Shown here piece by piece: positions 1 through 64,000 of a DNA stretch of 64,000 bases. The translations under genes were made by a program, and so were the position numbers. Source of the stretch: Nocardia elegans NBRC 108235 (GTDB lineage Bacteria; Actinomycetota; Actinomycetes; Mycobacteriales; Mycobacteriaceae). The stretch is taken from contig NZ_BDBF01000020.1 in assembly GCF_001612845.1 (NCBI RefSeq), positions 1 through 64,000 of the forward strand. The letters are read 5' to 3'. Each line of letters opens with the position of its first letter. Position 1 is the first letter of the stretch. Under the pieces are notes generated by a model. It was not told the origin of the DNA, made no database searches, and worked only from the letters and a program-made list of their open reading frames with translations.

Positions 1-42
1 CTGCGCTGCCGCCTCCGGGCTACCACCATTAGGCTGCCGGAT

Positions 43-912
43 ATGGCTAGTGCAGCACAATGGCTCGAAGGCGCCCGCCCGCGGACGCTGCCCAATGCGA
101 TCGCCCCGGTCCTCGTCGGCACCGGCGCGGCCGCGTCGCTGGATGCCGCGGTGTGGTGGAAGGCCCTGTTGAGCCTGCTGGTTTCGCTGGCTCTGATCAT
201 CGGCGTCAACTACGCCAACGACTATTCCGACGGCATTCGCGGCACCGACGACGAGCGCGTGGGCCCGCTGCGACTGGTCGGTTCCGGTCTGGCGAGTCCG
301 GCCGCGGTGCGCGGCGCGGCGATCGCCTGCCTGAGCGTGGGCGCGATCTTCGGGTTGATCCTGGTGATCACCACCGCGTGGTGGCTGCTGCTGATCGGCG
401 CGGCCTGTCTGGCCGGCGCCTGGTTCTACACCGGCGGCAGTAAACCCTACGGCTACAGCGGTTTCGGTGAGATCGCCGTCTTCGTCTTCTTCGGCTTGGT
501 CGCGGTGCTGGGCACCGAATTCGTCCAGTCCGAGCGGCTCGACTGGGCCGGACTGGTCGGCGCGATCGCGGTCGGCGCGTTCTCCAGCGCGGTGCTGGTC
601 ACCAACAATCTGCGCGACATCCCCACCGATTCGGTGACCGGCAAGACCACCCTCGCCGTCAAACTGGGCGACACCCGCACCCGCACACTGCATCTGGTGC
701 TGATGGTGGTGCCGTTCGTGGCCTCGCTGCTGCTGGTGCTGCGCACCCCGTGGGCCCTGGTGGGCCTGCTCGCGATACCGCTCGCCGTCCGATCCAACGC
801 CCCGGTGCGCGGTGGGCAGCAGGGACCGGGATTGATCCCCTCACTGCGCGATACCGGCTTGGCGATGCTGGGCTGGTCCCTGCTCACCGCACTGGCGCTC
901 GGCCTCGGCTGA
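43..912 (+). CDS. menA: 1,4-dihydroxy-2-naphthoate polyprenyltransferase MenA
   Basis: Membrane prenyltransferase that joins a polyprenyl chain to 1,4-dihydroxy-2-naphthoate, giving demethylmenaquinone for the respiratory chain. The 289-residue product is hydrophobic throughout, with about eight membrane segments, as in the UbiA family. The first Asp-rich motif reads [13 protein letters not shown] from residue 59 and the second region reads [10 protein letters not shown] from residue 187; both bind Mg-diphosphate in this family. The N-terminus [20 protein letters not shown] is characteristic of MenA. The ATG start has no obvious Shine-Dalgarno, so the exact start is less sure than the identity. 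It converges on the next gene. Confidence 0.95.
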
Positions 913-932
913 CGAACGGCCGCACCGCAGCG

Positions 933-1322
933 TCAGTCCCGGCCGCCCTCGGGAACCAAGACGCCGAGCACCCAGTTGACGAGGGTCACGATGACGGCAC
1001 CGAAGATCGCCGCCCAGAACCCGTCGACTCGCAGCCCGTAATCGGTGGTTTCGGTGATCTTGGCGGTCAGCCACAGCATGAGGGCGTTGATCACCAGCAG
1101 GAACAGCCCCAGCGTGACGATCACCAGCGGTAGCGACAGCAATTTCACGATCGGCTTGATCAGCGCGTTGACCAGTCCGAAGACGATCGCGACGCAGACC
1201 ACGACGAGAATCTTGCCGCCGGTGCCCGCATCGGGCGGATCCTTCAATTCGATACCGCCGACCCAGGCCGCCGCGAGCCAGATCGCGAGGGCGTTGATCG
1301 CCAAACGGAGCAGAAGTGCCAT
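933..1322 (-). CDS. phage holin family (superfamily IV type) membrane protein
   Basis: Small integral membrane protein of 129 residues with four hydrophobic segments, at about residues 1-22, 37-57, 60-88 and 103-123. The pattern, including FGLVNALIKPIVKLLSLPL in the middle, matches the chromosomal family annotated as phage holin family in actinobacteria. Members are ordinary chromosomal genes of unknown function, and nothing here suggests a prophage. It is convergent with menA and separated by only about 20 bp. Confidence 0.75.
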   Translation of the reverse strand: MALLLRLAINALAIWLAAAWVGGIELKDPPDAGTGGKILVVVCVAIVFGLVNALIKPIVKLLSLPLVIVTLGLFLLVINALMLWLTAKITETTDYGLRVDGFWAAIFGAVIVTLVNWVLGVLVPEGGRD

Positions 1323-1407
1323 GCCGCAATGCTAACGGCGGACGGGGCGGGTTACCGGTCACGCGCTGCGACCCCTCCCCGCCCCCGACGGAGGGTGCGC
1401 TCGCCCC

Positions 1408-1998
1408 TCACGCCGCGCGGTCGAGCATCTCCTGGACCGCGCCGCGCACCCGTTCCATCCCTTCGTTCCCGCCCAGCAATTCTCGCGTGGTCGGGTTGGG
1501 TGCGCGCAGAATGCCGAGCAGCACATGCCCCGCCTCGATGCGATCGTCACCGCGGGAGATCGCCTCGCGCAGTGACAATTCCAGCGCCTTCTTGGCCTCG
1601 CGAGTGAAAGGGATGTGACCGAAGCTCATTCCGCCGCCGAACCGGAAACGCCCGCGACCCTTGTCCGGAACGGGTACGGCCTCGTCGAAGGCGCCCTCGC
1701 CGAAGGTGGCCTGCACACTGTCTCGCACCGCGTCCAGATCGATGCCGATCGACTTCAACGCGGCCGCGTCCTCCTCACCCAGCGGTTCCTCCGTCCGCGT
1801 CCGGCTCGGCAGCGCGCGCCGAATAGCTTCGGCGGTGATGCCGTTGTCCTCCAGCACTTGTCGCAATTGATCGTCGGCGCAGGTCGCGAGCCCCAGCAAC
1901 AGATGTTCGACATCGATACTGGGCGAACGCAATTCACGCGCTTCCTCCTGCGCGTCCACGACGGCGGAGCGCGCCGCCTTGGCAAATCTCTCGAACAT
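1408..1998 (-). CDS. Clp N-terminal (ClpA/ClpC-type) domain protein without ATPase domain
   Basis: 196-residue protein made of two Clp-N repeats. The first begins at FERFAKAARSAVVDAQEEAR (residue 2 on) and the second near residue 122 at FTREAKKALELSLREA, ending in ELLGG. In ClpC these repeats bind substrates and adaptors; here no AAA+ module follows, so the protein may act as an adaptor or decoy (inference). The ATG at 1998 is chosen because it overlaps the stop of the upstream HTH gene in a TGATG arrangement, implying translational coupling. The pair of small HTH plus Clp-N protein recurs in actinobacteria. Confidence 0.85.
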   Translation of the reverse strand: MFERFAKAARSAVVDAQEEARELRSPSIDVEHLLLGLATCADDQLRQVLEDNGITAEAIRRALPSRTRTEEPLGEEDAAALKSIGIDLDAVRDSVQATFGEGAFDEAVPVPDKGRGRFRFGGGMSFGHIPFTREAKKALELSLREAISRGDDRIEAGHVLLGILRAPNPTTRELLGGNEGMERVRGAVQEMLDRAA

Positions 1999-2219
1999 CA
2001 GCGGATTCCGCCTTTCCGGTTGTACTTCTGATGGACCGCCTGCCGACTGACCTCGAGCGCCTCGGCGATGGCTTGCCAGGACCACCCCTGCTTACGGGCA
2101 TTGGCCACCTGGATCGCCTCGAGCCGCTCGAGCAATCGCCGCAGCGCGAGCACCGCCCGCAGCCCGACCTGGGGGTCGGGACTGCCCGCGGCGGCCGCCA
2201 GCGTTGTCGCTTCACTCAT
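1998..2219 (-). CDS. small helix-turn-helix regulator coupled to the Clp-N protein
   Basis: 73-residue DNA-binding protein starting MSEATTLAAAAG. A helical N-terminal half (VGLRAVLALRRLLERLEA) is followed by a helix-turn-helix near residues 45-66, GWSWQAIAEALEVSRQAVHQ, ending KYNRKGGIR. The start at 2219 is chosen over one 36 bases upstream because the longer form would run into the operator-like repeats. It is first in a two-gene operon with the Clp-N protein (1-base stop/start overlap). Two inverted repeats of the form GTCAA-N6-TTGAC lie directly upstream, so autoregulation is likely (inference). Confidence 0.8.
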   Translation of the reverse strand: MSEATTLAAAAGSPDPQVGLRAVLALRRLLERLEAIQVANARKQGWSWQAIAEALEVSRQAVHQKYNRKGGIR

Positions 2220-2223
2220 GTAC

Positions 2224-2266
2224 GTCAATTTACGTTGACATCGCGGGCGCGTCAATCAAAATTGAC
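2224..2266 (-). promoter_or_regulatory. paired operators GTCAA-N6-TTGAC before the HTH/Clp-N operon
   Basis: Two 16-bp imperfect palindromes, GTCAATTTACGTTGAC at 2224-2239 and GTCAATCAAAATTGAC at 2251-2266. They share both half-sites and are 27 bp apart centre to centre. They lie 5 to 47 bases upstream of the HTH gene start. A pair of identical half-site palindromes at this position is typical of an autoregulated repressor. Which protein binds is inference. Confidence 0.6.
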
Positions 2267-2314
2267 ATCAGGCATGTTCACCTGCGGCGAACGGTGAGGA
2301 AGCGATTCCGCGGC

Positions 2315-3400
2315 TCAGGCGGTCCAGATACCCGTGGCGGCGAATTCGTCGAGAATCGCGTGCGAATCGGTGAGGTCCAGCCCCTGCCCCGCGACCCACT
2401 CGTCGTTGAAATACGTTCCGGCATAACGGTCTCCGCCGTCGCACAGCAACGTCACCACGCTGCCCTCGCGGCCGGCGGCGATCATCTCGGCGATGAGGGC
2501 GAACGCACCCCACAGATTGGTTCCGGTGGACCCGCCCACCCGCCTGCCGAGCACGTCACTGGCGTGGCGGCAGGCGGCGATCGAGGCGGCGTCGGGTACC
2601 TCGATCATCCGGTCGACCACATCGCCGATGAACGAAGGTTCCACCCGCGGGCGGCCGATTCCCTCGATCCGCGACGGCATACCGGTCTGATATCCCGAGT
2701 CGGCGACCTCATATCCGCCGTAGAACGCCGAATTCTCCGGATCGACCACGGCCAGCCGGGTGGCGTGGCGCCGATAGCGGATATACCGGCCGATGGTCGC
2801 ACTGGTACCGCCGGTGCCCGCACCGACCACCACCCAGTCCGGCACCGGGTGGGTCTCCAAAATCATTTGCTGATAGATGGATTCGGCGATGTTGTTGTTA
2901 CCGCGCCAGTCGGTGGCCCGTTCGGCGTAGGTGAACTGGTCCATGTAGTGGCCGTCGGACTCGGCGGCCAGGCGCACGGCCTCGGTGTAGATATCGGGCG
3001 CGCGGTCGACGAAATGGCATCGGCCGCCCTGCGCCTCGATGAGGGCGATCTTCTCCGGCGAGGTCTTCGTCGGCACCACCGACACGAAGTCCAGGCCGAG
3101 CAGTTTCGCGAAATAGGCCTCGCTGATCGCCGTCGATCCCGAGGACGCCTCGACGATGGTCGTCCCCTCGCGCACCCAGCCGTTGCAGATCGCGTAGAGG
3201 AACAGCGAACGCGCCAGCCGATGTTTCAAGCTGCCGGTCGGATGCGTGGACTCGTCCTTGAGATACAGCCGCACACCCCACTCGGGCGGCAGCGGATACC
3301 GCAGCAGATGGGTGTCGGCACTGCGCTGCGCATCGGCCTCGATCAGCCGCACCGCATTGTCGACCCACTCCCGTGAAGTACTGCGATCGCAGTACTTCAC
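2315..3400 (-). CDS. cds1: PLP-dependent cysteine synthase family protein (Cds1-like L-cysteine desulfhydrase)
   Basis: Fold-type II PLP enzyme of 361 residues. The PLP lysine is in [14 protein letters not shown] (Lys59), followed by the substrate loop [16 protein letters not shown] and the phosphate-binding glycine loop [18 protein letters not shown]. Sequence and length match the family of M. tuberculosis Rv3684 (Cds1), which breaks L-cysteine down to sulfide, ammonia and pyruvate; a cysteine-synthase activity cannot be excluded from sequence. The first available start is a GTG at 3400 lying inside a perfect 28-bp palindrome. No good ribosome-binding site precedes it, so the first dozen residues (before [10 protein letters not shown]) are uncertain. 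Confidence 0.8.
3373..3400. repeat. perfect 28-bp palindrome at the cds1 start
   Basis: Positions 3373-3400 form an uninterrupted perfect palindrome: 14 bases, GTGAAGTACTGCGA, then their reverse complement, with GCGATCGC at the centre. It contains the GTG used as the cds1 start, so it could be an operator over the translation start, a hairpin in the mRNA, or the edge of the adjacent repeat family. The half-site GCAGTAC recurs at 3402-3408. Confidence 0.8.
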
Positions 3401-3412
3401 CGCAGTACCCGC

Positions 3413-3571
3413 TCGCTCACTGCGCCTCCCGTGCCATGCGGGACACCCGCACCCGGTCGGCGCAGCGAGCCGCTACGCGATTGTCGCTCACTGCGCCTCC
3501 TGTGCCATGCGGGACACCCGCACCCGGTCGGCGCAGCGAGCCGCTACGCGATTGTCGCTCACTGCGCCTCC
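3413..3571. repeat. 71-bp tandem direct repeat (2 copies plus partial third)
   Basis: Two full 71-bp units at 3413-3483 and 3484-3554, and a 17-base start of a third at 3555-3571. The two full units differ at a single base (3430 versus 3501). Each unit holds a short hairpin GCGGG-ACA-CCCGC, and a longer imperfect one pairs GCGCAGCGAGC with GCTCACTGCGC. The partial third copy overlaps the stop codon of the DUF4229 gene. The repeat fills the gap between that gene and cds1. Confidence 0.85.
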
Positions 3572-3897
3572 TCGCCGCGCAGGCGAGCTCGCAGGTTCGC
3601 TTTGTCGTTGCGGCGCTTCTCGTCGACCGCCGCGATGTCCTCGTTCACGCGCGCCCGCAGCCGCTTGAACAGCACCAGCGACAGCGGCATCGCCACGACC
3701 AACGCGAACAGCAGCGCGACGATCAGCGGGATGTCGACGTTCACCACGTGCGCCACCACCAGGATGATGGCGGCGATCACGGCGACCAGAGCCAGCCGGG
3801 CCAGGGTGTACAGCGCCAGATTGCGCGCGAGCCGCCGACCCGCCGAGGCCGGGGCCCGATCGCTCGCGGCGTCGTCGGATCGGGATGCTTCACTCAC
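3559..3897 (-). CDS. DUF4229 domain membrane protein
   Basis: 112-residue protein with a charged N-terminus, two hydrophobic segments (about residues 30-52 and 56-76), then a basic helical tail LFKRLRARVNEDIAAVDEKRRNDKANLRARLRGEEAQ. This is the DUF4229 pattern; the M. tuberculosis counterpart is probably Rv0531, which also lies near menA and the ccs genes. Function is unknown. The last codons fall inside the 71-bp repeat, so its C-terminal residues may have been changed by repeat expansion. Confidence 0.75.
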   Translation of the reverse strand: MSEASRSDDAASDRAPASAGRRLARNLALYTLARLALVAVIAAIILVVAHVVNVDIPLIVALLFALVVAMPLSLVLFKRLRARVNEDIAAVDEKRRNDKANLRARLRGEEAQ

Positions 3898-4119
3898 ACG
3901 ACCAGGGTAGGCGACGCCGCCGCACCCGTTCCGACCTGCCCGGGTCCCACCGAATTCGATCGCCGGATATTCGCCGAGGCAACGAACCCAGCCGTACGTA
4001 TATCCGTTTTGTCTATTACTTCCCCTTTACCAACGTTAGATCGTTCGAACACCTGGGGGTCCGGGTGCAACGATGTCGCTATCTGATGAGGGATCTGTCG
4101 ATTACGGAAAGGTTTGCGA

Positions 4120-4353
4120 ATGACTGCGATCACCGCGGCGAGCCGCACGTTGGGTTCCGTCAACGGCCAGGAGGCCCTCCTGACCCCGGGCCAGGTGGCG
4201 GCGCTGTTCCACGTCGATCCGAAAACGGTCACTCGATGGGCACATGCCGGGCGGCTGGGTTCGCTGCGCACCCCGGGCGGACATCGCCGCTTCCGTGAGT
4301 CCGAAGTAATGCAGCTGCTGAAGTCGCTGACCACCGAGGCAACCCGCCCCTGA
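4120..4353 (+). CDS. BldC-family (MerR-like) transcriptional regulator
   Basis: 77-residue single-domain DNA-binding protein. The winged helix-turn-helix LTPGQVAALFHVDPKTVTRWAHAGRLGSLRTPGGHRRFRESEV is the signature of BldC, which in Streptomyces binds direct repeats cooperatively and times development. The ATG at 4120 is preceded by GGAAAGG at 4106-4112 with proper spacing; an in-frame TTG at 4114 is less likely. It stands alone after a 220-bp upstream region and before a hairpin at 4362-4381. Confidence 0.9.
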   Translation: MTAITAASRTLGSVNGQEALLTPGQVAALFHVDPKTVTRWAHAGRLGSLRTPGGHRRFRESEVMQLLKSLTTEATRP

Positions 4354-4361
4354 GCCGACAG

Positions 4362-4381
4362 GACCGCCCATTCCGGCGGTC
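4362..4381 (+). terminator. hairpin after the BldC-type gene
   Basis: Perfect 7-bp stem GACCGCC, 6-base loop, GGCGGTC. It begins 9 bases after the BldC-type stop codon and has no U-tract, as is common for high-GC actinobacterial terminators. Confidence 0.45.
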
Positions 4382-4435
4382 ACAGTGCGACAGGTACGCG
4401 CACGGGATTACCCTCGATGTCAGGAGGTGAGCGAC

Positions 4436-4639
4436 GTGGCGTACCTGTTGGCACTCATCGCGGTCGTGGCTGTCGCGGTGCTGTGCTGGAAAGCGTTCGG
4501 ACCGGAGCATGCGCCCCGGATCGGCATCGGACGAGGACCCGAGAAGAGACGTCGAGTCGTGGGTCCCGATGACGATCCCGAATTCCTGTGGCGGATCTCC
4601 CGCCAACATCGCGACGGCGATTCCGGCTCGGATCACTGA
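4436..4639 (+). CDS. small single-pass membrane protein, unknown function
   Basis: 67-residue protein with one N-terminal hydrophobic segment (VAYLLALIAVVAVAVLCWKAF) followed by a charged, probably cytoplasmic tail rich in Arg and Asp. The GTG at 4436 is chosen because AGGAGG at 4422-4427 sits 8 bases upstream; the longer frame would include that site in the coding region. No family recognised. It is convergent with the dapA-like gene. Confidence 0.65.
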   Translation: MAYLLALIAVVAVAVLCWKAFGPEHAPRIGIGRGPEKRRRVVGPDDDPEFLWRISRQHRDGDSGSDH

Positions 4640-4680
4640 CGCGCATATCGTCACCTCGGGTGATGTGCCCTGAGGCGGGC

Positions 4681-5559
4681 TCAGCCGATGGGGCCGGCTG
4701 CGGCCAGCGCCGCCGAGACCGAATCGGCGCACGCGGGCAGTAGCGGCAGGCGCACGTGTGCGCTCGGTATACGGCCCTGCGCCGCGAGCACCCCTTTCAC
4801 CACGGTCGGATTGGCCTCGGCGAACAGTGCCCGCGCCAGCTCGACCAACCGGTTGCCGATTTTGCGTGCCGCCTCGATCCGTCCGTCCCGCCAGGCCGCG
4901 ATCAACTCCGTATAGGCCGCGGGCGCCACATTCGAGCAGGTCAGAATAGCGCCCTGAGCGCCCATCGCCAGCAGCGGCGCCGCGTACAGATCATCGCCGC
5001 ACAACACCGTCGTCCGGTCGCCGACCGCAGCCAGCCACGCGACCGTGGTCTCGTCGACGACGCCGACTGCGTGTTTGAAGCCCGCGACATTCGGCAGTTC
5101 GGCCAGTTCCGTCAAGATCTCCGTATCGAGCGGCCGGCCCGTGCGATGCGGGACGTTGTAGATCAGCAGCGGCACCGGGCTTCGCTGCGCGAGCCGCCGG
5201 AAGTGTTCCACCACGCCGCGCTGCGAGGGTTTCGTGTAGTACGGCACCACCGTCAGCGCCGCCGCGACGCGCTCGTCCAGCGCGGCCAATGCGCACTCGG
5301 AATCGGCGGTCGAATTCGAGCCGGTACCCACGATCAGCGGCACGTCACGCTCGGCGCAGACCTGGGCGCAGATGTCGACGACCCGGGCCTTCTCCTCCGC
5401 CGTCAGGGTGGCCGGTTCACCGGTGGTACCCAGGGCGACGAGGCCGGAGGCGCCCGCATCGAGGACCTCGTGCGCGAGCCGGGCCAGTGCGTCGCAGGCC
5501 AGCTCGCCGTCCGCCGTGAACGGCGTGACGAGTGGAACGAAGAGACCGCTGAACGTCAT
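4681..5559 (-). CDS. dihydrodipicolinate synthase family protein (DapA paralogue)
   Basis: 292-residue class I aldolase of the DapA/N-acetylneuraminate lyase family. Key residues are present: GTTGE at 44-48, Tyr134 in YNVP, and the Schiff-base Lys162 in GFKHAVG, matching the positions in E. coli DapA. The family condenses pyruvate with aspartate semialdehyde (lysine and diaminopimelate synthesis) or cleaves related keto acids. Because it is divergent from a LysR regulator and not in a dap operon, it may be an extra, regulated copy or a catabolic aldolase; substrate is not decided by the sequence. Confidence 0.8.
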   Translation of the reverse strand: MTFSGLFVPLVTPFTADGELACDALARLAHEVLDAGASGLVALGTTGEPATLTAEEKARVVDICAQVCAERDVPLIVGTGSNSTADSECALAALDERVAAALTVVPYYTKPSQRGVVEHFRRLAQRSPVPLLIYNVPHRTGRPLDTEILTELAELPNVAGFKHAVGVVDETTVAWLAAVGDRTTVLCGDDLYAAPLLAMGAQGAILTCSNVAPAAYTELIAAWRDGRIEAARKIGNRLVELARALFAEANPTVVKGVLAAQGRIPSAHVRLPLLPACADSVSAALAAAGPIG

Positions 5560-5614
5560 GCCACCTACCCTCGTCGAGGCGTTGATTCAGGTCCAGTTCA
5601 CAAATCTTCTTTCG

Positions 5615-5624
5615 AGCTTAAGCT
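5615..5624. promoter_or_regulatory. palindrome between the divergent dapA-like and LysR genes
   Basis: AGCTTAAGCT lies just before the LysR start, in the 70-bp gap that must hold both promoters. LysR proteins usually bind such a shared region; assignment as their operator is inference. Confidence 0.3.
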
Positions 5625-5630
5625 GAACTT

Positions 5631-6527
5631 ATGCTCGATGTTCGCCGCCTACGGCTACTGCGGGAATTGGCCCATCGCCGGACGATTGCTGCGGTCGCCG
5701 AGGCCATGTCCTACACCCCGTCGGCGGTATCCCAGCAGCTCACCGCGCTGGAACGCGAGGCAGGAGTCACGCTACTGGAACGCAGCGGTCGCCGCGTCAC
5801 CCTCACCGCGGCGGCGTGCCGCCTCGTGGAACACACCGAAGCGGTCCTCGCGATCCTGGAACAGGCGGAGGCCGAACTGGCTACCGCCGAGCTCACCGGC
5901 GCCCTGCACATCGGAGCCTTCCCCACCGCCGTGCAGCGGATCCTGCCGCATGCGCTGGTCTCGCTCAGCCGGGCTCATCCGCGCTTGGAACTGCATGTGA
6001 CGGAACTCGATCCGGCAGCCGTGCCCGCGGCACTGCGTGCCGGCACCCTGGATATCGCGCTCATCCAGGAATACGACTACGTGCCCGCCGAACCGGAGGC
6101 CGGCCTGGACACCGAACCGTTCCTGGAGGAACCGGTCTATCTGGCCGCCCGCACCACCCAGCCGCTGTCCGCCTACCGCGATGCGGCATGGATCTCCGGA
6201 ACACCCGGCACCCTCTGCCACACCATGACCGTAAGAGCTTGCGAGGCAGCGGGTTTCGTTCCCCATATCCGCCACCGCTCCGACGATTTCGGCACCGTCC
6301 TCGCCCTGGTCGCCGCCGGGCAGGGTGTCGCGTTCATCCCCCAGCTCGCCATTCCCCTCCATCCCGAAACCGACACCACCCCGGTCGAATTGACCCCGCT
6401 CCCCATTCGCCGCCGCACCCGGATCGCCTACCGCGCCGGCACCCGCACCCATCCCACGATCTCCGCCGCCCGCACCGCGCTGCACGCCACCACCGGGACG
6501 ATCCCCCCGGTGGAAGATCTCACCTGA
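5631..6527 (+). CDS. LysR-family transcriptional regulator
   Basis: 298-residue LysR protein. The N-terminal winged helix (residues 1-60) reads MLDVRRLRLLRELAHRRTIA...MSYTPSAVSQQLTALEREAG, and a periplasmic-binding-like effector domain runs from about residue 90 to the end. It is divergent from the dapA paralogue across a 70-bp intergenic region, the usual arrangement for a LysR activator and its target, so it probably senses a substrate or product of that aldolase (inference). Confidence 0.9.
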   Translation: MLDVRRLRLLRELAHRRTIAAVAEAMSYTPSAVSQQLTALEREAGVTLLERSGRRVTLTAAACRLVEHTEAVLAILEQAEAELATAELTGALHIGAFPTAVQRILPHALVSLSRAHPRLELHVTELDPAAVPAALRAGTLDIALIQEYDYVPAEPEAGLDTEPFLEEPVYLAARTTQPLSAYRDAAWISGTPGTLCHTMTVRACEAAGFVPHIRHRSDDFGTVLALVAAGQGVAFIPQLAIPLHPETDTTPVELTPLPIRRRTRIAYRAGTRTHPTISAARTALHATTGTIPPVEDLT

Positions 6528-6541
6528 AGCCGGCCGCCACG

Positions 6542-7189
6542 TCAGAGGCTCCGGCCGTCCACCACATCGCGGAGTTCTTCCGGCTCCCAATAATCCCGCA
6601 CGCCCGGAAGTTCGGACAGGTAGCGCAGGATGCGGTCCGGCGGCCAGCCGTGGGATTCGCCGAGACCGCCGGCCAGCATGCCGAGGTAGCGTGCGGACGG
6701 TTTGGTCAGGTCGCTGGTCAGCGGGCTGCCCGGGGAGGTGAAGGTCAGGACCGGAATGCCGTCCACGTCGTCGACGTGCCACAGGGTCTCGTAGCGGCCG
6801 TCGCCGAGTTGGACGTAACGCCGGCGAACCACCTCGGACGGATCGAAGTCGGGGCCGTCCCCGGGCTGGCGGTGCATCTCCTGGGCCATCAGATCGCTGA
6901 ACTGGCCGACGGTCAACAGGTAGCCACGCGCGGCCGCGCCGGCCGGCCAGTCCGAAGGCGGCCGGTGGGCGTAGAACGCGACGCCACCGCTCCACACCGG
7001 GCTCTGACCGGCGAAATAGACGCATCCGGGCAGTGACAGCGGCCGGTTCCGCGCGGGCGGCGTGGGATCCCGGAAACCCCCGTAGAGACGCGGGGTGCCC
7101 GGCGGGTTGCCACCCGCCCGGTAGTAGGTGAACCGCTTCTCGAACAAATTGGATCCGTAAGCGGCGTACCAGACGAGCTCCGCGGTCAT
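6542..7189 (-). CDS. gamma-glutamylcyclotransferase-like fold protein
   Basis: 215-residue protein beginning MTAELVWYAAYGSNLFEKRF. YAAYGSN is the signature of the GGCT-like (AIG2) fold, where the loop binds a gamma-glutamyl substrate. The C-terminal half (ILRYLSELPGVRDYWEPEELRDVV) is specific to an actinobacterial subgroup that databases sometimes mislabel histone deacetylase. The substrate is unknown. It is in the same direction as the following acyltransferase but separated by about 85 bp. Confidence 0.6.
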   Translation of the reverse strand: MTAELVWYAAYGSNLFEKRFTYYRAGGNPPGTPRLYGGFRDPTPPARNRPLSLPGCVYFAGQSPVWSGGVAFYAHRPPSDWPAGAAARGYLLTVGQFSDLMAQEMHRQPGDGPDFDPSEVVRRRYVQLGDGRYETLWHVDDVDGIPVLTFTSPGSPLTSDLTKPSARYLGMLAGGLGESHGWPPDRILRYLSELPGVRDYWEPEELRDVVDGRSL

Positions 7190-7275
7190 CGGAGCTCGTA
7201 TCCGTCCGGAGTGCGCACATGCCCGACCCTACGGGAGGACACCGCCCGGCCGTCGGCACCTGCCGGCCGCCGAAC

Positions 7276-7938
7276 TCATTCCCGCAGGTCCTCGATTCGC
7301 CGGCGCAAGTGATCGAGTAATTTCTCAGGATCGTCGAATTCCGCGGGATCGATCGGCGGGCCGAAGTGAATGCGCACCCGCTGGCGGCGGTCGAACGCGG
7401 GGCCGTCGCCGCGGGTGCGGCGCATCGGCAGCACGCGGTCGGTCCCCGTGGTGCCCACCGGGATGATCGGAACTCCGCTCGCCAGCGCCAGTTTCGCCAC
7501 TCCCGGTTTGTACGGTTCACTTTCGCCCGGTGCGACCAGTCGCCCTTCCGGATAGATGATCAGCACGCCGCCGTGCCGCAGAATCTGTTCCGCCTGCGCC
7601 ATCGCCGACTGGCCGGACGCACTGTCGCGCCGCACCACCGGAATATGCCCCAGGCGCCGCACCAGCCACCCGACCACCGGCCACGACCACAGCTCGGCCA
7701 TCGCGATGGCAATCGCCCTGCGCCGCAACGCTCCCCACAGGAATACCGCGTCCAGCATCGAGATGTGATTGCTCGCCACGATCACCGGCCCCGACTTCGG
7801 CACCAGCTCTCGCCCCGTCACGGTGACGCGCACGACATTCGACCACGCCAGCGTGCGCAGAATCCGCCGCACGAACTGCGTGGTAAGCCATGCCCGCTTA
7901 CCCAACCCCTTGGGCCGGCGCCCGGATTGCTCGTTCAT
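7276..7938 (-). CDS. 1-acyl-sn-glycerol-3-phosphate acyltransferase (PlsC family)
   Basis: 220-residue acyltransferase that adds a second acyl chain in phospholipid or glycolipid synthesis at the membrane. It has the catalytic block NHISMLD (NH-x4-D) and the later EGR block YPEGRLVAPGE, plus a hydrophobic stretch near AIAIAMAELWSWPVVGWLV. The ATG at 7938 (MNEQSGRRPKG) is preferred over one 54 bases upstream because a GGGGGTGG ribosome-binding site directly precedes it. It is divergent from the XRE/MmyB regulator. Confidence 0.85.
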   Translation of the reverse strand: MNEQSGRRPKGLGKRAWLTTQFVRRILRTLAWSNVVRVTVTGRELVPKSGPVIVASNHISMLDAVFLWGALRRRAIAIAMAELWSWPVVGWLVRRLGHIPVVRRDSASGQSAMAQAEQILRHGGVLIIYPEGRLVAPGESEPYKPGVAKLALASGVPIIPVGTTGTDRVLPMRRTRGDGPAFDRRQRVRIHFGPPIDPAEFDDPEKLLDHLRRRIEDLRE

Positions 7939-8101
7939 TTCCACCCCCCGATTCCAACGAACGGAGTCGATTCTCCCACGGGGCACCGACATGTTCGGGC
8001 CCCGCTGTCGTGCCCTGGCGGCGACCGGCTACCGGTGGCGTGTGCGCGATCAATTCAGCCTCACGCCATCAGCACCGCGTCCGCCTCACTATCGTGAACG
8101 A

Positions 8102-8980
8102 GTGAGTATCAGCGCGAACGATGATCCGCGCGGCACGAGCGCGGGAGATCGGCGGCGGGCGGAGCTGCGCGACTATCTGCGCAGCCGCCGGGAACGGCTC
8201 ACGCCCGCCGAGGTGGGCCTGCCGGAGGCCGGGCGGAGGCGCACTCCCGGGTTGCGGCGCGAAGAGGTCGCCGTGCTGGCCGGGGTTGGCGTGTCCTGGT
8301 ACACGTGGCTCGAACAGGGGCGCGATATCAAGGTCTCGGGAGAGGTGCTCGACGCGGTGGCCCGCGCGCTGCTGCTCGACGAGGCCGAGCGCGCACATCT
8401 GTATCGCCTCTCCGGTCTCAATCCGCCGCAGCGCGAGGCCGCGCCGTCGGTTCCGGCGTCTGCGCAGATGCAGGCCCTGCTCGACGCATGGGCTCCGCGT
8501 CCGGGATACATCAGGGACCGGCACTGGAATTTCACCGCCGTCAACGATGCCGCGCGCCGCGTATTCGGTTACGGCGACACCGATCACAACTGCCTGGTGT
8601 CCTACTTCACCAATGCCCGCTACCGCGTCCTGCATCAGCAGTGGTCGGAGAATGCGCCGGGCGTGGCGGCCGGCTTCCGCGCCGACTCCGCCCGTTATCC
8701 CGACGATCCCGAATTCGGCCGCATCGCAACCGATCTCGCCCAGGTCAGCCCGGAGTTCGCCGAACTGTGGGCGCGCCACGACGCCGCCGAACACAGCGTC
8801 GCGGTGAAGGCCATCGAACATCCCGACGTGGGCTTGCTGATCTTCGACGCCACGCTGTTCCCGGTGCCCGACCACCCCGGCCACCACCTGATCCTGCACA
8901 ACCCGCGCCCCGGCACCGACACCGCCGAACGCCTGGAACGGCTGTTGCAGCCTGGTGGTGCCACACCCAGGATGAGCTGA
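8102..8980 (+). CDS. XRE-family regulator with MmyB-like ligand-binding domain
   Basis: 292-residue regulator. The N-terminal HTH (about residues 20-95) carries the subgroup signature RRRTPGLRREEVAVLAGVGVSWYTWLEQGR, with the final WYTWLEQGRD recognition region. The C-terminal MmyB-like domain (GYIRDRHWNFTAVNDAARRVFG onward) is thought to bind fatty acids or other hydrophobic ligands. GTG start at 8102. Such regulators commonly control an adjacent oxidoreductase, here the gene that follows at 9020 (inference). Confidence 0.85.
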   Translation: MSISANDDPRGTSAGDRRRAELRDYLRSRRERLTPAEVGLPEAGRRRTPGLRREEVAVLAGVGVSWYTWLEQGRDIKVSGEVLDAVARALLLDEAERAHLYRLSGLNPPQREAAPSVPASAQMQALLDAWAPRPGYIRDRHWNFTAVNDAARRVFGYGDTDHNCLVSYFTNARYRVLHQQWSENAPGVAAGFRADSARYPDDPEFGRIATDLAQVSPEFAELWARHDAAEHSVAVKAIEHPDVGLLIFDATLFPVPDHPGHHLILHNPRPGTDTAERLERLLQPGGATPRMS

Positions 8981-9019
8981 CACTGCCTCCTCGACTTCAA
9001 CGCGCCGAGGATCGTTGTC

Positions 9020-9997
9020 ATGAGCACTACACAGATGCAGGCGATCACCATCCCCGAATTCGGTCCCGCGGAAGTGCTGCGACCGGCCACCGTCGACATC
9101 CCGGAACCCGGTCCGGGCCAGGTTTCCATCGACGTCGCCTATGCGGGAGCCAACTTCGCCGAGGTGCTGTACCGGCAGGGCATCGTCGGTGTGCCGTTGC
9201 CGTTCGTGCCGGGTATCGAGGTTTCGGGCCGGATCCGCGCGGTCGGCCCGGATGTGACGGACCTGACGGTCGGCCGGCCGGTCGCGGCGCTGACCATCGT
9301 CGACAGTGGCGGTTACGCCGAGGTGGTCGTCACCTCCGCGGCCTTGGTCGCACCGCTGGACGGCCTCGACCTGAGCCTGGACCTCGCGGCGGCGCTGCCG
9401 TCCAACAGCACCACCGCCTTTCTCGTCCTCGATCGCGTGGCGCGCATCGAACCCGGCGAGAGTGTGCTGGTGCACGCGGCAGCGGGCGGCGTCGGCAGCC
9501 AACTCGGCCAGGCCGCGCGGTTGCTCGGCGCGGGCCGGGTGGTCGGCACCGTCGGCAGCGCCGAGAAGATCGAGGTAGCCAGATCTTTCGGCTACGACGA
9601 GGTGATCCTTCGCGAGAACATGTCCAGTGCAGGGGAATTCGACATCGTGGTCGATATGGTCGGCGGCCCGGCCCGCCGCGCGAGCCTGGACCGACTTCGT
9701 CCGCTGGGCCGAATGATCGTGATGGGCAACACGTCCGGCGCCGAGGACGTCGGAGTCTCGGCGAACGAGCTGTGGTTCACCAACAAGACGGTCTCCGGAT
9801 TCAATCTCGCCGCCTTCGCCGCCGCCTACCCCGCCGAAGCGGGAGCCGCCCTGCGGCGGGCAGTCGAAGCAGCCGCTCGTGGCGCACTTCGCGTCCAGGT
9901 CGAGTCCCTGCGGTTCGACCAGGTTGTCGAGGCACACCGTCGCCTCGAATCAGGAACGAGCACAGGCAAGTTGGTGTTGGCGACGGCGAAGGGATGA
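9020..9997 (+). CDS. quinone oxidoreductase-like zinc-independent MDR dehydrogenase
   Basis: 325-residue medium-chain dehydrogenase/reductase of the quinone oxidoreductase (Qor) type. The GroES-like half (YAGANFAEVLYRQG, PFVPGIEVSGRIRAVG) lacks the zinc ligands of alcohol dehydrogenases. The Rossmann half has HAAAGGVGSQLGQAARLLGA near residues 151-170, which binds NADPH. It probably reduces quinones or enones in the cytosol. It is 39 bp after the MmyB-type regulator, in the same direction. Confidence 0.85.
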   Translation: MSTTQMQAITIPEFGPAEVLRPATVDIPEPGPGQVSIDVAYAGANFAEVLYRQGIVGVPLPFVPGIEVSGRIRAVGPDVTDLTVGRPVAALTIVDSGGYAEVVVTSAALVAPLDGLDLSLDLAAALPSNSTTAFLVLDRVARIEPGESVLVHAAAGGVGSQLGQAARLLGAGRVVGTVGSAEKIEVARSFGYDEVILRENMSSAGEFDIVVDMVGGPARRASLDRLRPLGRMIVMGNTSGAEDVGVSANELWFTNKTVSGFNLAAFAAAYPAEAGAALRRAVEAAARGALRVQVESLRFDQVVEAHRRLESGTSTGKLVLATAKG

Positions 9998-10110
9998 CGG
10001 CCGCGGCCGGGGAAGCGCTCCCGTTTGCGGTCTCGGCGCCCGGGTACTGCTGAGAAGCCGCACACCGGAATCCATTCGGCCCGGAAGCTCGCGGCACAGG
10101 AGGAGTGATC

Positions 10111-10338
10111 ATGAACTTGTTGCTGGCTGCCGCCCACACCGATCCGGAAGCGGCCGGATTCATCCTGCGCGGTGTCAAAGGAATCTTCGTCGCCATCGGC
10201 AGCATCATCGCCGCGTTCATCTGCGCCGCCATCGCCGCAACCAAGGGCCGCAACCCGTTCGGGTGGGGGCTACTGGGCCTGTTCTTCAGCATCCTGACCC
10301 TCATCGTGGTCGTCGTCATTCCCAGCAAGAAATCCTGA
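10111..10338 (+). CDS. small two-helix membrane protein
   Basis: 75-residue protein with two hydrophobic segments (KGIFVAIGSIIAAFICAAI and WGLLGLFFSILTLIVVVVI) joined by the short polar linker ATKGRNPFG, and a Lys-rich C-terminus. AGGAGG upstream at normal spacing supports the ATG at 10111. Similar short hairpin membrane proteins are widespread in Nocardia; function unknown. Confidence 0.7.
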   Translation: MNLLLAAAHTDPEAAGFILRGVKGIFVAIGSIIAAFICAAIAATKGRNPFGWGLLGLFFSILTLIVVVVIPSKKS

Positions 10339-10403
10339 CCGTTCGATTCGCATGACGTCGGAGGTAATGGACTCCAATCGCCCGCACGGGCAGAGTCGGA
10401 ACG

Positions 10404-10835
10404 GTGAATGATGCCGCGCTCACCCGCACCGTCGTCGAAGATCTGCTGGCCCGCATGGCCGCCGGCGATCCGGAGAACATCGCCGCGTTGTACGCCCCGA
10501 CGAACGACTGGAAACTGAACTGGCCGGAAGACGAGCACGGTCGCGTCGCCACCCCGTGGATCACACACCGCTCCACCCGCGCCGACGCGGCCGCGCATTT
10601 CCGCGCCATCGCCGAGCACCATATTCCCGAAGAGGTCGATACGGTGGTCGAGCGAATTCTCGTCGACGGCCCGGATGCGGTGGTACTGGGCGAAATTCGC
10701 CAGACCGCGCGCGCGACCCGTCGCCCCTATCGCGCCCGCTTCGCCCTCCACCTGACGGTCGAGAACGGCCTGATCACCCGTCACCACGTCTACGAGGACA
10801 GTCTTGCCGTCGCCCGGGCGTTCGATCCGGAGTGA
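10404..10835 (+). CDS. nuclear transport factor 2 (SnoaL-like) family protein
   Basis: 143-residue single-domain protein. It opens with the helix TRTVVEDLLARMAAGDPENIAALYAP and ends with the strands RFALHLTVENGLITRHHVYEDSLAVARAF, the layout of the NTF2-like cone fold with a pocket for a small hydrophobic ligand. Family members are isomerases, cyclases or ligand binders; no catalytic pair is clear, so the activity is not assigned. It converges on the XRE-TPR gene across a strong hairpin. Confidence 0.75.
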   Translation: MNDAALTRTVVEDLLARMAAGDPENIAALYAPTNDWKLNWPEDEHGRVATPWITHRSTRADAAAHFRAIAEHHIPEEVDTVVERILVDGPDAVVLGEIRQTARATRRPYRARFALHLTVENGLITRHHVYEDSLAVARAFDPE

Positions 10836-10845
10836 CGGAACCCCT

Positions 10846-10907
10846 GAACTTTTCGTGCAAACCTCGCCGTTTTCCGTAAATCTCGCGGAGGTTTGCACGA
10901 AAAGTTC
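10846..10907. terminator. bidirectional hairpin with perfect 20-bp arms
   Basis: Arms at 10846-10865 and 10888-10907 are exact 20-base inverted repeats (first arm GAACTTTTCGTGCAAACCTC), separated by 22 bases. It lies between convergent genes and both arms are AT-rich at their outer ends, so it can end transcription in both directions. It is longer than a normal terminator stem in this genome. Confidence 0.75.
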
Positions 10908-10922
10908 GGCCCCGGATTTGTG

Positions 10923-12083
10923 CTAGAGACCAGCGCCGATCCACGCCGCGAATCCCAGCAACCCCTCGGACTGACGGCGCTGCGCGGCAGCGATGCCGTA
11001 CACGGTTTCGCGCACCGAAGGATGCAGTCGCGTCTGCTGCGGCGCCGTGGCGCGGGCTTTGTTGAGCGCCGCCAGCGCTCGATCCGGCTTGCCGGACATC
11101 AACCACGCCCGCGCATTGTCCTGCCAATGATGACCGAGGCGGGTAGGCGGCGCACCCGTCGGCGCAGCTAGTTGCGCGCCGTCGATCGCCGCCCTGTTCG
11201 GGTCGCCCGCTTCGAGCTCTACTGCGTGAGCATGTATGTCTACGTTCAGCGGACCGAACGCGGTCATGTACAGGTCGGTCTCGCCGGTGTGAGCTGCCAG
11301 TTCACGTGCGGCACCGATATGGTCCAGCGCCCGTGCGTAATTCAACGAGCGCGCCTCGTTGATCGCGCCGGCGAGATGTGAGTAGCCGGCCAGCACCATC
11401 CCGGTATGTGAATCATCCGCCGCGTCCAGCGCCGAATCGATCAGCCGCGCGGCGACTTCCGACTCGCCGTAGTGCGTGAGCGCGCGAGCGCGAGCCAGTA
11501 CCGAGAACGCCGCGTACTTCGAGTCGTCGGCCAGCGGGGCATAGGTATCCGCCAGATCCAATGCCGGAAGGGCGAGCATCATATGCCCGGTGCGGCGTAC
11601 CGACCATTCCGCCAGGACGTAGGCCGCGGTCAGCAGGGTGTATGCCCGCGCACGCTCATCACCGTTCAGATCTCGCACCGCGCCGTGCAGACGGCGAATC
11701 AGGTCCGGCAGTACCTCGATCGTTTGACGCGTCCGATCGCCCCGGTAGAGCCGTTGCGCCGCAGTCAGTTCCGAATCCAGCTGGACCAGCGAGCCCGGCT
11801 CCGCTGCTCGCGCGTAGCGGCCCTCGGTGAGCAGTACCGATAGCCCGTTCACCGCGTCCGACAACGGCTTTCCGTCGTCGTACGGAGCCCCCGTGAGCTG
11901 TTCGGGCGTAATGTGCAACGCCCTGGACACCGCCGCGATGAACCCGGGCGACGCGACCTCTCGCCCCTGCTCGACCGCCTTCACCATCGACAGCGAATAG
12001 TTCGCGCGCGCCGCCAACTGGCGCTGCCCCAAACCGGCAATCTTGCGCTCGGATGCGATCCGCCGCCCCACGTGTTCGCCCAT
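10923..12083 (-). CDS. XRE-family regulator with TPR-like C-terminal region
   Basis: 386-residue protein. The N-terminal HTH (about residues 5-60) reads GRRIASERKIAGLGQRQLAARANYSLSMVKAVEQGREVASPGFIAAVSRALHI. The remaining roughly 320 residues are Ala/Leu-rich paired helices resembling tetratricopeptide repeats, for example LARARALTHYGESEVAARLIDSALDAA. This architecture is common in actinomycete pleiotropic regulators. It is divergent from the three-gene cassette at 12182-12929, which it may control (inference). Confidence 0.8.
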   Translation of the reverse strand: MGEHVGRRIASERKIAGLGQRQLAARANYSLSMVKAVEQGREVASPGFIAAVSRALHITPEQLTGAPYDDGKPLSDAVNGLSVLLTEGRYARAAEPGSLVQLDSELTAAQRLYRGDRTRQTIEVLPDLIRRLHGAVRDLNGDERARAYTLLTAAYVLAEWSVRRTGHMMLALPALDLADTYAPLADDSKYAAFSVLARARALTHYGESEVAARLIDSALDAADDSHTGMVLAGYSHLAGAINEARSLNYARALDHIGAARELAAHTGETDLYMTAFGPLNVDIHAHAVELEAGDPNRAAIDGAQLAAPTGAPPTRLGHHWQDNARAWLMSGKPDRALAALNKARATAPQQTRLHPSVRETVYGIAAAQRRQSEGLLGFAAWIGAGL

Positions 12084-12181
12084 GCTCCGAGAGTAGATCG
12101 ATACCGCCGCCCTGTCCCTTCACTGGTCCTCGGGGCTCCTACCTGCGCCGAATCTGACATACACAGACAGGAGGGGTAGGG

Positions 12182-12487
12182 ATGAGAACACGTCCGACAG
12201 CGCTGGCCTGGATCGATCCGGAGGTCAGCACCGCACCGAATTGGGATGCGGCACAGGTGAAACGGCTCGCCCGCCACCTCGGCTACGCGCTGGTCTGGCC
12301 GGTTCCGCATCCGACGATTCCGTTGATCGACCAGATCCGCACTGCCGACGTGGACGCGATCGTCATGCCCACACCCGCCCATCTCGACGCCCGCACCCTC
12401 GACCTGGTCATGCACCTCGCAGACGTCGAAACCGCCTGCCCTCGACTGTCTTTCGCACGATGGAACGCCTCCGGAGCCCGGGCGTGA
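12182..12487 (+). CDS. uncharacterised 101-aa protein, paralogue of an AICE gene
   Basis: 101-residue protein starting MRTRPTALAWIDPEV, with ARHLGYALVWP, TADVDAIVMPTPAHLD and LADVETACPRLSFARW further on. The same blocks occur in the same order in the gene at 21757-22065 inside the mobile element. The alternating strand-helix pattern is loosely like the N-terminal domain of serine resolvases, but no catalytic serine motif is present, so this is only a fold guess. AGGAGGGG precedes the ATG. It heads a coupled cassette: its stop overlaps the next start (GTGA). Confidence 0.65.
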   Translation: MRTRPTALAWIDPEVSTAPNWDAAQVKRLARHLGYALVWPVPHPTIPLIDQIRTADVDAIVMPTPAHLDARTLDLVMHLADVETACPRLSFARWNASGARA

Positions 12488-12696
12488 ATCCGGCCGAGCG
12501 CGCCGTCCTGCGCACGCTCGCGCCGGGCGGTCTCCTCACCACCGCTCAACCGCAACGAGCCACAGCTCACACCACGCGAAGCATCCGCAACGCGCTGGCT
12601 CGCCTGCACCCGCGCGGCCTGATCGTCCCGAGCCGGGACCGCTGTCGATGGCAGCTGAGCCCGCGCGGTCGCGCCGTCGCGGCAACGATCCGGTGA
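12484..12696 (+). CDS. small winged-helix-like protein
   Basis: 70-residue protein with a helix-helix-strand layout like a winged helix: NPAERAVLRTLAPGGLLTT, then RSIRNALARLHPRGLIVPSRDRCRWQLSPRGRAVAATI. The GTG start overlaps the preceding stop codon by GTGA, and its own stop overlaps the following start by TGATG, so all three genes are translationally coupled. DNA binding is inferred from the predicted fold only. Confidence 0.6.
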   Translation: MNPAERAVLRTLAPGGLLTTAQPQRATAHTTRSIRNALARLHPRGLIVPSRDRCRWQLSPRGRAVAATIR

Positions 12697-12929
12697 TGGG
12701 CCTGCTGATCGCCGGGGGAATTCCGACGACCGTACTTCTCTGGGCCGCATACTGGCCGACCTGTACGGGCGAAATCTTGTTCCGGCCGAGGCGTTCGTAC
12801 TCGGCGGACGATCTCCACCGCATCGACGACGACGACGGCGGCGACAACGACGACGGCATCGAACGTCGCGCAGGTCGGCATGAACACCGGTCCACCTCGC
12901 ACGTCCGCGGAGAGCCTGCGACGCCGTGA
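12696..12929 (+). CDS. single-pass membrane protein with Asp-rich tail
   Basis: 77-residue protein. One N-terminal membrane segment (MGLLIAGGIPTTVLLWAAYWP) is followed by a hydrophilic tail with a run of acidic residues (DDDDGGDNDDG). The AYWP at the end of the membrane segment is also found in the small membrane protein at 21599-21760, next to the paralogue of the cassette's first gene. The start overlaps the upstream stop codon. The low-complexity tail makes its exact end less certain. Confidence 0.5.
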   Translation: MGLLIAGGIPTTVLLWAAYWPTCTGEILFRPRRSYSADDLHRIDDDDGGDNDDGIERRAGRHEHRSTSHVRGEPATP

Positions 12930-13326
12930 CCGCCCGCGCCCACCGGCGAATGTCAACGGCGCGGCGCGAGAGGAGGCAGTGCCCCACCCGCTGGGCGGCT
13001 CAGACCCACAGAAGTGGGGCACCGGTTCATCCCCTAGCAACGGAGGCCGACGTATCCGCTCCCCATGGAGGGCAACCTCCGCGCACACACGGTAACCGGT
13101 ACACCCCCTCCGGTTAGGTCGCATTAATGCGATTGCAATGAATCGTTACCTACCCGTCGCGGCTGACCCATAACCCCGCGGGTACGGCAGATTTCGATGT
13201 CTACGCAGGTTCACAGGGTTTTGTCCGGGTCGACTCCGCGGTTTCGACGTCCAGCGCGAAGGTCGCAAGATTGCGCAACAGGAGCGGGCAAAGCCGCAAG
13301 ACCTCGCAACTGCGTGCGCCGGCGCC
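12930..13326. other. gene-free region with nested inverted repeats
   Basis: No credible gene. TGCCCCAC at 12980-12987 pairs with GTGGGGCA at 13014-13021. ACCGGTT at 13021-13027 pairs with AACCGGT at 13094-13100 and encloses CGGAGG (13041-13046) with CCTCCG (13076-13081). A perfect palindrome CGCATTAATGCG lies at 13120-13131. The order of helices resembles a structured RNA leader on the plus strand, but no plus-strand gene follows, because the next gene is the sigma factor on the other strand. Confidence 0.4.
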
Positions 13327-14577
13327 TTACCCTGCGGCGGCGAGTGCGGCGGCCATGCGGTCCAGCAGAAGTTGCCGCTCTTGCCTGGTGGGGGCGAGTT
13401 CGGCGGCTCGTTCCAACTCGGCGGCGGCGTCGTGATGCCGGCCGAGCCGGGTGAGGAAATCGCCGCGGACCGCGCCGAGCAGGTGGTATCGAGCCATCCG
13501 CCGGTCGGCGAGCAGCGGCTCGGTCGCGGCCAGTGCGGCTTCCGGGCCGTCGACGTGGAGAAGCGCGACCGCCCGGTTCATCTCGACCACGGGAGACGCG
13601 GTGAGCTGGGCGAGAGCGTCGTAGAGAGCGAGGATGGCGACCCAGTCGGTATCACCGAAGGCGGCGGCGCGGGCATGACATGCGGAGATCGCCGCCTGCA
13701 GCGAATACGGCCCGAGCGGACGCCCCAGATCGAAGGCACGGTCGAGCATGCCGAGACCGTGTTCGATCAGCGTGCGGTCCCAGCGGCGGCGGTCCTGATG
13801 CTCGAGTTGGACCGGAATGCCGTTGTCGTCGACGCGGGTGCGAAATCTCGACGCCTGCAGTTCCATGAGCGCCGCGAGGCCGAACACCTCGGGTTCCGCC
13901 GGGAGCAGGCCGGCCAGGACCCGTCCCATCCGCATGGCCTCGGTCGCGAGGTCGGCACGGACGACGCTCTCGCCGGAGGAGGCCGAATATCCCTCGTTGA
14001 AGATCAGATACAGGACCTCGAGCACCGCGCGCAGACGCTCGGGCAGTTCCCCGGCCGAGGGCGCCTCGATCGGCACCCGCGCCTCCGCGAGCGTGCGCTT
14101 GGCGCGCGAAATGCGCTGACCGATGGTCGCCGAGGGACAGAGGAACGCACGAGCGATCTCCTCGGTGGTCAGGCCGCCGAACAACCGCAGGGTGAGCGCC
14201 ACCCGCGACTCGGGCGAGAGCACCGGATGGCAGGTGGTGAAGACCATGGTGAGCAGATCGTCCGGAATGGGGGTGAGCGCCTCGGCGCTCACGTCCGGCA
14301 GTTCGCCATCCTGCCCGGCGAGCAGGAGCGGCGCCTTCTTACGCGCCGTCTCCTCCCGCCGGGCACGGTCGATCGCCTTGTGCCACGCGGTGCTCATCAA
14401 CCATGCGCCGGGTCTGGCCGGAACGCCCTCGGCGGGCCACTGCTCCAGGGCGGCCACGAAGGTCTCGGATGCCAGATCCTCGGCGATGTCGAGGTCCCCG
14501 ATGCGGCGGGCGAGCGTGGCGATCAGCTGAGGAGCCTCGATCCGCCACAGCGCCTCGACCGATTCGCGCAGTTCCAT
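13327..14577 (-). CDS. ECF42-type RNA polymerase sigma factor with TPR-like C-terminus
   Basis: 416-residue extracytoplasmic-function sigma factor. Region 2 (about residues 10-70) reads LATLARRIGDLDIAEDLASETFVAAL...; region 4 (about 105-165) contains FGGLTTEEIARAFLCPSATIGQRISRAKRTL. A long C-terminal extension of about 240 residues has helical repeats (AYSASSGE..., ELERAAELAPTRQERQLLLDRM). That extension and the adjacent DGPF-motif gene identify the ECF42 group, which lacks a classical anti-sigma factor; the extension is thought to control activity. Confidence 0.9.
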   Translation of the reverse strand: MELRESVEALWRIEAPQLIATLARRIGDLDIAEDLASETFVAALEQWPAEGVPARPGAWLMSTAWHKAIDRARREETARKKAPLLLAGQDGELPDVSAEALTPIPDDLLTMVFTTCHPVLSPESRVALTLRLFGGLTTEEIARAFLCPSATIGQRISRAKRTLAEARVPIEAPSAGELPERLRAVLEVLYLIFNEGYSASSGESVVRADLATEAMRMGRVLAGLLPAEPEVFGLAALMELQASRFRTRVDDNGIPVQLEHQDRRRWDRTLIEHGLGMLDRAFDLGRPLGPYSLQAAISACHARAAAFGDTDWVAILALYDALAQLTASPVVEMNRAVALLHVDGPEAALAATEPLLADRRMARYHLLGAVRGDFLTRLGRHHDAAAELERAAELAPTRQERQLLLDRMAAALAAAG

Positions 14578-14591
14578 CCGGTCGGCCGGGT

Positions 14592-15017
14592 TCAGTCCGA
14601 GGGCCGGTGCTGCAGCTGCTCGCTGCGGGCCAGGGTCTCGGCGTCGACGGTCTCGGCGAAGTCGTCCATATCGAAGAGCGGGCGAATCTCCAGAACCTGG
14701 GAATCACCGTAGGACGGATCGAACGGGCAGCGCTTGGCCCACTCGACGGCCTCCGCCAGCGAGCTGACCTCCCAAATCCAGTATCCCGCAATGACTTCCT
14801 TGGATTCGGTGAACGGGCCGTCCACCACCGATGTCCCGGACGTCGAGAAGGCGACCCTCGCCCCGGTGCTGCTCGGTTGAAGGCCCTCGCCGCCGAGCAT
14901 GATGCCGGCCTTCACCAACTTCTCGTTGAAGGCCTGCATCTTTTCGAACATCTCCTGGGTCGGCTGCCCCTTGCCCTCATCGGCGGCATCGCCCTTGGTC
15001 ATCACCATCACGCGCAT
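14592..15017 (-). CDS. YciI-like protein with DGPF motif, ECF42 partner
   Basis: 141-residue YCII-related protein with the motif DGPF at residues 66-69 in SVVDGPFTESKEVIAGYWIWE. Genes of this family accompany ECF42 sigma factors and are their usual targets. Biochemical function is unknown; the fold resembles dimeric alpha-beta barrels. It lies 14 bp upstream of the sigma factor, in the same direction, and the two are probably one transcript. Confidence 0.85.
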   Translation of the reverse strand: MRVMVMTKGDAADEGKGQPTQEMFEKMQAFNEKLVKAGIMLGGEGLQPSSTGARVAFSTSGTSVVDGPFTESKEVIAGYWIWEVSSLAEAVEWAKRCPFDPSYGDSQVLEIRPLFDMDDFAETVDAETLARSEQLQHRPSD

Positions 15018-15032
15018 GACGAAACCTCTTTC

Positions 15033-15377
15033 TCAGTTGGTGCCGGCCACGCGGCGCAGCAGGTCGGCGATGTATGCGGGATCGACAGCGTCGCCCTCGC
15101 GGAAGTCGACAGCCTTGCGGTCGCCGGAGCCCAGCGAACGAAGCACCCCGGGCACCGGCTCGATGTCCTGTGCGCCGAAAACCATGAACGAGACCTTAGC
15201 CGCGGCCACGTGCAACACCGCGACGTTCGTCCCGTCGACCGTGAAATGTGGCTTGCCGTACTGGAATACCTCCACCACACCCGGCAGGGTGCTGTGCACG
15301 GTCTCGCGCAGGCTCGTGCAGATTCCGGTCTGCCAGTCCTTCTTACCGTCGATGTACGCGGTGACGTGGGTGTTCAT
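15033..15377 (-). CDS. DUF1801 domain protein
   Basis: 114-residue protein, MNTHVTAYIDGKKDWQTGICTSLRETVH..., with the DUF1801 (YdhG-like) pattern: VVEVFQYGKPHFTVDG and later AVDFREGDAVDPAYIADLLRRV. DUF1801 proteins often accompany YciI/DGPF genes. GGGGAG 8 bases before the ATG at 15377 fixes the start. It is 15 bp upstream of the DGPF gene, so it is likely the first gene of the ECF42 operon. Confidence 0.75.
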   Translation of the reverse strand: MNTHVTAYIDGKKDWQTGICTSLRETVHSTLPGVVEVFQYGKPHFTVDGTNVAVLHVAAAKVSFMVFGAQDIEPVPGVLRSLGSGDRKAVDFREGDAVDPAYIADLLRRVAGTN

Positions 15378-15619
15378 CTCGTTCTCCCCTCTGTGGCCGG
15401 GCCGGCCGGTCCGGCTCTCGACAACTCCTTCGTGCGACCGTCCGGCATTTCGACACGGAAGGAGAAACTTTTTTTCTTCCGGGGAGCCCTTGGTCACGGC
15501 GGCACCGACGTTCGGCCCTACCGGCGCGACGGGTGAGATGAATACGGTCGAGGCACGAGCGGCGCCGGGAGTCGCATCCGCGGCGATCACGGCGGCTGTT
15601 CCTCAGCGAAGGCAAGCCG

Positions 15620-16993
15620 ATGACGGACACGCGCGAATCTCATCTCAGCCAGTCCGACCTGTTCTCGTGGAGTATGGAGCGCGACGCGATCCTGCGCTCG
15701 ACGATCGTCTCGGTCGTGATGCTCGACGCGGAGCCGGACTGGGAACGCCTGGTGCAGGCCATCGATCGCGGCACCCGGGTGGCCCCCCGCTTCCGGGATC
15801 GGCTGGTCGCCCTGCCTGCCGGTCTCGCGCCACCACGCTGGGAAGCCGACCCCGATTTCGACCTGTCCTGGCATATGCGGCGGGTCGCCCTGCCGGCCGC
15901 GGTCGACCGCACGGCGGTATTCGAATTCGCCCGCGTCGAGGCCATGACGGCCTTCGACCCGGTCCGCCCGCTGTGGCAGGTGACCGTGCTCGGCGATGTG
16001 ACCGGTGGCGGCAGCGCGCTGGTGCTCAAGGTGCATCACTGCCTGACCGACGGATTGGGCGGCATCCAATTGGCCAACGAGATCGTCGATTTCACCCGGG
16101 CCGGCGGCGAACCTCGTCCGGATCCCCAGCCGGCCCCGGAGAGCCGCGGTGGGCTGGCCGACATCGTCGGATGGAATTGGGCGGTGGGGTCAGAGTTGCT
16201 GCGCGGCGGTCTCGCGCATGTGCTGCCGCTGGCCCGGCATGCCCTCACTCACCCGCTGGGCACCGTGCGCGACGGGGTGGGGCTGGCCGTCTCGATCGGC
16301 AAGCTGGCGCGACCGGTGGTCGACACCCTCTCCCCCGTGATGACGAAACGTGGTCTGTCACGGCACCTTTCGACTCTCGACGTTCCACTCGAACCGCTGC
16401 GCCGCGCCGCGCACACGGTCGGCTGCACCCTCAACGACGCCTTCCTGGCAGGCGTGGTCATCGGGCTGCACCGCTATCACGAACTGCACGAAACGGAGGT
16501 CGAGCGACTGCGGGTCACCATGCCGGTCAGCGTGCGCAAGGACACCGATCCGATCGGCGGAAATCGCATCACCCTGGTGAGATTCGCGCTGCCGGCCGGC
16601 ATCACCGACCCGGCCTCCCTGATGCCCGTGCTCGACGCGATGGTCGTCGGCTGGCGGCACGAACCGGCGATCCCCTATTCGGCCGCCGTCGCCGCCACGC
16701 TCAACCGGCTACCGGTCGCCATCGTCACCGCGATGCTCAAGCACGTGGATTTCGTCGCCTCGGACGTCCCCGGCTCCCCCGTGCCGATCTACATCGCCGG
16801 CGCCGCCGTCGAGCGGATGTACGCCTTCGGCCCCACCATCGGCACGGCGTTCAACGTCACGCTCATCTCCCATACCGATACCTGCTGCGTGGGCATCAAC
16901 GCCGATACGGCCGCGGTACCGGACGTGGAAACCTTCACCGACTGCCTAGCCGAAGGCTTCCACGCCGTCCTCGAACTCGGTGAAACTAGTTGA
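15620..16993 (+). CDS. wax ester synthase/diacylglycerol acyltransferase (WS/DGAT)
   Basis: 457-residue acyl-CoA-dependent acyltransferase that makes triacylglycerol or wax ester storage lipid, typical of mycolata. The catalytic HHxxxDG motif is HHCLTDG at residues 139-145, and the C-terminal domain has the family blocks SDVPGSPVPIYIAG and AFNVTLISHTDTCCVGINAD. The last 8 bases overlap the duplicated ccsB tail that forms the left junction of the mobile element, so before integration this gene and ccsB converged directly. Confidence 0.92.
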   Translation: MTDTRESHLSQSDLFSWSMERDAILRSTIVSVVMLDAEPDWERLVQAIDRGTRVAPRFRDRLVALPAGLAPPRWEADPDFDLSWHMRRVALPAAVDRTAVFEFARVEAMTAFDPVRPLWQVTVLGDVTGGGSALVLKVHHCLTDGLGGIQLANEIVDFTRAGGEPRPDPQPAPESRGGLADIVGWNWAVGSELLRGGLAHVLPLARHALTHPLGTVRDGVGLAVSIGKLARPVVDTLSPVMTKRGLSRHLSTLDVPLEPLRRAAHTVGCTLNDAFLAGVVIGLHRYHELHETEVERLRVTMPVSVRKDTDPIGGNRITLVRFALPAGITDPASLMPVLDAMVVGWRHEPAIPYSAAVAATLNRLPVAIVTAMLKHVDFVASDVPGSPVPIYIAGAAVERMYAFGPTIGTAFNVTLISHTDTCCVGINADTAAVPDVETFTDCLAEGFHAVLELGETS

Positions 16994-17039
16994 GTCCCGC
17001 GTACGAGTGCAACCCGCTCACCACGATGTTGATGATGAA
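16986..17039 (-). mobile_element. attL: duplicated 3' end of ccsB at the left junction
   Basis: Read on the minus strand, these 54 bases encode FIINIVVSGLHSYAGLN and a TAG stop, identical in protein to the end of ccsB at 29702-29755. The two copies share a perfect 23-base core (17017-17039 here). Outside the core they differ at seven bases, all synonymous, including TAG versus TAA. Identity ends abruptly after 17039. This is the chromosomal ccsB tail displaced by integration of the element, or its equivalent. Confidence 0.9.
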
Positions 17040-17506
17040 GACTGTTCTTGGCATTTGCATTGGTGGGCTGGCAATGGCTCCGTGGGCCTGACCTGGCTAT
17101 TTGGATTCGCAACGTTGGCTCAGTATGGCACCGCTGAGCCGCGTTGCGTACTCACTGCGTACCGAGCATGAGGGAGCGCACTACCTCTTCATTACGAGTC
17201 GAATGCGTTGTGTCCGCTCTGGTCTCGCGGACGTCCGTAGGCCTACGCAAGCTGCCGAAACGGTTCCGCGGAAGTCTCAGTGTGTCCGAGGTGGTCTGCA
17301 GGCCATGTGACACGTGCGTGACAACTTCCACGAGTACAGCTGCACCACGTCTGCTGTCCGAGCCTCTCATTACGAGGGTCCGGACGGGACGCTGACCAGG
17401 TGAGACAACGGGTGACTGTCGTCTGTAGGTGGCGGTGGTGACGGCTCCGAAGTCGTCGCTGTTGTCGTCGGGGCTGTCGTCATCGTTCGAAGGCGGGCAG
17501 CGCCTC
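17040..17506. other. left arm of the element, no gene; carries an integrase arm-type repeat
   Basis: No convincing coding region. Positions 17145-17166 hold a 22-base sequence (TGCGTACTCAC then TGCGTACCGAG, an imperfect 11-base tandem) that occurs again, in the same orientation, at 29621-29642. TCATTACGAG occurs twice in this stretch. Composition is lower in GC than the chromosome. This arm probably becomes one side of attP in the circular form. Confidence 0.6.
17145..17166 (+). promoter_or_regulatory. integrase arm-type site, left copy
   Basis: TGCGTACTCAC followed directly by TGCGTACCGAG; an exact copy is at 29621-29642 near the right junction. Paired 11-base direct repeats on both sides of the crossover core are what tyrosine integrases use as arm-binding sites. 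The binding is inferred. Confidence 0.55.
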
Positions 17507-17665
17507 GATGACCGATTTCCCGTCATCTACTGCAGAATCCGCCGACACGGTAACGGAAGACGTGGGGCCGATCGATGCCTCGATGTACTTGCTCGACAAC
17601 AAGACAGAGGAAGTCAGTCATTGGTTGACATGTCAGAAGCAGAAGAGCGGCAAATCCGCGAGTAT
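17507..17665 (+). CDS. possible 52-aa protein overlapping the next gene
   Basis: An open frame starting ATG at 17507 reads MTDFPSSTAESADTVTEDVG and ends SGKSASM; its last 36 bases overlap the start of the 305-residue gene in another frame. The acidic, Ser/Thr-rich composition looks like an N-terminal extension, so it may be a coupled leader protein, the true N-terminus before a frameshift, or chance. No family recognised. Confidence 0.3.
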
Positions 17666-18547
17666 GTGAACAGCCAGTCTCGTGATGATGAGGCAGAACT
17701 GGTGCAGAAGATTGGGTCTCGGCGGATGCTGGGTCGCGTCCATGACATTTATGATGTACATTGCAAAAATTCACGTTGGTGGGTAATAACAGATCCGACG
17801 AATTTATACTCTCAAGAAGATTTTCCACAGGCCGAGCAAGCGTTAATTTTTCATCTCGGCCTCGGCCTTTTCTTGACAGAGCGCTCGCGTGCCGAAATGG
17901 ACGAAAACGAGGAGGAGCACGTCTCACCCTCGTGGCGTCGTTTTCGGCAGGCATTGGAAACAATGGATACAGCTTCCGAATCGGAAGACTTCCAGTCGGT
18001 AGGAATAAAATGCAGAGATGCGTTGATATCGCTGGCGAAGTCTAATATGGATGCCGACTGGGTTGGCGATATCGAGAACCCCCCAAAGGCCGCTGATTTC
18101 AAGGGGTGGGCAGACATATTCGCAGAACGCTTGACCACCGAGCGGCGGGTTAGGGCGTACGTGAAAGCGTTGGTTGAAAAGACTTGGGACCTCACTGTCT
18201 GGCTTCAGCACTACAGCAATGCCACCCCAAGAGATGCCGATCTCGTGCTTAATGCAACTTCGCATCTAATAGGCACCTTTGGAACTCTAATACATCGTCT
18301 CACCGTCGGCGAACCTGAGCGGTGTCCTCGATGTGAGTCATATCGTATCGAGGATGACCTTGTAACTGATATGGAAAAAGGCGGCTTCTTCGAGGCTTCT
18401 GTATGTGCGATGTGCGGTTGGCGATCGGAGGAAGTCTTTGTTTCCTTTGACGACCACTTCGAAGGTGCCGACATAGAGGGCTATCTTTCGGGGCCCGGAA
18501 TGGGTGTGTCGGATCGCCTTAACAGGAAAAGAACCCAAGACGGGTAG
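17630..18547 (+). CDS. cargo protein with C-terminal zinc ribbon, unknown function
   Basis: 305-residue protein, noticeably lower in GC than all neighbours and using A/T-ending codons freely, which points to recent transfer. The middle has a conserved-looking helical block GIKCRDALISLA...KGWADIFAE...WDLTVWLQHYSNATPRDADLVLNAT. The end has a four-cysteine zinc ribbon, CPRC and CAMC about 24 residues apart. I associate the middle block with an uncharacterised family seen in accessory regions, but cannot name it. The start is the ATG at 17630 (MSEAEERQIREYV). A defence or regulatory role is only a guess. Confidence 0.65.
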   Translation: MSEAEERQIREYVNSQSRDDEAELVQKIGSRRMLGRVHDIYDVHCKNSRWWVITDPTNLYSQEDFPQAEQALIFHLGLGLFLTERSRAEMDENEEEHVSPSWRRFRQALETMDTASESEDFQSVGIKCRDALISLAKSNMDADWVGDIENPPKAADFKGWADIFAERLTTERRVRAYVKALVEKTWDLTVWLQHYSNATPRDADLVLNATSHLIGTFGTLIHRLTVGEPERCPRCESYRIEDDLVTDMEKGGFFEASVCAMCGWRSEEVFVSFDDHFEGADIEGYLSGPGMGVSDRLNRKRTQDG

Positions 18548-18559
18548 TGGCCTCCACAC

Positions 18560-18602
18560 TGGGAGCGGAGGGTCGCAGGTTCAAATCCTGTCATCCCGAC
18601 CA
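18560..18602 (+). mobile_element. 3' half of tRNA-Pro(UGG), probable fossil att site
   Basis: From the anticodon TGG (18560-18562) to CCA (18600-18602) the sequence matches an actinobacterial tRNA-Pro: variable region GGGTCG, T-arm GCAGGTTCAAATCCTGT, acceptor CATCCCGA then CCA. The 5' half is missing, because the upstream bases do not form the D-arm or the 5' acceptor strand. A tRNA 3' segment of this kind is the usual AICE attachment sequence; pSAM2 itself uses a tRNA-Pro gene. Confidence 0.75.
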
Positions 18603-18991
18603 TCGGATCAGGGCATAGCCCCTGGTCAGCTCGGTATCCGTGTGCGTCGTCGCGTCGGGCTGATGTCCGAATTTCACTGCTGCTGACCGCCGTTCGCCTA
18701 CAGCTGTTGCACGTAGATTGCACGGCAGGTATGGCGCTTCCAGCGGATAGGGTGTCTATCCGCCCCTGACTACTTTCCCCCGGCCTTCCTCATACATGCC
18801 GCCCTCAGCGGAAGGCAGCCGGGTCAAGGGCGCTCTTTCCCTTGACGCGGTTGGCTGGAGCGAGACAATCCGGCTATGAGGAGGCAGGGGGACTCCCGGC
18901 GTGATCCACTTCGGGTCCGCGGGGGTTCGTCGTTTCTGGAGTTCGGGCGTGTCAAGACTCGTCCACGTGAGGAGCGATACGCTGGCTCCAG
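18603..18991. other. gene-free stretch between the tRNA-Pro fragment and the coiled-coil gene
   Basis: No open frame with credible codon use and no recognised family. TTGCACG recurs as TTGCACGTAGATTGCACGG near 18707-18725. I see no terminator or operator that can be supported. Confidence 0.4.
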
Positions 18992-19453
18992 CTAGATGTC
19001 AGCAACGGCGATCTTGATGCGGTCGATGATGGCTCGCAGCGCGAGAATCTTCTCATCCTGATCCTTTACGCGGGCGTTGAGTCGGTCGATCGTTTCGCGT
19101 AAGGAGCGCAGCTCTTGTTCCTTTGTGACTGCAGCTCCGAGGAGGACCAAGCCAACAAGATTTGCGGGAGAGGCTGACTCCGGAGGCCCAACCAGAGCCT
19201 TCTCGAGCCAACTTCCAAGTGGAGTGTCGGGCCGGTAGACCACGGTCCACATGTGCTGTTCTGGGGCGCAGCCGGCGATGGGCACCTTCAAGCCGAGTCC
19301 CTTGAGTTTCGTCCGGATTTCGGCAACCGTTGTCGGGCCCAGCCGCCAGGCATAGACGTAATCGCGGAGTTCGCCCCAGTTGATGGGCACGGCCCCCCCG
19401 GCCATATCGACTTTCTCGGCCAGTTGTTCAAATTTTCCGTCGATCTCGGGCAT
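18992..19453 (-). CDS. uncharacterised protein with C-terminal coiled coil
   Basis: 153-residue protein. The N-terminal half (NWGELRDYVYAWRLGPTTVAEIRTKLKGLGLKVP) looks like a small alpha/beta domain; the C-terminal third, KEQELRSLRETIDRLNARVKDQDEKILALRAIIDRI, is a clear heptad-patterned coiled coil. The ATG at 19453 has GAGGACGG just upstream; a longer frame exists but adds a low-quality N-terminus. It is the only gene facing left in the cargo zone. No homologue recognised. Confidence 0.6.
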   Translation of the reverse strand: MPEIDGKFEQLAEKVDMAGGAVPINWGELRDYVYAWRLGPTTVAEIRTKLKGLGLKVPIAGCAPEQHMWTVVYRPDTPLGSWLEKALVGPPESASPANLVGLVLLGAAVTKEQELRSLRETIDRLNARVKDQDEKILALRAIIDRIKIAVADI

Positions 19454-19911
19454 TGACCGTCCTCTATTGACCGTGCAACAAGCGTCTGATCGCATCATCC
19501 CATGATCTTGGTTTGGGTCCCGGCGGATCTCTGGTCGTAAGGTTTGGCGCGAGCAGGTCTGTATGGGGTGACCCACAGCCGGTTGCCTGGGCTGGGTACC
19601 GGCGGATTCGGCCTTGGCTGCGGGAGGTCAAGTCGGGGACGGCAGGCGTCGCGCCCAGCACTGCCTCGTTGATGAAAGTGGTCAGATAGGAATGGCCGGC
19701 GTTCTACCACGTCGCCAGAGCGGCGCCGACGCGCCCGACGCGCCCGCTTGCCGCAGCTTGCGTAGGCGGGCGGTTGCGCGGCGCCGCGTGGCGGCGCCGC
19801 TAGGCGGCGCGAAGCGCCGCCCTTGATCCTCTATAGCCAAATTCGGCAACGACCCATGCAGGTGAGTGCATTTGCTCGCCGAAACAGCCTGTGCGCGGAC
19901 AGACTTGGAGC
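19454..19911. other. gene-free region ending in a GC-rich hairpin cluster
   Basis: No credible gene. Between about 19720 and 19821 the sequence becomes almost pure G+C with many nested inverted repeats: GCCCGC pairing with GCGGGC around 19743-19770, GGCGCC palindromes near 19780-19798, and a perfect hairpin at 19803-19821. Such structure is expected of a transfer locus (clt), a replication origin or a strong terminator. Nothing here decides between them. Confidence 0.45.
19803..19821. repeat. perfect 8-bp GC hairpin with GAA loop
   Basis: GGCGGCGC-GAA-GCGCCGCC. Stable triloop hairpin at the right end of the GC-rich cluster, 91 bp before the methyltransferase start. Confidence 0.7.
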
Positions 19912-20748
19912 ATGGCTGAGCTTGCGCTGACGGCGGACCGTCGTGAAGAACTGGCCGGGTTGTTGGGCGACGAAGAACGGTTGCGGGCCGAGTATCCGAA
20001 GGTGGCGGAATACCTCGACACCGCGCCGATGCTGCCAGGGACGGGCGACGAACGGGCCGACGCCGCGTTCGATTTGCGGCTCGTGCACTACATGACGGGC
20101 GGGCCGTCGACTAGCGCTAATCCCTACTGGGACATCGTCGGGCCATCGGTATCCGAACGTGACGGGCGCCGGGTCGTCGATGGTGGCCGGCCCCAAGGAA
20201 GCGCGCGGCTGGGATTCGCGCAGACCATCTTGCAGGCCGCCTACGCCTACGCGATTCCGTCGCCGGAGACCGTGGCTTGGATGCATCAATTCTGCAATGG
20301 GCGTTCGGTGGTCGAGCTCGGAGCTGGCCGCGGCTACTGGGCTGCGCAGTTGGCGAGCGCAGGTTTGGATGTTGCGGCGTATGACTCGGAGCCGCCGGAC
20401 CGGTCCGAGAACCCGTCGTTCACTCGGGCCGAAGGCCAAGCGGATGTCTGGTCGAGCGTTGGTGATCTCGGGCAGTTCGCTGCGCGGTCAGTCGGCAGTG
20501 CCGATGAGGTTCTGTTCCTGTGTTGGCCTCCCGGTTGGGGCAACACGATGGCATCGGACGCGCTGGCCGCCTTCGAGGCGAACGGCGGTCGCCGGTTGGT
20601 CTACATCGGTGAGCCGAAGGGCGGAAAGACGGGCGATGACGCCTTTTTCGATGCGCTGGACTCGCGATGGAAGATCGAATCAGAGGATTCGAAATTCGTC
20701 TCTTGGTGGAATCTCGCGGATCGAGCTCAGGGCTGGGTCCGTCAATAA
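19912..20748 (+). CDS. class I SAM-dependent methyltransferase-like cargo protein
   Basis: 278-residue protein. SAM-binding motif I is SVVELGAGRGYWAAQLASAG near residues 132-151, followed by motif II AYDSEPPDRSENPS and motif-IV-like EVLFLCWPPGW. The N-terminal 120 residues are helical and may bind substrate. No DNA-methylase NPPY or PCQ motif is present; CWPPGW could play the NPPY role, but that is speculative. The ATG at 19912 (MAELALTADRREEL) is the likeliest start. It ends at a strong hairpin shared with the GntR gene. Confidence 0.7.
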   Translation: MAELALTADRREELAGLLGDEERLRAEYPKVAEYLDTAPMLPGTGDERADAAFDLRLVHYMTGGPSTSANPYWDIVGPSVSERDGRRVVDGGRPQGSARLGFAQTILQAAYAYAIPSPETVAWMHQFCNGRSVVELGAGRGYWAAQLASAGLDVAAYDSEPPDRSENPSFTRAEGQADVWSSVGDLGQFAARSVGSADEVLFLCWPPGWGNTMASDALAAFEANGGRRLVYIGEPKGGKTGDDAFFDALDSRWKIESEDSKFVSWWNLADRAQGWVRQ

Positions 20749-20752
20749 AAGA

Positions 20753-20786
20753 ACCGCCGGTCATCCATAGTCGGATGACCGGCGGT
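20753..20786. terminator. bidirectional terminator, 14-bp stem
   Basis: ACCGCCGGTCATCC, 6-base loop, GGATGACCGGCGGT: a perfect 14-bp stem between the convergent methyltransferase and GntR genes. AAAA precedes it on the plus strand. Confidence 0.85.
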
Positions 20787-20797
20787 CGCGCAGAGCT

Positions 20798-21490
20798 CTA
20801 GTTCTCGGTAGCCGATTCCAATTCCGGTTTCAAATTCATGCGGAAAACAAACGCGTAATAGCGATCCCTTGGATAAGACACATCCGAGACCATAATTACT
20901 CGGCCTGTCGCGGTGATGTAGCGCTGGTGGACGGTCTTCACAAGGTCACCGGGGGTGGTCTTCAACCACTCCGCGTGTGACGGTACCGGGATGCTGTCTG
21001 CGACTGTTTCCTCGAGTGTGGCAGCGTCGGAGGTGTCCGCTACGTCGACGGGCTGGTAGCTGTCGGACACGGAGATAGGCCGGCCGTCTTCGCTGGCGCG
21101 AGTGACGACGTGGGTGATCTCTTCGCCGACTGCTACGCCGAGAGCATCGGCCAATGCTTCTGTGGCCTGGACCTTCTCCGTTGTCCGGTCGATCTGGACC
21201 GTACTCTCGGACTCGTTCGCGAACGTCACTTCGGGGTCCTCCATCTGCCGCTCGGGCGAGATACGGATCAGGTTCGGTCGGTCCGACACGAACACGCCGC
21301 GCCTGCGTACAGACCGAACAAGTCCTTGCCCCTGAAGCAGCTCAAGCGCCTTCCTGACGACGATGTCGGAGACGTTGTTGCGGGCGGCGATTTCCGAATA
21401 GCTCGGCAGCTGAGTTCCGGGCGGCAATTCTCCGCCGCGAATTCGGCGAGCATATTCGCCTGCGATGGAAACGTAGGCTGGTTCCGCCAT
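20798..21490 (-). CDS. GntR-family (HutC-type) transcriptional repressor of the element
   Basis: 230-residue regulator with an N-terminal GntR winged helix (AYVSIAGEYARRIRGGELPPG, SYSEIAARNNVSDIVVRKALELLQGQGLV) and a UTRA-type effector domain from about residue 85. In AICEs such as pSAM2 the equivalent protein (KorSA) represses transfer and replication genes. The ATG at 21490 is chosen because GAAGGG lies 9 bases before it, while it abuts the alternative ATG at 21499. A CGTATACG palindrome lies 65 bp upstream, and five more lie in the control region of the transfer operon, so this is probably their repressor (inference). Confidence 0.85.
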   Translation of the reverse strand: MAEPAYVSIAGEYARRIRGGELPPGTQLPSYSEIAARNNVSDIVVRKALELLQGQGLVRSVRRRGVFVSDRPNLIRISPERQMEDPEVTFANESESTVQIDRTTEKVQATEALADALGVAVGEEITHVVTRASEDGRPISVSDSYQPVDVADTSDAATLEETVADSIPVPSHAEWLKTTPGDLVKTVHQRYITATGRVIMVSDVSYPRDRYYAFVFRMNLKPELESATEN

Positions 21491-21554
21491 GAGGCTCATC
21501 CCTTCAATTCGAAAATCATTAGCGAGTCGAACTCGGAGCTAGTGTAGCGCACTT

Positions 21555-21562
21555 CGTATACG
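21555..21562. promoter_or_regulatory. CGTATACG operator upstream of the GntR gene
   Basis: Perfect 8-bp palindrome 65 bases upstream of the GntR start, identical to five copies at 22153-22268. GTATAC fits the short palindromes bound by HutC-type GntR proteins. Autoregulation is inferred. Confidence 0.6.
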
Positions 21563-21598
21563 CAATTGGATGGATAGGCGGCTTATCGCGAGAGATAT

Positions 21599-21760
21599 TC
21601 ATGCATTCGAATCTGTATCCGAATTGACAACCTCCGGCTCAGCTCGGTCCATTAAGCGATCAGAGGGACGACGCTCCGGCCAGTACGCAACCAGGCAATA
21701 CACCCCCACCGACAGCGGCAGGATTACAAGAAGCAGTCCGAGGGCTTCCCAGGTGCTCAC
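21599..21760 (-). CDS. small single-pass membrane protein of the element
   Basis: 53-residue protein starting at GTG 21760 (MSTWEALGLLLVILPLSVGVYCLVAYWPERRPSD in two parts: a membrane helix, then the charged tail). The start overlaps the upstream stop codon (GTGA), giving translational coupling. AYWP at the end of the helix is shared with the membrane protein at 12696-12929. Possibly a Spd-type spread protein, but no family is recognised. Confidence 0.6.
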   Translation of the reverse strand: MSTWEALGLLLVILPLSVGVYCLVAYWPERRPSDRLMDRAEPEVVNSDTDSNA

Positions 21761-22065
21761 CGCCGCCCCCCGCCCTGCTGCATCGGCCACCTCGCGAACG
21801 ACAGCCGAGGTAAGACGGCCTCGACATCAGCCAGATCCATGAGGCTGTTCAGGGTGAGCGGGTCCAGATGGTTCGCCGAAGGGACGATCACCGCGTCGAC
21901 ATCGGCCGTGCGAACTTGATCCGGTAAGGGCAGCAACGAACTCGCTGGCCAGATGAGGGCATAGCCGAGATGCCTCGCCAGGCGCTGCACCTGGGCGCGA
22001 TCCCAGTCCGGCGCGACGGTCACATCGGGGTCGATCCACGCGAGAGCCGTAGGGCGGAATCTCAT
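21757..22065 (-). CDS. uncharacterised 102-aa protein, paralogue of 12182-12487
   Basis: 102-residue protein: MRFRPTALAWIDPDV, ARHLGYALIWP, TADVDAVIVPSANHLD, LADVEAVLPRLSFARW. More than half of the positions match the chromosomal 101-residue gene at 12182, in the same order. The ATG at 22065 has AAGGTG 7 bases upstream; the longer frame would cross two of the CGTATACG sites. It is coupled to the following membrane protein and divergent from the transfer operon, so both are under the operator cluster. Confidence 0.65.
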   Translation of the reverse strand: MRFRPTALAWIDPDVTVAPDWDRAQVQRLARHLGYALIWPASSLLPLPDQVRTADVDAVIVPSANHLDPLTLNSLMDLADVEAVLPRLSFARWPMQQGGGRR

Positions 22066-22152
22066 TGCGCACACCTTCTTGTCCCATGATGCCGCGTGTC
22101 GATGGATCAGCAAGTCCTCAACCAGCGGCAATAGCGTCCTTACATCGCTCAG

Positions 22153-22268
22153 CGTATACGAAGATACGTATACGGACAAGAGGGTTTCGGCGCGCTGACC
22201 AGCGGGTTTGATCTTTCTCGCCCTTCGTATACGCAAATTCCTTGTGCGTATACGCAGCTACGTATACG
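22153..22268. promoter_or_regulatory. cluster of five CGTATACG operators controlling the transfer operon
   Basis: Perfect palindromes at 22153-22160, 22167-22174, 22226-22233, 22247-22254 and 22261-22268, in the 270-bp gap between divergent genes. Centre-to-centre spacings are 14, 59, 21 and 14 bp. A sixth copy is in front of the GntR gene. I saw none elsewhere in the window. Likely operator array for the GntR repressor, controlling both directions. Confidence 0.7.
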
Positions 22269-22335
22269 ATGAGCTCGTCGCCGCTACCAAACGCGGCGAG
22301 AGTCGAAATACCCCCAGACGCAAGGAGATCCAGTC

Positions 22336-22788
22336 ATGGCACTCAAAGATCTGCGCTTCAACGTCGCGTTCAACGAAGCGTTCGAGAAGGGCCTCGTGCT
22401 GGTCGGCGAGATCGAGCCGGACACCGAGTACAACCAGAACCGCAACGCTCCGGCTCGTCAGAAGGTCGACCCGGTGACCGGTCTGCGGCAGTGGAAGGCC
22501 ACCGCGACCAATCCGGCCGAGACGAACCCGAAGAAGTCCAGCATTCAGGTGATCTTCCTGGCGGACGTGGCCCCGGTGCCCTCGACTCCCGAGGTGCTGC
22601 CCGGTATGCGCTCGATCGTGCTGGAGAACGTGACTCTTCAGCCGAAGGTGACGGGTCAGGGCGAGTTCAAGACCCTGGGTTGGACGGTGCGGGCTACCGG
22701 TATCGCGGGTGACAACTCCGGCGCCAAGGTTCCCGCGGCTGATCCGGGTGCGGCTCGTCCGGCGCGTGGCGACGCGAAGGCTGCGTGA
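22336..22788 (+). CDS. AICE conserved protein at the head of the transfer operon
   Basis: 150-residue protein: MALKDLRFNVAFNEAFEKGL, then a beta-rich core (SIQVIFLADVAPVPSTPEVLPGMRSIVLENVTLQPKVTG) and an Ala/Pro-rich tail. Proteins of this type occupy the first position in the transfer operons of many actinomycete elements; I cannot name a function. AAGGAGATC precedes the ATG. It is the first gene after the five CGTATACG sites, and its stop overlaps the next start. Confidence 0.7.
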   Translation: MALKDLRFNVAFNEAFEKGLVLVGEIEPDTEYNQNRNAPARQKVDPVTGLRQWKATATNPAETNPKKSSIQVIFLADVAPVPSTPEVLPGMRSIVLENVTLQPKVTGQGEFKTLGWTVRATGIAGDNSGAKVPAADPGAARPARGDAKAA

Positions 22789-23036
22789 CCGCCATGTCGT
22801 TCATCAGCGCACACATCAGCAAGTTCGATGGCATCGAGGCCGAGTACTGCCCGGCCCGCGACACTGCATCGGGGCCGATCCCGGCCGCAGTGGGCGTGGA
22901 GATGAACCACGAGGCCATCGGGTCCGCCCTGCTGTATCTGTCGATCGAGGATGCTCGCACCCTGGCTGAGCAGCTGCCGCAGATCCTGATGATGCACGAT
23001 GTGGCGGAGCGTCTGGCGGCGGAGAAGGCTGCCTGA
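22785..23036 (+). CDS. small AICE protein, unknown function
   Basis: 83-residue protein, MTAMSFISAHISKFDGIEAEYCPARD..., with a helical C-terminus LYLSIEDARTLAEQLPQILMMHDVAERLAAEKAA. The GTG at 22785 overlaps the preceding stop (GTGA) and has GAAGG 5 bases upstream; an internal ATG at 22794 is possible. Its stop overlaps the next gene by TGATG. The family is not recognised. Confidence 0.6.
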   Translation: MTAMSFISAHISKFDGIEAEYCPARDTASGPIPAAVGVEMNHEAIGSALLYLSIEDARTLAEQLPQILMMHDVAERLAAEKAA

Positions 23037-23644
23037 TGTTCACGCCTGAGCGGGGAATGCGTGCGGCGCGGGTGTTCGCGGTCCTGGTGATCGTGGGCGT
23101 CGGCGCCGCCGCCTTCCGGCTGTCGTTCGCCACGCTGCGGGATCTGGCCAAGCTGGCGCATATTCCGGCGTCGGATGCGTGGCTGTTCCCGCTGATCATC
23201 GACGGCACGATCGTTCAGGCCACCGCCAGCGCTTTGGTCCTCGCCAAGTCCGCAGAACGGAAGTTCTTCACCTGGGTTCTGGTGGTCGGGGCGCTGGTGT
23301 CGGTGGCGGGCAACAGCATCCACGCCGTAGCGGCGGGCAAAGAGCTACCGGCGTGGCTGTGCGCGATCGTGGCGGCCATCGCCCCGGTATCGCTGCTCGT
23401 GGATACCCACGGCCTGGCGGTGCTGTTCCGTGCCGCACAAGATAGCCCGGCTCCGGTCGCTACTCCGGCGACGGCTGTGGCCGCTGAGGACACCGCGCCG
23501 ACTTTCGATGAGTTTGAGGAACTTACGGCCCCCGAACCGCCTACCCCGGCGGTGCCCGCTCCGCCAGCGGCGGCACAACCGATTCCTGTTTCTCGACCCG
23601 TGCAGCCTCCGTTGCTGCCGGTCTCTGTCCCGATCGGGAGCTGA
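23036..23644 (+). CDS. DUF2637 membrane protein (SpdB-like plasmid spread protein)
   Basis: 202-residue protein. Four hydrophobic segments lie in the first 135 residues (VFAVLVIVGVGAAAF, AWLFPLIIDGTIVQATASAL, FFTWVLVVGALVSVAGN, LCAIVAAIAPVSLLVDTHGLAVLF), then a long Pro/Ala-rich tail. The DWLFPLxxDG-like core places it in DUF2637, found next to the translocase gene in mycelial plasmids and linked to intramycelial spread. Its start overlaps the upstream stop (TGATG). Confidence 0.85.
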   Translation: MFTPERGMRAARVFAVLVIVGVGAAAFRLSFATLRDLAKLAHIPASDAWLFPLIIDGTIVQATASALVLAKSAERKFFTWVLVVGALVSVAGNSIHAVAAGKELPAWLCAIVAAIAPVSLLVDTHGLAVLFRAAQDSPAPVATPATAVAAEDTAPTFDEFEELTAPEPPTPAVPAPPAAAQPIPVSRPVQPPLLPVSVPIGS

Positions 23645-23650
23645 TCTGTG

Positions 23651-23944
23651 ATGGAAACAAGTCTGAATAATGCTGCGGCCGTGGGTGCTACGGCTCTGGC
23701 TGTCACCGCCGTCGCTCTGGGTGTCGCCGGTGTTTTGGCGTTCGGTCCGCGTCACGAAGTGGCCGCTGTCGAGCACGCCACCGCCAAACCGGGGTGCGTC
23801 ATGTTCTGCGACGAACACATACCCGCCGCCCCGGATTCTCACGGCTGCACCATGTTCTGCCACGAACCGGGATTGCCCCCGGCCGATGTGCAGGGCTGCC
23901 AGCTGTTGTGCGGGCTCGACGACTCGAAGGAGCCCTGGCAATGA
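23651..23944 (+). CDS. membrane-anchored protein with three GC-x3-C repeats
   Basis: 97-residue protein. An N-terminal membrane segment (AAVGATALAVTAVALGVAGVLAF) is followed by three spaced copies of a small Cys motif: GCVMFCDEH, GCTMFCHEP and GCQLLCGLD, each with two cysteines separated by three residues. Two copies carry a nearby His. Six cysteines in an otherwise Cys-poor element suggest metal binding or disulfides outside the membrane (inference). An alternative GTG at 23648 adds one residue. Its stop overlaps the translocase start (ATGA). No family recognised. Confidence 0.65.
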   Translation: METSLNNAAAVGATALAVTAVALGVAGVLAFGPRHEVAAVEHATAKPGCVMFCDEHIPAAPDSHGCTMFCHEPGLPPADVQGCQLLCGLDDSKEPWQ

Positions 23945-25278
23945 CCGTCGTCGACATGGTCCCGATCGCGGCCTCAGCTATCGGCGCGCTCGTCTTCGCG
24001 GCACACATCCTGCCGTGGGGCCGCCGCCCCGCCACCACCACCGCCGCGAGCCTGGAACGCGAATTGGCCGAGGCCCCGGAGATTCTTCGCCCGGCCATCC
24101 TGTCGTTCGCTTCACCCGTGCACTCGCAGTTGATGTTTTCGCTGCTCAAGCTCGGTTCGCCTGAGACCGGGTTCCCGCGTGTGGAGTGGTGGGACTACTC
24201 CCGCCACGGCCTGACCGTCGACCTGCTGATGCGCGGTGGGCAAACCTTGGCCGACTGGACCAAGGACGACATGCGATCTCGCATCGCCGATCACGTCGGC
24301 GTCGAACAGGTCACCGCGTCCTCTCCTGCTCCGGGCTGGGTGCGGCTGGAACTGCGAGTGCACGACACCCTGGCCGAATCGGTCACCACCGACACCCCCG
24401 ACACCGTGGCTGCCGGTGTGGACCTGGAAGCGGTGCGGGTTGGTGTGCGTGAGGACGGGGCACCGTGGCTGCTGCGAATCCTGTACTCGCACATCCTTCT
24501 TGCCGGTGCCACCGGTTCGGGTAAGGGCTCGGTGTTGTGGTCGATCCTGGCCGGCCTCGGCCCCGCGATCAAAGCCAAGCTGGTCGATGTTCGCATGGCC
24601 GACCCGAAGGGTGGTGCCGAGTTCGGGCGCGGTGAGAACCGGCTGTTCACCCGGTTTGCCACCACGGCCGACTCCATCCTCGGCATGTTGACCGAAGCCC
24701 GCGACGAGATGGACGAACGGCTGGCCCGGATGCGGGCGGCTGGGGTGCGCAAGCTGGTGCCCAGCATCGATGAGCCACTGATCCTGATCATCATCGACGA
24801 AGCGGCGTCGCTGTCGTCGTATGCCGACCGCACCGAGCAGGAAGAGTTCCGGAAGCTGACCGGGCTGTTGCTGTCCAAAGGCCGTGCCGCCGGTGTGTCG
24901 GTCATCGCCGCGTTGCAGGACCCGTCCAAGGAGACGATGCCCAACCGGCAACTGTTCCCGGTCCGCGTCGGTCTCCGGTTGGACGAGCCGACCCAGACGG
25001 CGATGGTCCACGGGCAAGGTGCCAGGGACCGGGGCGCGTACTGCGACCGCATCCCCGAGACCACGCCCGGTGTCGGCTACGTCGGCGAAGACGGCACCAC
25101 CGAATTCGTTCGCGTGCGGGCGTTCTGGATCGACGACGACCAGGCCGACGCTCTGGTGAACCTGTATTCCCCGGCTCCCGTGATCACCGGACCGACCGAG
25201 GACTACACCGGGTTCGACCCTGACGACCTGGGCGACGACATCCCTGGTGACGGCTACACGGGGCCGGTGGCGGCATGA
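23941..25278 (+). CDS. FtsK/SpoIIIE-type conjugal DNA translocase (TraSA-like)
   Basis: 445-residue hexameric ATPase that pumps double-stranded plasmid DNA between cells in AICE conjugation. One N-terminal hydrophobic stretch is followed by the motor domain: Walker A GATGSGKGS near residue 189, Walker B LILIIIDEAAS near residue 280. The C-terminal end is acidic (DDLGDDIPGD). It is shorter than full TraB proteins; a plausible missing membrane part is encoded separately at 25892-26566. The start overlaps the upstream stop and its stop overlaps the next start. Confidence 0.92.
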   Translation: MTVVDMVPIAASAIGALVFAAHILPWGRRPATTTAASLERELAEAPEILRPAILSFASPVHSQLMFSLLKLGSPETGFPRVEWWDYSRHGLTVDLLMRGGQTLADWTKDDMRSRIADHVGVEQVTASSPAPGWVRLELRVHDTLAESVTTDTPDTVAAGVDLEAVRVGVREDGAPWLLRILYSHILLAGATGSGKGSVLWSILAGLGPAIKAKLVDVRMADPKGGAEFGRGENRLFTRFATTADSILGMLTEARDEMDERLARMRAAGVRKLVPSIDEPLILIIIDEAASLSSYADRTEQEEFRKLTGLLLSKGRAAGVSVIAALQDPSKETMPNRQLFPVRVGLRLDEPTQTAMVHGQGARDRGAYCDRIPETTPGVGYVGEDGTTEFVRVRAFWIDDDQADALVNLYSPAPVITGPTEDYTGFDPDDLGDDIPGDGYTGPVAA

Positions 25279-25565
25279 AACGCGGACTCGTCACCGAAAA
25301 CCACGTGGTCATCTACTGCGACGGCTGCGGCGACCTCTACACCGACGCTCGCGGAGATGCGGTGTGCTTCACCTCGACCCACCAGGCCGCCTACTACCTC
25401 GCCGGCGGCCGTAACGGCTGGCTCTACGACGGTGACCGCATCACCTGCGACGGCTGCGCGATCACCGCCGAATGCGACTTGCGCGGCCACCACTTCCCCT
25501 CCACGAACAACGCTCTTCGCCGCTGCGACCGCTGCGGTGCACCCGCTGACAAACAGGAGAACTGA
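25275..25565 (+). CDS. small multi-zinc-ribbon protein of the element
   Basis: 96-residue protein with four Cys pairs or near-pairs: YCDGCG at residues 14-18, TCDGCA around 57-61, ECDL nearby and RCDRCG at 83-87. The first and second CDGC knuckles share spacing, suggesting two zinc ribbons. The start overlaps the translocase stop (ATGA). It may bind DNA or the translocase; no name can be given. Confidence 0.65.
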   Translation: MKRGLVTENHVVIYCDGCGDLYTDARGDAVCFTSTHQAAYYLAGGRNGWLYDGDRITCDGCAITAECDLRGHHFPSTNNALRRCDRCGAPADKQEN

Positions 25566-25566
25566 A

Positions 25567-25740
25567 ATGAGCAAGCACACAAGCGAATACGCCGACGTGA
25601 TCGACCTGCACAGCCGTCGTCGCTGCCAGCTCGAAGCCCGAGGACTGGACCCGATCGGTATCGCGGTCAACATCCTCGCCGAAACCGGCACCGTGTTCGG
25701 CCACGGCTACGACCCCGACGGAGGGGACTGGGCCGCATGA
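25567..25740 (+). CDS. 57-aa protein of the transfer operon
   Basis: Short protein MSKHTSEYADVIDLHSRRRC, continuing QLEARGLDPIGIAVNILAE and ending GGDWAA. CAGGAGA upstream supports the ATG. Its stop overlaps the next start (ATGA). Helical and charged; unknown function, but its position in a chain of coupled genes makes it credible. Confidence 0.55.
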   Translation: MSKHTSEYADVIDLHSRRRCQLEARGLDPIGIAVNILAETGTVFGHGYDPDGGDWAA

Positions 25741-25895
25741 GTATCAAACATGTTGCGCCGCATGTGAACCCGATCGTGCAGACGGCAGCGGACCGGGTGC
25801 GGAAGTCCAAGCGGCGCAAGGTCAAGAACCTCCCCGCCAACCGGAAGCCCAACAGACAACCGGGGCTGTTCGACGAATCCGAGGTAAAGCAGTGA
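25737..25895 (+). CDS. 52-aa basic protein of the transfer operon
   Basis: Reads MSIKHVAPHVNPIVQTAADR, then a strongly basic stretch (VRKSKRRKVKNLPANRKPNR) and an acidic end (LFDESEVKQ). It overlaps the stop codon before it (ATGA) and the start codon after it (GTGA). The basic patch suggests nucleic-acid contact (inference). Confidence 0.55.
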   Translation: MSIKHVAPHVNPIVQTAADRVRKSKRRKVKNLPANRKPNRQPGLFDESEVKQ

Positions 25896-26566
25896 GCACC
25901 ATAACCAAAACCACCACCACTGTCCGGACCCGCCGCGACCCTCTAGAGAACATCGTGACCCTGGTCCTAGCCGCGATCGGCTGGGTAGTGATCTCGGTGT
26001 TCCTCGCGGCCTGGTGGGCGCTTCTGTTTCCGATGATCTCGCTACCGATCGCCGCGATAGCCAGCCTTTTCTGGTTCTACGGATGGCTGCCCGCCTTCGG
26101 CATGACACTCGCCTCGATCGCTGCGCTGGCGCTGTGGCGTGTGAAGGGGCCGGAATCGTTTTCTCGCTGGATCTCCTGTCGTGCCCGGTCGCGGTTCCTG
26201 CGTTGGTGGCGCTACCGGCGGCAGTGGTCGGCCTGCCTGGACGACTGCCATCTATCGGTGCGCGACGACCTGGGCCACGTGGTGCGGACTCCGCGGCTGA
26301 TCCATGTCGAGATCGGCCAGGCCACCGACACCGTGCAGGTCGCGATGGTCCGAGGGCAATGCCCCGACGACTGGACCAACCGCACCACCCATCTCGCCCA
26401 CGCCTTCGGCGCCAGAGAATGCCGCGCCACCGTCACCGGCCCCGGTCGTATGCAGCTGATGTTCCGGCACGGCGATTCCCTCGCCAAACCGGTCACCACC
26501 ACGTTCCCGCACATCCCTGGCGGACTGGGCGGACCGCCCCTCGAGCGGGGAGACGACGCCGCGTGA
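25892..26566 (+). CDS. membrane protein resembling the N-terminal part of FtsK/TraB translocases
   Basis: 224-residue protein with three or four membrane segments in residues 20-90 (IVTLVLAAIGWVVISVFLAAWW, MISLPIAAIASLFWFYGWLP, FGMTLASIAALALWRV) and a soluble part with VAMVRGQCPDDWTNRTTHLAHAFGARECRATV. The latter block, with GQ-PDDW and LAHAF, is the form seen just before the motor domain in many actinomycete translocases. As the motor gene at 23941 lacks these parts, the two may form a split translocase (inference). GTG start overlaps the upstream stop. Confidence 0.65.
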   Translation: MSTITKTTTTVRTRRDPLENIVTLVLAAIGWVVISVFLAAWWALLFPMISLPIAAIASLFWFYGWLPAFGMTLASIAALALWRVKGPESFSRWISCRARSRFLRWWRYRRQWSACLDDCHLSVRDDLGHVVRTPRLIHVEIGQATDTVQVAMVRGQCPDDWTNRTTHLAHAFGARECRATVTGPGRMQLMFRHGDSLAKPVTTTFPHIPGGLGGPPLERGDDAA

Positions 26567-26598
26567 CGACCGACAAAGACTGTGCGGGAGGCCCGAGC

Positions 26599-28266
26599 AT
26601 GACAGACACCACGACTGCCGCCGATCCGGCCTCCCTCGGGCCGGTCCGGGAAACCGCGGCTGATCGGCGTTCGATGCCGAACCTGTACGACATCGCGCAA
26701 GCGGCGGCCGACAAGCATGGGGAATGCCGCCGACCGATCCCGATGTACTCGTTCGATCCCGACACCGGGGAATCGAAATACGTTGGCGCACCCTGCAAAT
26801 CAACCCTCGAAAGCGTGTGCCCCTCGTGCGCTGCTCGGGCTCGTGCTTTGCGGATGCAGCAGGCCCACGAAGGCTGGCACATCGAACACGAACCCGTCGA
26901 CGACAAGCGCGAACCCACCGACCAGCAACGCGAACTGGTGGAGACCCGCGCCCGGTTGATGGACGACTACCAGCACGCCAAGGCCCATGACGATCACGAC
27001 CAGATGGCCGGCATCCGGGAGATCGTGGCGGAGCTGGATGCGGAGTTGCGGGAGACCGGTGTACGCGGTCGTTTTCCGGCGCTGGACCCTGCACCGAAAT
27101 CGGAGCGCAAACGGTCGACCCGCCGCCGCCAAGATGTTCCCGACCTGCCCCGCAAGAAGATCGACAAAACCACGATCGGACGTCAGTACGCGGGCAAGTA
27201 TCGGCCCTCGACGTTCGCCACGGTCACCTGCGACTCTTACGGGCGGGTCAATCCAGACGGTTCGCCGGTCAACCCGGACGCCTACGACTACCGGCGCGCT
27301 GCGCGTGACATCGTGTTCTGGCCCGCGCTGTTCGACCGGTTCGTCCAGAACTACCGGCGCGCAACCGGCCGCGATATTCAGTACTTCGCCACCGTCGAAC
27401 CGCAACGCCGAGGCGCCCCGCACATTCACATGGCCATCCGCGGCACCGACCCGAAGGCACTTATTCGGCAAATCGTGGCCGCGACCTATCACCAGGTGTG
27501 GTGGCCGCACTTCGACCCGGAAAACGAGCAGTACACAGACGGGCACATGCCGGTCTGGGACTACACCGCCGGTCGATTCGTCGACCCCGACACTGCCGAA
27601 CCACTGCCCAACTGGGACGAAGCGATGGACATGCTCGACACCATCGACGACCTCGAACCCGCGCACGTGGTCAAGTTCGGCCGCCAAGTCGACGTGCAAG
27701 GCGTGCTCGGCGGCACCGAGGAAGCCTCCCGCCACGTCGGCTACCTGACCAAATACCTCACCAAGTCCATCGCTGAGGTCATCGAGGCCCAAACCAACCG
27801 CGCGGCAGAGCATTACGACCGGCTACACGCCGAACTCCAAAAGGTTCCCTGCTCGCCGAACTGCCCGATCTGGCTGCGCTACGGCATCGCTCCCAAAGGC
27901 GCCAGCGACAAGACACAACCAGGCCGCTGCAAGGGCAAAGCCCACCGCCGCGAAACGCTCGGCCTGCGCGGCCGGCGCGTCCTGGTCTCGCGACGCTGGA
28001 CCGGCAAGACCCTCCCGGACCACAAGGCCGACCGCGCCGAATTCGTTCGGCAAATTCTCGCCTCGGTCGGCATCCAAAAACCCGACACATCCCGGCTGAT
28101 CGTCAAGCCGGTCGAACCCGGAGACAAGAACGTGCCACCGCGAGAGCACCTGATCATGGCCTCGATCGCGCAGCGGATCAAATGGCGCGCCCAATACGAA
28201 ACCGCCCGCCTGGAAGCCAATCCACCAGGCCAACAAGGACATTCGGTAATTCAACCGGCGGCATAG
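26599..28266 (+). CDS. RepSA-like HUH replication initiator
   Basis: 555-residue rolling-circle-type initiator. A Cys knuckle near residues 63-79 (CKSTLESVCPSCAARA) precedes the core. The HUH metal motif is PHIHMAIRG near residue 274 and the tyrosine region is YLTKYLTKSI near residue 381. A later CSPNCPIWLRYG...CKGKAHRRETLG block and GLRGRRVLVSRRWTGKTL match actinomycete Rep proteins of the pSAM2 RepSA type. It nicks at the double-strand origin to replicate the excised circle. The start is the ATG at 26599, 7 bases after GGGAGG; a GTG at 26563 overlapping the upstream stop is an alternative. Confidence 0.9.
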   Translation: MTDTTTAADPASLGPVRETAADRRSMPNLYDIAQAAADKHGECRRPIPMYSFDPDTGESKYVGAPCKSTLESVCPSCAARARALRMQQAHEGWHIEHEPVDDKREPTDQQRELVETRARLMDDYQHAKAHDDHDQMAGIREIVAELDAELRETGVRGRFPALDPAPKSERKRSTRRRQDVPDLPRKKIDKTTIGRQYAGKYRPSTFATVTCDSYGRVNPDGSPVNPDAYDYRRAARDIVFWPALFDRFVQNYRRATGRDIQYFATVEPQRRGAPHIHMAIRGTDPKALIRQIVAATYHQVWWPHFDPENEQYTDGHMPVWDYTAGRFVDPDTAEPLPNWDEAMDMLDTIDDLEPAHVVKFGRQVDVQGVLGGTEEASRHVGYLTKYLTKSIAEVIEAQTNRAAEHYDRLHAELQKVPCSPNCPIWLRYGIAPKGASDKTQPGRCKGKAHRRETLGLRGRRVLVSRRWTGKTLPDHKADRAEFVRQILASVGIQKPDTSRLIVKPVEPGDKNVPPREHLIMASIAQRIKWRAQYETARLEANPPGQQGHSVIQPAA

Positions 28267-28278
28267 GAAGGGATACAG

Positions 28279-28488
28279 ATGGACATCAGTGATCAGGAAA
28301 CGTATCTGCGCGCCAAGGATTGCGAACGGTTGACCGGGATTCCGGAGGCCACCTGGCGATGGTGGGCGCACGTAGGCAAGGGACCGGCCAGCTTCAAGAT
28401 GGGCGCTCGTCGTCGTGTGTGGCGGAAGTCGGTGATCTTGGCGTGGATCGCGGAGCAGGAGGCAGAAAGCCTGGGTGATGCCGCGTGA
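28279..28488 (+). CDS. xis: excisionase (Xis), MerR-like HTH
   Basis: 69-residue winged-helix protein: YLRAKDCERLTGIPEATWRWWAHVGKGPASFKMGARRRVWRKSVILAWIAEQE in pieces, the standard AlpA/Xis layout. It directs excision by the integrase. Its stop overlaps the GTG start of int (GTGA), so both are made from one message. It follows the rep gene by 12 bp. Confidence 0.88.
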   Translation: MDISDQETYLRAKDCERLTGIPEATWRWWAHVGKGPASFKMGARRRVWRKSVILAWIAEQEAESLGDAA

Positions 28489-29705
28489 CCGTGAAGCGCA
28501 ATCGCCGCGCGGGAGTTGAGGACCTGTGGACCAAGGAGGTCCTCGACGAGAACAAGAAGGCTCACCGGGTGCCTTCGAAGTTGCACGGGAAGGGCAAGCG
28601 TTGGCGAGCTCGCTACGTCGATGATGCCGGCAATGAGCACACGAAGCGCTTCGCCCGGAAAGCGGACGCGCAAGCCTGGCTCGATGCGCAGGTCGCGAGT
28701 TTGGTCCAGGGTATTCACGTTGCACCCCGCGACTCTCAAAAGACCGTAGAGCAGTGGGCAAACGAGTGGTTGAAGGGGTACGCGAACCACCGCGAAACGA
28801 CTGTCGAACTGGCGACCTGGCACGTCAAGAAGATCAACGAGGGGTTGGGGTCGCTGCAATTGTCGGCGGTCCGGCCGTCCACGGTGAAGAAGTGGATGGT
28901 GGCGCTCAAGAGCGAGGGCCTGGCCGACAGCTACGTCTACAGCCTGCATTCTCGACTGGCTCAGATCCTCGGGGACGCAATGCACGACGGGCTGTTGGCA
29001 CGCAATCCGTGTTCGCGCCGTACGTCGCCGAAGACTGGACAGCAGAAGGTCTATGTAGCGACCTCCGAGCAGGTCTGGGCACTGCATGAAGCGATGCCGG
29101 CACATCTTCGCGTGGCGGTACTACTCGGCGCGTTCGTGGGTCTTCGAATCTCGGAAGCTGCTGGACTGCGGACCGCCGATGTCGATTTCGCCAACGGCAT
29201 CGTGCAACCTCGCCAGCAGTGGCCCGGACGAGAGTTGAAGACGGAGTCAAGCACAAAGCCTGTGCCGATTCCGCCGGAACTCGTCGCGATGCTCGAAGAG
29301 TCGGCCAAGGTGTTTCCTGGTGATCATCTGGTCTGTGATGAATTCGGCAAGCCGGTCTCGCCGTGGGTGATCGGGTGGCATCTGCGGGCAGCGAAGGAGA
29401 AAGTTCACGACCTGCCCGAGGCGTTCAGCTTCCAGGACTTCCGGCACTTCTACGCATCTTTGCTCATCCGCCGAGGTGCCGATATCAAGGCCGTCCAGGC
29501 TCGCCTACGCCACGGCAGCGCCATCACCACTCTGCGGTACTACGCCCATCTCTGGCCCGATGCCGACGAAACAACGCGTACCGCGGTTGGTGCCGCCATC
29601 AAGGATTGGCCCGGTTCCACTGCGTACTCACTGCGTACCGAGACGGAGCAGACGGACTCTACCGATGACCAAGACAGCGAGAATGCGCAGGCAGAAGCCG
29701 TTTAG
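28485..29705 (+). CDS. int: tyrosine integrase of the AICE
   Basis: 406-residue site-specific recombinase. An N-terminal arm/core-binding part (GKRWRARYVDDAGNEHTKRFARKADAQAWL; SAM-like domain near residues 85-175) precedes the catalytic domain. Arg I is in VGLRISEAAGL (Arg221), Arg II in FQDFRHFYASLLI (Arg320, the usual preceding His being Gln), and the nucleophile Tyr is in TLRYYAHLWPD near residue 352. An arm-type repeat lies inside the 3' end of the gene. The TAG stop overlaps the ccsB stop on the other strand, so integrase gene and target are locked together at attR. Confidence 0.92.
   Translation: MTVKRNRRAGVEDLWTKEVLDENKKAHRVPSKLHGKGKRWRARYVDDAGNEHTKRFARKADAQAWLDAQVASLVQGIHVAPRDSQKTVEQWANEWLKGYANHRETTVELATWHVKKINEGLGSLQLSAVRPSTVKKWMVALKSEGLADSYVYSLHSRLAQILGDAMHDGLLARNPCSRRTSPKTGQQKVYVATSEQVWALHEAMPAHLRVAVLLGAFVGLRISEAAGLRTADVDFANGIVQPRQQWPGRELKTESSTKPVPIPPELVAMLEESAKVFPGDHLVCDEFGKPVSPWVIGWHLRAAKEKVHDLPEAFSFQDFRHFYASLLIRRGADIKAVQARLRHGSAITTLRYYAHLWPDADETTRTAVGAAIKDWPGSTAYSLRTETEQTDSTDDQDSENAQAEAV
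29621..29642 (+). promoter_or_regulatory. integrase arm-type site, right copy
   Basis: Exact copy of the 22 bases at 17145-17166, within the int reading frame (encoding part of AYSLRTE). It lies 91 bp before the attR core, while the left copy lies 106 bp after the attL core, so in the excised circle both flank the crossover site. Confidence 0.55.
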
Positions 29706-29755
29706 TTCAGCCCCGCGTAGGAGTGCAGACCACTCACCACGATGTTGATGATGAA
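29702..29755 (-). mobile_element. attR: 3' end of intact ccsB at the right junction
   Basis: The final 17 codons and TAA stop of ccsB, with the 23-base core at 29733-29755. Up to the core the gene is chromosomal; the codons beyond it (29702-29732) come from the element and replace the displaced ones synonymously. Confidence 0.9.
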
Positions 29756-30694
29756 CAAGTTGAACAGCATCGCGACGAAGCCGGCGACGTTGATCCAGGC
29801 GGCCTTGGTTTCGCGCCAGCCGGAGGTCGCGCGGGCGTGCAGGTACGCCGCGTAGATGACCCAGGCGATGAAGGAGACGGTTTCCTTCGGGTCCCAGCCC
29901 CAGAAGCGGCCCCACGCGCTTTCGGCCCAGATGGCGCCGAGGATGATGCCGGTGCCGAAGAGGGGGAAGGCCACGACCGTCGTGCGGTAGGCGAGGCGGT
30001 CGAGGGTGCGGGCGTCGGGGAGGCGGCGGGCGAGGGCGCCGAGCGGGTTGCTCGATTCCTGGCCTTCCGGCTGGTACATGCGCAGCAGGAACAGCAGGCT
30101 CGCCACACCTGAGAGCATGAAGATGCCGCTGCCGATGCTGACGATGGTGACGTGGATCGGCAGCCAGTACGACTTCAGCGCCGGAACCACGGGCGCGGCG
30201 TCGGCGTAGAGCACCTGGCCGGCCAGGAACATCAGGATCAGCACCGGAACCAGCAGGAAGACCCACATCGCGCGGTACCGGCGCTCGTGGATGAACACCA
30301 GGCCGGTGACCATCGCGGCCGCGGTCGCCATGGTGATGAACTCGTACATGTTGCCGAGCGGGAAGCGGTGGGTCGCGAAGCCGCGCAACACGATCGAGGC
30401 CAGGTGCAGCCCGATCGCGACGAAGACGACGGCGAACGCCATATTGCCGAGCTGCTCGGCCAGCGAACGCTTCGGAGCCGGCTCCAGCTTGCCGGGCACG
30501 ACCGGCCGGTCCGCGCTCACTCCGGAGGAGGCGCCGACGCCGACCAGTTCGCGCTCACGCTCCTGGGCGCTGGTCACCTTCTTCTTCGCCGAGGCGTACT
30601 GCACGATCAGCATCGCCAGCACCAGCAGGTAGACGACGAACGCCGTCTTGAAGGCGAGATTGCTGTAACCGGCGAGTGTTTCGTCGATCGGCAT
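29702..30694 (-). CDS. ccsB: c-type cytochrome biogenesis protein CcsB (CcsA/ResC family)
   Basis: 330-residue membrane protein of System II cytochrome c maturation; with ResB it exports heme and attaches it to apocytochromes outside the membrane. Around eight membrane segments, the tryptophan-rich heme-handling motif WGRFWGWDPKETVSFIAW near the C-terminus, and conserved His in HLASIVLRGFATHRFP. The ATG at 30694 sits directly after the resB stop. The last codons are supplied by the integrated element, yet the ending SGLHSYAGLN is unchanged. Confidence 0.93.
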   Translation of the reverse strand: MPIDETLAGYSNLAFKTAFVVYLLVLAMLIVQYASAKKKVTSAQERERELVGVGASSGVSADRPVVPGKLEPAPKRSLAEQLGNMAFAVVFVAIGLHLASIVLRGFATHRFPLGNMYEFITMATAAAMVTGLVFIHERRYRAMWVFLLVPVLILMFLAGQVLYADAAPVVPALKSYWLPIHVTIVSIGSGIFMLSGVASLLFLLRMYQPEGQESSNPLGALARRLPDARTLDRLAYRTTVVAFPLFGTGIILGAIWAESAWGRFWGWDPKETVSFIAWVIYAAYLHARATSGWRETKAAWINVAGFVAMLFNLFIINIVVSGLHSYAGLN

Positions 30695-30696
30695 GT

Positions 30697-32400
30697 TCAC
30701 TCTCCCGTGCTCTCGGTCGGGGCGACCGGGCGCTGATCCGTGGGGCTGCCGATGTCGGTGCGGTCGGAGCCCAGCAGCCGCGTCAGCAAGCGGTCGAACT
30801 CGCCGCCCCAACCCGCTTGGTCGGTCCGGGCCAGCCCACCCATTTCTACTACAGTACGTCGTTCACCGGAACCGCTGTCGTCCGGGCCTTCCGGATAGGC
30901 GCGCAACCAGATCCGCCGCCGCTTCACCAGCAGTGAGACGAGCAGCCCGGCCATCATCGTCAACGCGCACACCAGGACCCAGTTCTGCGCCGGGTCGTGG
31001 GAGACCTGCAGATTCGCGTACTGCTGCGCCCCGTCGAAGGTGACCTTCGTGCCGTCGGCCAGTGTCGCCGATTCACCGGGCCGCAGATTGACACGCTGCT
31101 GCTTCGTCAACCGGCCCTGTTTGATCATCTCCGGATCGAGCGAGAACAGCGACTGCGCGCGCCCGGTGTCGAGTCCGGTCTCGCCGCGATAAATGTCGAT
31201 CGCCACCGCCGGATCGGTCAGTCCGGGATACGAGGAGGTCAGCAGGCTGCCGTGCATCAGGGCAGTGGGCGCGAACAGGCCCTCGATCGCGATCTGGTTC
31301 TTGCGCCGCTCGTCTTCGCTGCCGTACATGCCGCCCGGCGGGTCGAACCGCATCACACCGCTGGACAGGAAGGTGGCGCCGTCGTCGGGCCGCCACTGGA
31401 TGGTCTCGGTGCGCTTCTGCCCGTTCGGATAGGTGACGGTGAACGTCGGCGCGTACCCGTGCCCCTGCAGGTAGACGCGGTCTCCGGCAACGCGCAACGG
31501 ATGGTTGACCTGGATGGTGGTGTCACGCCAGGTGTCGGTCGCCAGATCATCGCCGGTCTGATACGAGATGTTGGCGGTGAACATCTCGGCCTGGCCGTTG
31601 GGCAGATAGTCGGCCTTGAAGTCCTTGACCCGTACGCAGACCGGGGTCAGCCCGGTGCCGTCGTTGACCCGGCCGGCCTTGAAGGAGTCGAAGACCGCGG
31701 GTGAGGTGGTGCAGAATCCGGGACCGCCGTCGGCGACGACGATCACGTTGCCCTCGTAGCCGAACAACTTGCCCGCGGCCACCGCGACCAGCAGGCCGAC
31801 CAGGGCCAGGTGGAAGACCAGATTGCCGAGCTCGCGCAGATAGCCTTTCTCCGCCGAGAGGGTCACCTCACCGGGACGGCCGTTGCGCGCCTCGGATCCG
31901 TCCCGCACCACCGAGCGCCAGCCGCGCAGCCCGCGCCGCGCCTGCTCGATCGCCTCGGCAGGGGTGTCGCCGGTGGTGGTCGCGGCATGGTGCGGCAGCC
32001 GGGACAGGTTGCGCGGCACCATGACCGGCGGTGTGCGCAGCGCCTTGTAGTGATCGAAGACGCGCGGCACGATGCAGCCGACGAGCGATACGAACAGCAG
32101 AGCGTAGATCGCGGTGAACCAGAAGCTGGAGAACACGTCGAACAGCTGCAGCCGGTCCATCCACGGGCCGAGGGTGCCGCGATCGGCGATGTACTTGTCG
32201 ACCTTCTGCGGGTTCAGACTGCGCTGCGGCAGCAGCGCCCCCGGAATCGCCGCCAGCGCCAGCAGGAACAGCAGCATGAGCGCGGTGCGCATACTGGTCA
32301 ATCCGCGCCAGGCGTTGCGCAGCAGTGCGAACGCGCGGCGTGGCAGCGACTGGCGCGGCGGCTTCGCGGCGGTGGACGGGGGCGTCATCGTGGCAGTCAT
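30697..32400 (-). CDS. resB: cytochrome c biogenesis protein ResB
   Basis: 567-residue partner of CcsB in System II. Three N-terminal membrane segments (near residues 38-58, 95-115, 190-212), a large extracytoplasmic domain, and a last segment NWVLVCALTMMAGLLVSLLV followed by a cytoplasmic tail. The early block SLNPQKVDKYIADRGTLGPWMDRLQLFDVFSS is typical. The ATG at 32400 lies 5 bases after the ccdA stop; a second Met four codons later is possible. The C-terminal tail is acidic and not conserved. Confidence 0.92.
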   Translation of the reverse strand: MTATMTPPSTAAKPPRQSLPRRAFALLRNAWRGLTSMRTALMLLFLLALAAIPGALLPQRSLNPQKVDKYIADRGTLGPWMDRLQLFDVFSSFWFTAIYALLFVSLVGCIVPRVFDHYKALRTPPVMVPRNLSRLPHHAATTTGDTPAEAIEQARRGLRGWRSVVRDGSEARNGRPGEVTLSAEKGYLRELGNLVFHLALVGLLVAVAAGKLFGYEGNVIVVADGGPGFCTTSPAVFDSFKAGRVNDGTGLTPVCVRVKDFKADYLPNGQAEMFTANISYQTGDDLATDTWRDTTIQVNHPLRVAGDRVYLQGHGYAPTFTVTYPNGQKRTETIQWRPDDGATFLSSGVMRFDPPGGMYGSEDERRKNQIAIEGLFAPTALMHGSLLTSSYPGLTDPAVAIDIYRGETGLDTGRAQSLFSLDPEMIKQGRLTKQQRVNLRPGESATLADGTKVTFDGAQQYANLQVSHDPAQNWVLVCALTMMAGLLVSLLVKRRRIWLRAYPEGPDDSGSGERRTVVEMGGLARTDQAGWGGEFDRLLTRLLGSDRTDIGSPTDQRPVAPTESTGE

Positions 32401-32405
32401 GGGGC

Positions 32406-33242
32406 TCAGATCGGCAGGGTTACCTGGGAGACGAAAACATTGCGGATCCATCCGACGAACTGATCCCACATCCCGGTGACCAGTGCGATGCCGACCACGA
32501 CGAGCAGGATGCCGCCGATGATCTGGATGGTGCGCGAGTTGCGCCGGAGCCAGCCGACTCCGCGCAGCGCGGTGGCCGACCCGAACGCGAGAATCACGAA
32601 CGGCAGCCCGAGTCCGAGGCAGTACGCCACGATCAGCGCGACACCGCGAGCGGCCGTCGCCCCCTCGGTTCCGGCGGACACCGCCATCACGCCGGAGAGC
32701 GTCGGGCCCAGGCACGGCGTCCAGCCGAGGGCGAAGACCGCACCCAGCAGCGGGGCGCCGACGATTCCGGTGAGCCGGCGCGGATGCATTCTGGTGTCGC
32801 GCTGCAACATCGGCACCAGGCCGAGGAACACCAGCCCCATCACGATCGTCACCACACCGCCGATGCGTTGCAGCAGTTCACGATTGACGTTCAGGGTCTG
32901 GATGACACCGAAGACCGTCGCCGAGGCCAGCACGAACACCACGGTGAAACCGGCGACGAAGAGCCCGGCCGCACCCGCGACCCGCATCCGGCCGGCGCGC
33001 AGCGCGACGGCCGCGCTCTTGCCCTGGGCTTCGTCGACGGTCACCGGCGGCGCTTCGGCGCCCACGAGCCCGGCCAGATACGACAGATATCCCGGCACCA
33101 GCGGCACCACACACGGCGAGGCGAACGAGACCAATCCGGCGAGCAGGCAGGCGCCCAGCGCCAGCAGCAGCGGCCCGGTCGCCGCGGTCTGCTGGAACGA
33201 TTCGCCGACGGAAGCCAATGCCGGCGAGGCGACGGCTGTCAC
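32406..33242 (-). CDS. ccdA: cytochrome c biogenesis protein CcdA (thiol-disulfide transporter)
   Basis: 278-residue polytopic protein that carries reducing equivalents across the membrane to keep apocytochrome cysteines reduced. Six membrane segments; the redox cysteines are in LVSFASPCVVPLVPGYLSYLAG and FALGWTPCLGPTLSG, the classic paired Pro-Cys/Thr-Pro-Cys sites. The GTG start at 33242 overlaps the tlpA stop (GTGA). Confidence 0.94.
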   Translation of the reverse strand: MTAVASPALASVGESFQQTAATGPLLLALGACLLAGLVSFASPCVVPLVPGYLSYLAGLVGAEAPPVTVDEAQGKSAAVALRAGRMRVAGAAGLFVAGFTVVFVLASATVFGVIQTLNVNRELLQRIGGVVTIVMGLVFLGLVPMLQRDTRMHPRRLTGIVGAPLLGAVFALGWTPCLGPTLSGVMAVSAGTEGATAARGVALIVAYCLGLGLPFVILAFGSATALRGVGWLRRNSRTIQIIGGILLVVVGIALVTGMWDQFVGWIRNVFVSQVTLPI

Positions 33243-33847
33243 TGCCGGCCCTCCTGCGCGACCTGGTTCACCACCGGCAGCAGATCCTCGGCCAGCAGTG
33301 ACCGCAGGAAGACCGCGGCGACGCGATGCTGCCGATCGAGCACCAGCGTGGTGGGGATGACGCTGGTCGGGAATTTGCCGCCGAGCGCCAGCAGGCTGCG
33401 CATCTCGGGGTCGTAGATGGACGGGTAGCCGACGTGATTGTCGGTCACGAAGTCGCGCGCCTTGTCCTGTTGTGGATCACGCACATTGATCCCCAGGAAG
33501 GCGACGCCCTTGTCCTTGGACTGTTCGTAGACCTGTTCCAGCGCGGGCGCTTCCGCGCGGCACGGCCCGCACCACTGTCCCCAGAGGTTCAGTACGACGA
33601 CTTGATTCGGGAAGTCGTCGACCGAGACGGTCTTGCCGGTCATCAAATTCGGCCCCGCAAGGTGGCCGATCGTGCCGCGGGCGGCCGGTGGGTCGTACCG
33701 GATATCGGTTTTGCCGCCGGGTGAGACGAAATCGAAGGTGCCGCCCTGGGCGACCGCGTCGTTACCCGACGAACAGCCGGCCAGCGCGGCGACGACCGCC
33801 ACGCAGGCCAGCAGCATCGGCAGCAGACGCCGGACCGCCCCGCTCAC
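33239..33847 (-). CDS. TlpA/ResA-family thioredoxin lipoprotein
   Basis: 202-residue thiol-disulfide reductase anchored outside the membrane. Signal LLPMLLACVAVVAALAGC has the lipobox LAGC with lipidated Cys25; the thioredoxin site WCGPC is at residues 92-96, and the cis-Pro region is SVIPTTLVLD. It receives electrons from CcdA and reduces apocytochrome c. The GTG at 33847 overlaps the stop of the phosphatase gene (GTGA). Confidence 0.92.
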   Translation of the reverse strand: MSGAVRRLLPMLLACVAVVAALAGCSSGNDAVAQGGTFDFVSPGGKTDIRYDPPAARGTIGHLAGPNLMTGKTVSVDDFPNQVVVLNLWGQWCGPCRAEAPALEQVYEQSKDKGVAFLGINVRDPQQDKARDFVTDNHVGYPSIYDPEMRSLLALGGKFPTSVIPTTLVLDRQHRVAAVFLRSLLAEDLLPVVNQVAQEGRQ

Positions 33848-34649
33848 GCCCCGGTCACCCTGGGATCCGAGCCGCCGGACGGCTCGGAGTAGACGATGTC
33901 GATCAACGTATCGCCTTGGTACACAAGCGAAGTCAGCGAGGCCAGCGAGCACTGCCGCTGCCGCGGATCGTGCCACAGCCGCCTCCCCTCCAGGAAGCGC
34001 CGCAACGTCCACACCGGCAGCTGATGCGACACCACCACGGCCTCGTGCCCGGTCGCCTCCACCCGCGCCTTGTTCACGGCGGCGAGCATGCGATGCGCGA
34101 TCTGCAGATACGGCTCACCCCACGACGGGGTGAACGGATCGCGCAACTTCCACCAGTGCCGCGGCTTGCGCAGGGCACCGTCCCCGACCGACACGCGCAG
34201 CCCCTCGAAGGTGTTGCCGGCCTCGATGAGGTTGTCGTCGGTGCGCACGATCAGCCCGTGCTGTCCGGCGATCGGCGCGGCGGTCTCCTGGGCGCGCTGC
34301 AGCGGCGAGGCGACGACCAGGGCGATGTCGTGATCGGCCAGGGTGCGCGCGACCGTCGCCGCCTGCGAACGACCCGTCACCGAGAGGCTGAAACCGGGCA
34401 GCCGGCCGTACAGGATGCCCTTCGGGTTGTGCACCTCGCCGTGGCGCATCACGTGCACGATGGTCTCGGTATCCGAGGCGACGTCACCGGGTAGCGAGGG
34501 AATCTTGCCGGCATCGGCTCCCGAGTCCGGGCCGGGCCCCTGCGAGGGATCGGCTTCCCCGTTCGCCGCGGCGGCCCCGGGCGACGCCGGTTCTTCGTGC
34601 GAGGGGGATTCTGTTGCGGCAGTGACGGATTCGAGCTGATCTGAGTCGC

Positions 34650-34653
<4 letters not shown>
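33844..34653 (-). CDS. histidine phosphatase (phosphoglycerate mutase-like) family protein
   Basis: 269-residue protein. After a Pro/Ala/Gly-rich N-terminal extension of about 55 residues comes the histidine phosphatase core: [12 protein letters not shown] (phospho-acceptor His71), [13 protein letters not shown], and [16 protein letters not shown] with the second catalytic His. It is the counterpart of M. tuberculosis Rv0525, between hemL and the ccs genes. The substrate is unknown. It overlaps hemL upstream (ATGA or GTGA type, 4 bases) and tlpA downstream. Confidence 0.85.
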
Positions 34654-35987
<1,334 letters not shown>

Positions 35988-36236
35988 GACCACCAGTGTC
36001 GCAGCCCCCGCCGAAGCGGTCGACGACAGGGTGTAGTGGGGTGAGCCACCCCACAAGCCGAGGCGCCACATTGTACTCCCACCGACCCGACCAGCAGTTT
36101 GCCGAGAATTTCCTCACATGCGCCGGTCAGCGGCGTTACCGCAACACGCGGCGTAAATTTCCTGCCATAAGGGTTGTCGCTGAGTTGCCCATGCGTAACC
36201 TCGTACCCACCATCACGCTCACGGCCGGGAGGGTTC

Positions 36237-36620
36237 ATGCGGAAAGCAGTATTCGGGGTAGCCCTGTTGACAACCCTCGTCGGCTCGGTCGCGGCGGCGA
36301 CTCAGGCGGCCGCCGTGACGCCGGTCGTCCAACCCGACCAGCAGCGCGCCGGAGTCATCCTCACCCACGACGAGACCGCCGCACTGGGCGACGGGCCGAT
36401 TCCCGCACTGGTCACGATGGTCGTTCCGGAGAGCCGGATCGGTGCGGGTCTGAAGCCGGACACCCAGCTCTATCACGATCAGAACGGCAATGTGCACGCC
36501 TCACTGCGGCAGGTGATCGAGGAGGCGGCGAGCCATCCGGACGGGAGCGTCGTGGTGATGGCGAACGTCCCCGGATCGCACGGCACGCGCCTGCTCGACG
36601 TTTTCCAGCAGTGGCACTGA
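36237..36620 (+). CDS. secreted protein of unknown function
   Basis: 127-residue protein with a Sec signal peptide (MRKAVFGVALLTTLVGSVAAATQAAA, cleavage near residue 24-26). The mature part, GVILTHDETAALGDGPIPALVTMVVPE..., ends HGTRLLDVFQQWH. GGGAGGG precedes the ATG at 36237. No family recognised; similar short exported proteins are frequent in Nocardia. Confidence 0.65.
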   Translation: MRKAVFGVALLTTLVGSVAAATQAAAVTPVVQPDQQRAGVILTHDETAALGDGPIPALVTMVVPESRIGAGLKPDTQLYHDQNGNVHASLRQVIEEAASHPDGSVVVMANVPGSHGTRLLDVFQQWH

Positions 36621-36650
36621 CCGAAGGTCTTCGGCGACCGCGGCGGCGGT

Positions 36651-36986
36651 TCAGGGCACCGGAACGCCCAGGCACAGCAGGGCATAGCCGGTGGACAGCA
36701 GGCAATTCAGTGGCGTGGGAAGCAGATCCAGTAGCGAGGAAACCTGCCCGGCGGGCGGCGACACCGGAGTGGCGGCCACCGAATCGGCGACACCTGCGGC
36801 GACTCGGCTCTGCGCGCCGGATACCTGCGGGCCGGCCGGCTCCACCGTGACCGCCGAAGCGCCTGCGGCCGACGGACTTTCAGGCGAGGCGGCGGCCACG
36901 GCCACCGGGGCCATACCGATCGCTGCGGCCGCGAGAATAGTGAACGAGGATTTCTGCACTGCTCGGGTGCGCGTCATGGTGCTCAT
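36651..36986 (-). CDS. secreted Ala/Val-rich protein
   Basis: 111-residue protein with a likely signal peptide (QKSSFTILAAAAIGMAPVAVAAA) and a low-complexity mature region ending in a hydrophobic C-terminus with two cysteines (LNCLLSTGYALLCLGVPVP). The two cysteines may form a disulfide. Start at 36986 or at the second ATG three codons on. Unknown function; convergent with the previous gene. Confidence 0.5.
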   Translation of the reverse strand: MSTMTRTRAVQKSSFTILAAAAIGMAPVAVAAASPESPSAAGASAVTVEPAGPQVSGAQSRVAAGVADSVAATPVSPPAGQVSSLLDLLPTPLNCLLSTGYALLCLGVPVP

Positions 36987-37067
36987 TTTCCGGCAATACC
37001 CACAACACTCGATCCGCTATCGGGCGACGCGCCGCGAAAACGGGTGCGGCTGTGGGAAACAGGCGTT

Positions 37068-37307
37068 TCAGCGCGGACGCACCGCGCACCGCACCACCAA
37101 ATCGATGGCCGCGAGACCCGCGGCCGCGACCAGCACGGTGGCCAGCGCCAGCCACGGACCGGCGTAGTGAGTGGATTCGAAGGCCGGCTGATCGCCCACC
37201 GCCGCGAACCAGGTTCGATGGATACCGTGCCGCCAGATGGGCACGGCGGCCACCGCGCAGACCACGACCAGCACCAGATCGAGCAGGATCCACAGCCGGC
37301 GCCTCAC
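37068..37307 (-). CDS. small two-segment membrane protein (Rv0514-like position)
   Basis: 79-residue protein with membrane segments at WILLDLVLVVVCAVAAVPIW and WLALATVLVAAAGLAAIDLV, and a short loop WFAAVGDQPAFESTHYAGP. GTG start at 37307 overlaps the upstream stop (GTGA). By position between hemB and hemL it corresponds to the small membrane protein Rv0514 of mycobacteria. Function unknown. Confidence 0.65.
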   Translation of the reverse strand: MRRRLWILLDLVLVVVCAVAAVPIWRHGIHRTWFAAVGDQPAFESTHYAGPWLALATVLVAAAGLAAIDLVVRCAVRPR

Positions 37308-37966
37308 GCCACGTCCTCCTTGCCCTCGGAAACCACGTCGCCCTCGCTGTCCGAACCGGAGGCCACCACCGAATTCTCCGCATCGTCGGCGCCCGCCGCG
37401 AGCACAGCCGCGGACTCCTTCGCCGGAGAATCCGCCGCCGCGGACTTCTTCGCCGCGGGAGCCGATTCCTCGGCGAGCCGATCGAGCGCGGCGCCCAACT
37501 GCGCACGCAACTGCCGATGATCGCGCGCCCATGCCTGCACCGTGGCGCCGTCGCGCAATTTCAGGCCGATGCCGCGGCGGCGGCGCGGCACTCCGGTCAG
37601 CTCACCCAGTGCGCGGGCCGACTCCCAGGGCTCGTCATCCCACGATTCCTCGTCGAGTTCGGGAAAGACTCGCGCGATCGAACTCAGGGGCAGCGTTTCG
37701 GTGCCCTCGCGCAGCACGGAGTCGGTGAGTTCGACGCTGACGTGGCGTTTTCCGGCCACGACCTGCAGAGTCACGAATCCGGCGAGCAGAATCGCGCAGA
37801 AGGCGAGGCCGAACCAGTGCACCGGGCCGCGCCGCAGCGCGAGTTCCAGGATCAGCACGAACAGACAGAGCAGCGGGCCGTAGGCGACCGTTCGCCAGCG
37901 GGCCCCGGGCTCACTGAACAGCACGGAATCCGGCCGCACCGCGACGGTGGGTTGGGCGTCGCTCAC
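37304..37966 (-). CDS. membrane protein with two helices and acidic tail (Rv0513-like position)
   Basis: 220-residue protein. Two adjacent membrane segments (PLLCLFVLILELAL and WFGLAFCAILLAGFVTLQVV) are followed by a soluble domain HVSVELTDSVLREGTETLPLS...LGELTGVPRRRRGIGLKLRDG, which looks like a PH-like beta domain, and a low-complexity acidic Ser/Ala tail. Likely counterpart of Rv0513. Coupled to the following small membrane protein. Confidence 0.65.
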   Translation of the reverse strand: MSDAQPTVAVRPDSVLFSEPGARWRTVAYGPLLCLFVLILELALRRGPVHWFGLAFCAILLAGFVTLQVVAGKRHVSVELTDSVLREGTETLPLSSIARVFPELDEESWDDEPWESARALGELTGVPRRRRGIGLKLRDGATVQAWARDHRQLRAQLGAALDRLAEESAPAAKKSAAADSPAKESAAVLAAGADDAENSVVASGSDSEGDVVSEGKEDVA

Positions 37967-38018
37967 GCAGGACCTCCGAATACGACGCGCGTGCCGGACC
38001 GAGCGGGTGGCGGCGGAC

Positions 38019-38138
38019 TCAGCCGACCTTCCCCGGGAGCAGCAGTCCGGCGAGGGTGAGCAGTGCCAAGAGCAGCAGCAAACCCATCACCAGAACATCG
38101 CGTCGAATGCTTTGTCGCTGCTGAATCACCACGCGCAT
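38019..38138 (-). CDS. 39-aa single-helix membrane peptide
   Basis: Reads MRVVIQQRQSIRRDVLVMG, then LLLLLALLTLAGLLLPGKVG: a basic cytoplasmic start and one strong membrane helix. GGAGA lies 5 bases before the ATG. The hydrophobic run is far too regular to be chance in this composition. Unknown function; it lies in the same direction as its neighbours. Confidence 0.5.
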   Translation of the reverse strand: MRVVIQQRQSIRRDVLVMGLLLLLALLTLAGLLLPGKVG

Positions 38139-38324
38139 CGATGTCTCCGATCCACCGAAGCCATCCGTGCTGCGCTCTCATCGCGGTAGCCGATCGATGC
38201 GACCACCGATCGGAAAACCACATCCGAAGAACAACGCACAACCAACGACTTTCAGTTCCCGAGCTCTCTGTGACAACCCTCACCATACATCCCGGTCGGC
38301 ACGCGACAAATTCGGCCTCGCGTC

Positions 38325-38843
38325 TCAGCTGCCGTTCGCTCGGAAAAAAGCCTCGGATTCCTTTCTGCGGCAGAGGAATACGGCTCCGCAGGCCAGAACC
38401 GCCTGTAATATCACCGCGGCCCCGATCAGCACCGCCGGGCCACCGGCGACCGCGCCGAGGCCGAACATCGACCCGATGGCGCCGAGCACCAGCACCACGG
38501 TCGCCACATCGGCAACCGTGCGCGCCCACAGTCGGCCGCGACCGAGTTGGTACACCACGGCCACCGCGCCGATCCCGACGGCGAGGCCGTAGGTGAGGAC
38601 CAGCACCTCGAGAATCGAGACCACCAGCTCCATCTGCGCCACGCTGAAGTCGGGCCGCTCGCCGTGCAGCTGGTCGTAGAAGTCCTGGGCGACCTGGTGG
38701 CGATTGCCGAGGCGGTCGACCGCGCCGAGGATCAGCCGCAACACCCCGAGCGCTACCACGGCCCACCACAGCTGGCAGGCGGTGCGCACATCCTCGGGTC
38801 TGGTTCGAATGCCGGGCTCGGCCGGGAGGGTCGCCGGATTCAC
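38325..38843 (-). CDS. four-helix membrane protein
   Basis: 172-residue protein with segments near residues 25-42, 72-100, 113-130 and 132-155 ([80 protein letters not shown]). A hydrophilic loop between the first two helices is rich in His, Asp and Arg. The GTG start overlaps the hemB stop (GTGA). Function unknown. Confidence 0.7.
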
Positions 38844-39817
38844 GACAGCCAGTGCGCGGCCTCGGTGGCCCAGTAGGTGAGCACGATGTCCGCGCCCGCC
38901 CGGCGGATGCCGAGAAGCGATTCGAGGATGGCGCCGCGGCGGTCGATCCAGCCGCGTTCGGCGGCGGCGGTGATCATCGCGTACTCGCCCGAGATCTGAT
39001 AGGCGGCGACCGGAACCGGCGAATGATCGGCGACATCGCGCAGGATGTCCAGATACGACATGGCCGGTTTGACCATCACGATGTCGGCGCCCTCGGCCAG
39101 GTCCAGTTCCAGCTCACGCAGCGATTCCCGCCGATTCGCCGAATCCTGCTGATAGGTCCGGCGATCGCCCTGCAGCGACGAGCCGACGGCCTCCCGGAAC
39201 GGGCCGTAGAACGCCGAGGCGTATTTGGCCGCGTAGGCGAGGATCCCGGTATCGATATGACCGGCCGCATCCAGCCCGGCGCGGATCGCACCGACCTGGC
39301 CGTCCATCATGCCGCTGGTGCCCAGCAGTTCGGCGCCGGCCTCGGCCTGGGCCAGTGCCATCTCCACGTAGCGTTCCAGGGTCTCGTCGTTGTCGACGGA
39401 GCCGTCGCCGGCCAGGACACCGCAGTGCCCGTGATCGGTGAATTCGTCCAGACAGGTATCCGCCATCACGACGGTGTCACCGCCGACCTCCTCGGTCAGC
39501 GCGCGCAGGCCGCGGTTGAGAATGCCGTCCGGGGCACTGGCCTGGCTACCCACCGCATCCTTGTCCTCCGGGCGCGGCACGCCGAACAGCATCAGCCCGC
39601 CGACGCCCGCCCCGACCGCCTCGGCCGCGGCCTTGCGCAGCGAATCCATCGAATGCTGGTACACGCCGGGCATCGAACTGATCTCGCGCGGTTCGGTCAG
39701 TCCGTCGGCGACGAACATGGGCAGTACCAATTGCCTTGGTTCCAAGGTGGTTTCGGCGACGAGGCGACGCATCGCGGGGGTACGACGCAACCGCCGCGGG
39801 CGGTCCATTCCGGTCAT
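38840..39817 (-). CDS. hemB: delta-aminolevulinic acid dehydratase (porphobilinogen synthase)
   Basis: 325-residue enzyme that condenses two 5-aminolevulinates to porphobilinogen. The two active-site lysines are in [14 protein letters not shown] and [11 protein letters not shown]. The metal region [16 protein letters not shown] has Cys at two of the positions used by zinc enzymes but Asp-rich flanks, so the metal type is uncertain. The ATG at 39817 is [20 protein letters not shown]. It is separated from hemD by a small plus-strand gene. Confidence 0.95.
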
Positions 39818-40148
39818 AACCGCACGATACGCCGCGCGGGAGCCCGGCTCCCAGGCACCTCCCGGCCGGTTGGCGTGGGTCACACCGGGCACATCGCGGG
39901 CGACGCGCCGGCGACGCGGGCGCGGCGCCGAAACCCGTTGCGGCGAGCGGTTTTTGTCGGTGCCCTCCGGTAGAATCGAAGATGTGTTCGAGGGGATTCG
40001 TCAACAGTCGAACCGGCCTCGGTAACGCGCTACTGTCCACGGCGCGCGACCGATCGATCGGCGGTGGGACGGACTGCCCATATCCGTCCCGCCTTCGATT
40101 CGGCCCATCGACGACCCGATGAATCTCCATCCGAGGGGAGGATTCTCA
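39818..40148. other. intergenic region between hemB and the 89-aa gene
   Basis: 331 bp holding the two divergent promoters. TAGAAT at 39971-39976 is a possible -10 element for the plus-strand gene, without a clear -35. GAGGGGAGGA just before 40149 is the ribosome-binding site of that gene. No open frame or strong repeat is seen. Confidence 0.4.
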
Positions 40149-40417
40149 TGCCCACCGCACCGACGATCATCGATCCCTACGCGCCGCTGGTGAAACAGGC
40201 CCTACCGGCCGGCCGGCCGCGCTCCTGGTACGTCATGCACAACCGCAGGTTGAAGGCCCTGCGGCTGGCCATCGCCCTGCTCGACTCCGGCGTCTACCGC
40301 GCCAACCTCGCCGACAACCAGACCATTCGGCACACCGCCGAGGTCGTCGGCATCCGGCCGCCCTCGAACAAGACCTGCAGCCTCGTCCGCGACCTGATGC
40401 GCGTACGCCGGGTGTGA
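40149..40417 (+). CDS. uncharacterised 89-aa protein
   Basis: 89-residue protein starting MPTAPTIIDPYAPLVKQALP with a very strong ribosome-binding site (GGGGAGGA). The middle, RRLKALRLAIALLDSGVYRANLADN, is amphipathic helix; the end TSLVRDLMRVRRV is basic. It is the only plus-strand gene within the heme cluster. Family not recognised. Confidence 0.6.
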
Positions 40418-40468
40418 GTGCCTCTTCGCCGTACCGCTCAGCGGCCCTGGCCCGGCCTATCGAGCCGC

Positions 40469-42031
40469 TCAGCGGCTGCGGCGGCTCTTCTTGCGCGGCG
40501 GGGGCAGCAGGCCCTCGGCGCGCAGGTGGGCGGCGTGTTCGGCCAGGGCGTCGACCAGCGGGCCGACCTGGGCGATCTCGGGTTGCACATCCACGCGCAG
40601 GCCGAATTCGATTGCGGTCTCGGCGGTTTTGGGGCCGATGCAGGCAACGATGGTGCGCGCGTGCGGCTTTCCGGCGATACCGACCAGATTTCGGACCGTG
40701 GACGAGGAGGTGAACAGCACGGCGTCGAAACCACCGGTCTTGATCATCTCCCGGGTTTCGGCCGGCGGCGGCGAGGCCCGCACGGTGCGGTACGCGGTGA
40801 CATCGTCGATCTCCCAGCCGCGGTCGCGCAGACCCTCGGCCAGAGTTTCGGTGGCGATATCGGCGCGCGGCAGCAGCACGCGGTTGACCGGGTCGAAAAC
40901 ATCGTCGTAGGGCGGGAAGTCGGCCAGCAGACCTTCCGAGGACTGCTCACCGCTGGGCACCAGTTCAGGGTTGATACCGAACGAGCGCACCTTGTCGGCG
41001 GTCGCCTCACCGACGCAGGCGATCTTCACACCGGAGAAAGCCCGTGCGTCCAAACCGAATTCGCCGAACTTCTCCCACACCGCGCGCACGGCGTTGGTCG
41101 AGGTGAACACCACCCACTGGTAGCGCCCGTCGACCAGTCCCTTGACCGCGCGCTCCATCTGCGCGGGGCTGCGCGGCGGCTCGACGGCGATGGTCGGCAC
41201 CTCCATCGGGATGGCGCCGTGCATGACGAGCTTCTCGCTCATCTCGCCGGCCTGCTCCTTGGTGCGCGGCACCAGCACGGTCCAGCCGTACAGCGCCCGC
41301 GACTCCCACCAGGACATCTTGGCGCGCTTCTCGACCTCCTTGCCGACCGTGACCACCAGCGGTCCGACCAGTTCGGAGGCGGCGGAGTTCAGGGTGGCCA
41401 GCGTCGCCTCGATGGTGCGCTGCTGCCGGGTGGTGCCGCGCACGGTCACCGCCACCGGGGTCTGCGGGGCGAGACCGTGCTCGACCAGCGCGCTCGCGGT
41501 TTCGGCCAGGTGGCCGGAGGTGGCATGCAGCACCAGCGGACCAGGAGCGGCCGCGACCGAGGCCCAATCGACCTCACCGCGCACGTCGACCTCGGTGTGC
41601 GAGGAGCCCAGCGCGATGCCGGCGTAGGCCGGAACCGTGGTCGCCGAGGGCAGCCCGGGCAGCACCTCGAAGTTCATATGCGACCGGGTGACGGCGTTGA
41701 CCTCGGAGATCACCGAATCGGTGGTCATCGGATCGCCGGAGACCAGCCGCACCACATCGTGTCCGGCGCGGGCCTCGTGGACCAGCGTCTTCGCGACCTC
41801 GGCCGGCTCGCCCAGCGCGGGGCGCACGTCGACGGCGGATTCCCCGTCGGGACCCGGCTCGACGGCGGTGCCGATCATGGCCAGCACGCCCTTGTCGACA
41901 TCGGGGTCGGTGAACGCCAGCCGGGCTCGTCCCAGCACCTCGCGGGCGCGGACCGTGAGCAGTGCCGGGTCACCAGGACCCGACCCGACGAACAGAATCC
42001 GACCGGGATGTTTCTTGGTGGCTCGGCTCAT
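40469..42031 (-). CDS. hemD: bifunctional uroporphyrinogen-III C-methyltransferase/uroporphyrinogen-III synthase
   Basis: 520-residue fusion. The N-terminal half (to about residue 250) is CobA-like: [23 protein letters not shown] and [13 protein letters not shown], the SAM-binding methyltransferase that branches to siroheme and cobalamin. The C-terminal half is HemD, which closes hydroxymethylbilane with D-ring inversion ([42 protein letters not shown]). The CobA part lacks some canonical residues, so its activity is less certain. Ends in a basic Arg/Lys tail. It overlaps hemC by 4 bases. Confidence 0.92.
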
Positions 42032-43098
42032 GGCTTGTTCTCCATCGGGCTGGGATTGGTGAAGTCGGACGCGCCGGCGGATACCTCGCCGGCCAGCAGG
42101 TCGCGCGCCCCCAGCTCCAGGAGCTCACGCGCCAGATCGCGGCCCAGCTGCTCTGCGTTCGCGAGCGAGCCGACCGCCGAGGCCCGGATGACATCCGAAC
42201 CGTCGATCGCCGCCGCGCCGCCGCGCAGCGACAGTTCCTCCACCACGCGGCCCTCGTCGTCGAGCGATTCGACGACTTCGGCGAGCGCACCGACCGGCGC
42301 CGTGCAACCGGCTTCCAGTTCGGCGAGCAGCGCGCGTTCGGCGACGACCGTGGCGCGACTGCCCGGATCGTCGAGGGTGGACAGGATGCTGACGAGATCG
42401 CTTTCCTCGCTGCGGCATTCGACCGCGAGCGCGCCCTGGGCCGGTGCCGGCAACATCTGCACGGGCTCCAGGGCCTCGGTGACCGAACCGAGCCGGTCCA
42501 CGCGGGACAGCCCGGCCCGCGCGACGACCACGGCGTCGAGTTCACCCTCGGCGACCTTGCGAAGTCTGGTGTCGATATTGCCGCGCAGCGGCACTATCTC
42601 GAGGCCGAGGCCGAGTGCGCGCAACTGGGCGGCACGCCGCGGCGCGGAGGTGCCGACCCGGGATCCGGCGGGCAGTTCACCCAGTACCAGACCGTCCCGG
42701 GCCACCAGGGCGTCACGCGGATCCTCGCGCGGCGGTATCGCGGCGATGGTGAAGCGCGGGTCGGGCGCGGTGGGCAGATCCTTGTAGGAGTGCACCGCGA
42801 TGTCGACGGTCCCGGCGGCCAGTTCCTCGCGCAGCGCGGCGGTGAACACCCCGACACCGATCTTCTCGACCGGATCGGAGGATTTGTCGCCGGCCGTCTT
42901 CACGATCACCAATTCGGCGTGCTGCCCGGCGGCGATCAGCGCGTCGCGCACGGTGCCTGCCTGGGTCAGTGCCAGCACGCTGCCGCGGGTGCCGATCCGC
43001 CACGGGGTGTCCGTGGTGCCACGTCGCGTCATGTAGTGCTCCTGCGTGTCGACCCCGGTGGCCGCGCCCCCGAATGCGGTGGCCGTATCAGCGCTCAC
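42028..43098 (-). CDS. hemC: hydroxymethylbilane synthase (porphobilinogen deaminase)
   Basis: 356-residue enzyme linking four porphobilinogens. Substrate arginines are in [14 protein letters not shown], the catalytic Asp in [13 protein letters not shown], and the dipyrromethane cofactor Cys is Cys265 in [13 protein letters not shown]. The GTG at 43098 overlaps the hemA stop (GTGA); an internal ATG before [13 protein letters not shown] would shorten the N-terminus by 22 residues. Part of the rex-hemA-hemC-hemD transcript. Confidence 0.95.
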
Positions 43099-44483
43099 TG
43101 CGGATGCCCCTGTTCGTCTCCGAGATGGCTCGTGGTGAAGTCGTCGGCCAGTTCGCCGCCGAGAGTGGCGATTTCCATCGGCGCCGCAACTGCTTGTGCC
43201 GCACCGGGTTTCAATTCGAACAGCTCACGCAGCGCCTCGGCGTAGCTGCCGCCGCCGGGCGCCGAGGCCAGCTGCTTGACCCGGACCGTGGGCGCGTGCA
43301 GCAGTTTGTCGACCACCCGGCGCACCGTGCGGGCCACCTCTTCGCGCTGCGGATCGCCGAGATCGGGCAGTTTGGATTCCAGCCGCATCAGCTCCGCCTC
43401 GACCACCTCGGCCGCGCGCTGGCGCAGGGCCGCGACGGTCGGGGTCACCTCCGCCATCCGCTGGCCGGACAGATACTTGGCGAGCTCCTCGGCGACCAGG
43501 GCGCGCGCGGCGCTGGTGTCGTCCGCCGCCGCACCCGCCGCGGGATCACGCTGCAGCGTCTCCATGTCGATGACGGTGATATCGGGCAATCCGGCCACCG
43601 CGGGATCCACATCGCGGGGCAGGCCGAGATCGCAGATCACCATCTCATGTCCGGCGCGGGAGACGTTGAGCGCCCGGTGGGCGTCGGCCAAGCTCACCAC
43701 CGAACCGACCGCGCCGGTGCTGGTGATCACGATGTCGGCATCGGCCATGGCGTTCACCAGATTCGACAGTTCCATCGCGGTCGCCGGCGCGCCGTGCATG
43801 GTGGTCGCGGTGTGGGCCAGCCGCTGAGCCCGCTCGAGAGTGCGGTTGACCACGACGATTCGGCCGATTCCGGCCCGTGCCAGATGGGCCACCGACAGCC
43901 CGCCCATCGCACCCGCGCCGACCACGACCGCGGTGCGGCCGGCCAGGTCGCCGAGCACGTTCGCGGCGCGCTCCAAGGCGACCGACACCACCGAGGCGCC
44001 CGCGCGGTCGATCCCGGTCTCCGAATGCACCCGCTTGCCGACGCGCAGCGCATGCTGGGCCAATTCGTGCAGGGTGCGCCCGGCGGCCTGCTGGGCATCG
44101 GCGGCGGCGTAGGCCGAGCGGATCTGGCTGAGCACCTGCTGCTCGCCGACGACCATCGAATCCAGGCCGCTGGCGACCGCGAACAGATGTTCCGCCGCCG
44201 CCTCGCTGTAGCGCACGTAGGCGTGCCTGGTCAGTTCGGGCAGTGGCAGATCGGAATGCTTGGCCAGTAGATCGCCGACCTCGGCCAGGCCGCCGTGGAA
44301 GGCGTCGACCACGGCGTAGATCTCGACGCGGTTGCAGGTGGAGACGATCATCGCCTCGGAGATGTGCTGGGAGGCCAGCATGCGATCGGTGAGCTTGGGC
44401 CGGTCCTCCTCGGTGACCGCGACCTTCTCCAGCACCGCCACGGGAGCGCTGCGATGCGAAATTCCGACGAGAAGCACACTCAT
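43095..44483 (-). CDS. hemA: glutamyl-tRNA reductase
   Basis: 462-residue enzyme that reduces glutamyl-tRNA to glutamate-1-semialdehyde, the regulated first step. Catalytic Cys50 is in [13 protein letters not shown]; the catalytic domain also has [18 protein letters not shown]; the NADPH fold is [20 protein letters not shown]; a dimerisation helix closes the protein. The ATG at 44483 overlaps the rex stop (ATGA), so hemA is translated with its own regulator. Confidence 0.95.
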
Positions 44484-45355
44484 GGTGCGACCACCGATCC
44501 CTTGCTGGTTGGCTCCGTTGCCGAATGCGAGGTTGTCTTGCGGGGTGTGGGCTGGTGGGCCGCGCGTCCGGCCATCCGGCGCCCGATCGGGGTGGAGACC
44601 GCGTGCACGGTCTCTCCCGCGGCGACGCGCTCGGTGGCCGCCGGCTCGGTCGCCTCGAGTTCCGCGCTGCGAGCGCGCTCGAACGACAGCATCTGCAGTT
44701 CGACGGCGAGGTCGACGCGGCGGACCTCCACGGTGGCCGGAACCGCCAGGTTCACCGGCGAAAAGCTGAGAATGCACTGCACCCCGGCGGCGACGAGTTC
44801 GTCGCAGACGGCTTGGGCCGCGGCGTCGGGGACGGTGACCACCGCGATCGTGGGCGCGAGTTCGGCGACCGCGGTCCGCAGCCGGGCGGTGTCGAGCACC
44901 CGCAGCCCGGCGACCGAGGCGCCGATCACCGCGGGATCGTTGTCGAAGATGCCGACCATGGTGAATCCGCGCCGCGAGAATCCGCCGTAACCGGCCAGTG
45001 CCCGGCCCAGATTCCCGGCGCCGACCAGGATCACCCGATGGCCGTCCGCCAGGCCGAGAACGTCTTCGATGCGGTTGCGCAGCTTGGCCACGTCGTAGCC
45101 GACGCCGCGAACCCCGTTGGGGCCGAGGAAGGATAGATCCTTGCGAAGCTTGGCCGAACCGACACCCGCCGCGACAGCCAGTTCTTCACTCGATACGATG
45201 AGCACACCCTCGTCGGCCAGGACGGCGAGCACTCGGAGGTAGGTGGCCAGTCGGGTCACCGTCGCCTGCGGGATGTCCTTGTTGATGGTTTTGCCGGAAA
45301 CGCTGTTCAGAGCTCTGCCGGAGACGCCACCTGGCGTCTCATGCTGCTCTGTCAC
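44480..45355 (-). CDS. rex: redox-sensing transcriptional repressor Rex
   Basis: 291-residue NADH/NAD+-sensing repressor. The N-terminal winged helix ([43 protein letters not shown]) is followed by a Rossmann domain, [18 protein letters not shown], with domain-swap helix. It releases DNA when NADH rises. The C-terminal extension of about 55 residues after [15 protein letters not shown] is poorly conserved. GTG at 45355 gives the usual length; longer in-frame starts exist. In Streptomyces Rex also precedes and controls hemACD. Confidence 0.92.
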
Positions 45356-45709
45356 GTCGTTCGGCTCCTCGTCCGGCCGGGGGGTAGTGTCCGGGTTTTC
45401 GCTTGGTCCACCGCCGACACCGGGCACAGGCATCGGTATCGGATCGGTATTGGTACACGGGGTGCGGTTGCGTCCGCCGCCAGAAGCAGGCGGGTCGCGT
45501 GTCACCACCGTAACCGCTTGTGAAGCCCTGCACAAAGTCGGTGAATTCAGTCACTCTCCACTCGTCGGCTCCACGAATGCCTGCTCACATTCAACCGCCG
45601 TGTAGCACGGGCTTCGGTGCAAGCACGCCGGACCGGCGATTTCCCCGCGCGAATCCGGCGATTCGCGGCTAATCGCAGGTCTGTCGGCACGGTGGCATTT
45701 AATGGCGAT
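45356..45709. other. divergent control region of rex-hem and the glutaredoxin gene
   Basis: 354 bp with no separate gene. It holds a Rex-type operator at 45518-45535, and the rex leader, which is GC-rich and contains a gagacgccac-ctggcgtctc inverted repeat at about 45321-45340 near the rex start. Confidence 0.5.
45518..45535. promoter_or_regulatory. Rex operator (ROP) upstream of rex-hemACD
   Basis: TTGTGAAGCCCTGCACAA matches the Rex consensus TTGTGAA-N4-TTCACAA at 13 of 14 specified positions, the mismatch being G for T at the start of the right half. It lies about 163 bp upstream of the chosen rex start, in a position suited to autoregulation. Confidence 0.7.
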
Positions 45710-45970
45710 ATGAGTACTGCCACGCATTCGGTGACTTTGCTGACCCGCGAGGGCTGCGGTATGTGCACGGCCGCACTGACGCAACTGCGCGCCATCTGCG
45801 CCGACTTCGGGCTGGAACCGGCGACCGTCGATGTGGACGCGGCGGCGGCCACCGACCCGTCGCTGCGGGCCGAGTTCGGCGACAGGCTGCCGGTGGTGCT
45901 GCTCGACGGCCGCGAACACAGTTACTTCGACGTGGACGAATCCCGGTTGCGGGCCGATTTGAGTCGCTGA
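45710..45970 (+). CDS. glutaredoxin family protein (Rv0508-like)
   Basis: 86-residue thioredoxin-fold protein with the redox site EGCGMCTAA near residues 15-23 (CGMC) and the cis-Pro region DRLPVVLLDGRE. It matches the small glutaredoxin-like protein beside hemA in mycobacteria. The ATG at 45710 gives a compact protein; a GTG six codons earlier is possible. It is divergent from rex across the Rex operator, so it may be redox-controlled as well (inference). Confidence 0.85.
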   Translation: MSTATHSVTLLTREGCGMCTAALTQLRAICADFGLEPATVDVDAAAATDPSLRAEFGDRLPVVLLDGREHSYFDVDESRLRADLSR

Positions 45971-46051
45971 GCACACATCGCCGAGCAGCCGTCGGGACAA
46001 CGCTGTGCTCGGCTAATGTTGGAGTGTTCGCGCGAACAGGCGGAGGTACTG

Positions 46052-47089
46052 GTGCCGGAACGATCGAAAGATACGAGGACGGGCTTCATCGCGGGCAGGT
46101 TCGGCGAATTCCCGGCGCGCTGGGGGCAGGGTCTGTCGGACCAGCTCACGCGGATCGCGCGCAGCCCGTTCGGGCCCAGCGAGGAGGAGGTACGCGCCAA
46201 CCTCGCCGGTGAGGCCAGCGCCGATGCCGCCCTGGCGCTGCACGACGCGGAATTGGCCGAAACCTATGGCGCCGAAGCCGATTCGGAATTACCGCCCCAT
46301 GCGCGCCCGCCGCGCGACCTGACCGCCGCGGCATTTTTCGACGTGGACAACACGATGGTGCAGGGCGCCTCGATCGTGCACTTCGCGCGCGGCCTGGCGG
46401 CGCGGAAATATTTCAAGACTTCCGACCTCGTCGATATGGCCTGGAAGCAGGTGAAATTCCGGGTCACCGGTAAGGAAAGCCAGGGCGATATGGCCAGCGG
46501 CAAGGAAAAGGCGCTGTCATTCATCGCCGGCCGCTCGACCGCCGAACTCGCCGCGCTGGGCGAGGAAATCTACGACGAAATCATCGCCGACAAGATCTGG
46601 CCGGGCACCCGCGCGCTGGCGCAAATGCATCTGGACGCCGGTCAGCAGGTGTGGCTGGTGACCGCCACGCCGGTGGAACTCGCGCAGGTCATCGCGAAGC
46701 GCCTGGGATTGACCGGCGCGCTGGGCACGGTCGCCGAAAGTGTGGACGGCGTCTTCACCGGGCGGCTGGTCGGCGATATTCTGCACGGCCTGGGCAAGGC
46801 GCATGCGGTGCGTACCCTGGCCATTCGCGAGGGGCTCAATCTCAAACGCTGCACGGCCTATTCCGACAGCCACAACGACGTGCCGATGCTCTCGCTGGCC
46901 GGCACCGCGGTGGCGATCAACCCGGATTCGGACCTGCGGGAGGTCGCCAAGAATCGTGGCTGGGAGATTCGCGATTTCCGCACCGGGCGCAAGGCCGCCA
47001 AGATCGGCGTGCCCACCGCGTTGGCGCTGGGTGCGGCTGGTGGGGCGGCGGCGGCCGTCCTCACCCGCAGGCGCGAACAGCACGCCTGA
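46052..47089 (+). CDS. HAD-IB family hydrolase, SerB-like phosphatase
   Basis: 345-residue phosphatase. HAD motif I is [13 protein letters not shown] (Asp97 nucleophile), motif [13 protein letters not shown], and motif [26 protein letters not shown] hydrophobic C-terminus ([15 protein letters not shown]) may anchor it to the membrane. It corresponds to Rv0505c (SerB1 group); phosphoserine is a possible substrate but lipid phosphates are equally plausible because an acyltransferase gene lies next to it. GTG 46052 follows GGAGG at 5 bases, better than the ATG at 46016. Confidence 0.85.
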
Positions 47090-47109
47090 GATTTCCGGAA
47101 GGAAACGAC

Positions 47110-47139
47110 CGAGCCTCCCCGCCGCAGCGAGGAGGCTCG
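47110..47139. terminator. bidirectional terminator between convergent genes
   Basis: CGAGCCTCC, 12-base loop, GGAGGCTCG followed by ATTTCT. It ends both the SerB-like gene and the facing acyltransferase gene. Confidence 0.75.
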
Positions 47140-47162
47140 ATTTCTCCGGCTCTCTTCCGGTG

Positions 47163-48173
47163 TCAGCCGGTGAAGGGGTTACGCCGCTTGGTGAGCAGTT
47201 TGTACAGCGTCTGCTGGATGGTCTCGCGGACCTGATCGGTGACCTCGAACATCGTCATCGGATCGTCGGCGGCCTCGGCCGCGTAATCCCCGGTCGCGAT
47301 GGGCTTGCCGAATTCGATGGTCCACTTCGACGGCAACGGGATCGCGCCCAGCGGTCCCAGATGCGGAAATGTCGGAGTCACCGGGAAATACGGCAATCCG
47401 AGCAGGCGTGCCAACGGCTTGATGTCGGCGAGTTTCGGATAGATCTCCTCGGACCCGACGATCGAACACGGAATGATCGGCACACCGGTTTTCACCGCAG
47501 CCGAGACGAATCCGCCGCGCCCGAAGCGCTGCAGCTTGTAGCGCTCCGAATACGGCTTGCCGATGCCCTTGAAGCCCTCGGGGAACACCCCCGCGACCTC
47601 GCCCGACCGCAGCAGCCGCTCGGCGTCGGCGGGGCAGGCCAGGGTATGGCCCGCCTTGCGGGCCAGCCCGCCGACCACCGGCGTCTCGAACACCAGATCA
47701 GCGGCCAGCAAGCGCAGCGACCGATGGGCGGGATGCCGGTCGTGCACGGCCAGCTGCAGCATCAGCGCGTCCAGTGCCACCACGCCGGCGTGATTGGAAA
47801 CCACCAGCGCACCACCGGTGGACGGAATGTTCTCGATGCCGTTGACATCCACCCGGAACCACAGATCCGACAGTGGTCGCAGAGTCGGCAGGATCACCGA
47901 TTCGAGCAGATGTTCGTCCCGCCCGAATTCGTCGACCTGGTAGTCCCCGGTGAGGCGGCGGCGGGCGAAATCGGCGGTATTGCGAATACCGCCGGCCACC
48001 GCACTTCGCACCAGATCACCCAGCGAGCGCGGCGAGGCCGATTCGGCCAGCCGCTCGGTCAGCGAGGTTACCGGCTGCAGGGCCGGCTCCACCGGCCACC
48101 GCCGCGACGCGGGGCGCTGCCGGGCCTCGAAATCCGTCTCGTGCAGGTGAATGACTTTGGCCACGTCGTTCAT
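47163..48173 (-). CDS. lysophospholipid acyltransferase family protein (Rv0502-like)
   Basis: 336-residue acyltransferase. The catalytic block is VVSNHAGVVALDALML and the later block GVFPEGFKGIGKPYSERY, followed by the strand block VPIIPCSIVGSEEIYPK. A 100-residue N-terminal extension precedes the acyltransferase fold, as in the Rv0502 group. It probably acylates a membrane lipid on the inner face. Its start overlaps the stop of the epimerase gene upstream (ATGA), giving a coupled pair. Confidence 0.85.
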   Translation of the reverse strand: MNDVAKVIHLHETDFEARQRPASRRWPVEPALQPVTSLTERLAESASPRSLGDLVRSAVAGGIRNTADFARRRLTGDYQVDEFGRDEHLLESVILPTLRPLSDLWFRVDVNGIENIPSTGGALVVSNHAGVVALDALMLQLAVHDRHPAHRSLRLLAADLVFETPVVGGLARKAGHTLACPADAERLLRSGEVAGVFPEGFKGIGKPYSERYKLQRFGRGGFVSAAVKTGVPIIPCSIVGSEEIYPKLADIKPLARLLGLPYFPVTPTFPHLGPLGAIPLPSKWTIEFGKPIATGDYAAEAADDPMTMFEVTDQVRETIQQTLYKLLTKRRNPFTG

Positions 48174-49276
48174 CGATGTGCTCCCGTCCCGGCCCCGACG
48201 AGGCCGAGGAGTCTGTTTTCTGCAGCGTCGATCCAGTGCGGATCTATGACGGGCCGCAACGCTGCGCCCCCGATGAAGTCGTCGAACGCCTGCACCGTCG
48301 TCCAGCGCGGTGCGAAGCCGAGTTCGCTACGCATTCTCGTGGTGTCCAATCCACAGCCGTAGTAGAAGTAGTCGATCTGCTCGGTCGTGAACTCACGCAT
48401 CACCGGGCCCATGAACGACCGGCCGACCGTCTGGAAAACACTCATCGGCACCGGTAGTTCGACGCGACCCGCGCGACGGATGGCCTGCGACAACGCCAGC
48501 GCCCCGTCTCCGGCGACGTTGAACGTGCCGCCCGGTGCGGAATGCGCCGCATGCGCCAGCGCCGCGATCGCGTCCTCTTCGTGCAACAGCTGCATACGGG
48601 GGTCGCGACCGAAAATCGTCGGCGTGATCGGGGAGCGGAAATACTGCACGCCCCGGCCCGCTAGACGCGGCCCCACAATCGGTGGAAATCGAAGGATCGC
48701 CGCGGCGATATCCGGACGCCGACGCGCCATTCCACGGACGAAGCCCTCGACCTCGATCATATCGCGCGCGAACCAGCCCTTCGGCGGCGTGCGCGCACTC
48801 ATTTCCTCGGTGAATTTCGCCGGATCCTTCGGACCACAACCGTACACCGCCGAGGAGGACCGGAGCACGACGCGGCGCACGTTGGGCGCCTTCTGACAGA
48901 CCGCCATCAACTGCATGGCGCCGAAGACGTTGTAATCCTTCATCGCCGCGCGGCCGCCGCCGGCGGGCGGGCGGGAGAGCACGGAAGGGTGAACCACGGT
49001 ATCGACGTTGTTTCCATCGATCACCTTGCGAATCAACGGATTTCGGATATCGGCGCGGACGAACTCGGCGCGCCCCATCCGGCGCAGCAGATCGCGGCTG
49101 GGCATCCGGGCATCGACGGCGATGACGCGTTCGATCGCCGGATCGGCCGCCAGCCGAGTGACGACATTGCCGCCGAAGAAGCGGCTCGCGCCGGTGACGA
49201 GGACAACTTTGGGCGGCTGGTCGTCGCGGCCAGCCGTACGCCCGTCCCGCATATCCGAACCCACGCCGAATCCCAC
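48170..49276 (-). CDS. NAD-dependent epimerase/dehydratase (Rv0501/GalE2-like)
   Basis: 368-residue extended short-chain dehydrogenase. The NAD motif VVLVTGASRFFGGNVVTRLAAD is at residues 24-45, and RADIRNPLIRKVI and VVLRSSSAVYGCGPKDPAKF follow. The usual YxxxK pair is not evident, as in the mycobacterial GalE2/Rv0501 group, so a UDP-glucose epimerase activity should not be assumed. The start is a GTG at 49276. Coupled to the acyltransferase downstream. Confidence 0.8.
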   Translation of the reverse strand: MGFGVGSDMRDGRTAGRDDQPPKVVLVTGASRFFGGNVVTRLAADPAIERVIAVDARMPSRDLLRRMGRAEFVRADIRNPLIRKVIDGNNVDTVVHPSVLSRPPAGGGRAAMKDYNVFGAMQLMAVCQKAPNVRRVVLRSSSAVYGCGPKDPAKFTEEMSARTPPKGWFARDMIEVEGFVRGMARRRPDIAAAILRFPPIVGPRLAGRGVQYFRSPITPTIFGRDPRMQLLHEEDAIAALAHAAHSAPGGTFNVAGDGALALSQAIRRAGRVELPVPMSVFQTVGRSFMGPVMREFTTEQIDYFYYGCGLDTTRMRSELGFAPRWTTVQAFDDFIGGAALRPVIDPHWIDAAENRLLGLVGAGTGAHR

Positions 49277-49388
49277 CTGTGCACCCCTGCTTGGCTAGTT
49301 CCGTTAACCAGAGTAGCGGCTGTTACGGAGGCGGCCGAGAGTATTAACCAGGATCTAACGATGACTTCAGTCACCGGAAACAAATGCT

Positions 49389-49420
49389 AAAGCCCGCCAC
49401 CTGGAACGATGGCGGGCTTT
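49389..49420 (-). terminator. terminator downstream of bS22
   Basis: AAAGCCCGCCA, 10-base loop, TGGCGGGCTTT. On the minus strand the hairpin is followed by the bases of the A-rich arm, ending in U-rich RNA; it lies 25 bp after the bS22 stop. Confidence 0.8.
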
Positions 49421-49444
49421 CAGCTAATTTCTAGCGTATAAAGC

Positions 49445-49546
49445 TTACTTGCCGAGTTTGCGACGCTGCACGCGCGTACGGCGAAGCAGCTTGCGGTGCT
49501 TCTTCTTCGACATCCGCTTACGGCGCTTCTTGATCACAGAACCCAT
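49445..49546 (-). CDS. small ribosomal protein bS22 (AURKAIP1/COX24 domain)
   Basis: 33-residue, extremely basic protein: [19 protein letters not shown], then [14 protein letters not shown]. It is the actinobacterial ribosomal protein bS22, seen near the decoding region of the mycobacterial 30S subunit. It is too short for usual gene finding but is conserved nearly residue for residue in actinobacteria and sits at the same place in M. tuberculosis. A terminator follows directly. Confidence 0.92.
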
Positions 49547-49776
49547 AGGGTTGTTCCTCGCGTTCTCTCTCTACCCTCGGCACGCACGCCGGTTACGTAC
49601 GCCCATCTTCCGGTTCGCTCGGCGGCCGCCTGGCAACCAGTGTTCAGCTCCCGACCTGACCCAGATCGGCAGCGGGTAACACAACGGTGGTTCATCGTAC
49701 CGGGCCAACCCACGGCGAACGAAACGGGCACCGCTGTGCCCGGTCGCCGACACCGCCGACCGGCGTTCGCACGCTG

Positions 49777-50004
49777 CTATCCGGCGTCGAAGTACGACGT
49801 CTGCAGGTAGTCGTGCACCGCCTTGGCGTGTACCCGGAACGATCGACCGACTCTGACAGCGGGTAGTTCTCCCGAGTGAACCAGCCGATACACCGTCATC
49901 TTGGAAACCCGCATCAGATTCGCCACCTCGGCAACGGTGAGGAACTGTGTTCCTCCACCGCCGATGACAGGACCGGAACTCGCAGAGCTGTTTCCAGACA
50001 TCAT
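49777..50004 (-). CDS. excisionase-type helix-turn-helix DNA-binding protein (Rv0500A-like)
   Basis: 75-residue protein with a MerR/Xis-type HTH: QFLTVAEVANLMRVSKMTVYRLVHSGELPAVRVGRSFRVHAKAVHDYLQ in pieces, preceded by a Ser/Gly-rich leader. Despite the excisionase label it is a fixed chromosomal gene in mycolata (Rv0500A), not part of a mobile element. ATG at 50004 has GGAGG upstream. Probably a small regulator; target unknown. Confidence 0.85.
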   Translation of the reverse strand: MMSGNSSASSGPVIGGGGTQFLTVAEVANLMRVSKMTVYRLVHSGELPAVRVGRSFRVHAKAVHDYLQTSYFDAG

Positions 50005-50171
50005 TGCACCACTGACCTCCGGCACGTCCGCGCCGCCGGCTTCCCCACCGGCGGAACAGACACGCACGTGCTCCCCCGAGCTTAGCGTTACCAGTGGGAT
50101 TGCTGCGACGGGTGGGAGAAATAGCAGTGTCACCAGCGGATGTCACGTCACACCCGGCGGCCACTCCGCGG

Positions 50172-50999
50172 CTACTCGCCGGTCGCCCCCTGTTCGACCG
50201 AGCGGCGCTTGGCCGCGTGCAGCGCCTCCCAGAACGCCGAGCGCACGCCGCCGCGCTCGAGCTCGCGCACAGCCGCCGCGGTCGTCCCCGCCGGCGAGGT
50301 CACCGCCGCACGCAACTCCGCAGCATCCTGACCGGACTCCTCCAGCAGCGCCGCCGAGCCGAGCATGGTCTGCACCACCAGTTCGGTGGCCACGTCCCGC
50401 GTCAGGCCGAGGCCGACGCCGGCCTCCACCATGGCCTCGACCACCAGGAAGAAGTACGCGGGTCCCGAACCCGACACCGCGGTCACCGCGTCCATCTGGC
50501 TCTCGGCGACGGTGACGACCTTGCCGACCGCCCCCAGCAGCTCCGAGACCGTATCCAGCTCGGCGGATTTCGCGTAGCGACCGGCCGCGATCGCGCTCAT
50601 GCCCTGGCCGACCAGCATCGGGGTATTCGCCATGACCCGCACGACCGGGAATCCGGCGGGCAACTTCGACTCCACCCGGGCGGTGGTCACGCCGGCGGCG
50701 AGCGACACCATGATCTGATCGCGATCGTTGTCGAGTTCGAGTTTGCCGAGCTCGGTCAGCACGGCGTCGACATCGTGCGGCTTCACCGCTACCACCAGCA
50801 CATCCGCACCCGCCGCGGCCTCCGCCAGACTGTCGGTGACCCGGATGCCGAACCGCTCGCTCAACACCTGCGCGCGGGCCGTCACCGTCTCGACCACGAC
50901 CAGATCCTTACCCGGCCGCCCGGCCTCGAGCAGCCCGGCAATCAACGCCTCGCCGATCCGTCCGCCACCGATCACCGCAATTCTCGTCATGAGGCCCAA
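50172..50999 (-). CDS. proC: pyrroline-5-carboxylate reductase
   Basis: 275-residue enzyme of proline biosynthesis. The dinucleotide site IAVIGGGRIGEALIAGLL is at residues 6-23; VVAVKPHDVDAVL and the C-terminal signature SGSGPAYFFLVVEAMVEAGVGLGL...ELVVQTMLGSAALLEESGQD follow. Same position as Rv0500 in mycobacteria. Confidence 0.95.
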   Translation of the reverse strand: MGLMTRIAVIGGGRIGEALIAGLLEAGRPGKDLVVVETVTARAQVLSERFGIRVTDSLAEAAAGADVLVVAVKPHDVDAVLTELGKLELDNDRDQIMVSLAAGVTTARVESKLPAGFPVVRVMANTPMLVGQGMSAIAAGRYAKSAELDTVSELLGAVGKVVTVAESQMDAVTAVSGSGPAYFFLVVEAMVEAGVGLGLTRDVATELVVQTMLGSAALLEESGQDAAELRAAVTSPAGTTAAAVRELERGGVRSAFWEALHAAKRRSVEQGATGE

Positions 51000-51038
51000 G
51001 GCTATCCGTGCGCGGCGGCCGACGCGGGGCAGGGGCGA

Positions 51039-51935
51039 TCAGTGGGAGCGGGGCAGCGGAATCAGCGCGAGTTGGCGGGTCTGCGCAACCACCGCGCCCG
51101 TGCTGTCGAGGACCAGTTGATCCTCGTCGAACATGCGCTCCCCGATTTCGTGGGCGGTCGCGATCACCCGCAGCCAGCCCGGCGCGGGACGACGCCGCAG
51201 ATAGGTGGTGAGCTGCACGGTCGGGGCCCAGCCGAACCGGCCCATGTTCATCGGCACGGGCGGGCTCATATCCCCCGCCATCATGGCGAAATACGCGGCG
51301 ACGTCCGGATCGCTGCCGTCGGCGGCGCGCGGACGGATCCACAGGCGCAGCCGCGGCTCGCCTCGCTCGCCGGACAGGAACGGCGCCCAGGCCGGATCGA
51401 TCGCCACCGAGGCGCCTCGCGAGACGTTGACCAGCCGGCCCATCGGAGAATCCGGCGCGTCGTAGCCCAGGGCCTCGGCGGGCGGTTCCGGCGGCATATC
51501 CGCCACGGTCTCGCGCCGATAGGCCGGTTCCGCGTCGTCGAGGTGGCCGAAGGTGAACGCCGAATGCACCAGCGTGCGACCACCCTGGACCAGATCGGCG
51601 TCGACCAGGCAGATCTGGCGGCCCGTCTTGCGGATTCGGACCTCGTACTCGACCTCGCCCGGGTCCGGGGCGCCGAGGAAATCGGTGCTCGCCGCGATCG
51701 GGAACATCTCGGCCAGATCGGGGTGCGTGGTGCGCAGCCGGGTCGTGGCGGCGGCCGCCGACGAGGCGACCATGGTGCCGCCGTGCAGCTTCTTGCCGAT
51801 CGTCCACACCGGGTCGATGACGCCGCGATAGCGCGCGAACTCCGCGGAAACCTCCACCTCGGTCACCGCGCACACGCGGCTGAACGGTGCGTCGTCCAAC
51901 TCCGGCCGTACCGTTTCGACCGCCAGTTCCGTCAC
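51039..51935 (-). CDS. acyl-CoA thioesterase-like double hotdog protein (Rv0499-like)
   Basis: 298-residue protein with two hotdog folds (about residues 20-130 and 165-295). IGKKLHGGTMVASSAAAATTRL in the first and VQLTTYLRRRPAPGWLRVIATAHEIG in the second are typical of TesB/acyl-CoA thioesterase II relatives. Substrate not known. It lies between proC and the sugar isomerase as in mycobacteria, all in the same direction. Confidence 0.8.
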   Translation of the reverse strand: MTELAVETVRPELDDAPFSRVCAVTEVEVSAEFARYRGVIDPVWTIGKKLHGGTMVASSAAAATTRLRTTHPDLAEMFPIAASTDFLGAPDPGEVEYEVRIRKTGRQICLVDADLVQGGRTLVHSAFTFGHLDDAEPAYRRETVADMPPEPPAEALGYDAPDSPMGRLVNVSRGASVAIDPAWAPFLSGERGEPRLRLWIRPRAADGSDPDVAAYFAMMAGDMSPPVPMNMGRFGWAPTVQLTTYLRRRPAPGWLRVIATAHEIGERMFDEDQLVLDSTGAVVAQTRQLALIPLPRSH

Positions 51936-52053
51936 CCGCCGCTCCTCTCCGTGGGCCCAGCCGGTTCCGGCCCGGCTCGTACACCGTATAAGTCTGCCGG
52001 ACGGTCGCTCGATTCCCTACCGGGTGTGACGAAGCTGTACGGGCACAGGCCGA

Positions 52054-52953
52054 TCAACCCTGCCGGGTCGGTTCCCGTCCCGGCACCGGCTGCAAGTTGT
52101 TCAGATGTGTGCGCGCGAACCGCAGCGCTCGCCCCAGCATCGCCGCGCGGTCGGCGGTGGTCCGTGCGTTCTGGGTGTTCACCTCGATCACGGCGTGACC
52201 CCGGAAACCGTTGCGCACCAGCGATTCACACACTTCCACACAGGGTTGCCCACCCTCGCCGGGAATTAGGTGCTCGTCGTGAGCGGCGCCGCGGCCGTCG
52301 GCCAGGTGCAGGTGCGCCAGACCGCTGCCCATGCGGTCGGCCAGCGTCAGCGCATCCATCCCGGCGGTCGCGGTATGCGACAGATCCAGGGTGTAGTGCC
52401 GGAAGCCGGTATCGGTCGGATCGTAGGACGGGCTGAACGCGGTCACGGAAAGTCCCGGTCCACCACGGCGTTCCAGCCGGCGCGCCGAACCGGAGCGGCG
52501 TCCGAACAGCGTGTCGGCGCGCATGGGGAACATGTTCTCCACCGCGACCACGACCGGACTGCTGTCCTCGAGTTCGCCGACCTGCTGGGCGAAGCCCTCC
52601 GCATAACGCCGCTGCCAGCGGAAGGGCGGATGCACCACCACGGTCGCCGCCCCCAGCGACTCCGCCGTCCGCACACTGCGTTCGAGCTTGGCCACCGGGT
52701 CGGCACCCCATACCCGCTGCGAGATGAGCAGACAGGGCGCGTGCACGGCCAGCACCGGCACCGCGTACCGGCGCACATACGATTGGACCGTGGCGATGTT
52801 CTGGCTGGCCGGCTCGGCCCAGACCATCAATTCCACGCCGTCGTAACCCAATTCCGCGGCATACCGGAACGCCGCCTCGGTGTTCTCCGGATAGACCGAC
52901 GCCGTCGACAACCCCACCTGAACGGTGGTCCCCACCTGACCGCTGTGCCCCAC
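52054..52953 (-). CDS. sugar phosphate isomerase/epimerase (TIM barrel, Rv0498-like)
   Basis: 299-residue xylose-isomerase-like TIM barrel protein: VGLSTASVYPENTEAAFRYAAELGYDGVEL, VLAVHAPCL, TVVVHPPFRW, VVAVENMFPM, HYTLDLSHTATAG, HLADGRG and GHAVIEVN mark the beta strands carrying metal-binding His/Glu/Asp. The GTG at 52953 follows GGGAG; longer frames extend into the next gene. Physiological substrate unknown. Confidence 0.82.
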   Translation of the reverse strand: MGHSGQVGTTVQVGLSTASVYPENTEAAFRYAAELGYDGVELMVWAEPASQNIATVQSYVRRYAVPVLAVHAPCLLISQRVWGADPVAKLERSVRTAESLGAATVVVHPPFRWQRRYAEGFAQQVGELEDSSPVVVAVENMFPMRADTLFGRRSGSARRLERRGGPGLSVTAFSPSYDPTDTGFRHYTLDLSHTATAGMDALTLADRMGSGLAHLHLADGRGAAHDEHLIPGEGGQPCVEVCESLVRNGFRGHAVIEVNTQNARTTADRAAMLGRALRFARTHLNNLQPVPGREPTRQG

Positions 52954-52967
52954 TTGCTGCTCCCTGC

Positions 52968-54611
52968 TCAGTTCGTGCTGAGAAGAAAGGCTAGCGGTCC
53001 GAGCGTCACGAAGATGCCCACAACGACCGCGATCACCGTGCTGAGGATGTCGTCGGTGCGGCGCAGCACGCGAACCAGCGCGACCAGACCGAGAATCACG
53101 ACCATCGCCAGCACCAGCGCCAGGAACGGCATGACGTCCCACATCTGCTCGAAGCCCTTGAACAGCAACATTCCCGCGACCGCCGCGCCGACGGCCTGGC
53201 CGCCGAGGATCATCCACTGCCGCCGGTTGAGATCCTCGACCGAGCCGCGGCGGGGAGCCGGCCGGCTCAGCTGCGGCAGTTTGTCGCGCAGGGAGAAGCT
53301 GCGCGGGGCGGCCCGGCGCCGACGCGGGGTGGGCTCGATCTCCTCGTCGTCGAGCAGATCGTCGTCGTAGTCGTCCTCGGGTTCGTCGAGTTCGACCGGT
53401 GCGTAGAACTCGGTGCGCGCCTCGGCCGGATCGAGGAGATCGATCACCCCGCGGCGCGGCCCGCGATCGCGGCGCGCATCGGCCCCGCGACGCTCCTCAC
53501 GCGCTCCGGCATCGCGCAGCAGATCTCCGGCAACGGTCTGCCCGGACAGCAGCGGCTGCTCCCGGGCGGCCAGCGACCATCCCGGCGACCGGTCCTCGGC
53601 CGGCTCGTCGGGGTGGCCGCCGGATCCGGGTTCGTCGAAATCCCGGGGAGCCGAAGCCGGAGCGCCGGGCCGCCGCCGCGCCGACCACGCGGGAAGTCCC
53701 TGGCGGGCGTCGGCGCCGTTGCGGCCGCCTGCGGGTACCTCGGGCGCGCCCGACCCGTCGCGCCCCGGCTTCGCACCGTTGCGGCGCGGCAGGTCGGCGC
53801 GTCCCGGTGTCGGGAAGTCGGGCGCACCGAATTCACGGCCTGCCGGAGCGCCGAATTCGCGGTGCGGAGAGGGGGTTTCGGGCGGGCGAGGCGGCGCCCA
53901 GGCCGCGGTCGGCGGCGTGGGGTCGGTTCCCATGCCACCCTGGAACGGCGGCACCATCACGGTGTTGCTCTCGTCGGGCTCCGGCCGATGCCGGCGCCCG
54001 GGACGCCCCGAATCCATCGGAGTCTCGGGAGCGGCGAACGCACCCGCCGCCTCCCGCTCGGCCAGCGCCTCCCGCAATTCGCGGCGGGCGCGGCGACCGG
54101 TGGGCGCCGGCGCGGCATCCGCACCGTACGGCGCGGGCGCACCCTCCGGCGCGGCGTGCCGGGTCGAATCGGGCTGAGCGCCGTATCCGGGAGCGTCGTA
54201 TCCGGGGGCCGCGCCGAACTCCGGCGAGGAATATCCACCCGGAGAGTCGAACGAGGTGGGCTGGAAGCTGCTCGCCGCGTACCCCGACGGCTCCCAGGAA
54301 TTCGGCGCGCTCGGCGCCTCCGGAGTGGCGGCCAGGGGATCGTAGAAACTGATCGGGCCGGACAGCGGTGATTCGGCTTCGTATCCGGGTACCGAGAGCT
54401 GGAAGTCCGGCATCGGTTCCGGATCCGGTTCGGCCTCCGGAGCGGCGTGCGAGGAGGAGCCCTCCCGAACCGCCGGCAGGTCGCCGGTCAGGTCGGTGAC
54501 CGCGATGCCGCGTCCGCCTCTGCGCCGGCGACCGCCGCCCGACGCCGGAACTCCCTGGCCGTTGCGCGCCAGCAGTTCGGCGACCGACAGCTGGGTCGAA
54601 TCCTCACTCAT
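52968..54611 (-). CDS. proline-rich conserved membrane protein (Rv0497-like)
   Basis: 547-residue protein. A short conserved N-terminus (STQLSVAELLARNG) is followed by about 420 residues of low-complexity Pro/Gly/Ala/Arg sequence, then a conserved C-terminus with three membrane segments (MILGGQAVGAAVAGMLLF, VMPFLALVLAMVVILGLVAL, ILSTVIAVVVGIFVTLGPLAFLL). The mycobacterial protein is much shorter (about 310 residues), so the disordered linker has expanded here. Function unknown; it lies between ppx and the sugar isomerase. Confidence 0.82.
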   Translation of the reverse strand: MSEDSTQLSVAELLARNGQGVPASGGGRRRRGGRGIAVTDLTGDLPAVREGSSSHAAPEAEPDPEPMPDFQLSVPGYEAESPLSGPISFYDPLAATPEAPSAPNSWEPSGYAASSFQPTSFDSPGGYSSPEFGAAPGYDAPGYGAQPDSTRHAAPEGAPAPYGADAAPAPTGRRARRELREALAEREAAGAFAAPETPMDSGRPGRRHRPEPDESNTVMVPPFQGGMGTDPTPPTAAWAPPRPPETPSPHREFGAPAGREFGAPDFPTPGRADLPRRNGAKPGRDGSGAPEVPAGGRNGADARQGLPAWSARRRPGAPASAPRDFDEPGSGGHPDEPAEDRSPGWSLAAREQPLLSGQTVAGDLLRDAGAREERRGADARRDRGPRRGVIDLLDPAEARTEFYAPVELDEPEDDYDDDLLDDEEIEPTPRRRRAAPRSFSLRDKLPQLSRPAPRRGSVEDLNRRQWMILGGQAVGAAVAGMLLFKGFEQMWDVMPFLALVLAMVVILGLVALVRVLRRTDDILSTVIAVVVGIFVTLGPLAFLLSTN

Positions 54612-54632
54612 GCCGGCTCCTTTCGGTCGTGA

Positions 54633-56723
<2,091 letters not shown>

Positions 56724-56747
56724 TCCGCCAACCCATTTCGTAGGGAT

Positions 56748-57383
56748 ATGGGTAGCGCGCCGGGTATGCCGGCATCCGAGTCCTCCGTTGTCGAGCCCGC
56801 GGGAACCGATTCCGCGCCGGGATCACGCCCGGGCGCACCCCGGATCCTGTTGATTTCCGGAAGTACCCGGCCGGGCTCCACCAACACCGCCGCACTGCGC
56901 ACCTTCGCCGATCTCGCCGCGCCGGCATTCACCGCGGAATTGTTCACCGGGTTGGTCGAGATTCCGGCCTTCGTGCCGGGCGATCAACCCGCCCCGCCGG
57001 CGGTGCGGGCCCTGCGTGAACAACTCGCGGCCGCCGATGCCGTGGTGTTCTGCGCACCCGAATACGCGGGATTCATTCCCGGCAGTCTGAAGAATCTGCT
57101 GGAGTGGACCGTCGGCAACGCGGACCTGCACGAGAAACCGGTGGCCTGGATTTCGGTGGCGGCCCCCGGACGCGGTGAAGGTGCGATCACCTCCTTGCGC
57201 ACGGTGCTGGGATATGTCGGCGCGGTGGAAATCGAATCGGCGTGCCGGCGAATTACCGTGCTGAGCGCCATGGTCGGGGCCGACGGAACGGTTTCGGACG
57301 CGGCGGTGCGACAGGCTCTCGCCGAATCGGCCGCCGCGATCGGCGCATATCTTTCGGCCGCGGCAGTGCCGCGGGAATTGTGA
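56748..57383 (+). CDS. NADPH-dependent FMN reductase family protein
   Basis: 211-residue flavodoxin-fold reductase. The FMN phosphate loop is ILLISGSTRPGSTNTAALR, and the second flavin loop FCAPEYAGFIPGSLKNLLEW. A 30-residue low-complexity N-terminal extension precedes the fold. It reduces quinones, azo dyes or metal ions using NAD(P)H; the substrate is not set by sequence. It follows the DUF5926 gene by 24 bp in the same direction. Confidence 0.85.
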   Translation: MGSAPGMPASESSVVEPAGTDSAPGSRPGAPRILLISGSTRPGSTNTAALRTFADLAAPAFTAELFTGLVEIPAFVPGDQPAPPAVRALREQLAAADAVVFCAPEYAGFIPGSLKNLLEWTVGNADLHEKPVAWISVAAPGRGEGAITSLRTVLGYVGAVEIESACRRITVLSAMVGADGTVSDAAVRQALAESAAAIGAYLSAAAVPREL

Positions 57384-57446
57384 AGTACCTCTGTACGGTC
57401 ATCGGCTCGCCATGCGCGCTTCACATACCCGTGATAGGTGTAGGTC

Positions 57447-57776
57447 ATGATGAGGAAATTCCTGGCTACTGCCGCTCTCGCCGCCGGTGCGGCCCTCACC
57501 CTTGCTCCCGCCGCGCACGCCGACCCGGCCGCCGATCCGGCCAACTACTCGCTGCAGAACGACAACTTCGTCGCCTACAACGACCCGGCGGCGCTGTCGG
57601 CGAAGGACAACGGCAAGCAGGTCATCGTGAGCCCCTACGGCACCTCCAAGCCGATCGCCTGCCACGACAACACCGCGCCGCTGGACGACTGCTGGCAGCG
57701 TGACGACTTCGGCTGGTTCCAGCTGCAGAAGCAGGAGCTGCCGCAGATCGGCATCGCCTGGGTGCACGTCGTCTGA
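57447..57776 (+). CDS. small secreted protein, unknown function
   Basis: 109-residue exported protein. The signal peptide MMRKFLATAALAAGAALTLA ends at an AHA cleavage site near residue 25. The mature part (DPAADPANYSLQNDNFVAYN...) has two cysteines in ACHDNTAPLDDCW that could form a disulfide, and ends IGIAWVHVV. A second ATG one codon on is an alternative start. A terminator follows. Confidence 0.7.
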   Translation: MMRKFLATAALAAGAALTLAPAAHADPAADPANYSLQNDNFVAYNDPAALSAKDNGKQVIVSPYGTSKPIACHDNTAPLDDCWQRDDFGWFQLQKQELPQIGIAWVHVV

Positions 57777-57838
57777 CAGAACCCTCAGCAGCACAGCGTC
57801 GATCAGCACAGCACCGATCAGCACGGTGTCGATACGGA

Positions 57839-57870
57839 AAAGCCGCGAGGCCCTCGGGCCTCGCGGCTTT
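57839..57870. terminator. bidirectional terminator between the secreted protein and regX3
   Basis: Perfect 13-bp stem AGCCGCGAGGCCC / GGGCCTCGCGGCT with a 2-base loop and flanking AA/TT. It lies between convergent genes. Confidence 0.88.
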
Positions 57871-57886
57871 CTCGTACCGGCGAGAA

Positions 57887-58576
57887 TCAGGCCTCGAGTT
57901 TGTACCCGAGCCCGCGCACGGTCACCAGATGTTCGGGCTTGGCCGGATCGGCCTCGATCTTCGAACGCAGCCGCTTGACGTGGACGTCCAGGGTCTTGGT
58001 GTCGCCGACGTAATCGGCACCCCAGACGCGGTCGATCAGCTGGCCGCGGGTCAGCACCCGGCCGGAATTGCGCAGCAGGTATTCGAGCAGATCGAATTCC
58101 TTCAGCGGCAACGTCACCGATTTGCCGTTGACCTGCACGGTGTGGCGATCCACATCCATGCGCACCGGGCCGGCCTCGAGGACGCCGCTCTCGCCGGACC
58201 CGTCCATCTCCTCGCCGGCGCCGCGGCGCAGCACCGCCCGGATACGGGCGATCAGCTCGCGTGAGGAGTACGGCTTGGTGACGTAGTCGTCGGCGCCCAG
58301 TTCCAGGCCGACCACCTTGTCGATTTCACTGTCGCGGGCGGTCACCATGATCACCGGCACACTACTGCGGGTGCGCAGCTGCTTGCACACGTCGGTGCCA
58401 CTCATCCCGGGCAGCATCAGATCCAGCAGGACGATGTCGGCGCCGGAGCGGTCGAATTCCGACAGCGCGGATGGCCCATCGCCCACGACCGTGACCTCGA
58501 AGCCCTCCTTGCGCAGCAGGAACGCGAGCGGATCGGCCAGCGACTCCTCGTCCTCGACGATCAACACACTGGTCAT
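57887..58576 (-). CDS. regX3: response regulator RegX3
   Basis: 229-residue OmpR-type regulator controlling phosphate-starvation genes. Receiver domain: acidic pocket VEDEES, phospho-acceptor Asp52 in VLLDLMLPG, Lys in [11 protein letters not shown]-terminal winged helix: [29 protein letters not shown]...[14 protein letters not shown]. The ATG overlaps the senX3 stop (ATGA), so kinase and regulator are coupled directly; mycobacteria have spacer repeats there instead. Confidence 0.95.
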
Positions 58577-59820
58577 CGGGTTGCCTCCACACCGTTTTGT
58601 CCGGTCCGCCGGCGCGGACCGTCGTCGTTCTTGCCCACCCCGATTGCGGTGGGGCTCTTCCTCTCCGCCGGGGCGGAATTCTGGTTGCCTGATTCGACCG
58701 CGGGAATACGCAGCGTGAACGTGGAACCGGTACCCAATTTGCTCCACAACGTGATTTCTCCGTTGTGATTGGCGGCCACGTGTTTGACGATAGCCAGCCC
58801 GAGTCCGGTTCCGCCGGTGGCGCGCGAACGCGCCTTGTCCGCGCGGAAGAAACGTTCGAAGACCCGTTCCTGGTCTTCCTTGGCGATACCGATACCGCGA
58901 TCGGTGACCGCGATATTGACGTGGCCGTTGCGCAGCGACCGGCTCACCGATACGTGCGAGCCCTTCGGCGAATAGTTGATCGCGTTCTCGACCAGATTCG
59001 ACAGCGCCGTCACGAGCAGAGTTTCGTCGCCGAGTATTTCCAGTCCACTGTTGGCATCGGTGCTGACGGTGATTCCGGCGGCCTCGGCGGCGGTACGCGA
59101 CCGTTCGATCGCGGCATTGACCACGGTGTCGACGTCGACCGCCTCGAGCTGCGGCAGCTTCTCGGCCCCCTGCAGCCGCGAGAGCGCGATCAGCTCGGTG
59201 ACCATCTTGCCCATCCGGTTCGATTCGCTGACCAGACGCTGCCCGAAATGCCGCACCGAATCCGGATCGTCGGCCGACTCCAGCATGGCCTCGGCGAGCA
59301 GGCTCATGGCGCCGACCGGGGTCTTGAGCTCATGGCTGACATTGGCGACGAAATCGCGGCGGGTGGCCTCCATGCGAGCCTGTTCGGAGTCGTCGTCGGC
59401 GAACAGCACGACGAAGTTCGAATCACCGCGGGAGAGCGGGCGGGCCACACCGCGCACGGCGATGCTGTTGCGGCCGGGCAGCGGATTCTTCAGCGTCTGG
59501 TCGAACTCGACATCCTCGCCGGTGGCGATCACCTTCTCCACCGCCGCCCACGCGCGTTCGTCCAGCAACCGGTTGCGGACGAGGCCCAGTTCCTCGGCGC
59601 GCGGATTGACCAGCACCACGTCGCGATATTCGTCCACCACCGCGATGCCACTCTCGGAGGCCAGCACGATCAGATCCAGGACCTGCGACATGGTCAGGCC
59701 GGATTCGGCCGCGCGACGCTCGGCTTGCCTGGCGTTCATGTACGGGATGACCAGGCCACCGACGGCCAGACCGACTACGGCCGCGAGGACTGCAAGCAGC
59801 ACGGCCTGGGGAACGCTCAC
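58573..59820 (-). CDS. senX3: sensor histidine kinase SenX3
   Basis: 415-residue kinase. Two N-terminal membrane segments ([25 protein letters not shown] as a helical hairpin) precede a PAS-like domain (residues 50-145), then the dimerisation helix with His163 in [16 protein letters not shown] and the ATPase domain ([47 protein letters not shown]). The GTG at 59820 matches the mycobacterial length. It phosphorylates RegX3 under phosphate limitation. Confidence 0.95.
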
Positions 59821-60200
59821 ATAGAGAATCGTACGGTCGCGGACACGTACTCCAAACCCGGGTTGACGAAGTTTCGCGCAGGTCACGGCTGATTCCGCGA
59901 TCGTTGGCCGGGTGTTCACACAAAGTTGGCCGAGCCCCGGATCGGCCCCGACCGGCGGTTTTCGGCCGCCTGGCAATGGTCGCGCGAACAGTTTTCCTTG
60001 CGGCACCGCACATCTGGAGTCCGTGCGAATCGCGCGTGAACACCTCCGGCGTGTCGATCCACCGCGGCGCTCGCCCGGCGACCTGCGTCGAGTGTGAGGT
60101 GCGCCTCAATCCCGCGCCACCGGCACCGGCCGGAGACGAAAAGTCCCGGGTACGTACGCCGTTGTACGTTCCCGGGACCGTCGGGGAGCCTCCTACCGGC
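59821..60200. other. senX3 upstream region
   Basis: 380 bp with no gene. It carries the terminator of the S15 gene (60143-60178) and the senX3 promoter. GTGTTCAC at 59912-59919 and its exact reverse complement at 60036-60043 contain the GTTCAC element seen in Pho-type boxes, so RegX3 autoregulation here is possible but not shown. Confidence 0.4.
60143..60178 (-). terminator. terminator of the S15 peptidase gene
   Basis: Outer stem GTCCCGGG/CCCGGGAC at 60143-60150 and 60171-60178, inner stem ACGTAC/GTACGT at 60152-60157 and 60164-60169. It starts 23 bp after the stop codon. Confidence 0.75.
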
Positions 60201-62252
60201 TCACCAGCCGGAGTCTCCCTTGACCGGGATGTTCACGAAGCTCGGGGCATTCGGATCCAGTTGCAGGTGTTCGGGTTTGAGGCCGGTGTCCGCGAGCATC
60301 GGCGCGATCGGCAGGCCCTTGGGGAAGTTGCCGGCGAACACGTCCACCCGCAGGCGATGGCCGGGCGCGAGGACGGCCTGCGTGGCGGGCAGCGCGATGT
60401 TCAGTTCGGTCACTTCACCGGGAACCGTCGGCTGCCGCTTGTCCAGCGAGGTGTAGGCCCGCGGGTCGGTGTAGTCGCCGTTCTCGGACCGGGTGCTGTT
60501 CGCCTCGTCGACCTCACGCAGCGAGGCCATCAGTTGCCCCGAGGACAGTACGGTCGACTGCCCGTCCGGCGCGACATCGTTGACCGTCACCGTCCAATAC
60601 CCGTCGGCGGCGTCCTGAACGGTGTTGAGCCGCATCGCGATCGGGCCCGAGATGGTGGTCTCCCCGGCGACCGGGGCGCTGGTGAAGGTCAGCGCGTTGG
60701 TTTCCGCGATGCGCGAGTCCTTGCCGCAGCCGTCGATGACGGCGAGCACACCGGCGGTCGCCTGCGCGGCATCGTTGGAGCACAGCGTGGTGAGGCCGGG
60801 CGCCACCGTCAGACGTGTCGGCGCACCGGTGAATTCGCCGGTCAACGAGCCGTCGTAGACGCTGTTCGCGGTACCGCTACGGTCACCGGACAGGTACATG
60901 CGACGGTACTTCGCGGCCTCCTCGGCCGGCGCCGACGGTCCGAAACCGCCCTGGGTGATCCAACCGCCGCCCTGTTCGCGCAGCGTCACCGGACCGTAGG
61001 TGTCGATGCCGTTGTCGATTCCCTTGAGCCACTTGTCGAACCACGCGCGCTGCAGTACGTCCAGCCGCGGCGGCAGGCCGGGCTTGCCGTATTCGTTGCC
61101 CGAGTTGAGGTGGTAGGTGTTGCCCATGAACAGCTGCTTCTGCCCGGGCGGGAGCGGAATCCGGTTGTAGATCTTGGATTCGGAGTAGGTGAACAGATCG
61201 TGCCACCCGCCGGTGACGAAGGTCGGCACCTGAATCCGGCCCGGATCACCGATCCACGCCTGCCGTTCCGAGGACATGTCGTTCAGCATGTTCTTCACCC
61301 GCGGATCGAGGGTGTTCATATCGGTGTTGGTGTAGGCGCTCAGCAGCACATCCATATAGGTGTACGGATCGCTGATCCGGTCGTTCAGCCACGTGGTGTC
61401 GAATTTTCCGGTCACGATCGACTGCACGTCCGGCACCCATTTGAGAGTGTTGATCGCGGTGAGCCACAGCGGAATGAAGTTGAACCCGAAGCCGCCGCCG
61501 GGGGCGAGAACATCGTCGACCAGATCGCTGCCGGGCACCACCGGGAAGATCGCCTTCAGCGCGGGCGGCTGCTTCTCCGCCACCTGCACCTGGTTGATGC
61601 CCGAATAGGAAATGCCGGTCATCCCGACCTTGCCGTCCGACCACGGTTGCCGCGAAGCCCAGTCGATCACCTCCACGGTGTCCTGCTGCTCGCGTTGGCG
61701 CAACATATCCCATTCGCCCTGCGAGAAGCCGGTGCCGCGGACATCGACCACGACCTGGGTGTAACCGCTCTTGATCAGCTGCCGGTCGACGGAGAAGTTG
61801 CGCAGCTCGCCGCCGCCGAAGGCCTTGGTCAGATCGGTGACCCCGGACAGCGCGGTGCCACTCATATCGATCTGGCGGAACAACCCCAGCAGCGCGTCGG
61901 ACAGCCCCGGAACCGAGCCCGCGTGGTCGGCCAGATTCGAGACCAGTTTGGTGTAGGGCGTCATGTTCACGACGACCGGCGTGCGGGTGTCGACCGGACG
62001 GCTGGCGGCATCGGCGGGCCGGTACACATTGCCCTTCAGCACCGTGCCGTCGCTCATGGTGATCGGCACATCCCAGTCGATGTGGATGTTCGGATACTGC
62101 TGCGGGCCGTCCTCGGTGGCGGTCCACGCGGCGCCGGCGGCACCGCCGTCCGGACCGGTCGCGACGGGCCCGGCCTGAGCCGGAGTGGCGAAGAACGGGA
62201 CGGTCACCGCGGCGGCGACGGCAGCGACTGTGGCGCGTAACGCGTACTTCAT
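60201..62252 (-). CDS. secreted CocE/NonD-type (S15 Xaa-Pro dipeptidyl-peptidase-like) hydrolase
   Basis: 683-residue exported serine hydrolase. The signal peptide MKYALRATVAAVAAAVTVPF ends near AQA at residue 27. The alpha/beta-hydrolase core has the nucleophile in VGMTGISYSGINQ (Ser215), oxyanion region VVVDVRGTGFSQGEWD, and TGGWHDLF before the catalytic His. The C-terminal beta-sandwich (VLAPGHRLRVDVFAGNFPK) is the PepX_C domain. Substrates of the family are peptides, esters or amides. It lies between senX3 and gpm1, which are neighbours in mycobacteria, so it is an insertion in this lineage. Confidence 0.88.
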   Translation of the reverse strand: MKYALRATVAAVAAAVTVPFFATPAQAGPVATGPDGGAAGAAWTATEDGPQQYPNIHIDWDVPITMSDGTVLKGNVYRPADAASRPVDTRTPVVVNMTPYTKLVSNLADHAGSVPGLSDALLGLFRQIDMSGTALSGVTDLTKAFGGGELRNFSVDRQLIKSGYTQVVVDVRGTGFSQGEWDMLRQREQQDTVEVIDWASRQPWSDGKVGMTGISYSGINQVQVAEKQPPALKAIFPVVPGSDLVDDVLAPGGGFGFNFIPLWLTAINTLKWVPDVQSIVTGKFDTTWLNDRISDPYTYMDVLLSAYTNTDMNTLDPRVKNMLNDMSSERQAWIGDPGRIQVPTFVTGGWHDLFTYSESKIYNRIPLPPGQKQLFMGNTYHLNSGNEYGKPGLPPRLDVLQRAWFDKWLKGIDNGIDTYGPVTLREQGGGWITQGGFGPSAPAEEAAKYRRMYLSGDRSGTANSVYDGSLTGEFTGAPTRLTVAPGLTTLCSNDAAQATAGVLAVIDGCGKDSRIAETNALTFTSAPVAGETTISGPIAMRLNTVQDAADGYWTVTVNDVAPDGQSTVLSSGQLMASLREVDEANSTRSENGDYTDPRAYTSLDKRQPTVPGEVTELNIALPATQAVLAPGHRLRVDVFAGNFPKGLPIAPMLADTGLKPEHLQLDPNAPSFVNIPVKGDSGW

Positions 62253-62674
62253 CGAACGTGATCCGCCTCTCGAAATGGTCGAACGACCGAGAGTGTATCT
62301 ACTGCGGAGTAAGTTGCAAACCAGCGGTTACAACTTCTGCAAGAAAAAACTCTCAACTTCTCAGCCCCTCATCCACGTCGATGACCAGCGGAAAGTCCGG
62401 CGGTTTACCTACCGGAAGTTATCCACACCACTCCCTACCGGCCCGGACGCCACTACCGGCGGTGCGCATCGGGGCACGAACCGCCGCGCGGCAATTCGAT
62501 AGCTACGAATAGGCAGAAGAGATGCGGCTCACAAAACGCTGAGTATTGCATACTCGCCTGCGCGACCGACGGAACTTCGGCATGCGGAAACCGTACGCAC
62601 GCAGCGGGTTCGAGATATACGACAACGCGCCGCGGTCGATGACCGCGGCGCGTCGGAAGGTGCGGGAATCCGGT
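62253..62674. other. region between gpm1 and the S15 gene
   Basis: 422 bp without a gene. It has the gpm1 terminator at 62625-62653 and the promoter of the S15 gene; it is more AT-rich than average. A perfect DnaA-box-like TTATCCACA lies at 62419-62427, alone, so it is not taken as an origin. Confidence 0.45.
62625..62653 (-). terminator. gpm1 terminator
   Basis: Perfect 13-bp stem ACGCGCCGCGGTC / GACCGCGGCGCGT with loop GAT, 21 bp after the gpm1 stop. Confidence 0.8.
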
Positions 62675-63412
62675 TTATTTACCGCCCTGGCTCGCGACCG
62701 CGGCCGCGCCCGCGGCTGCCGCCTCGGGGTCCAGATACGCCGCGGAACCGATCGGACGCAGATTCTCGTCCAGTTCGTAGCGCAGCGGAATACCCGTGGG
62801 AATGTTGAGGCCGGCGATATCCTCGTCGGAAATACCGTCCAGATGTTTCACCAGTGCGCGCAGCGAATTTCCGTGCGCCGCAACCAGAACGGTCTTTCCG
62901 GCCACCAGATCGCGGGAAATCGTGGACTCCCAATACGGCACCATGCGGGCGACGACGTCCTTCAGGCATTCGGTCGCCGGCACGTCGATACCGGCGTAGC
63001 GCGCGTCGCCGCTCTGGCTGTATTCGCTGTCGGCCTCGATCGGCGGGGGCGGGGTGTCGTAGCTGCGGCGCCACATCATGAACTGGTCGTCGCCGTACTG
63101 ATCGCGGATCTGCGCCTTGTTCTTACCCTGCAGCGCGCCGTAGTGCCGCTCGTTGAGCCGCCAGTCGCGGACCACCGGAATCCAGTGCCGATCCGCGGCG
63201 TCCAGGGCGATATTCGCGGTGCTGATCGCGCGGCGCAGCAGCGAGGTGTAGACGATATCGGGCAGGATGCCGTGCTCGGCCAGCAGTTCACCGGCCCGTT
63301 TGCCCTCGGCGACACCCTTGTCGGTCAGGTGCACATCCACCCAGCCGGTGAACAGATTGAGAGCATTCCATTCGCTTTCGCCGTGGCGCAGCAACACGAG
63401 GGTGTACGTCAT
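62675..63412 (-). CDS. gpm1: 2,3-bisphosphoglycerate-dependent phosphoglycerate mutase
   Basis: 245-residue glycolytic enzyme interconverting 3- and 2-phosphoglycerate. [20 protein letters not shown] has the phospho-acceptor His10, [33 protein letters not shown] and [19 protein letters not shown] (second His) complete the active site. The ATG at 63412 ([12 protein letters not shown]) is chosen, with another ATG three codons upstream. It precedes senX3-regX3 as in mycobacteria, though here the S15 gene intervenes. Confidence 0.95.
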
Positions 63413-63491
63413 GCAGGTCATGCTAGCGGTGCCGCGTCGGCGAATTTCAGCTGCGCCGGATCGGGCGCTCGCGGCCGCCGCGAGCCGCGAC

Positions 63492-64000
63492 CTACCAGCT
63501 CACGGTCAGATCGTAGGCCGTCAGAATCGCCTGCAGGGCCGGGTTGATCGGCGGAGGCAGCACCTCCACGCCCGGATCCGCCGACGTGACGAGTCCGTTG
63601 GAGGTGTGCGCGAGTCCGGTCCGGCGCAGCCAGATGGCCCAGCAGTCCCATTCGCTGCCGTGTCGCGAACCGTAGGCGATCCCGTGCGCGAGGCTGTCGT
63701 CGTCGAGCGTGATCTGCCAGATCCGAGTGGAGATCGCCGTCGTGAGCCAGCGCTCGCCGCCACGCAGTTCGGCGACCGTGACCTCCCGCAGGCCGCGCTC
63801 CACGAGTGCGATCGGGGCATATCGCGCGATCGCCGAGAGGCTGGAGGCCGCCTCGATATCGATGAACCATCCGTGCGTCGGCAGCGTCAGATGGTAGAGC
63901 CGATATTCGCTGAGCCACAACATGTTCAGCTCGCGGGGCGGCCGATATCCCGAACTCTGCCATTCCTCTTTGATCAGCGATTCGAGCTCGTCGTCGGAGC
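63492..64000 (-). CDS. uncharacterised protein, 5' end beyond the window
   Basis: C-terminal 169 or so residues of a protein whose frame is open to the edge of the window. Visible sequence starts [20 protein letters not shown] and includes [40 protein letters not shown] and a C-terminus [12 protein letters not shown]. It is beta-rich with many Trp. An internal ATG at 63923 is probably not the start, because the upstream codons look equally coding. Family not recognised. Confidence 0.6.

Follow-up and report, generated by a model that had tools for sequence, protein, structure and literature searches.

A probable relic half of a tRNA-Pro(UGG) attachment site inside a ccsB-integrated AICE of Nocardia elegans

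Within an AICE of Nocardia elegans NBRC 108235 that is now integrated in ccsB lies a short segment, 18560-18724, which very probably represents the right half of an attP (core and P' arm) that survives from an AICE once seated in tRNA-Pro(UGG), the rest of whose integration system was later replaced. The core is identical to the 3' half of the host tRNA gene, and an arm motif follows it at the offset found behind intact tRNA-Pro(UGG) genes in other genomes. The segment has the orientation and order relative to the backbone that are seen in intact tRNA-Pro(UGG) elements, its left arm and cognate integrase are lost, and a ccsB-clade integration module stands on a backbone of other affinity.

Genomes and searches

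The window is the whole stretch of 64,000 nucleotides that was analysed (G000:C20:1-64000); the genome from which it comes, here called G000, belongs to the genus Nocardia and is a draft of 7.54 Mb in 117 contigs. Comparisons were made with 148-150 Nocardia genomes taken from a larger group, and a motif-pattern scan was also run over a second collection of 84,980 species genomes, in which neighbours of the window genome may be missing. The flanks of the relics were divided at the core before BLAST comparison, in which matches shorter than about 20 bases would stay invisible. For the census of cores, flanks were inspected for all 24 matches of the 12 genomes with two matches and for one genome with a single match (G120). 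Covariance scores were read against the Rfam tRNA gathering score of 29 bits, with the score of the relic taken at a relaxed threshold.

The relic core

Positions 18560-18602 of the forward strand match the host's own tRNA-Pro(UGG) gene (G000:C38:60273-60319, reverse strand) at 43 of 43 bases (genome search, E 7.8e-16). The identity runs from the first anticodon base to the CCA, and the base preceding 18560 differs. The runner-up 43-mer anywhere in the window, on either strand, agrees at 25 of 43 positions, so that chance similarity, which the initial annotation had named as evidence against its reading, does not account for the match. The same annotation had placed a 43-base 3' half of tRNA-Pro(UGG) about 1.5 kb inside the left end of an integrated element, and the comparison with the host gene that it proposed agrees with this throughout, the core lying 1.52 kb inside that end. 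Nor is the segment a functional tRNA gene: ARAGORN, which recognised an intact tRNA-Pro(tgg) at the C38 locus, gave no tRNA for the window, and the Rfam tRNA model aligned over 18541-18599 with only 19.5 bits (E 0.2) against the gathering score of 29, with the D-arm positions missing.

The host also has intact tRNA-Pro(GGG) and tRNA-Pro(CGG) genes, each 10-11 kb from its own 3'-half copy with integrase-type genes between, so that ordinary tRNA-integrated elements were available for comparison. These are an element of about 11 kb in tRNA-Pro(GGG) on contig C13 (L034) and one of about 10 kb in tRNA-Pro(CGG) on contig C5 (L035). Elsewhere in the host, an isolated segment at G000:C37:38164-38190 resembles the 3' half of the host tRNA-Met (intact at C52:11290) and is possibly another island end or relic.

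The right arm and intact tRNA-Pro(UGG) elements

The motif GCACGTAGATTGCACG (18709-18724, forward strand), a presumed arm-type site, starts 147 bases after the base that begins GGAGCGG in the core, and 18709 is its only position in the window. It stands at the same offset of 147 behind an intact tRNA-Pro(UGG) gene in Nocardia concava (G042; identical), in N. takedensis (G128; one change) and in a third genome, G057 (two changes). On this ground 18560-18724 is, as far as sequence can tell, the core and right arm of a tRNA-Pro(UGG) attP, with 18603-18724 on the forward strand as the P' arm. Outside the core and motif the arm in the window is 46-52% alike to the three intact ones, so the attP assignment rests on core, motif and spacing, and common descent of the whole right arm would rest on the motif and its position. 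A search pattern made up of the core, 102-114 free bases and the motif was found once each in 6 of 148 Nocardia genomes and never with the reversed control; in three of the six it lies behind an intact tRNA (G042, G057, G128) and in the other three the 5' half of the tRNA is missing (G000, G064, G081). A slightly stricter pattern hit only N. takedensis and N. concava among the 84,980 species genomes, from which records near the window genome were possibly left out.

Between the intact tRNA-Pro(UGG) and a second core copy, these three genomes carry elements of 16.9 kb (G042), 14.3 kb (G057) and 6.1 kb (G128). All three have rep and int, and traB is present in G042 and G057; none was found in the element of about 6 kb in G128. 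Their integrases share 71-83% identity with one another and 21-25% with the ccsB integrase of the window. All three integrases at least 73% identical to that of G042 (itself included) adjoin a tRNA-Pro(UGG) core. Between int and the left core the motif recurs in changed form in G057 and G128 and only in a degenerate form in G042, a placement that fits what is expected of arm-type integrase sites. The order in G042 is tRNA, P', GntR, spdB, traB, rep, int, left arm and core, in the orientation of the window, and G057 and G128 agree in the genes found. Core and P' of the relic are the first two items of the G042 order, in the correct order and orientation, and both conserved non-coding pieces described below follow the equivalent region in G042 in the same order as in the window.

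A reading of the relic as opposite to the canonical orientation was rejected: in elements of the tRNA-Pro(GGG) type int lies beside the intact tRNA, whereas in tRNA-Pro(UGG) elements it lies beside the fragment, and for the latter the orientation in the window is the canonical one. Another candidate arm site right of the core, the CCTGGTCAG motif, was set aside, as it resembles half of the hairpins found behind other Nocardia tRNAs. Within the arm, 31 bases (18622-18652) resemble a conserved gene of several genomes, which we take to be glpX; this resemblance is probably due to chance. Other integrases, closely related to the tRNA-Pro(UGG) integrase at 67-69%, were seen beside the apparent 3' ends of other tRNAs (L179-L182, L184, L186 and L190), and these neighbours suggest that modest change within the tRNA-Pro(UGG) integrase clade accompanies a change of tRNA target.

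The ccsB element as a mosaic

The element that holds the relic is a RepSA/TraB AICE spanning 16987-29755 and seated in the 3' end of ccsB (29702-30811, reverse strand; PF01578, E 1.1e-42), a cytochrome c assembly gene whose name is that of the initial annotation. Its ends are formed by a 53-bp att repeat on the forward strand, the left copy (16987-17039; ccsB 3' end) being the left end of the element and the right copy (29703-29755) lying within the 3' end of ccsB; the two are identical at 47 of 53 positions and are the longest direct repeat within 16500-31000. The target was correctly recognised in the initial annotation: besides the adjoining gene, the site is empty in G005 (L080), where sequences corresponding to 16000-17039 and 29703-31500 of the window are joined through a single repeat copy. 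Inside the ends lie two fully identical 22-bp repeats on the forward strand (17145-17166 and 29621-29642), presumed arm-type repeats of the ccsB integrase; of six other ccsB elements, three (G063, G127 and G011) have a matching pair, one copy at each end.

From the left end, the first gene is a cargo gene on the forward strand (17630-18547; 305 aa from the ATG at 17630, with the mechanical ORF start at 17429), with 12 bases between its stop codon and the relic core. Among 148 genomes it has one homologue (78%), inside a tRNA-Pro(GGG) AICE of G062, and its protein had no match in Pfam or PADLOC. An AlphaFold model of the protein (mean pLDDT 47.5) was too weak for use; CxxC pairs were noted close to its C-terminus. 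The relic core and right arm are followed by a conserved non-coding stretch (18775-18893, forward strand) that occupies the same place in the order of the tRNA-Pro(UGG) AICE of G042 and also occurs in G064, in G005 and in the tRNA-Pro(GGG) AICE of the host. Next is a reverse-strand gene without assigned function (18992-19576), which adjoins the relic in both the window and G005 (86%, with one internal stop there) and has three distant relatives among 148 genomes. It borders a palindrome-rich conserved non-coding stretch (19573-19854, forward strand), common to many of the compared AICEs with differing integrases and perhaps a replication or transfer locus.

Further genes are a GntR/UTRA regulator on the reverse strand (20798-21499; PF00392, PF07702) and, all on the forward strand, a DUF2637 gene (23036-23644; PF10935), presumably SpdB-like, a TraB/FtsK-type transfer gene (23794-25278; PF01580, E 7.8e-14), a RepSA replication initiator (26014-28266; PF20199, E 6.5e-107), an excisionase-like HTH gene, xis (28279-28488; PF12728 at 24.1 bits, under the curated 27, and 80-81% identical to the xis of the ccsB AICEs of G063 and G127), and a tyrosine integrase of the ccsB clade (28485-29705; PF00589, E 1.4e-16). 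With predicted RepSA, an FtsK/SpoIIIE-type transfer protein, integrase and excisionase, and att repeats, the element would be classed as a RepSA-type AICE.

The integration genes and the backbone of this element have different relatives. Eight integrases of 64-85% identity to that of the window were fetched, and all eight abut ccsB, whereas no ccsB was found beside the fetched relatives of at most 63.5% over the main aligned part; a partial match of 65% in G131:C3 stands outside this comparison. Six complete ccsB elements with both att copies were found (G063, G127, G086, G041, G051 and G011). Rep and traB like those of the window turned up only in G063 and G127, and the tRNA-Pro core is present in none of the six. 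Even in these two the integrase is far closer to that of the window (85% and 84% at the amino acid level) than is rep (56% and 53%). The backbone from 19.57 to 28.24 kb, compared by bins, is instead 70-98% identical at the nucleotide level to the host tRNA-Pro(GGG) AICE, where it aligns, and to AICEs of G005 and G123, which lie beside tRNA-Arg or carry 3' copies of it. This similarity ends at 28238-28272 (about 28.25 kb), just behind rep, with no match to the right. The identities of integrase and rep, together with this map, place a ccsB module (xis, int and both ends) on a backbone of other affinity, and by these comparisons the element is a mosaic. The mosaic nature proposed at the outset is supported, with int and att from the ccsB clade and the backbone from tRNA-Arg/tRNA-Pro(GGG) AICEs, and at three other loci the relic likewise has other integrases nearby.

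The missing left arm and integrase

At the relic the left arm is absent: the stop codon of the cargo gene lies 12 bases before the core, and no CTCTGACC-type motif was seen. Six right-end fragments of tRNA-Pro(UGG) elements (in G042, G047, G057, G104, G120 and G128) have CTCTGACC or CCCTGACC some 25-40 bases left of the core, and neither was seen left of the core in the window, G005 or G081. No cognate integrase was found in cis, the sole integrase seen in the element being of the ccsB type. At E<=1e-60 there was no relative of the tRNA-Pro integrase in the host genome, where 12 of 20 candidates were scored, nor in G005 or G064; the relic-bearing G081 has a 68% relative with one internal stop on another contig. 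With no close integrase in its host, the relic is probably inert, and it could still serve as a target for incoming tRNA-Pro(UGG) elements.

Immediately left of the core, likeness to the tRNA stem was found at 6 of 10 bases in three relics and 7 of 10 in G081 (background 0.026 and 0.004). As gapped alignments these likenesses were not significant (P 0.09-0.22; window, P 0.22). Such likeness would be expected at a secondary att site, and in its weakness it neither proves nor excludes a seam cut by the integrase.

Three further relics

The bare core pattern was found in 127 of 148 genomes, in 12 of them twice (139 matches in total; none with the reversed control). The 24 matches in the two-match genomes comprise 15 intact tRNAs, 5 right-end fragments and 4 relics (G000, G005, G064 and G081), while G120, a single-match genome, supplied the sixth right-end fragment. 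All four relics are followed by the right arm or a remnant of it. Two other arrangements were met: a decayed copy of the tRNA-Pro(UGG) core at L054:13803 (G087), 4.2 kb from an intact tRNA-Pro gene, and a tRNA-Gly/tRNA-Pro(UGG) pair present twice in G103:C4 (L039) as an inverted repeat about 6.8 kb apart.

The relic of G005 lies in a tRNA-Arg(ACG) array that includes the intact tRNA (36848) and two 3' copies (15607 and 22099; L029+L030 coordinates). It stands within the first unit of the array, after two HNH genes (Pfam) and before homologues of window 18921-20747; its core has one mismatch, the arm motif is lost, and no int was found in this unit. The HNH genes are at L029:15996-16967 and L029:17149-18123, and the second, nearer the relic, matches PADLOC anti-phage effector models. 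In G064 a 3.4-kb element between a 3' copy of tRNA-Gly(CCC) and the intact tRNA-Gly contains a DUF7691 cargo gene whose end is 20 bases short of the relic; the relic still has its arm motif, and the element further holds backbone pieces and an integrase that shares only 31-33% identity with the tRNA-Pro integrases. The left flank there (CACCTGACCGACCAG) may retain part of the left arm, so that the break in G064 perhaps did not fall at the crossover.

In G081 the relic region borders a chromosomal glycosyltransferase gene that is conserved in relatives to about L048:7630. Beyond it a cargo gene stops ten bases short of the relic, whose core has one T-loop change, and a backbone piece and a serine recombinase come next. 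The present left att region is a degenerate tRNA-Arg-like stretch (28 bases at 82%) with no Rfam tRNA match. In both G081 and G041 a serine recombinase gene (L048:11001-12926; L168) lies near the same glycosyltransferase gene; the two copies are oppositely oriented and 95% identical over 1.3 kb.

The two sides of the four relics behave differently. All six pairs of right flanks have BLAST matches past the core, part of which is a non-coding piece common to many AICEs, whereas the left flanks (1.5 kb each) have no mutual matches except 20 bases between G064 and the window (E 0.004). Between the window and G005, identity rightward of the core is 97% over 127 bp and 92% over a further 1144 bp, G005 having a gap of 234 bp; leftward the two are unrelated. 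At all four loci the start or end of a cargo gene lies some 10-80 bases away from the core.

Origin of the relic

In the history that we favour, the relic would be the left end of the ancestor of the backbone, which would have used tRNA-Pro(UGG), and the segment from the end of rep to the core, with the tRNA-Pro int and the left arm, would have been replaced by the ccsB module and cargo. In the circular form the replaced stretch is continuous: it begins at the end of rep, takes in int, att and the cargo gene, and stops at the relic core. Recombination by the tRNA-Pro integrase at the core may have set the left breakpoint there; one example of a route would be that a cointegrate with another AICE formed at a secondary site and that its duplicated backbones then underwent homologous deletion. 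The meeting of unrelated left and related right parts at the core in all four cases, and the sharing of one block by the window and G005 behind different left parts, suggest a seam cut by the tRNA-Pro integrase. The relic block (18560-18900) may also be a small separate graft, since the nearest relatives of the backbone are tRNA-Arg and tRNA-Pro(GGG) AICEs and not tRNA-Pro(UGG) elements.

Alternatively, a tRNA-Pro(UGG) AICE may have entered a resident ccsB AICE through a secondary site close to the end of the cargo gene and been mostly lost since, the relic being the end of the intruder. This is a serious rival, even if we hold it to be rather unlikely. To the right of the core stands left-end sequence, oriented as an inserted element would have it, the cargo homologue in G062 runs straight into the backbone piece with no relic between, and the six other ccsB elements are without a relic; moreover, PMC3218068 describes AICEs in tandem and one that has two int genes and two att pairs. 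Set against this, the window element has neither a second backbone copy nor a right end (left arm with half core), and two genomes whose left parts differ both have the relic block linked to the genes at 18992-20747. Tandems, which are seen in the tRNA-Arg array of G005 and reported in the same source, also allow the core to be the junction of two islands once stacked in tRNA-Pro(UGG), with the sequence that spans it later taken up by a ccsB AICE. We think this improbable, as the window, G005 and G081 lack, left of the core, the CTCTGACC or CCCTGACC of the six right-end fragments.

There is very little to recommend a decayed tRNA gene carried as cargo. The weak Rfam alignment and some bases left of the anticodon that resemble a 5' stem would fit one, but the identity stops exactly at the anticodon, the D-arm is missing and the offset-147 motif goes with att sites; the failure of ARAGORN to find a tRNA, the score of 19.5 against 29 bits and a left-flank likeness that is not significant as a local alignment (P 0.22) led us to rule out a tRNA gene, functional or decayed. 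Least credible of all is chance or an assembly artefact: although the host genome is a 117-contig draft, core and right flank recur in the independent genome G005 (97% over 127 bases), and the next-best match in the window is the 25 of 43 given above. The initial annotation had left two histories side by side, ancestral use of tRNA-Pro followed by a module swap, and a second element once inserted next to this one. The relic and the mosaicism stood, and the choice between the two leans to descent with the left end of the backbone.

The tRNA-Pro core might further be a working seam of module exchange, at which AICEs trade cargo and integration modules site-specifically at old att cores. We offer this tentatively and think it doubtful at present; if true, old att cores would be mobile docking sites for tRNA-Pro(UGG) elements. 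Because the seam is visible, elements still using the site can be named and the arrangement recurs three times, the route by which an integration target changes becomes testable at the bench.

Comparison with known systems

Discordant trees have led to the inference that AICEs exchange modules, int is the most divergent gene in one Frankia family, and tandem AICEs and tRNA remnants as probable integration sites have also been described (PMC3218068, as far as its available sections go). Integrase exchange in archaeal plasmids has been inferred from phylogeny in the part of PMC6972569 that was accessible. No description of an internal relic att half-site in an AICE was found in the literature searched, which was available in part and had subscription journals mostly outside it. 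AICE mosaicism is thus already known, and the internal relic half-attP with its arm motif and three parallels is the addition made here: the physical seam of a module exchange is visible, half of the old att site is still in place, and the arrangement recurs at three more loci. It also carries a warning that tRNA 3' fragments within islands need not mark island ends.

The window element shares with pSAM2-like RepSA AICEs the RepSA protein, the FtsK-type TraB, the GntR regulator, the tyrosine integrase and an att repeat at the 3' end of a host gene. For pSAM2 itself the target is a tRNA-Pro gene; the window element differs from it in targeting a protein gene, ccsB, and in keeping inside it a second, unserved tRNA-Pro half-site. 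With ICESt1-type accretion and deletion islands it shares composite ends that come from site-specific accretion and deletion, although such islands share one att system and in the window element the systems differ. The tRNA-Pro(UGG) elements of N. concava, N. takedensis and G057 have the same core, arm motif, offset and orientation, but retain the tRNA, the left arm and their own integrase. The Frankia AICE Fcci3390 likewise has two integration systems and, according to the accessible part of its description, keeps two int genes and two att pairs (PMC3218068), whereas in the window element the second system is reduced to half an att site.
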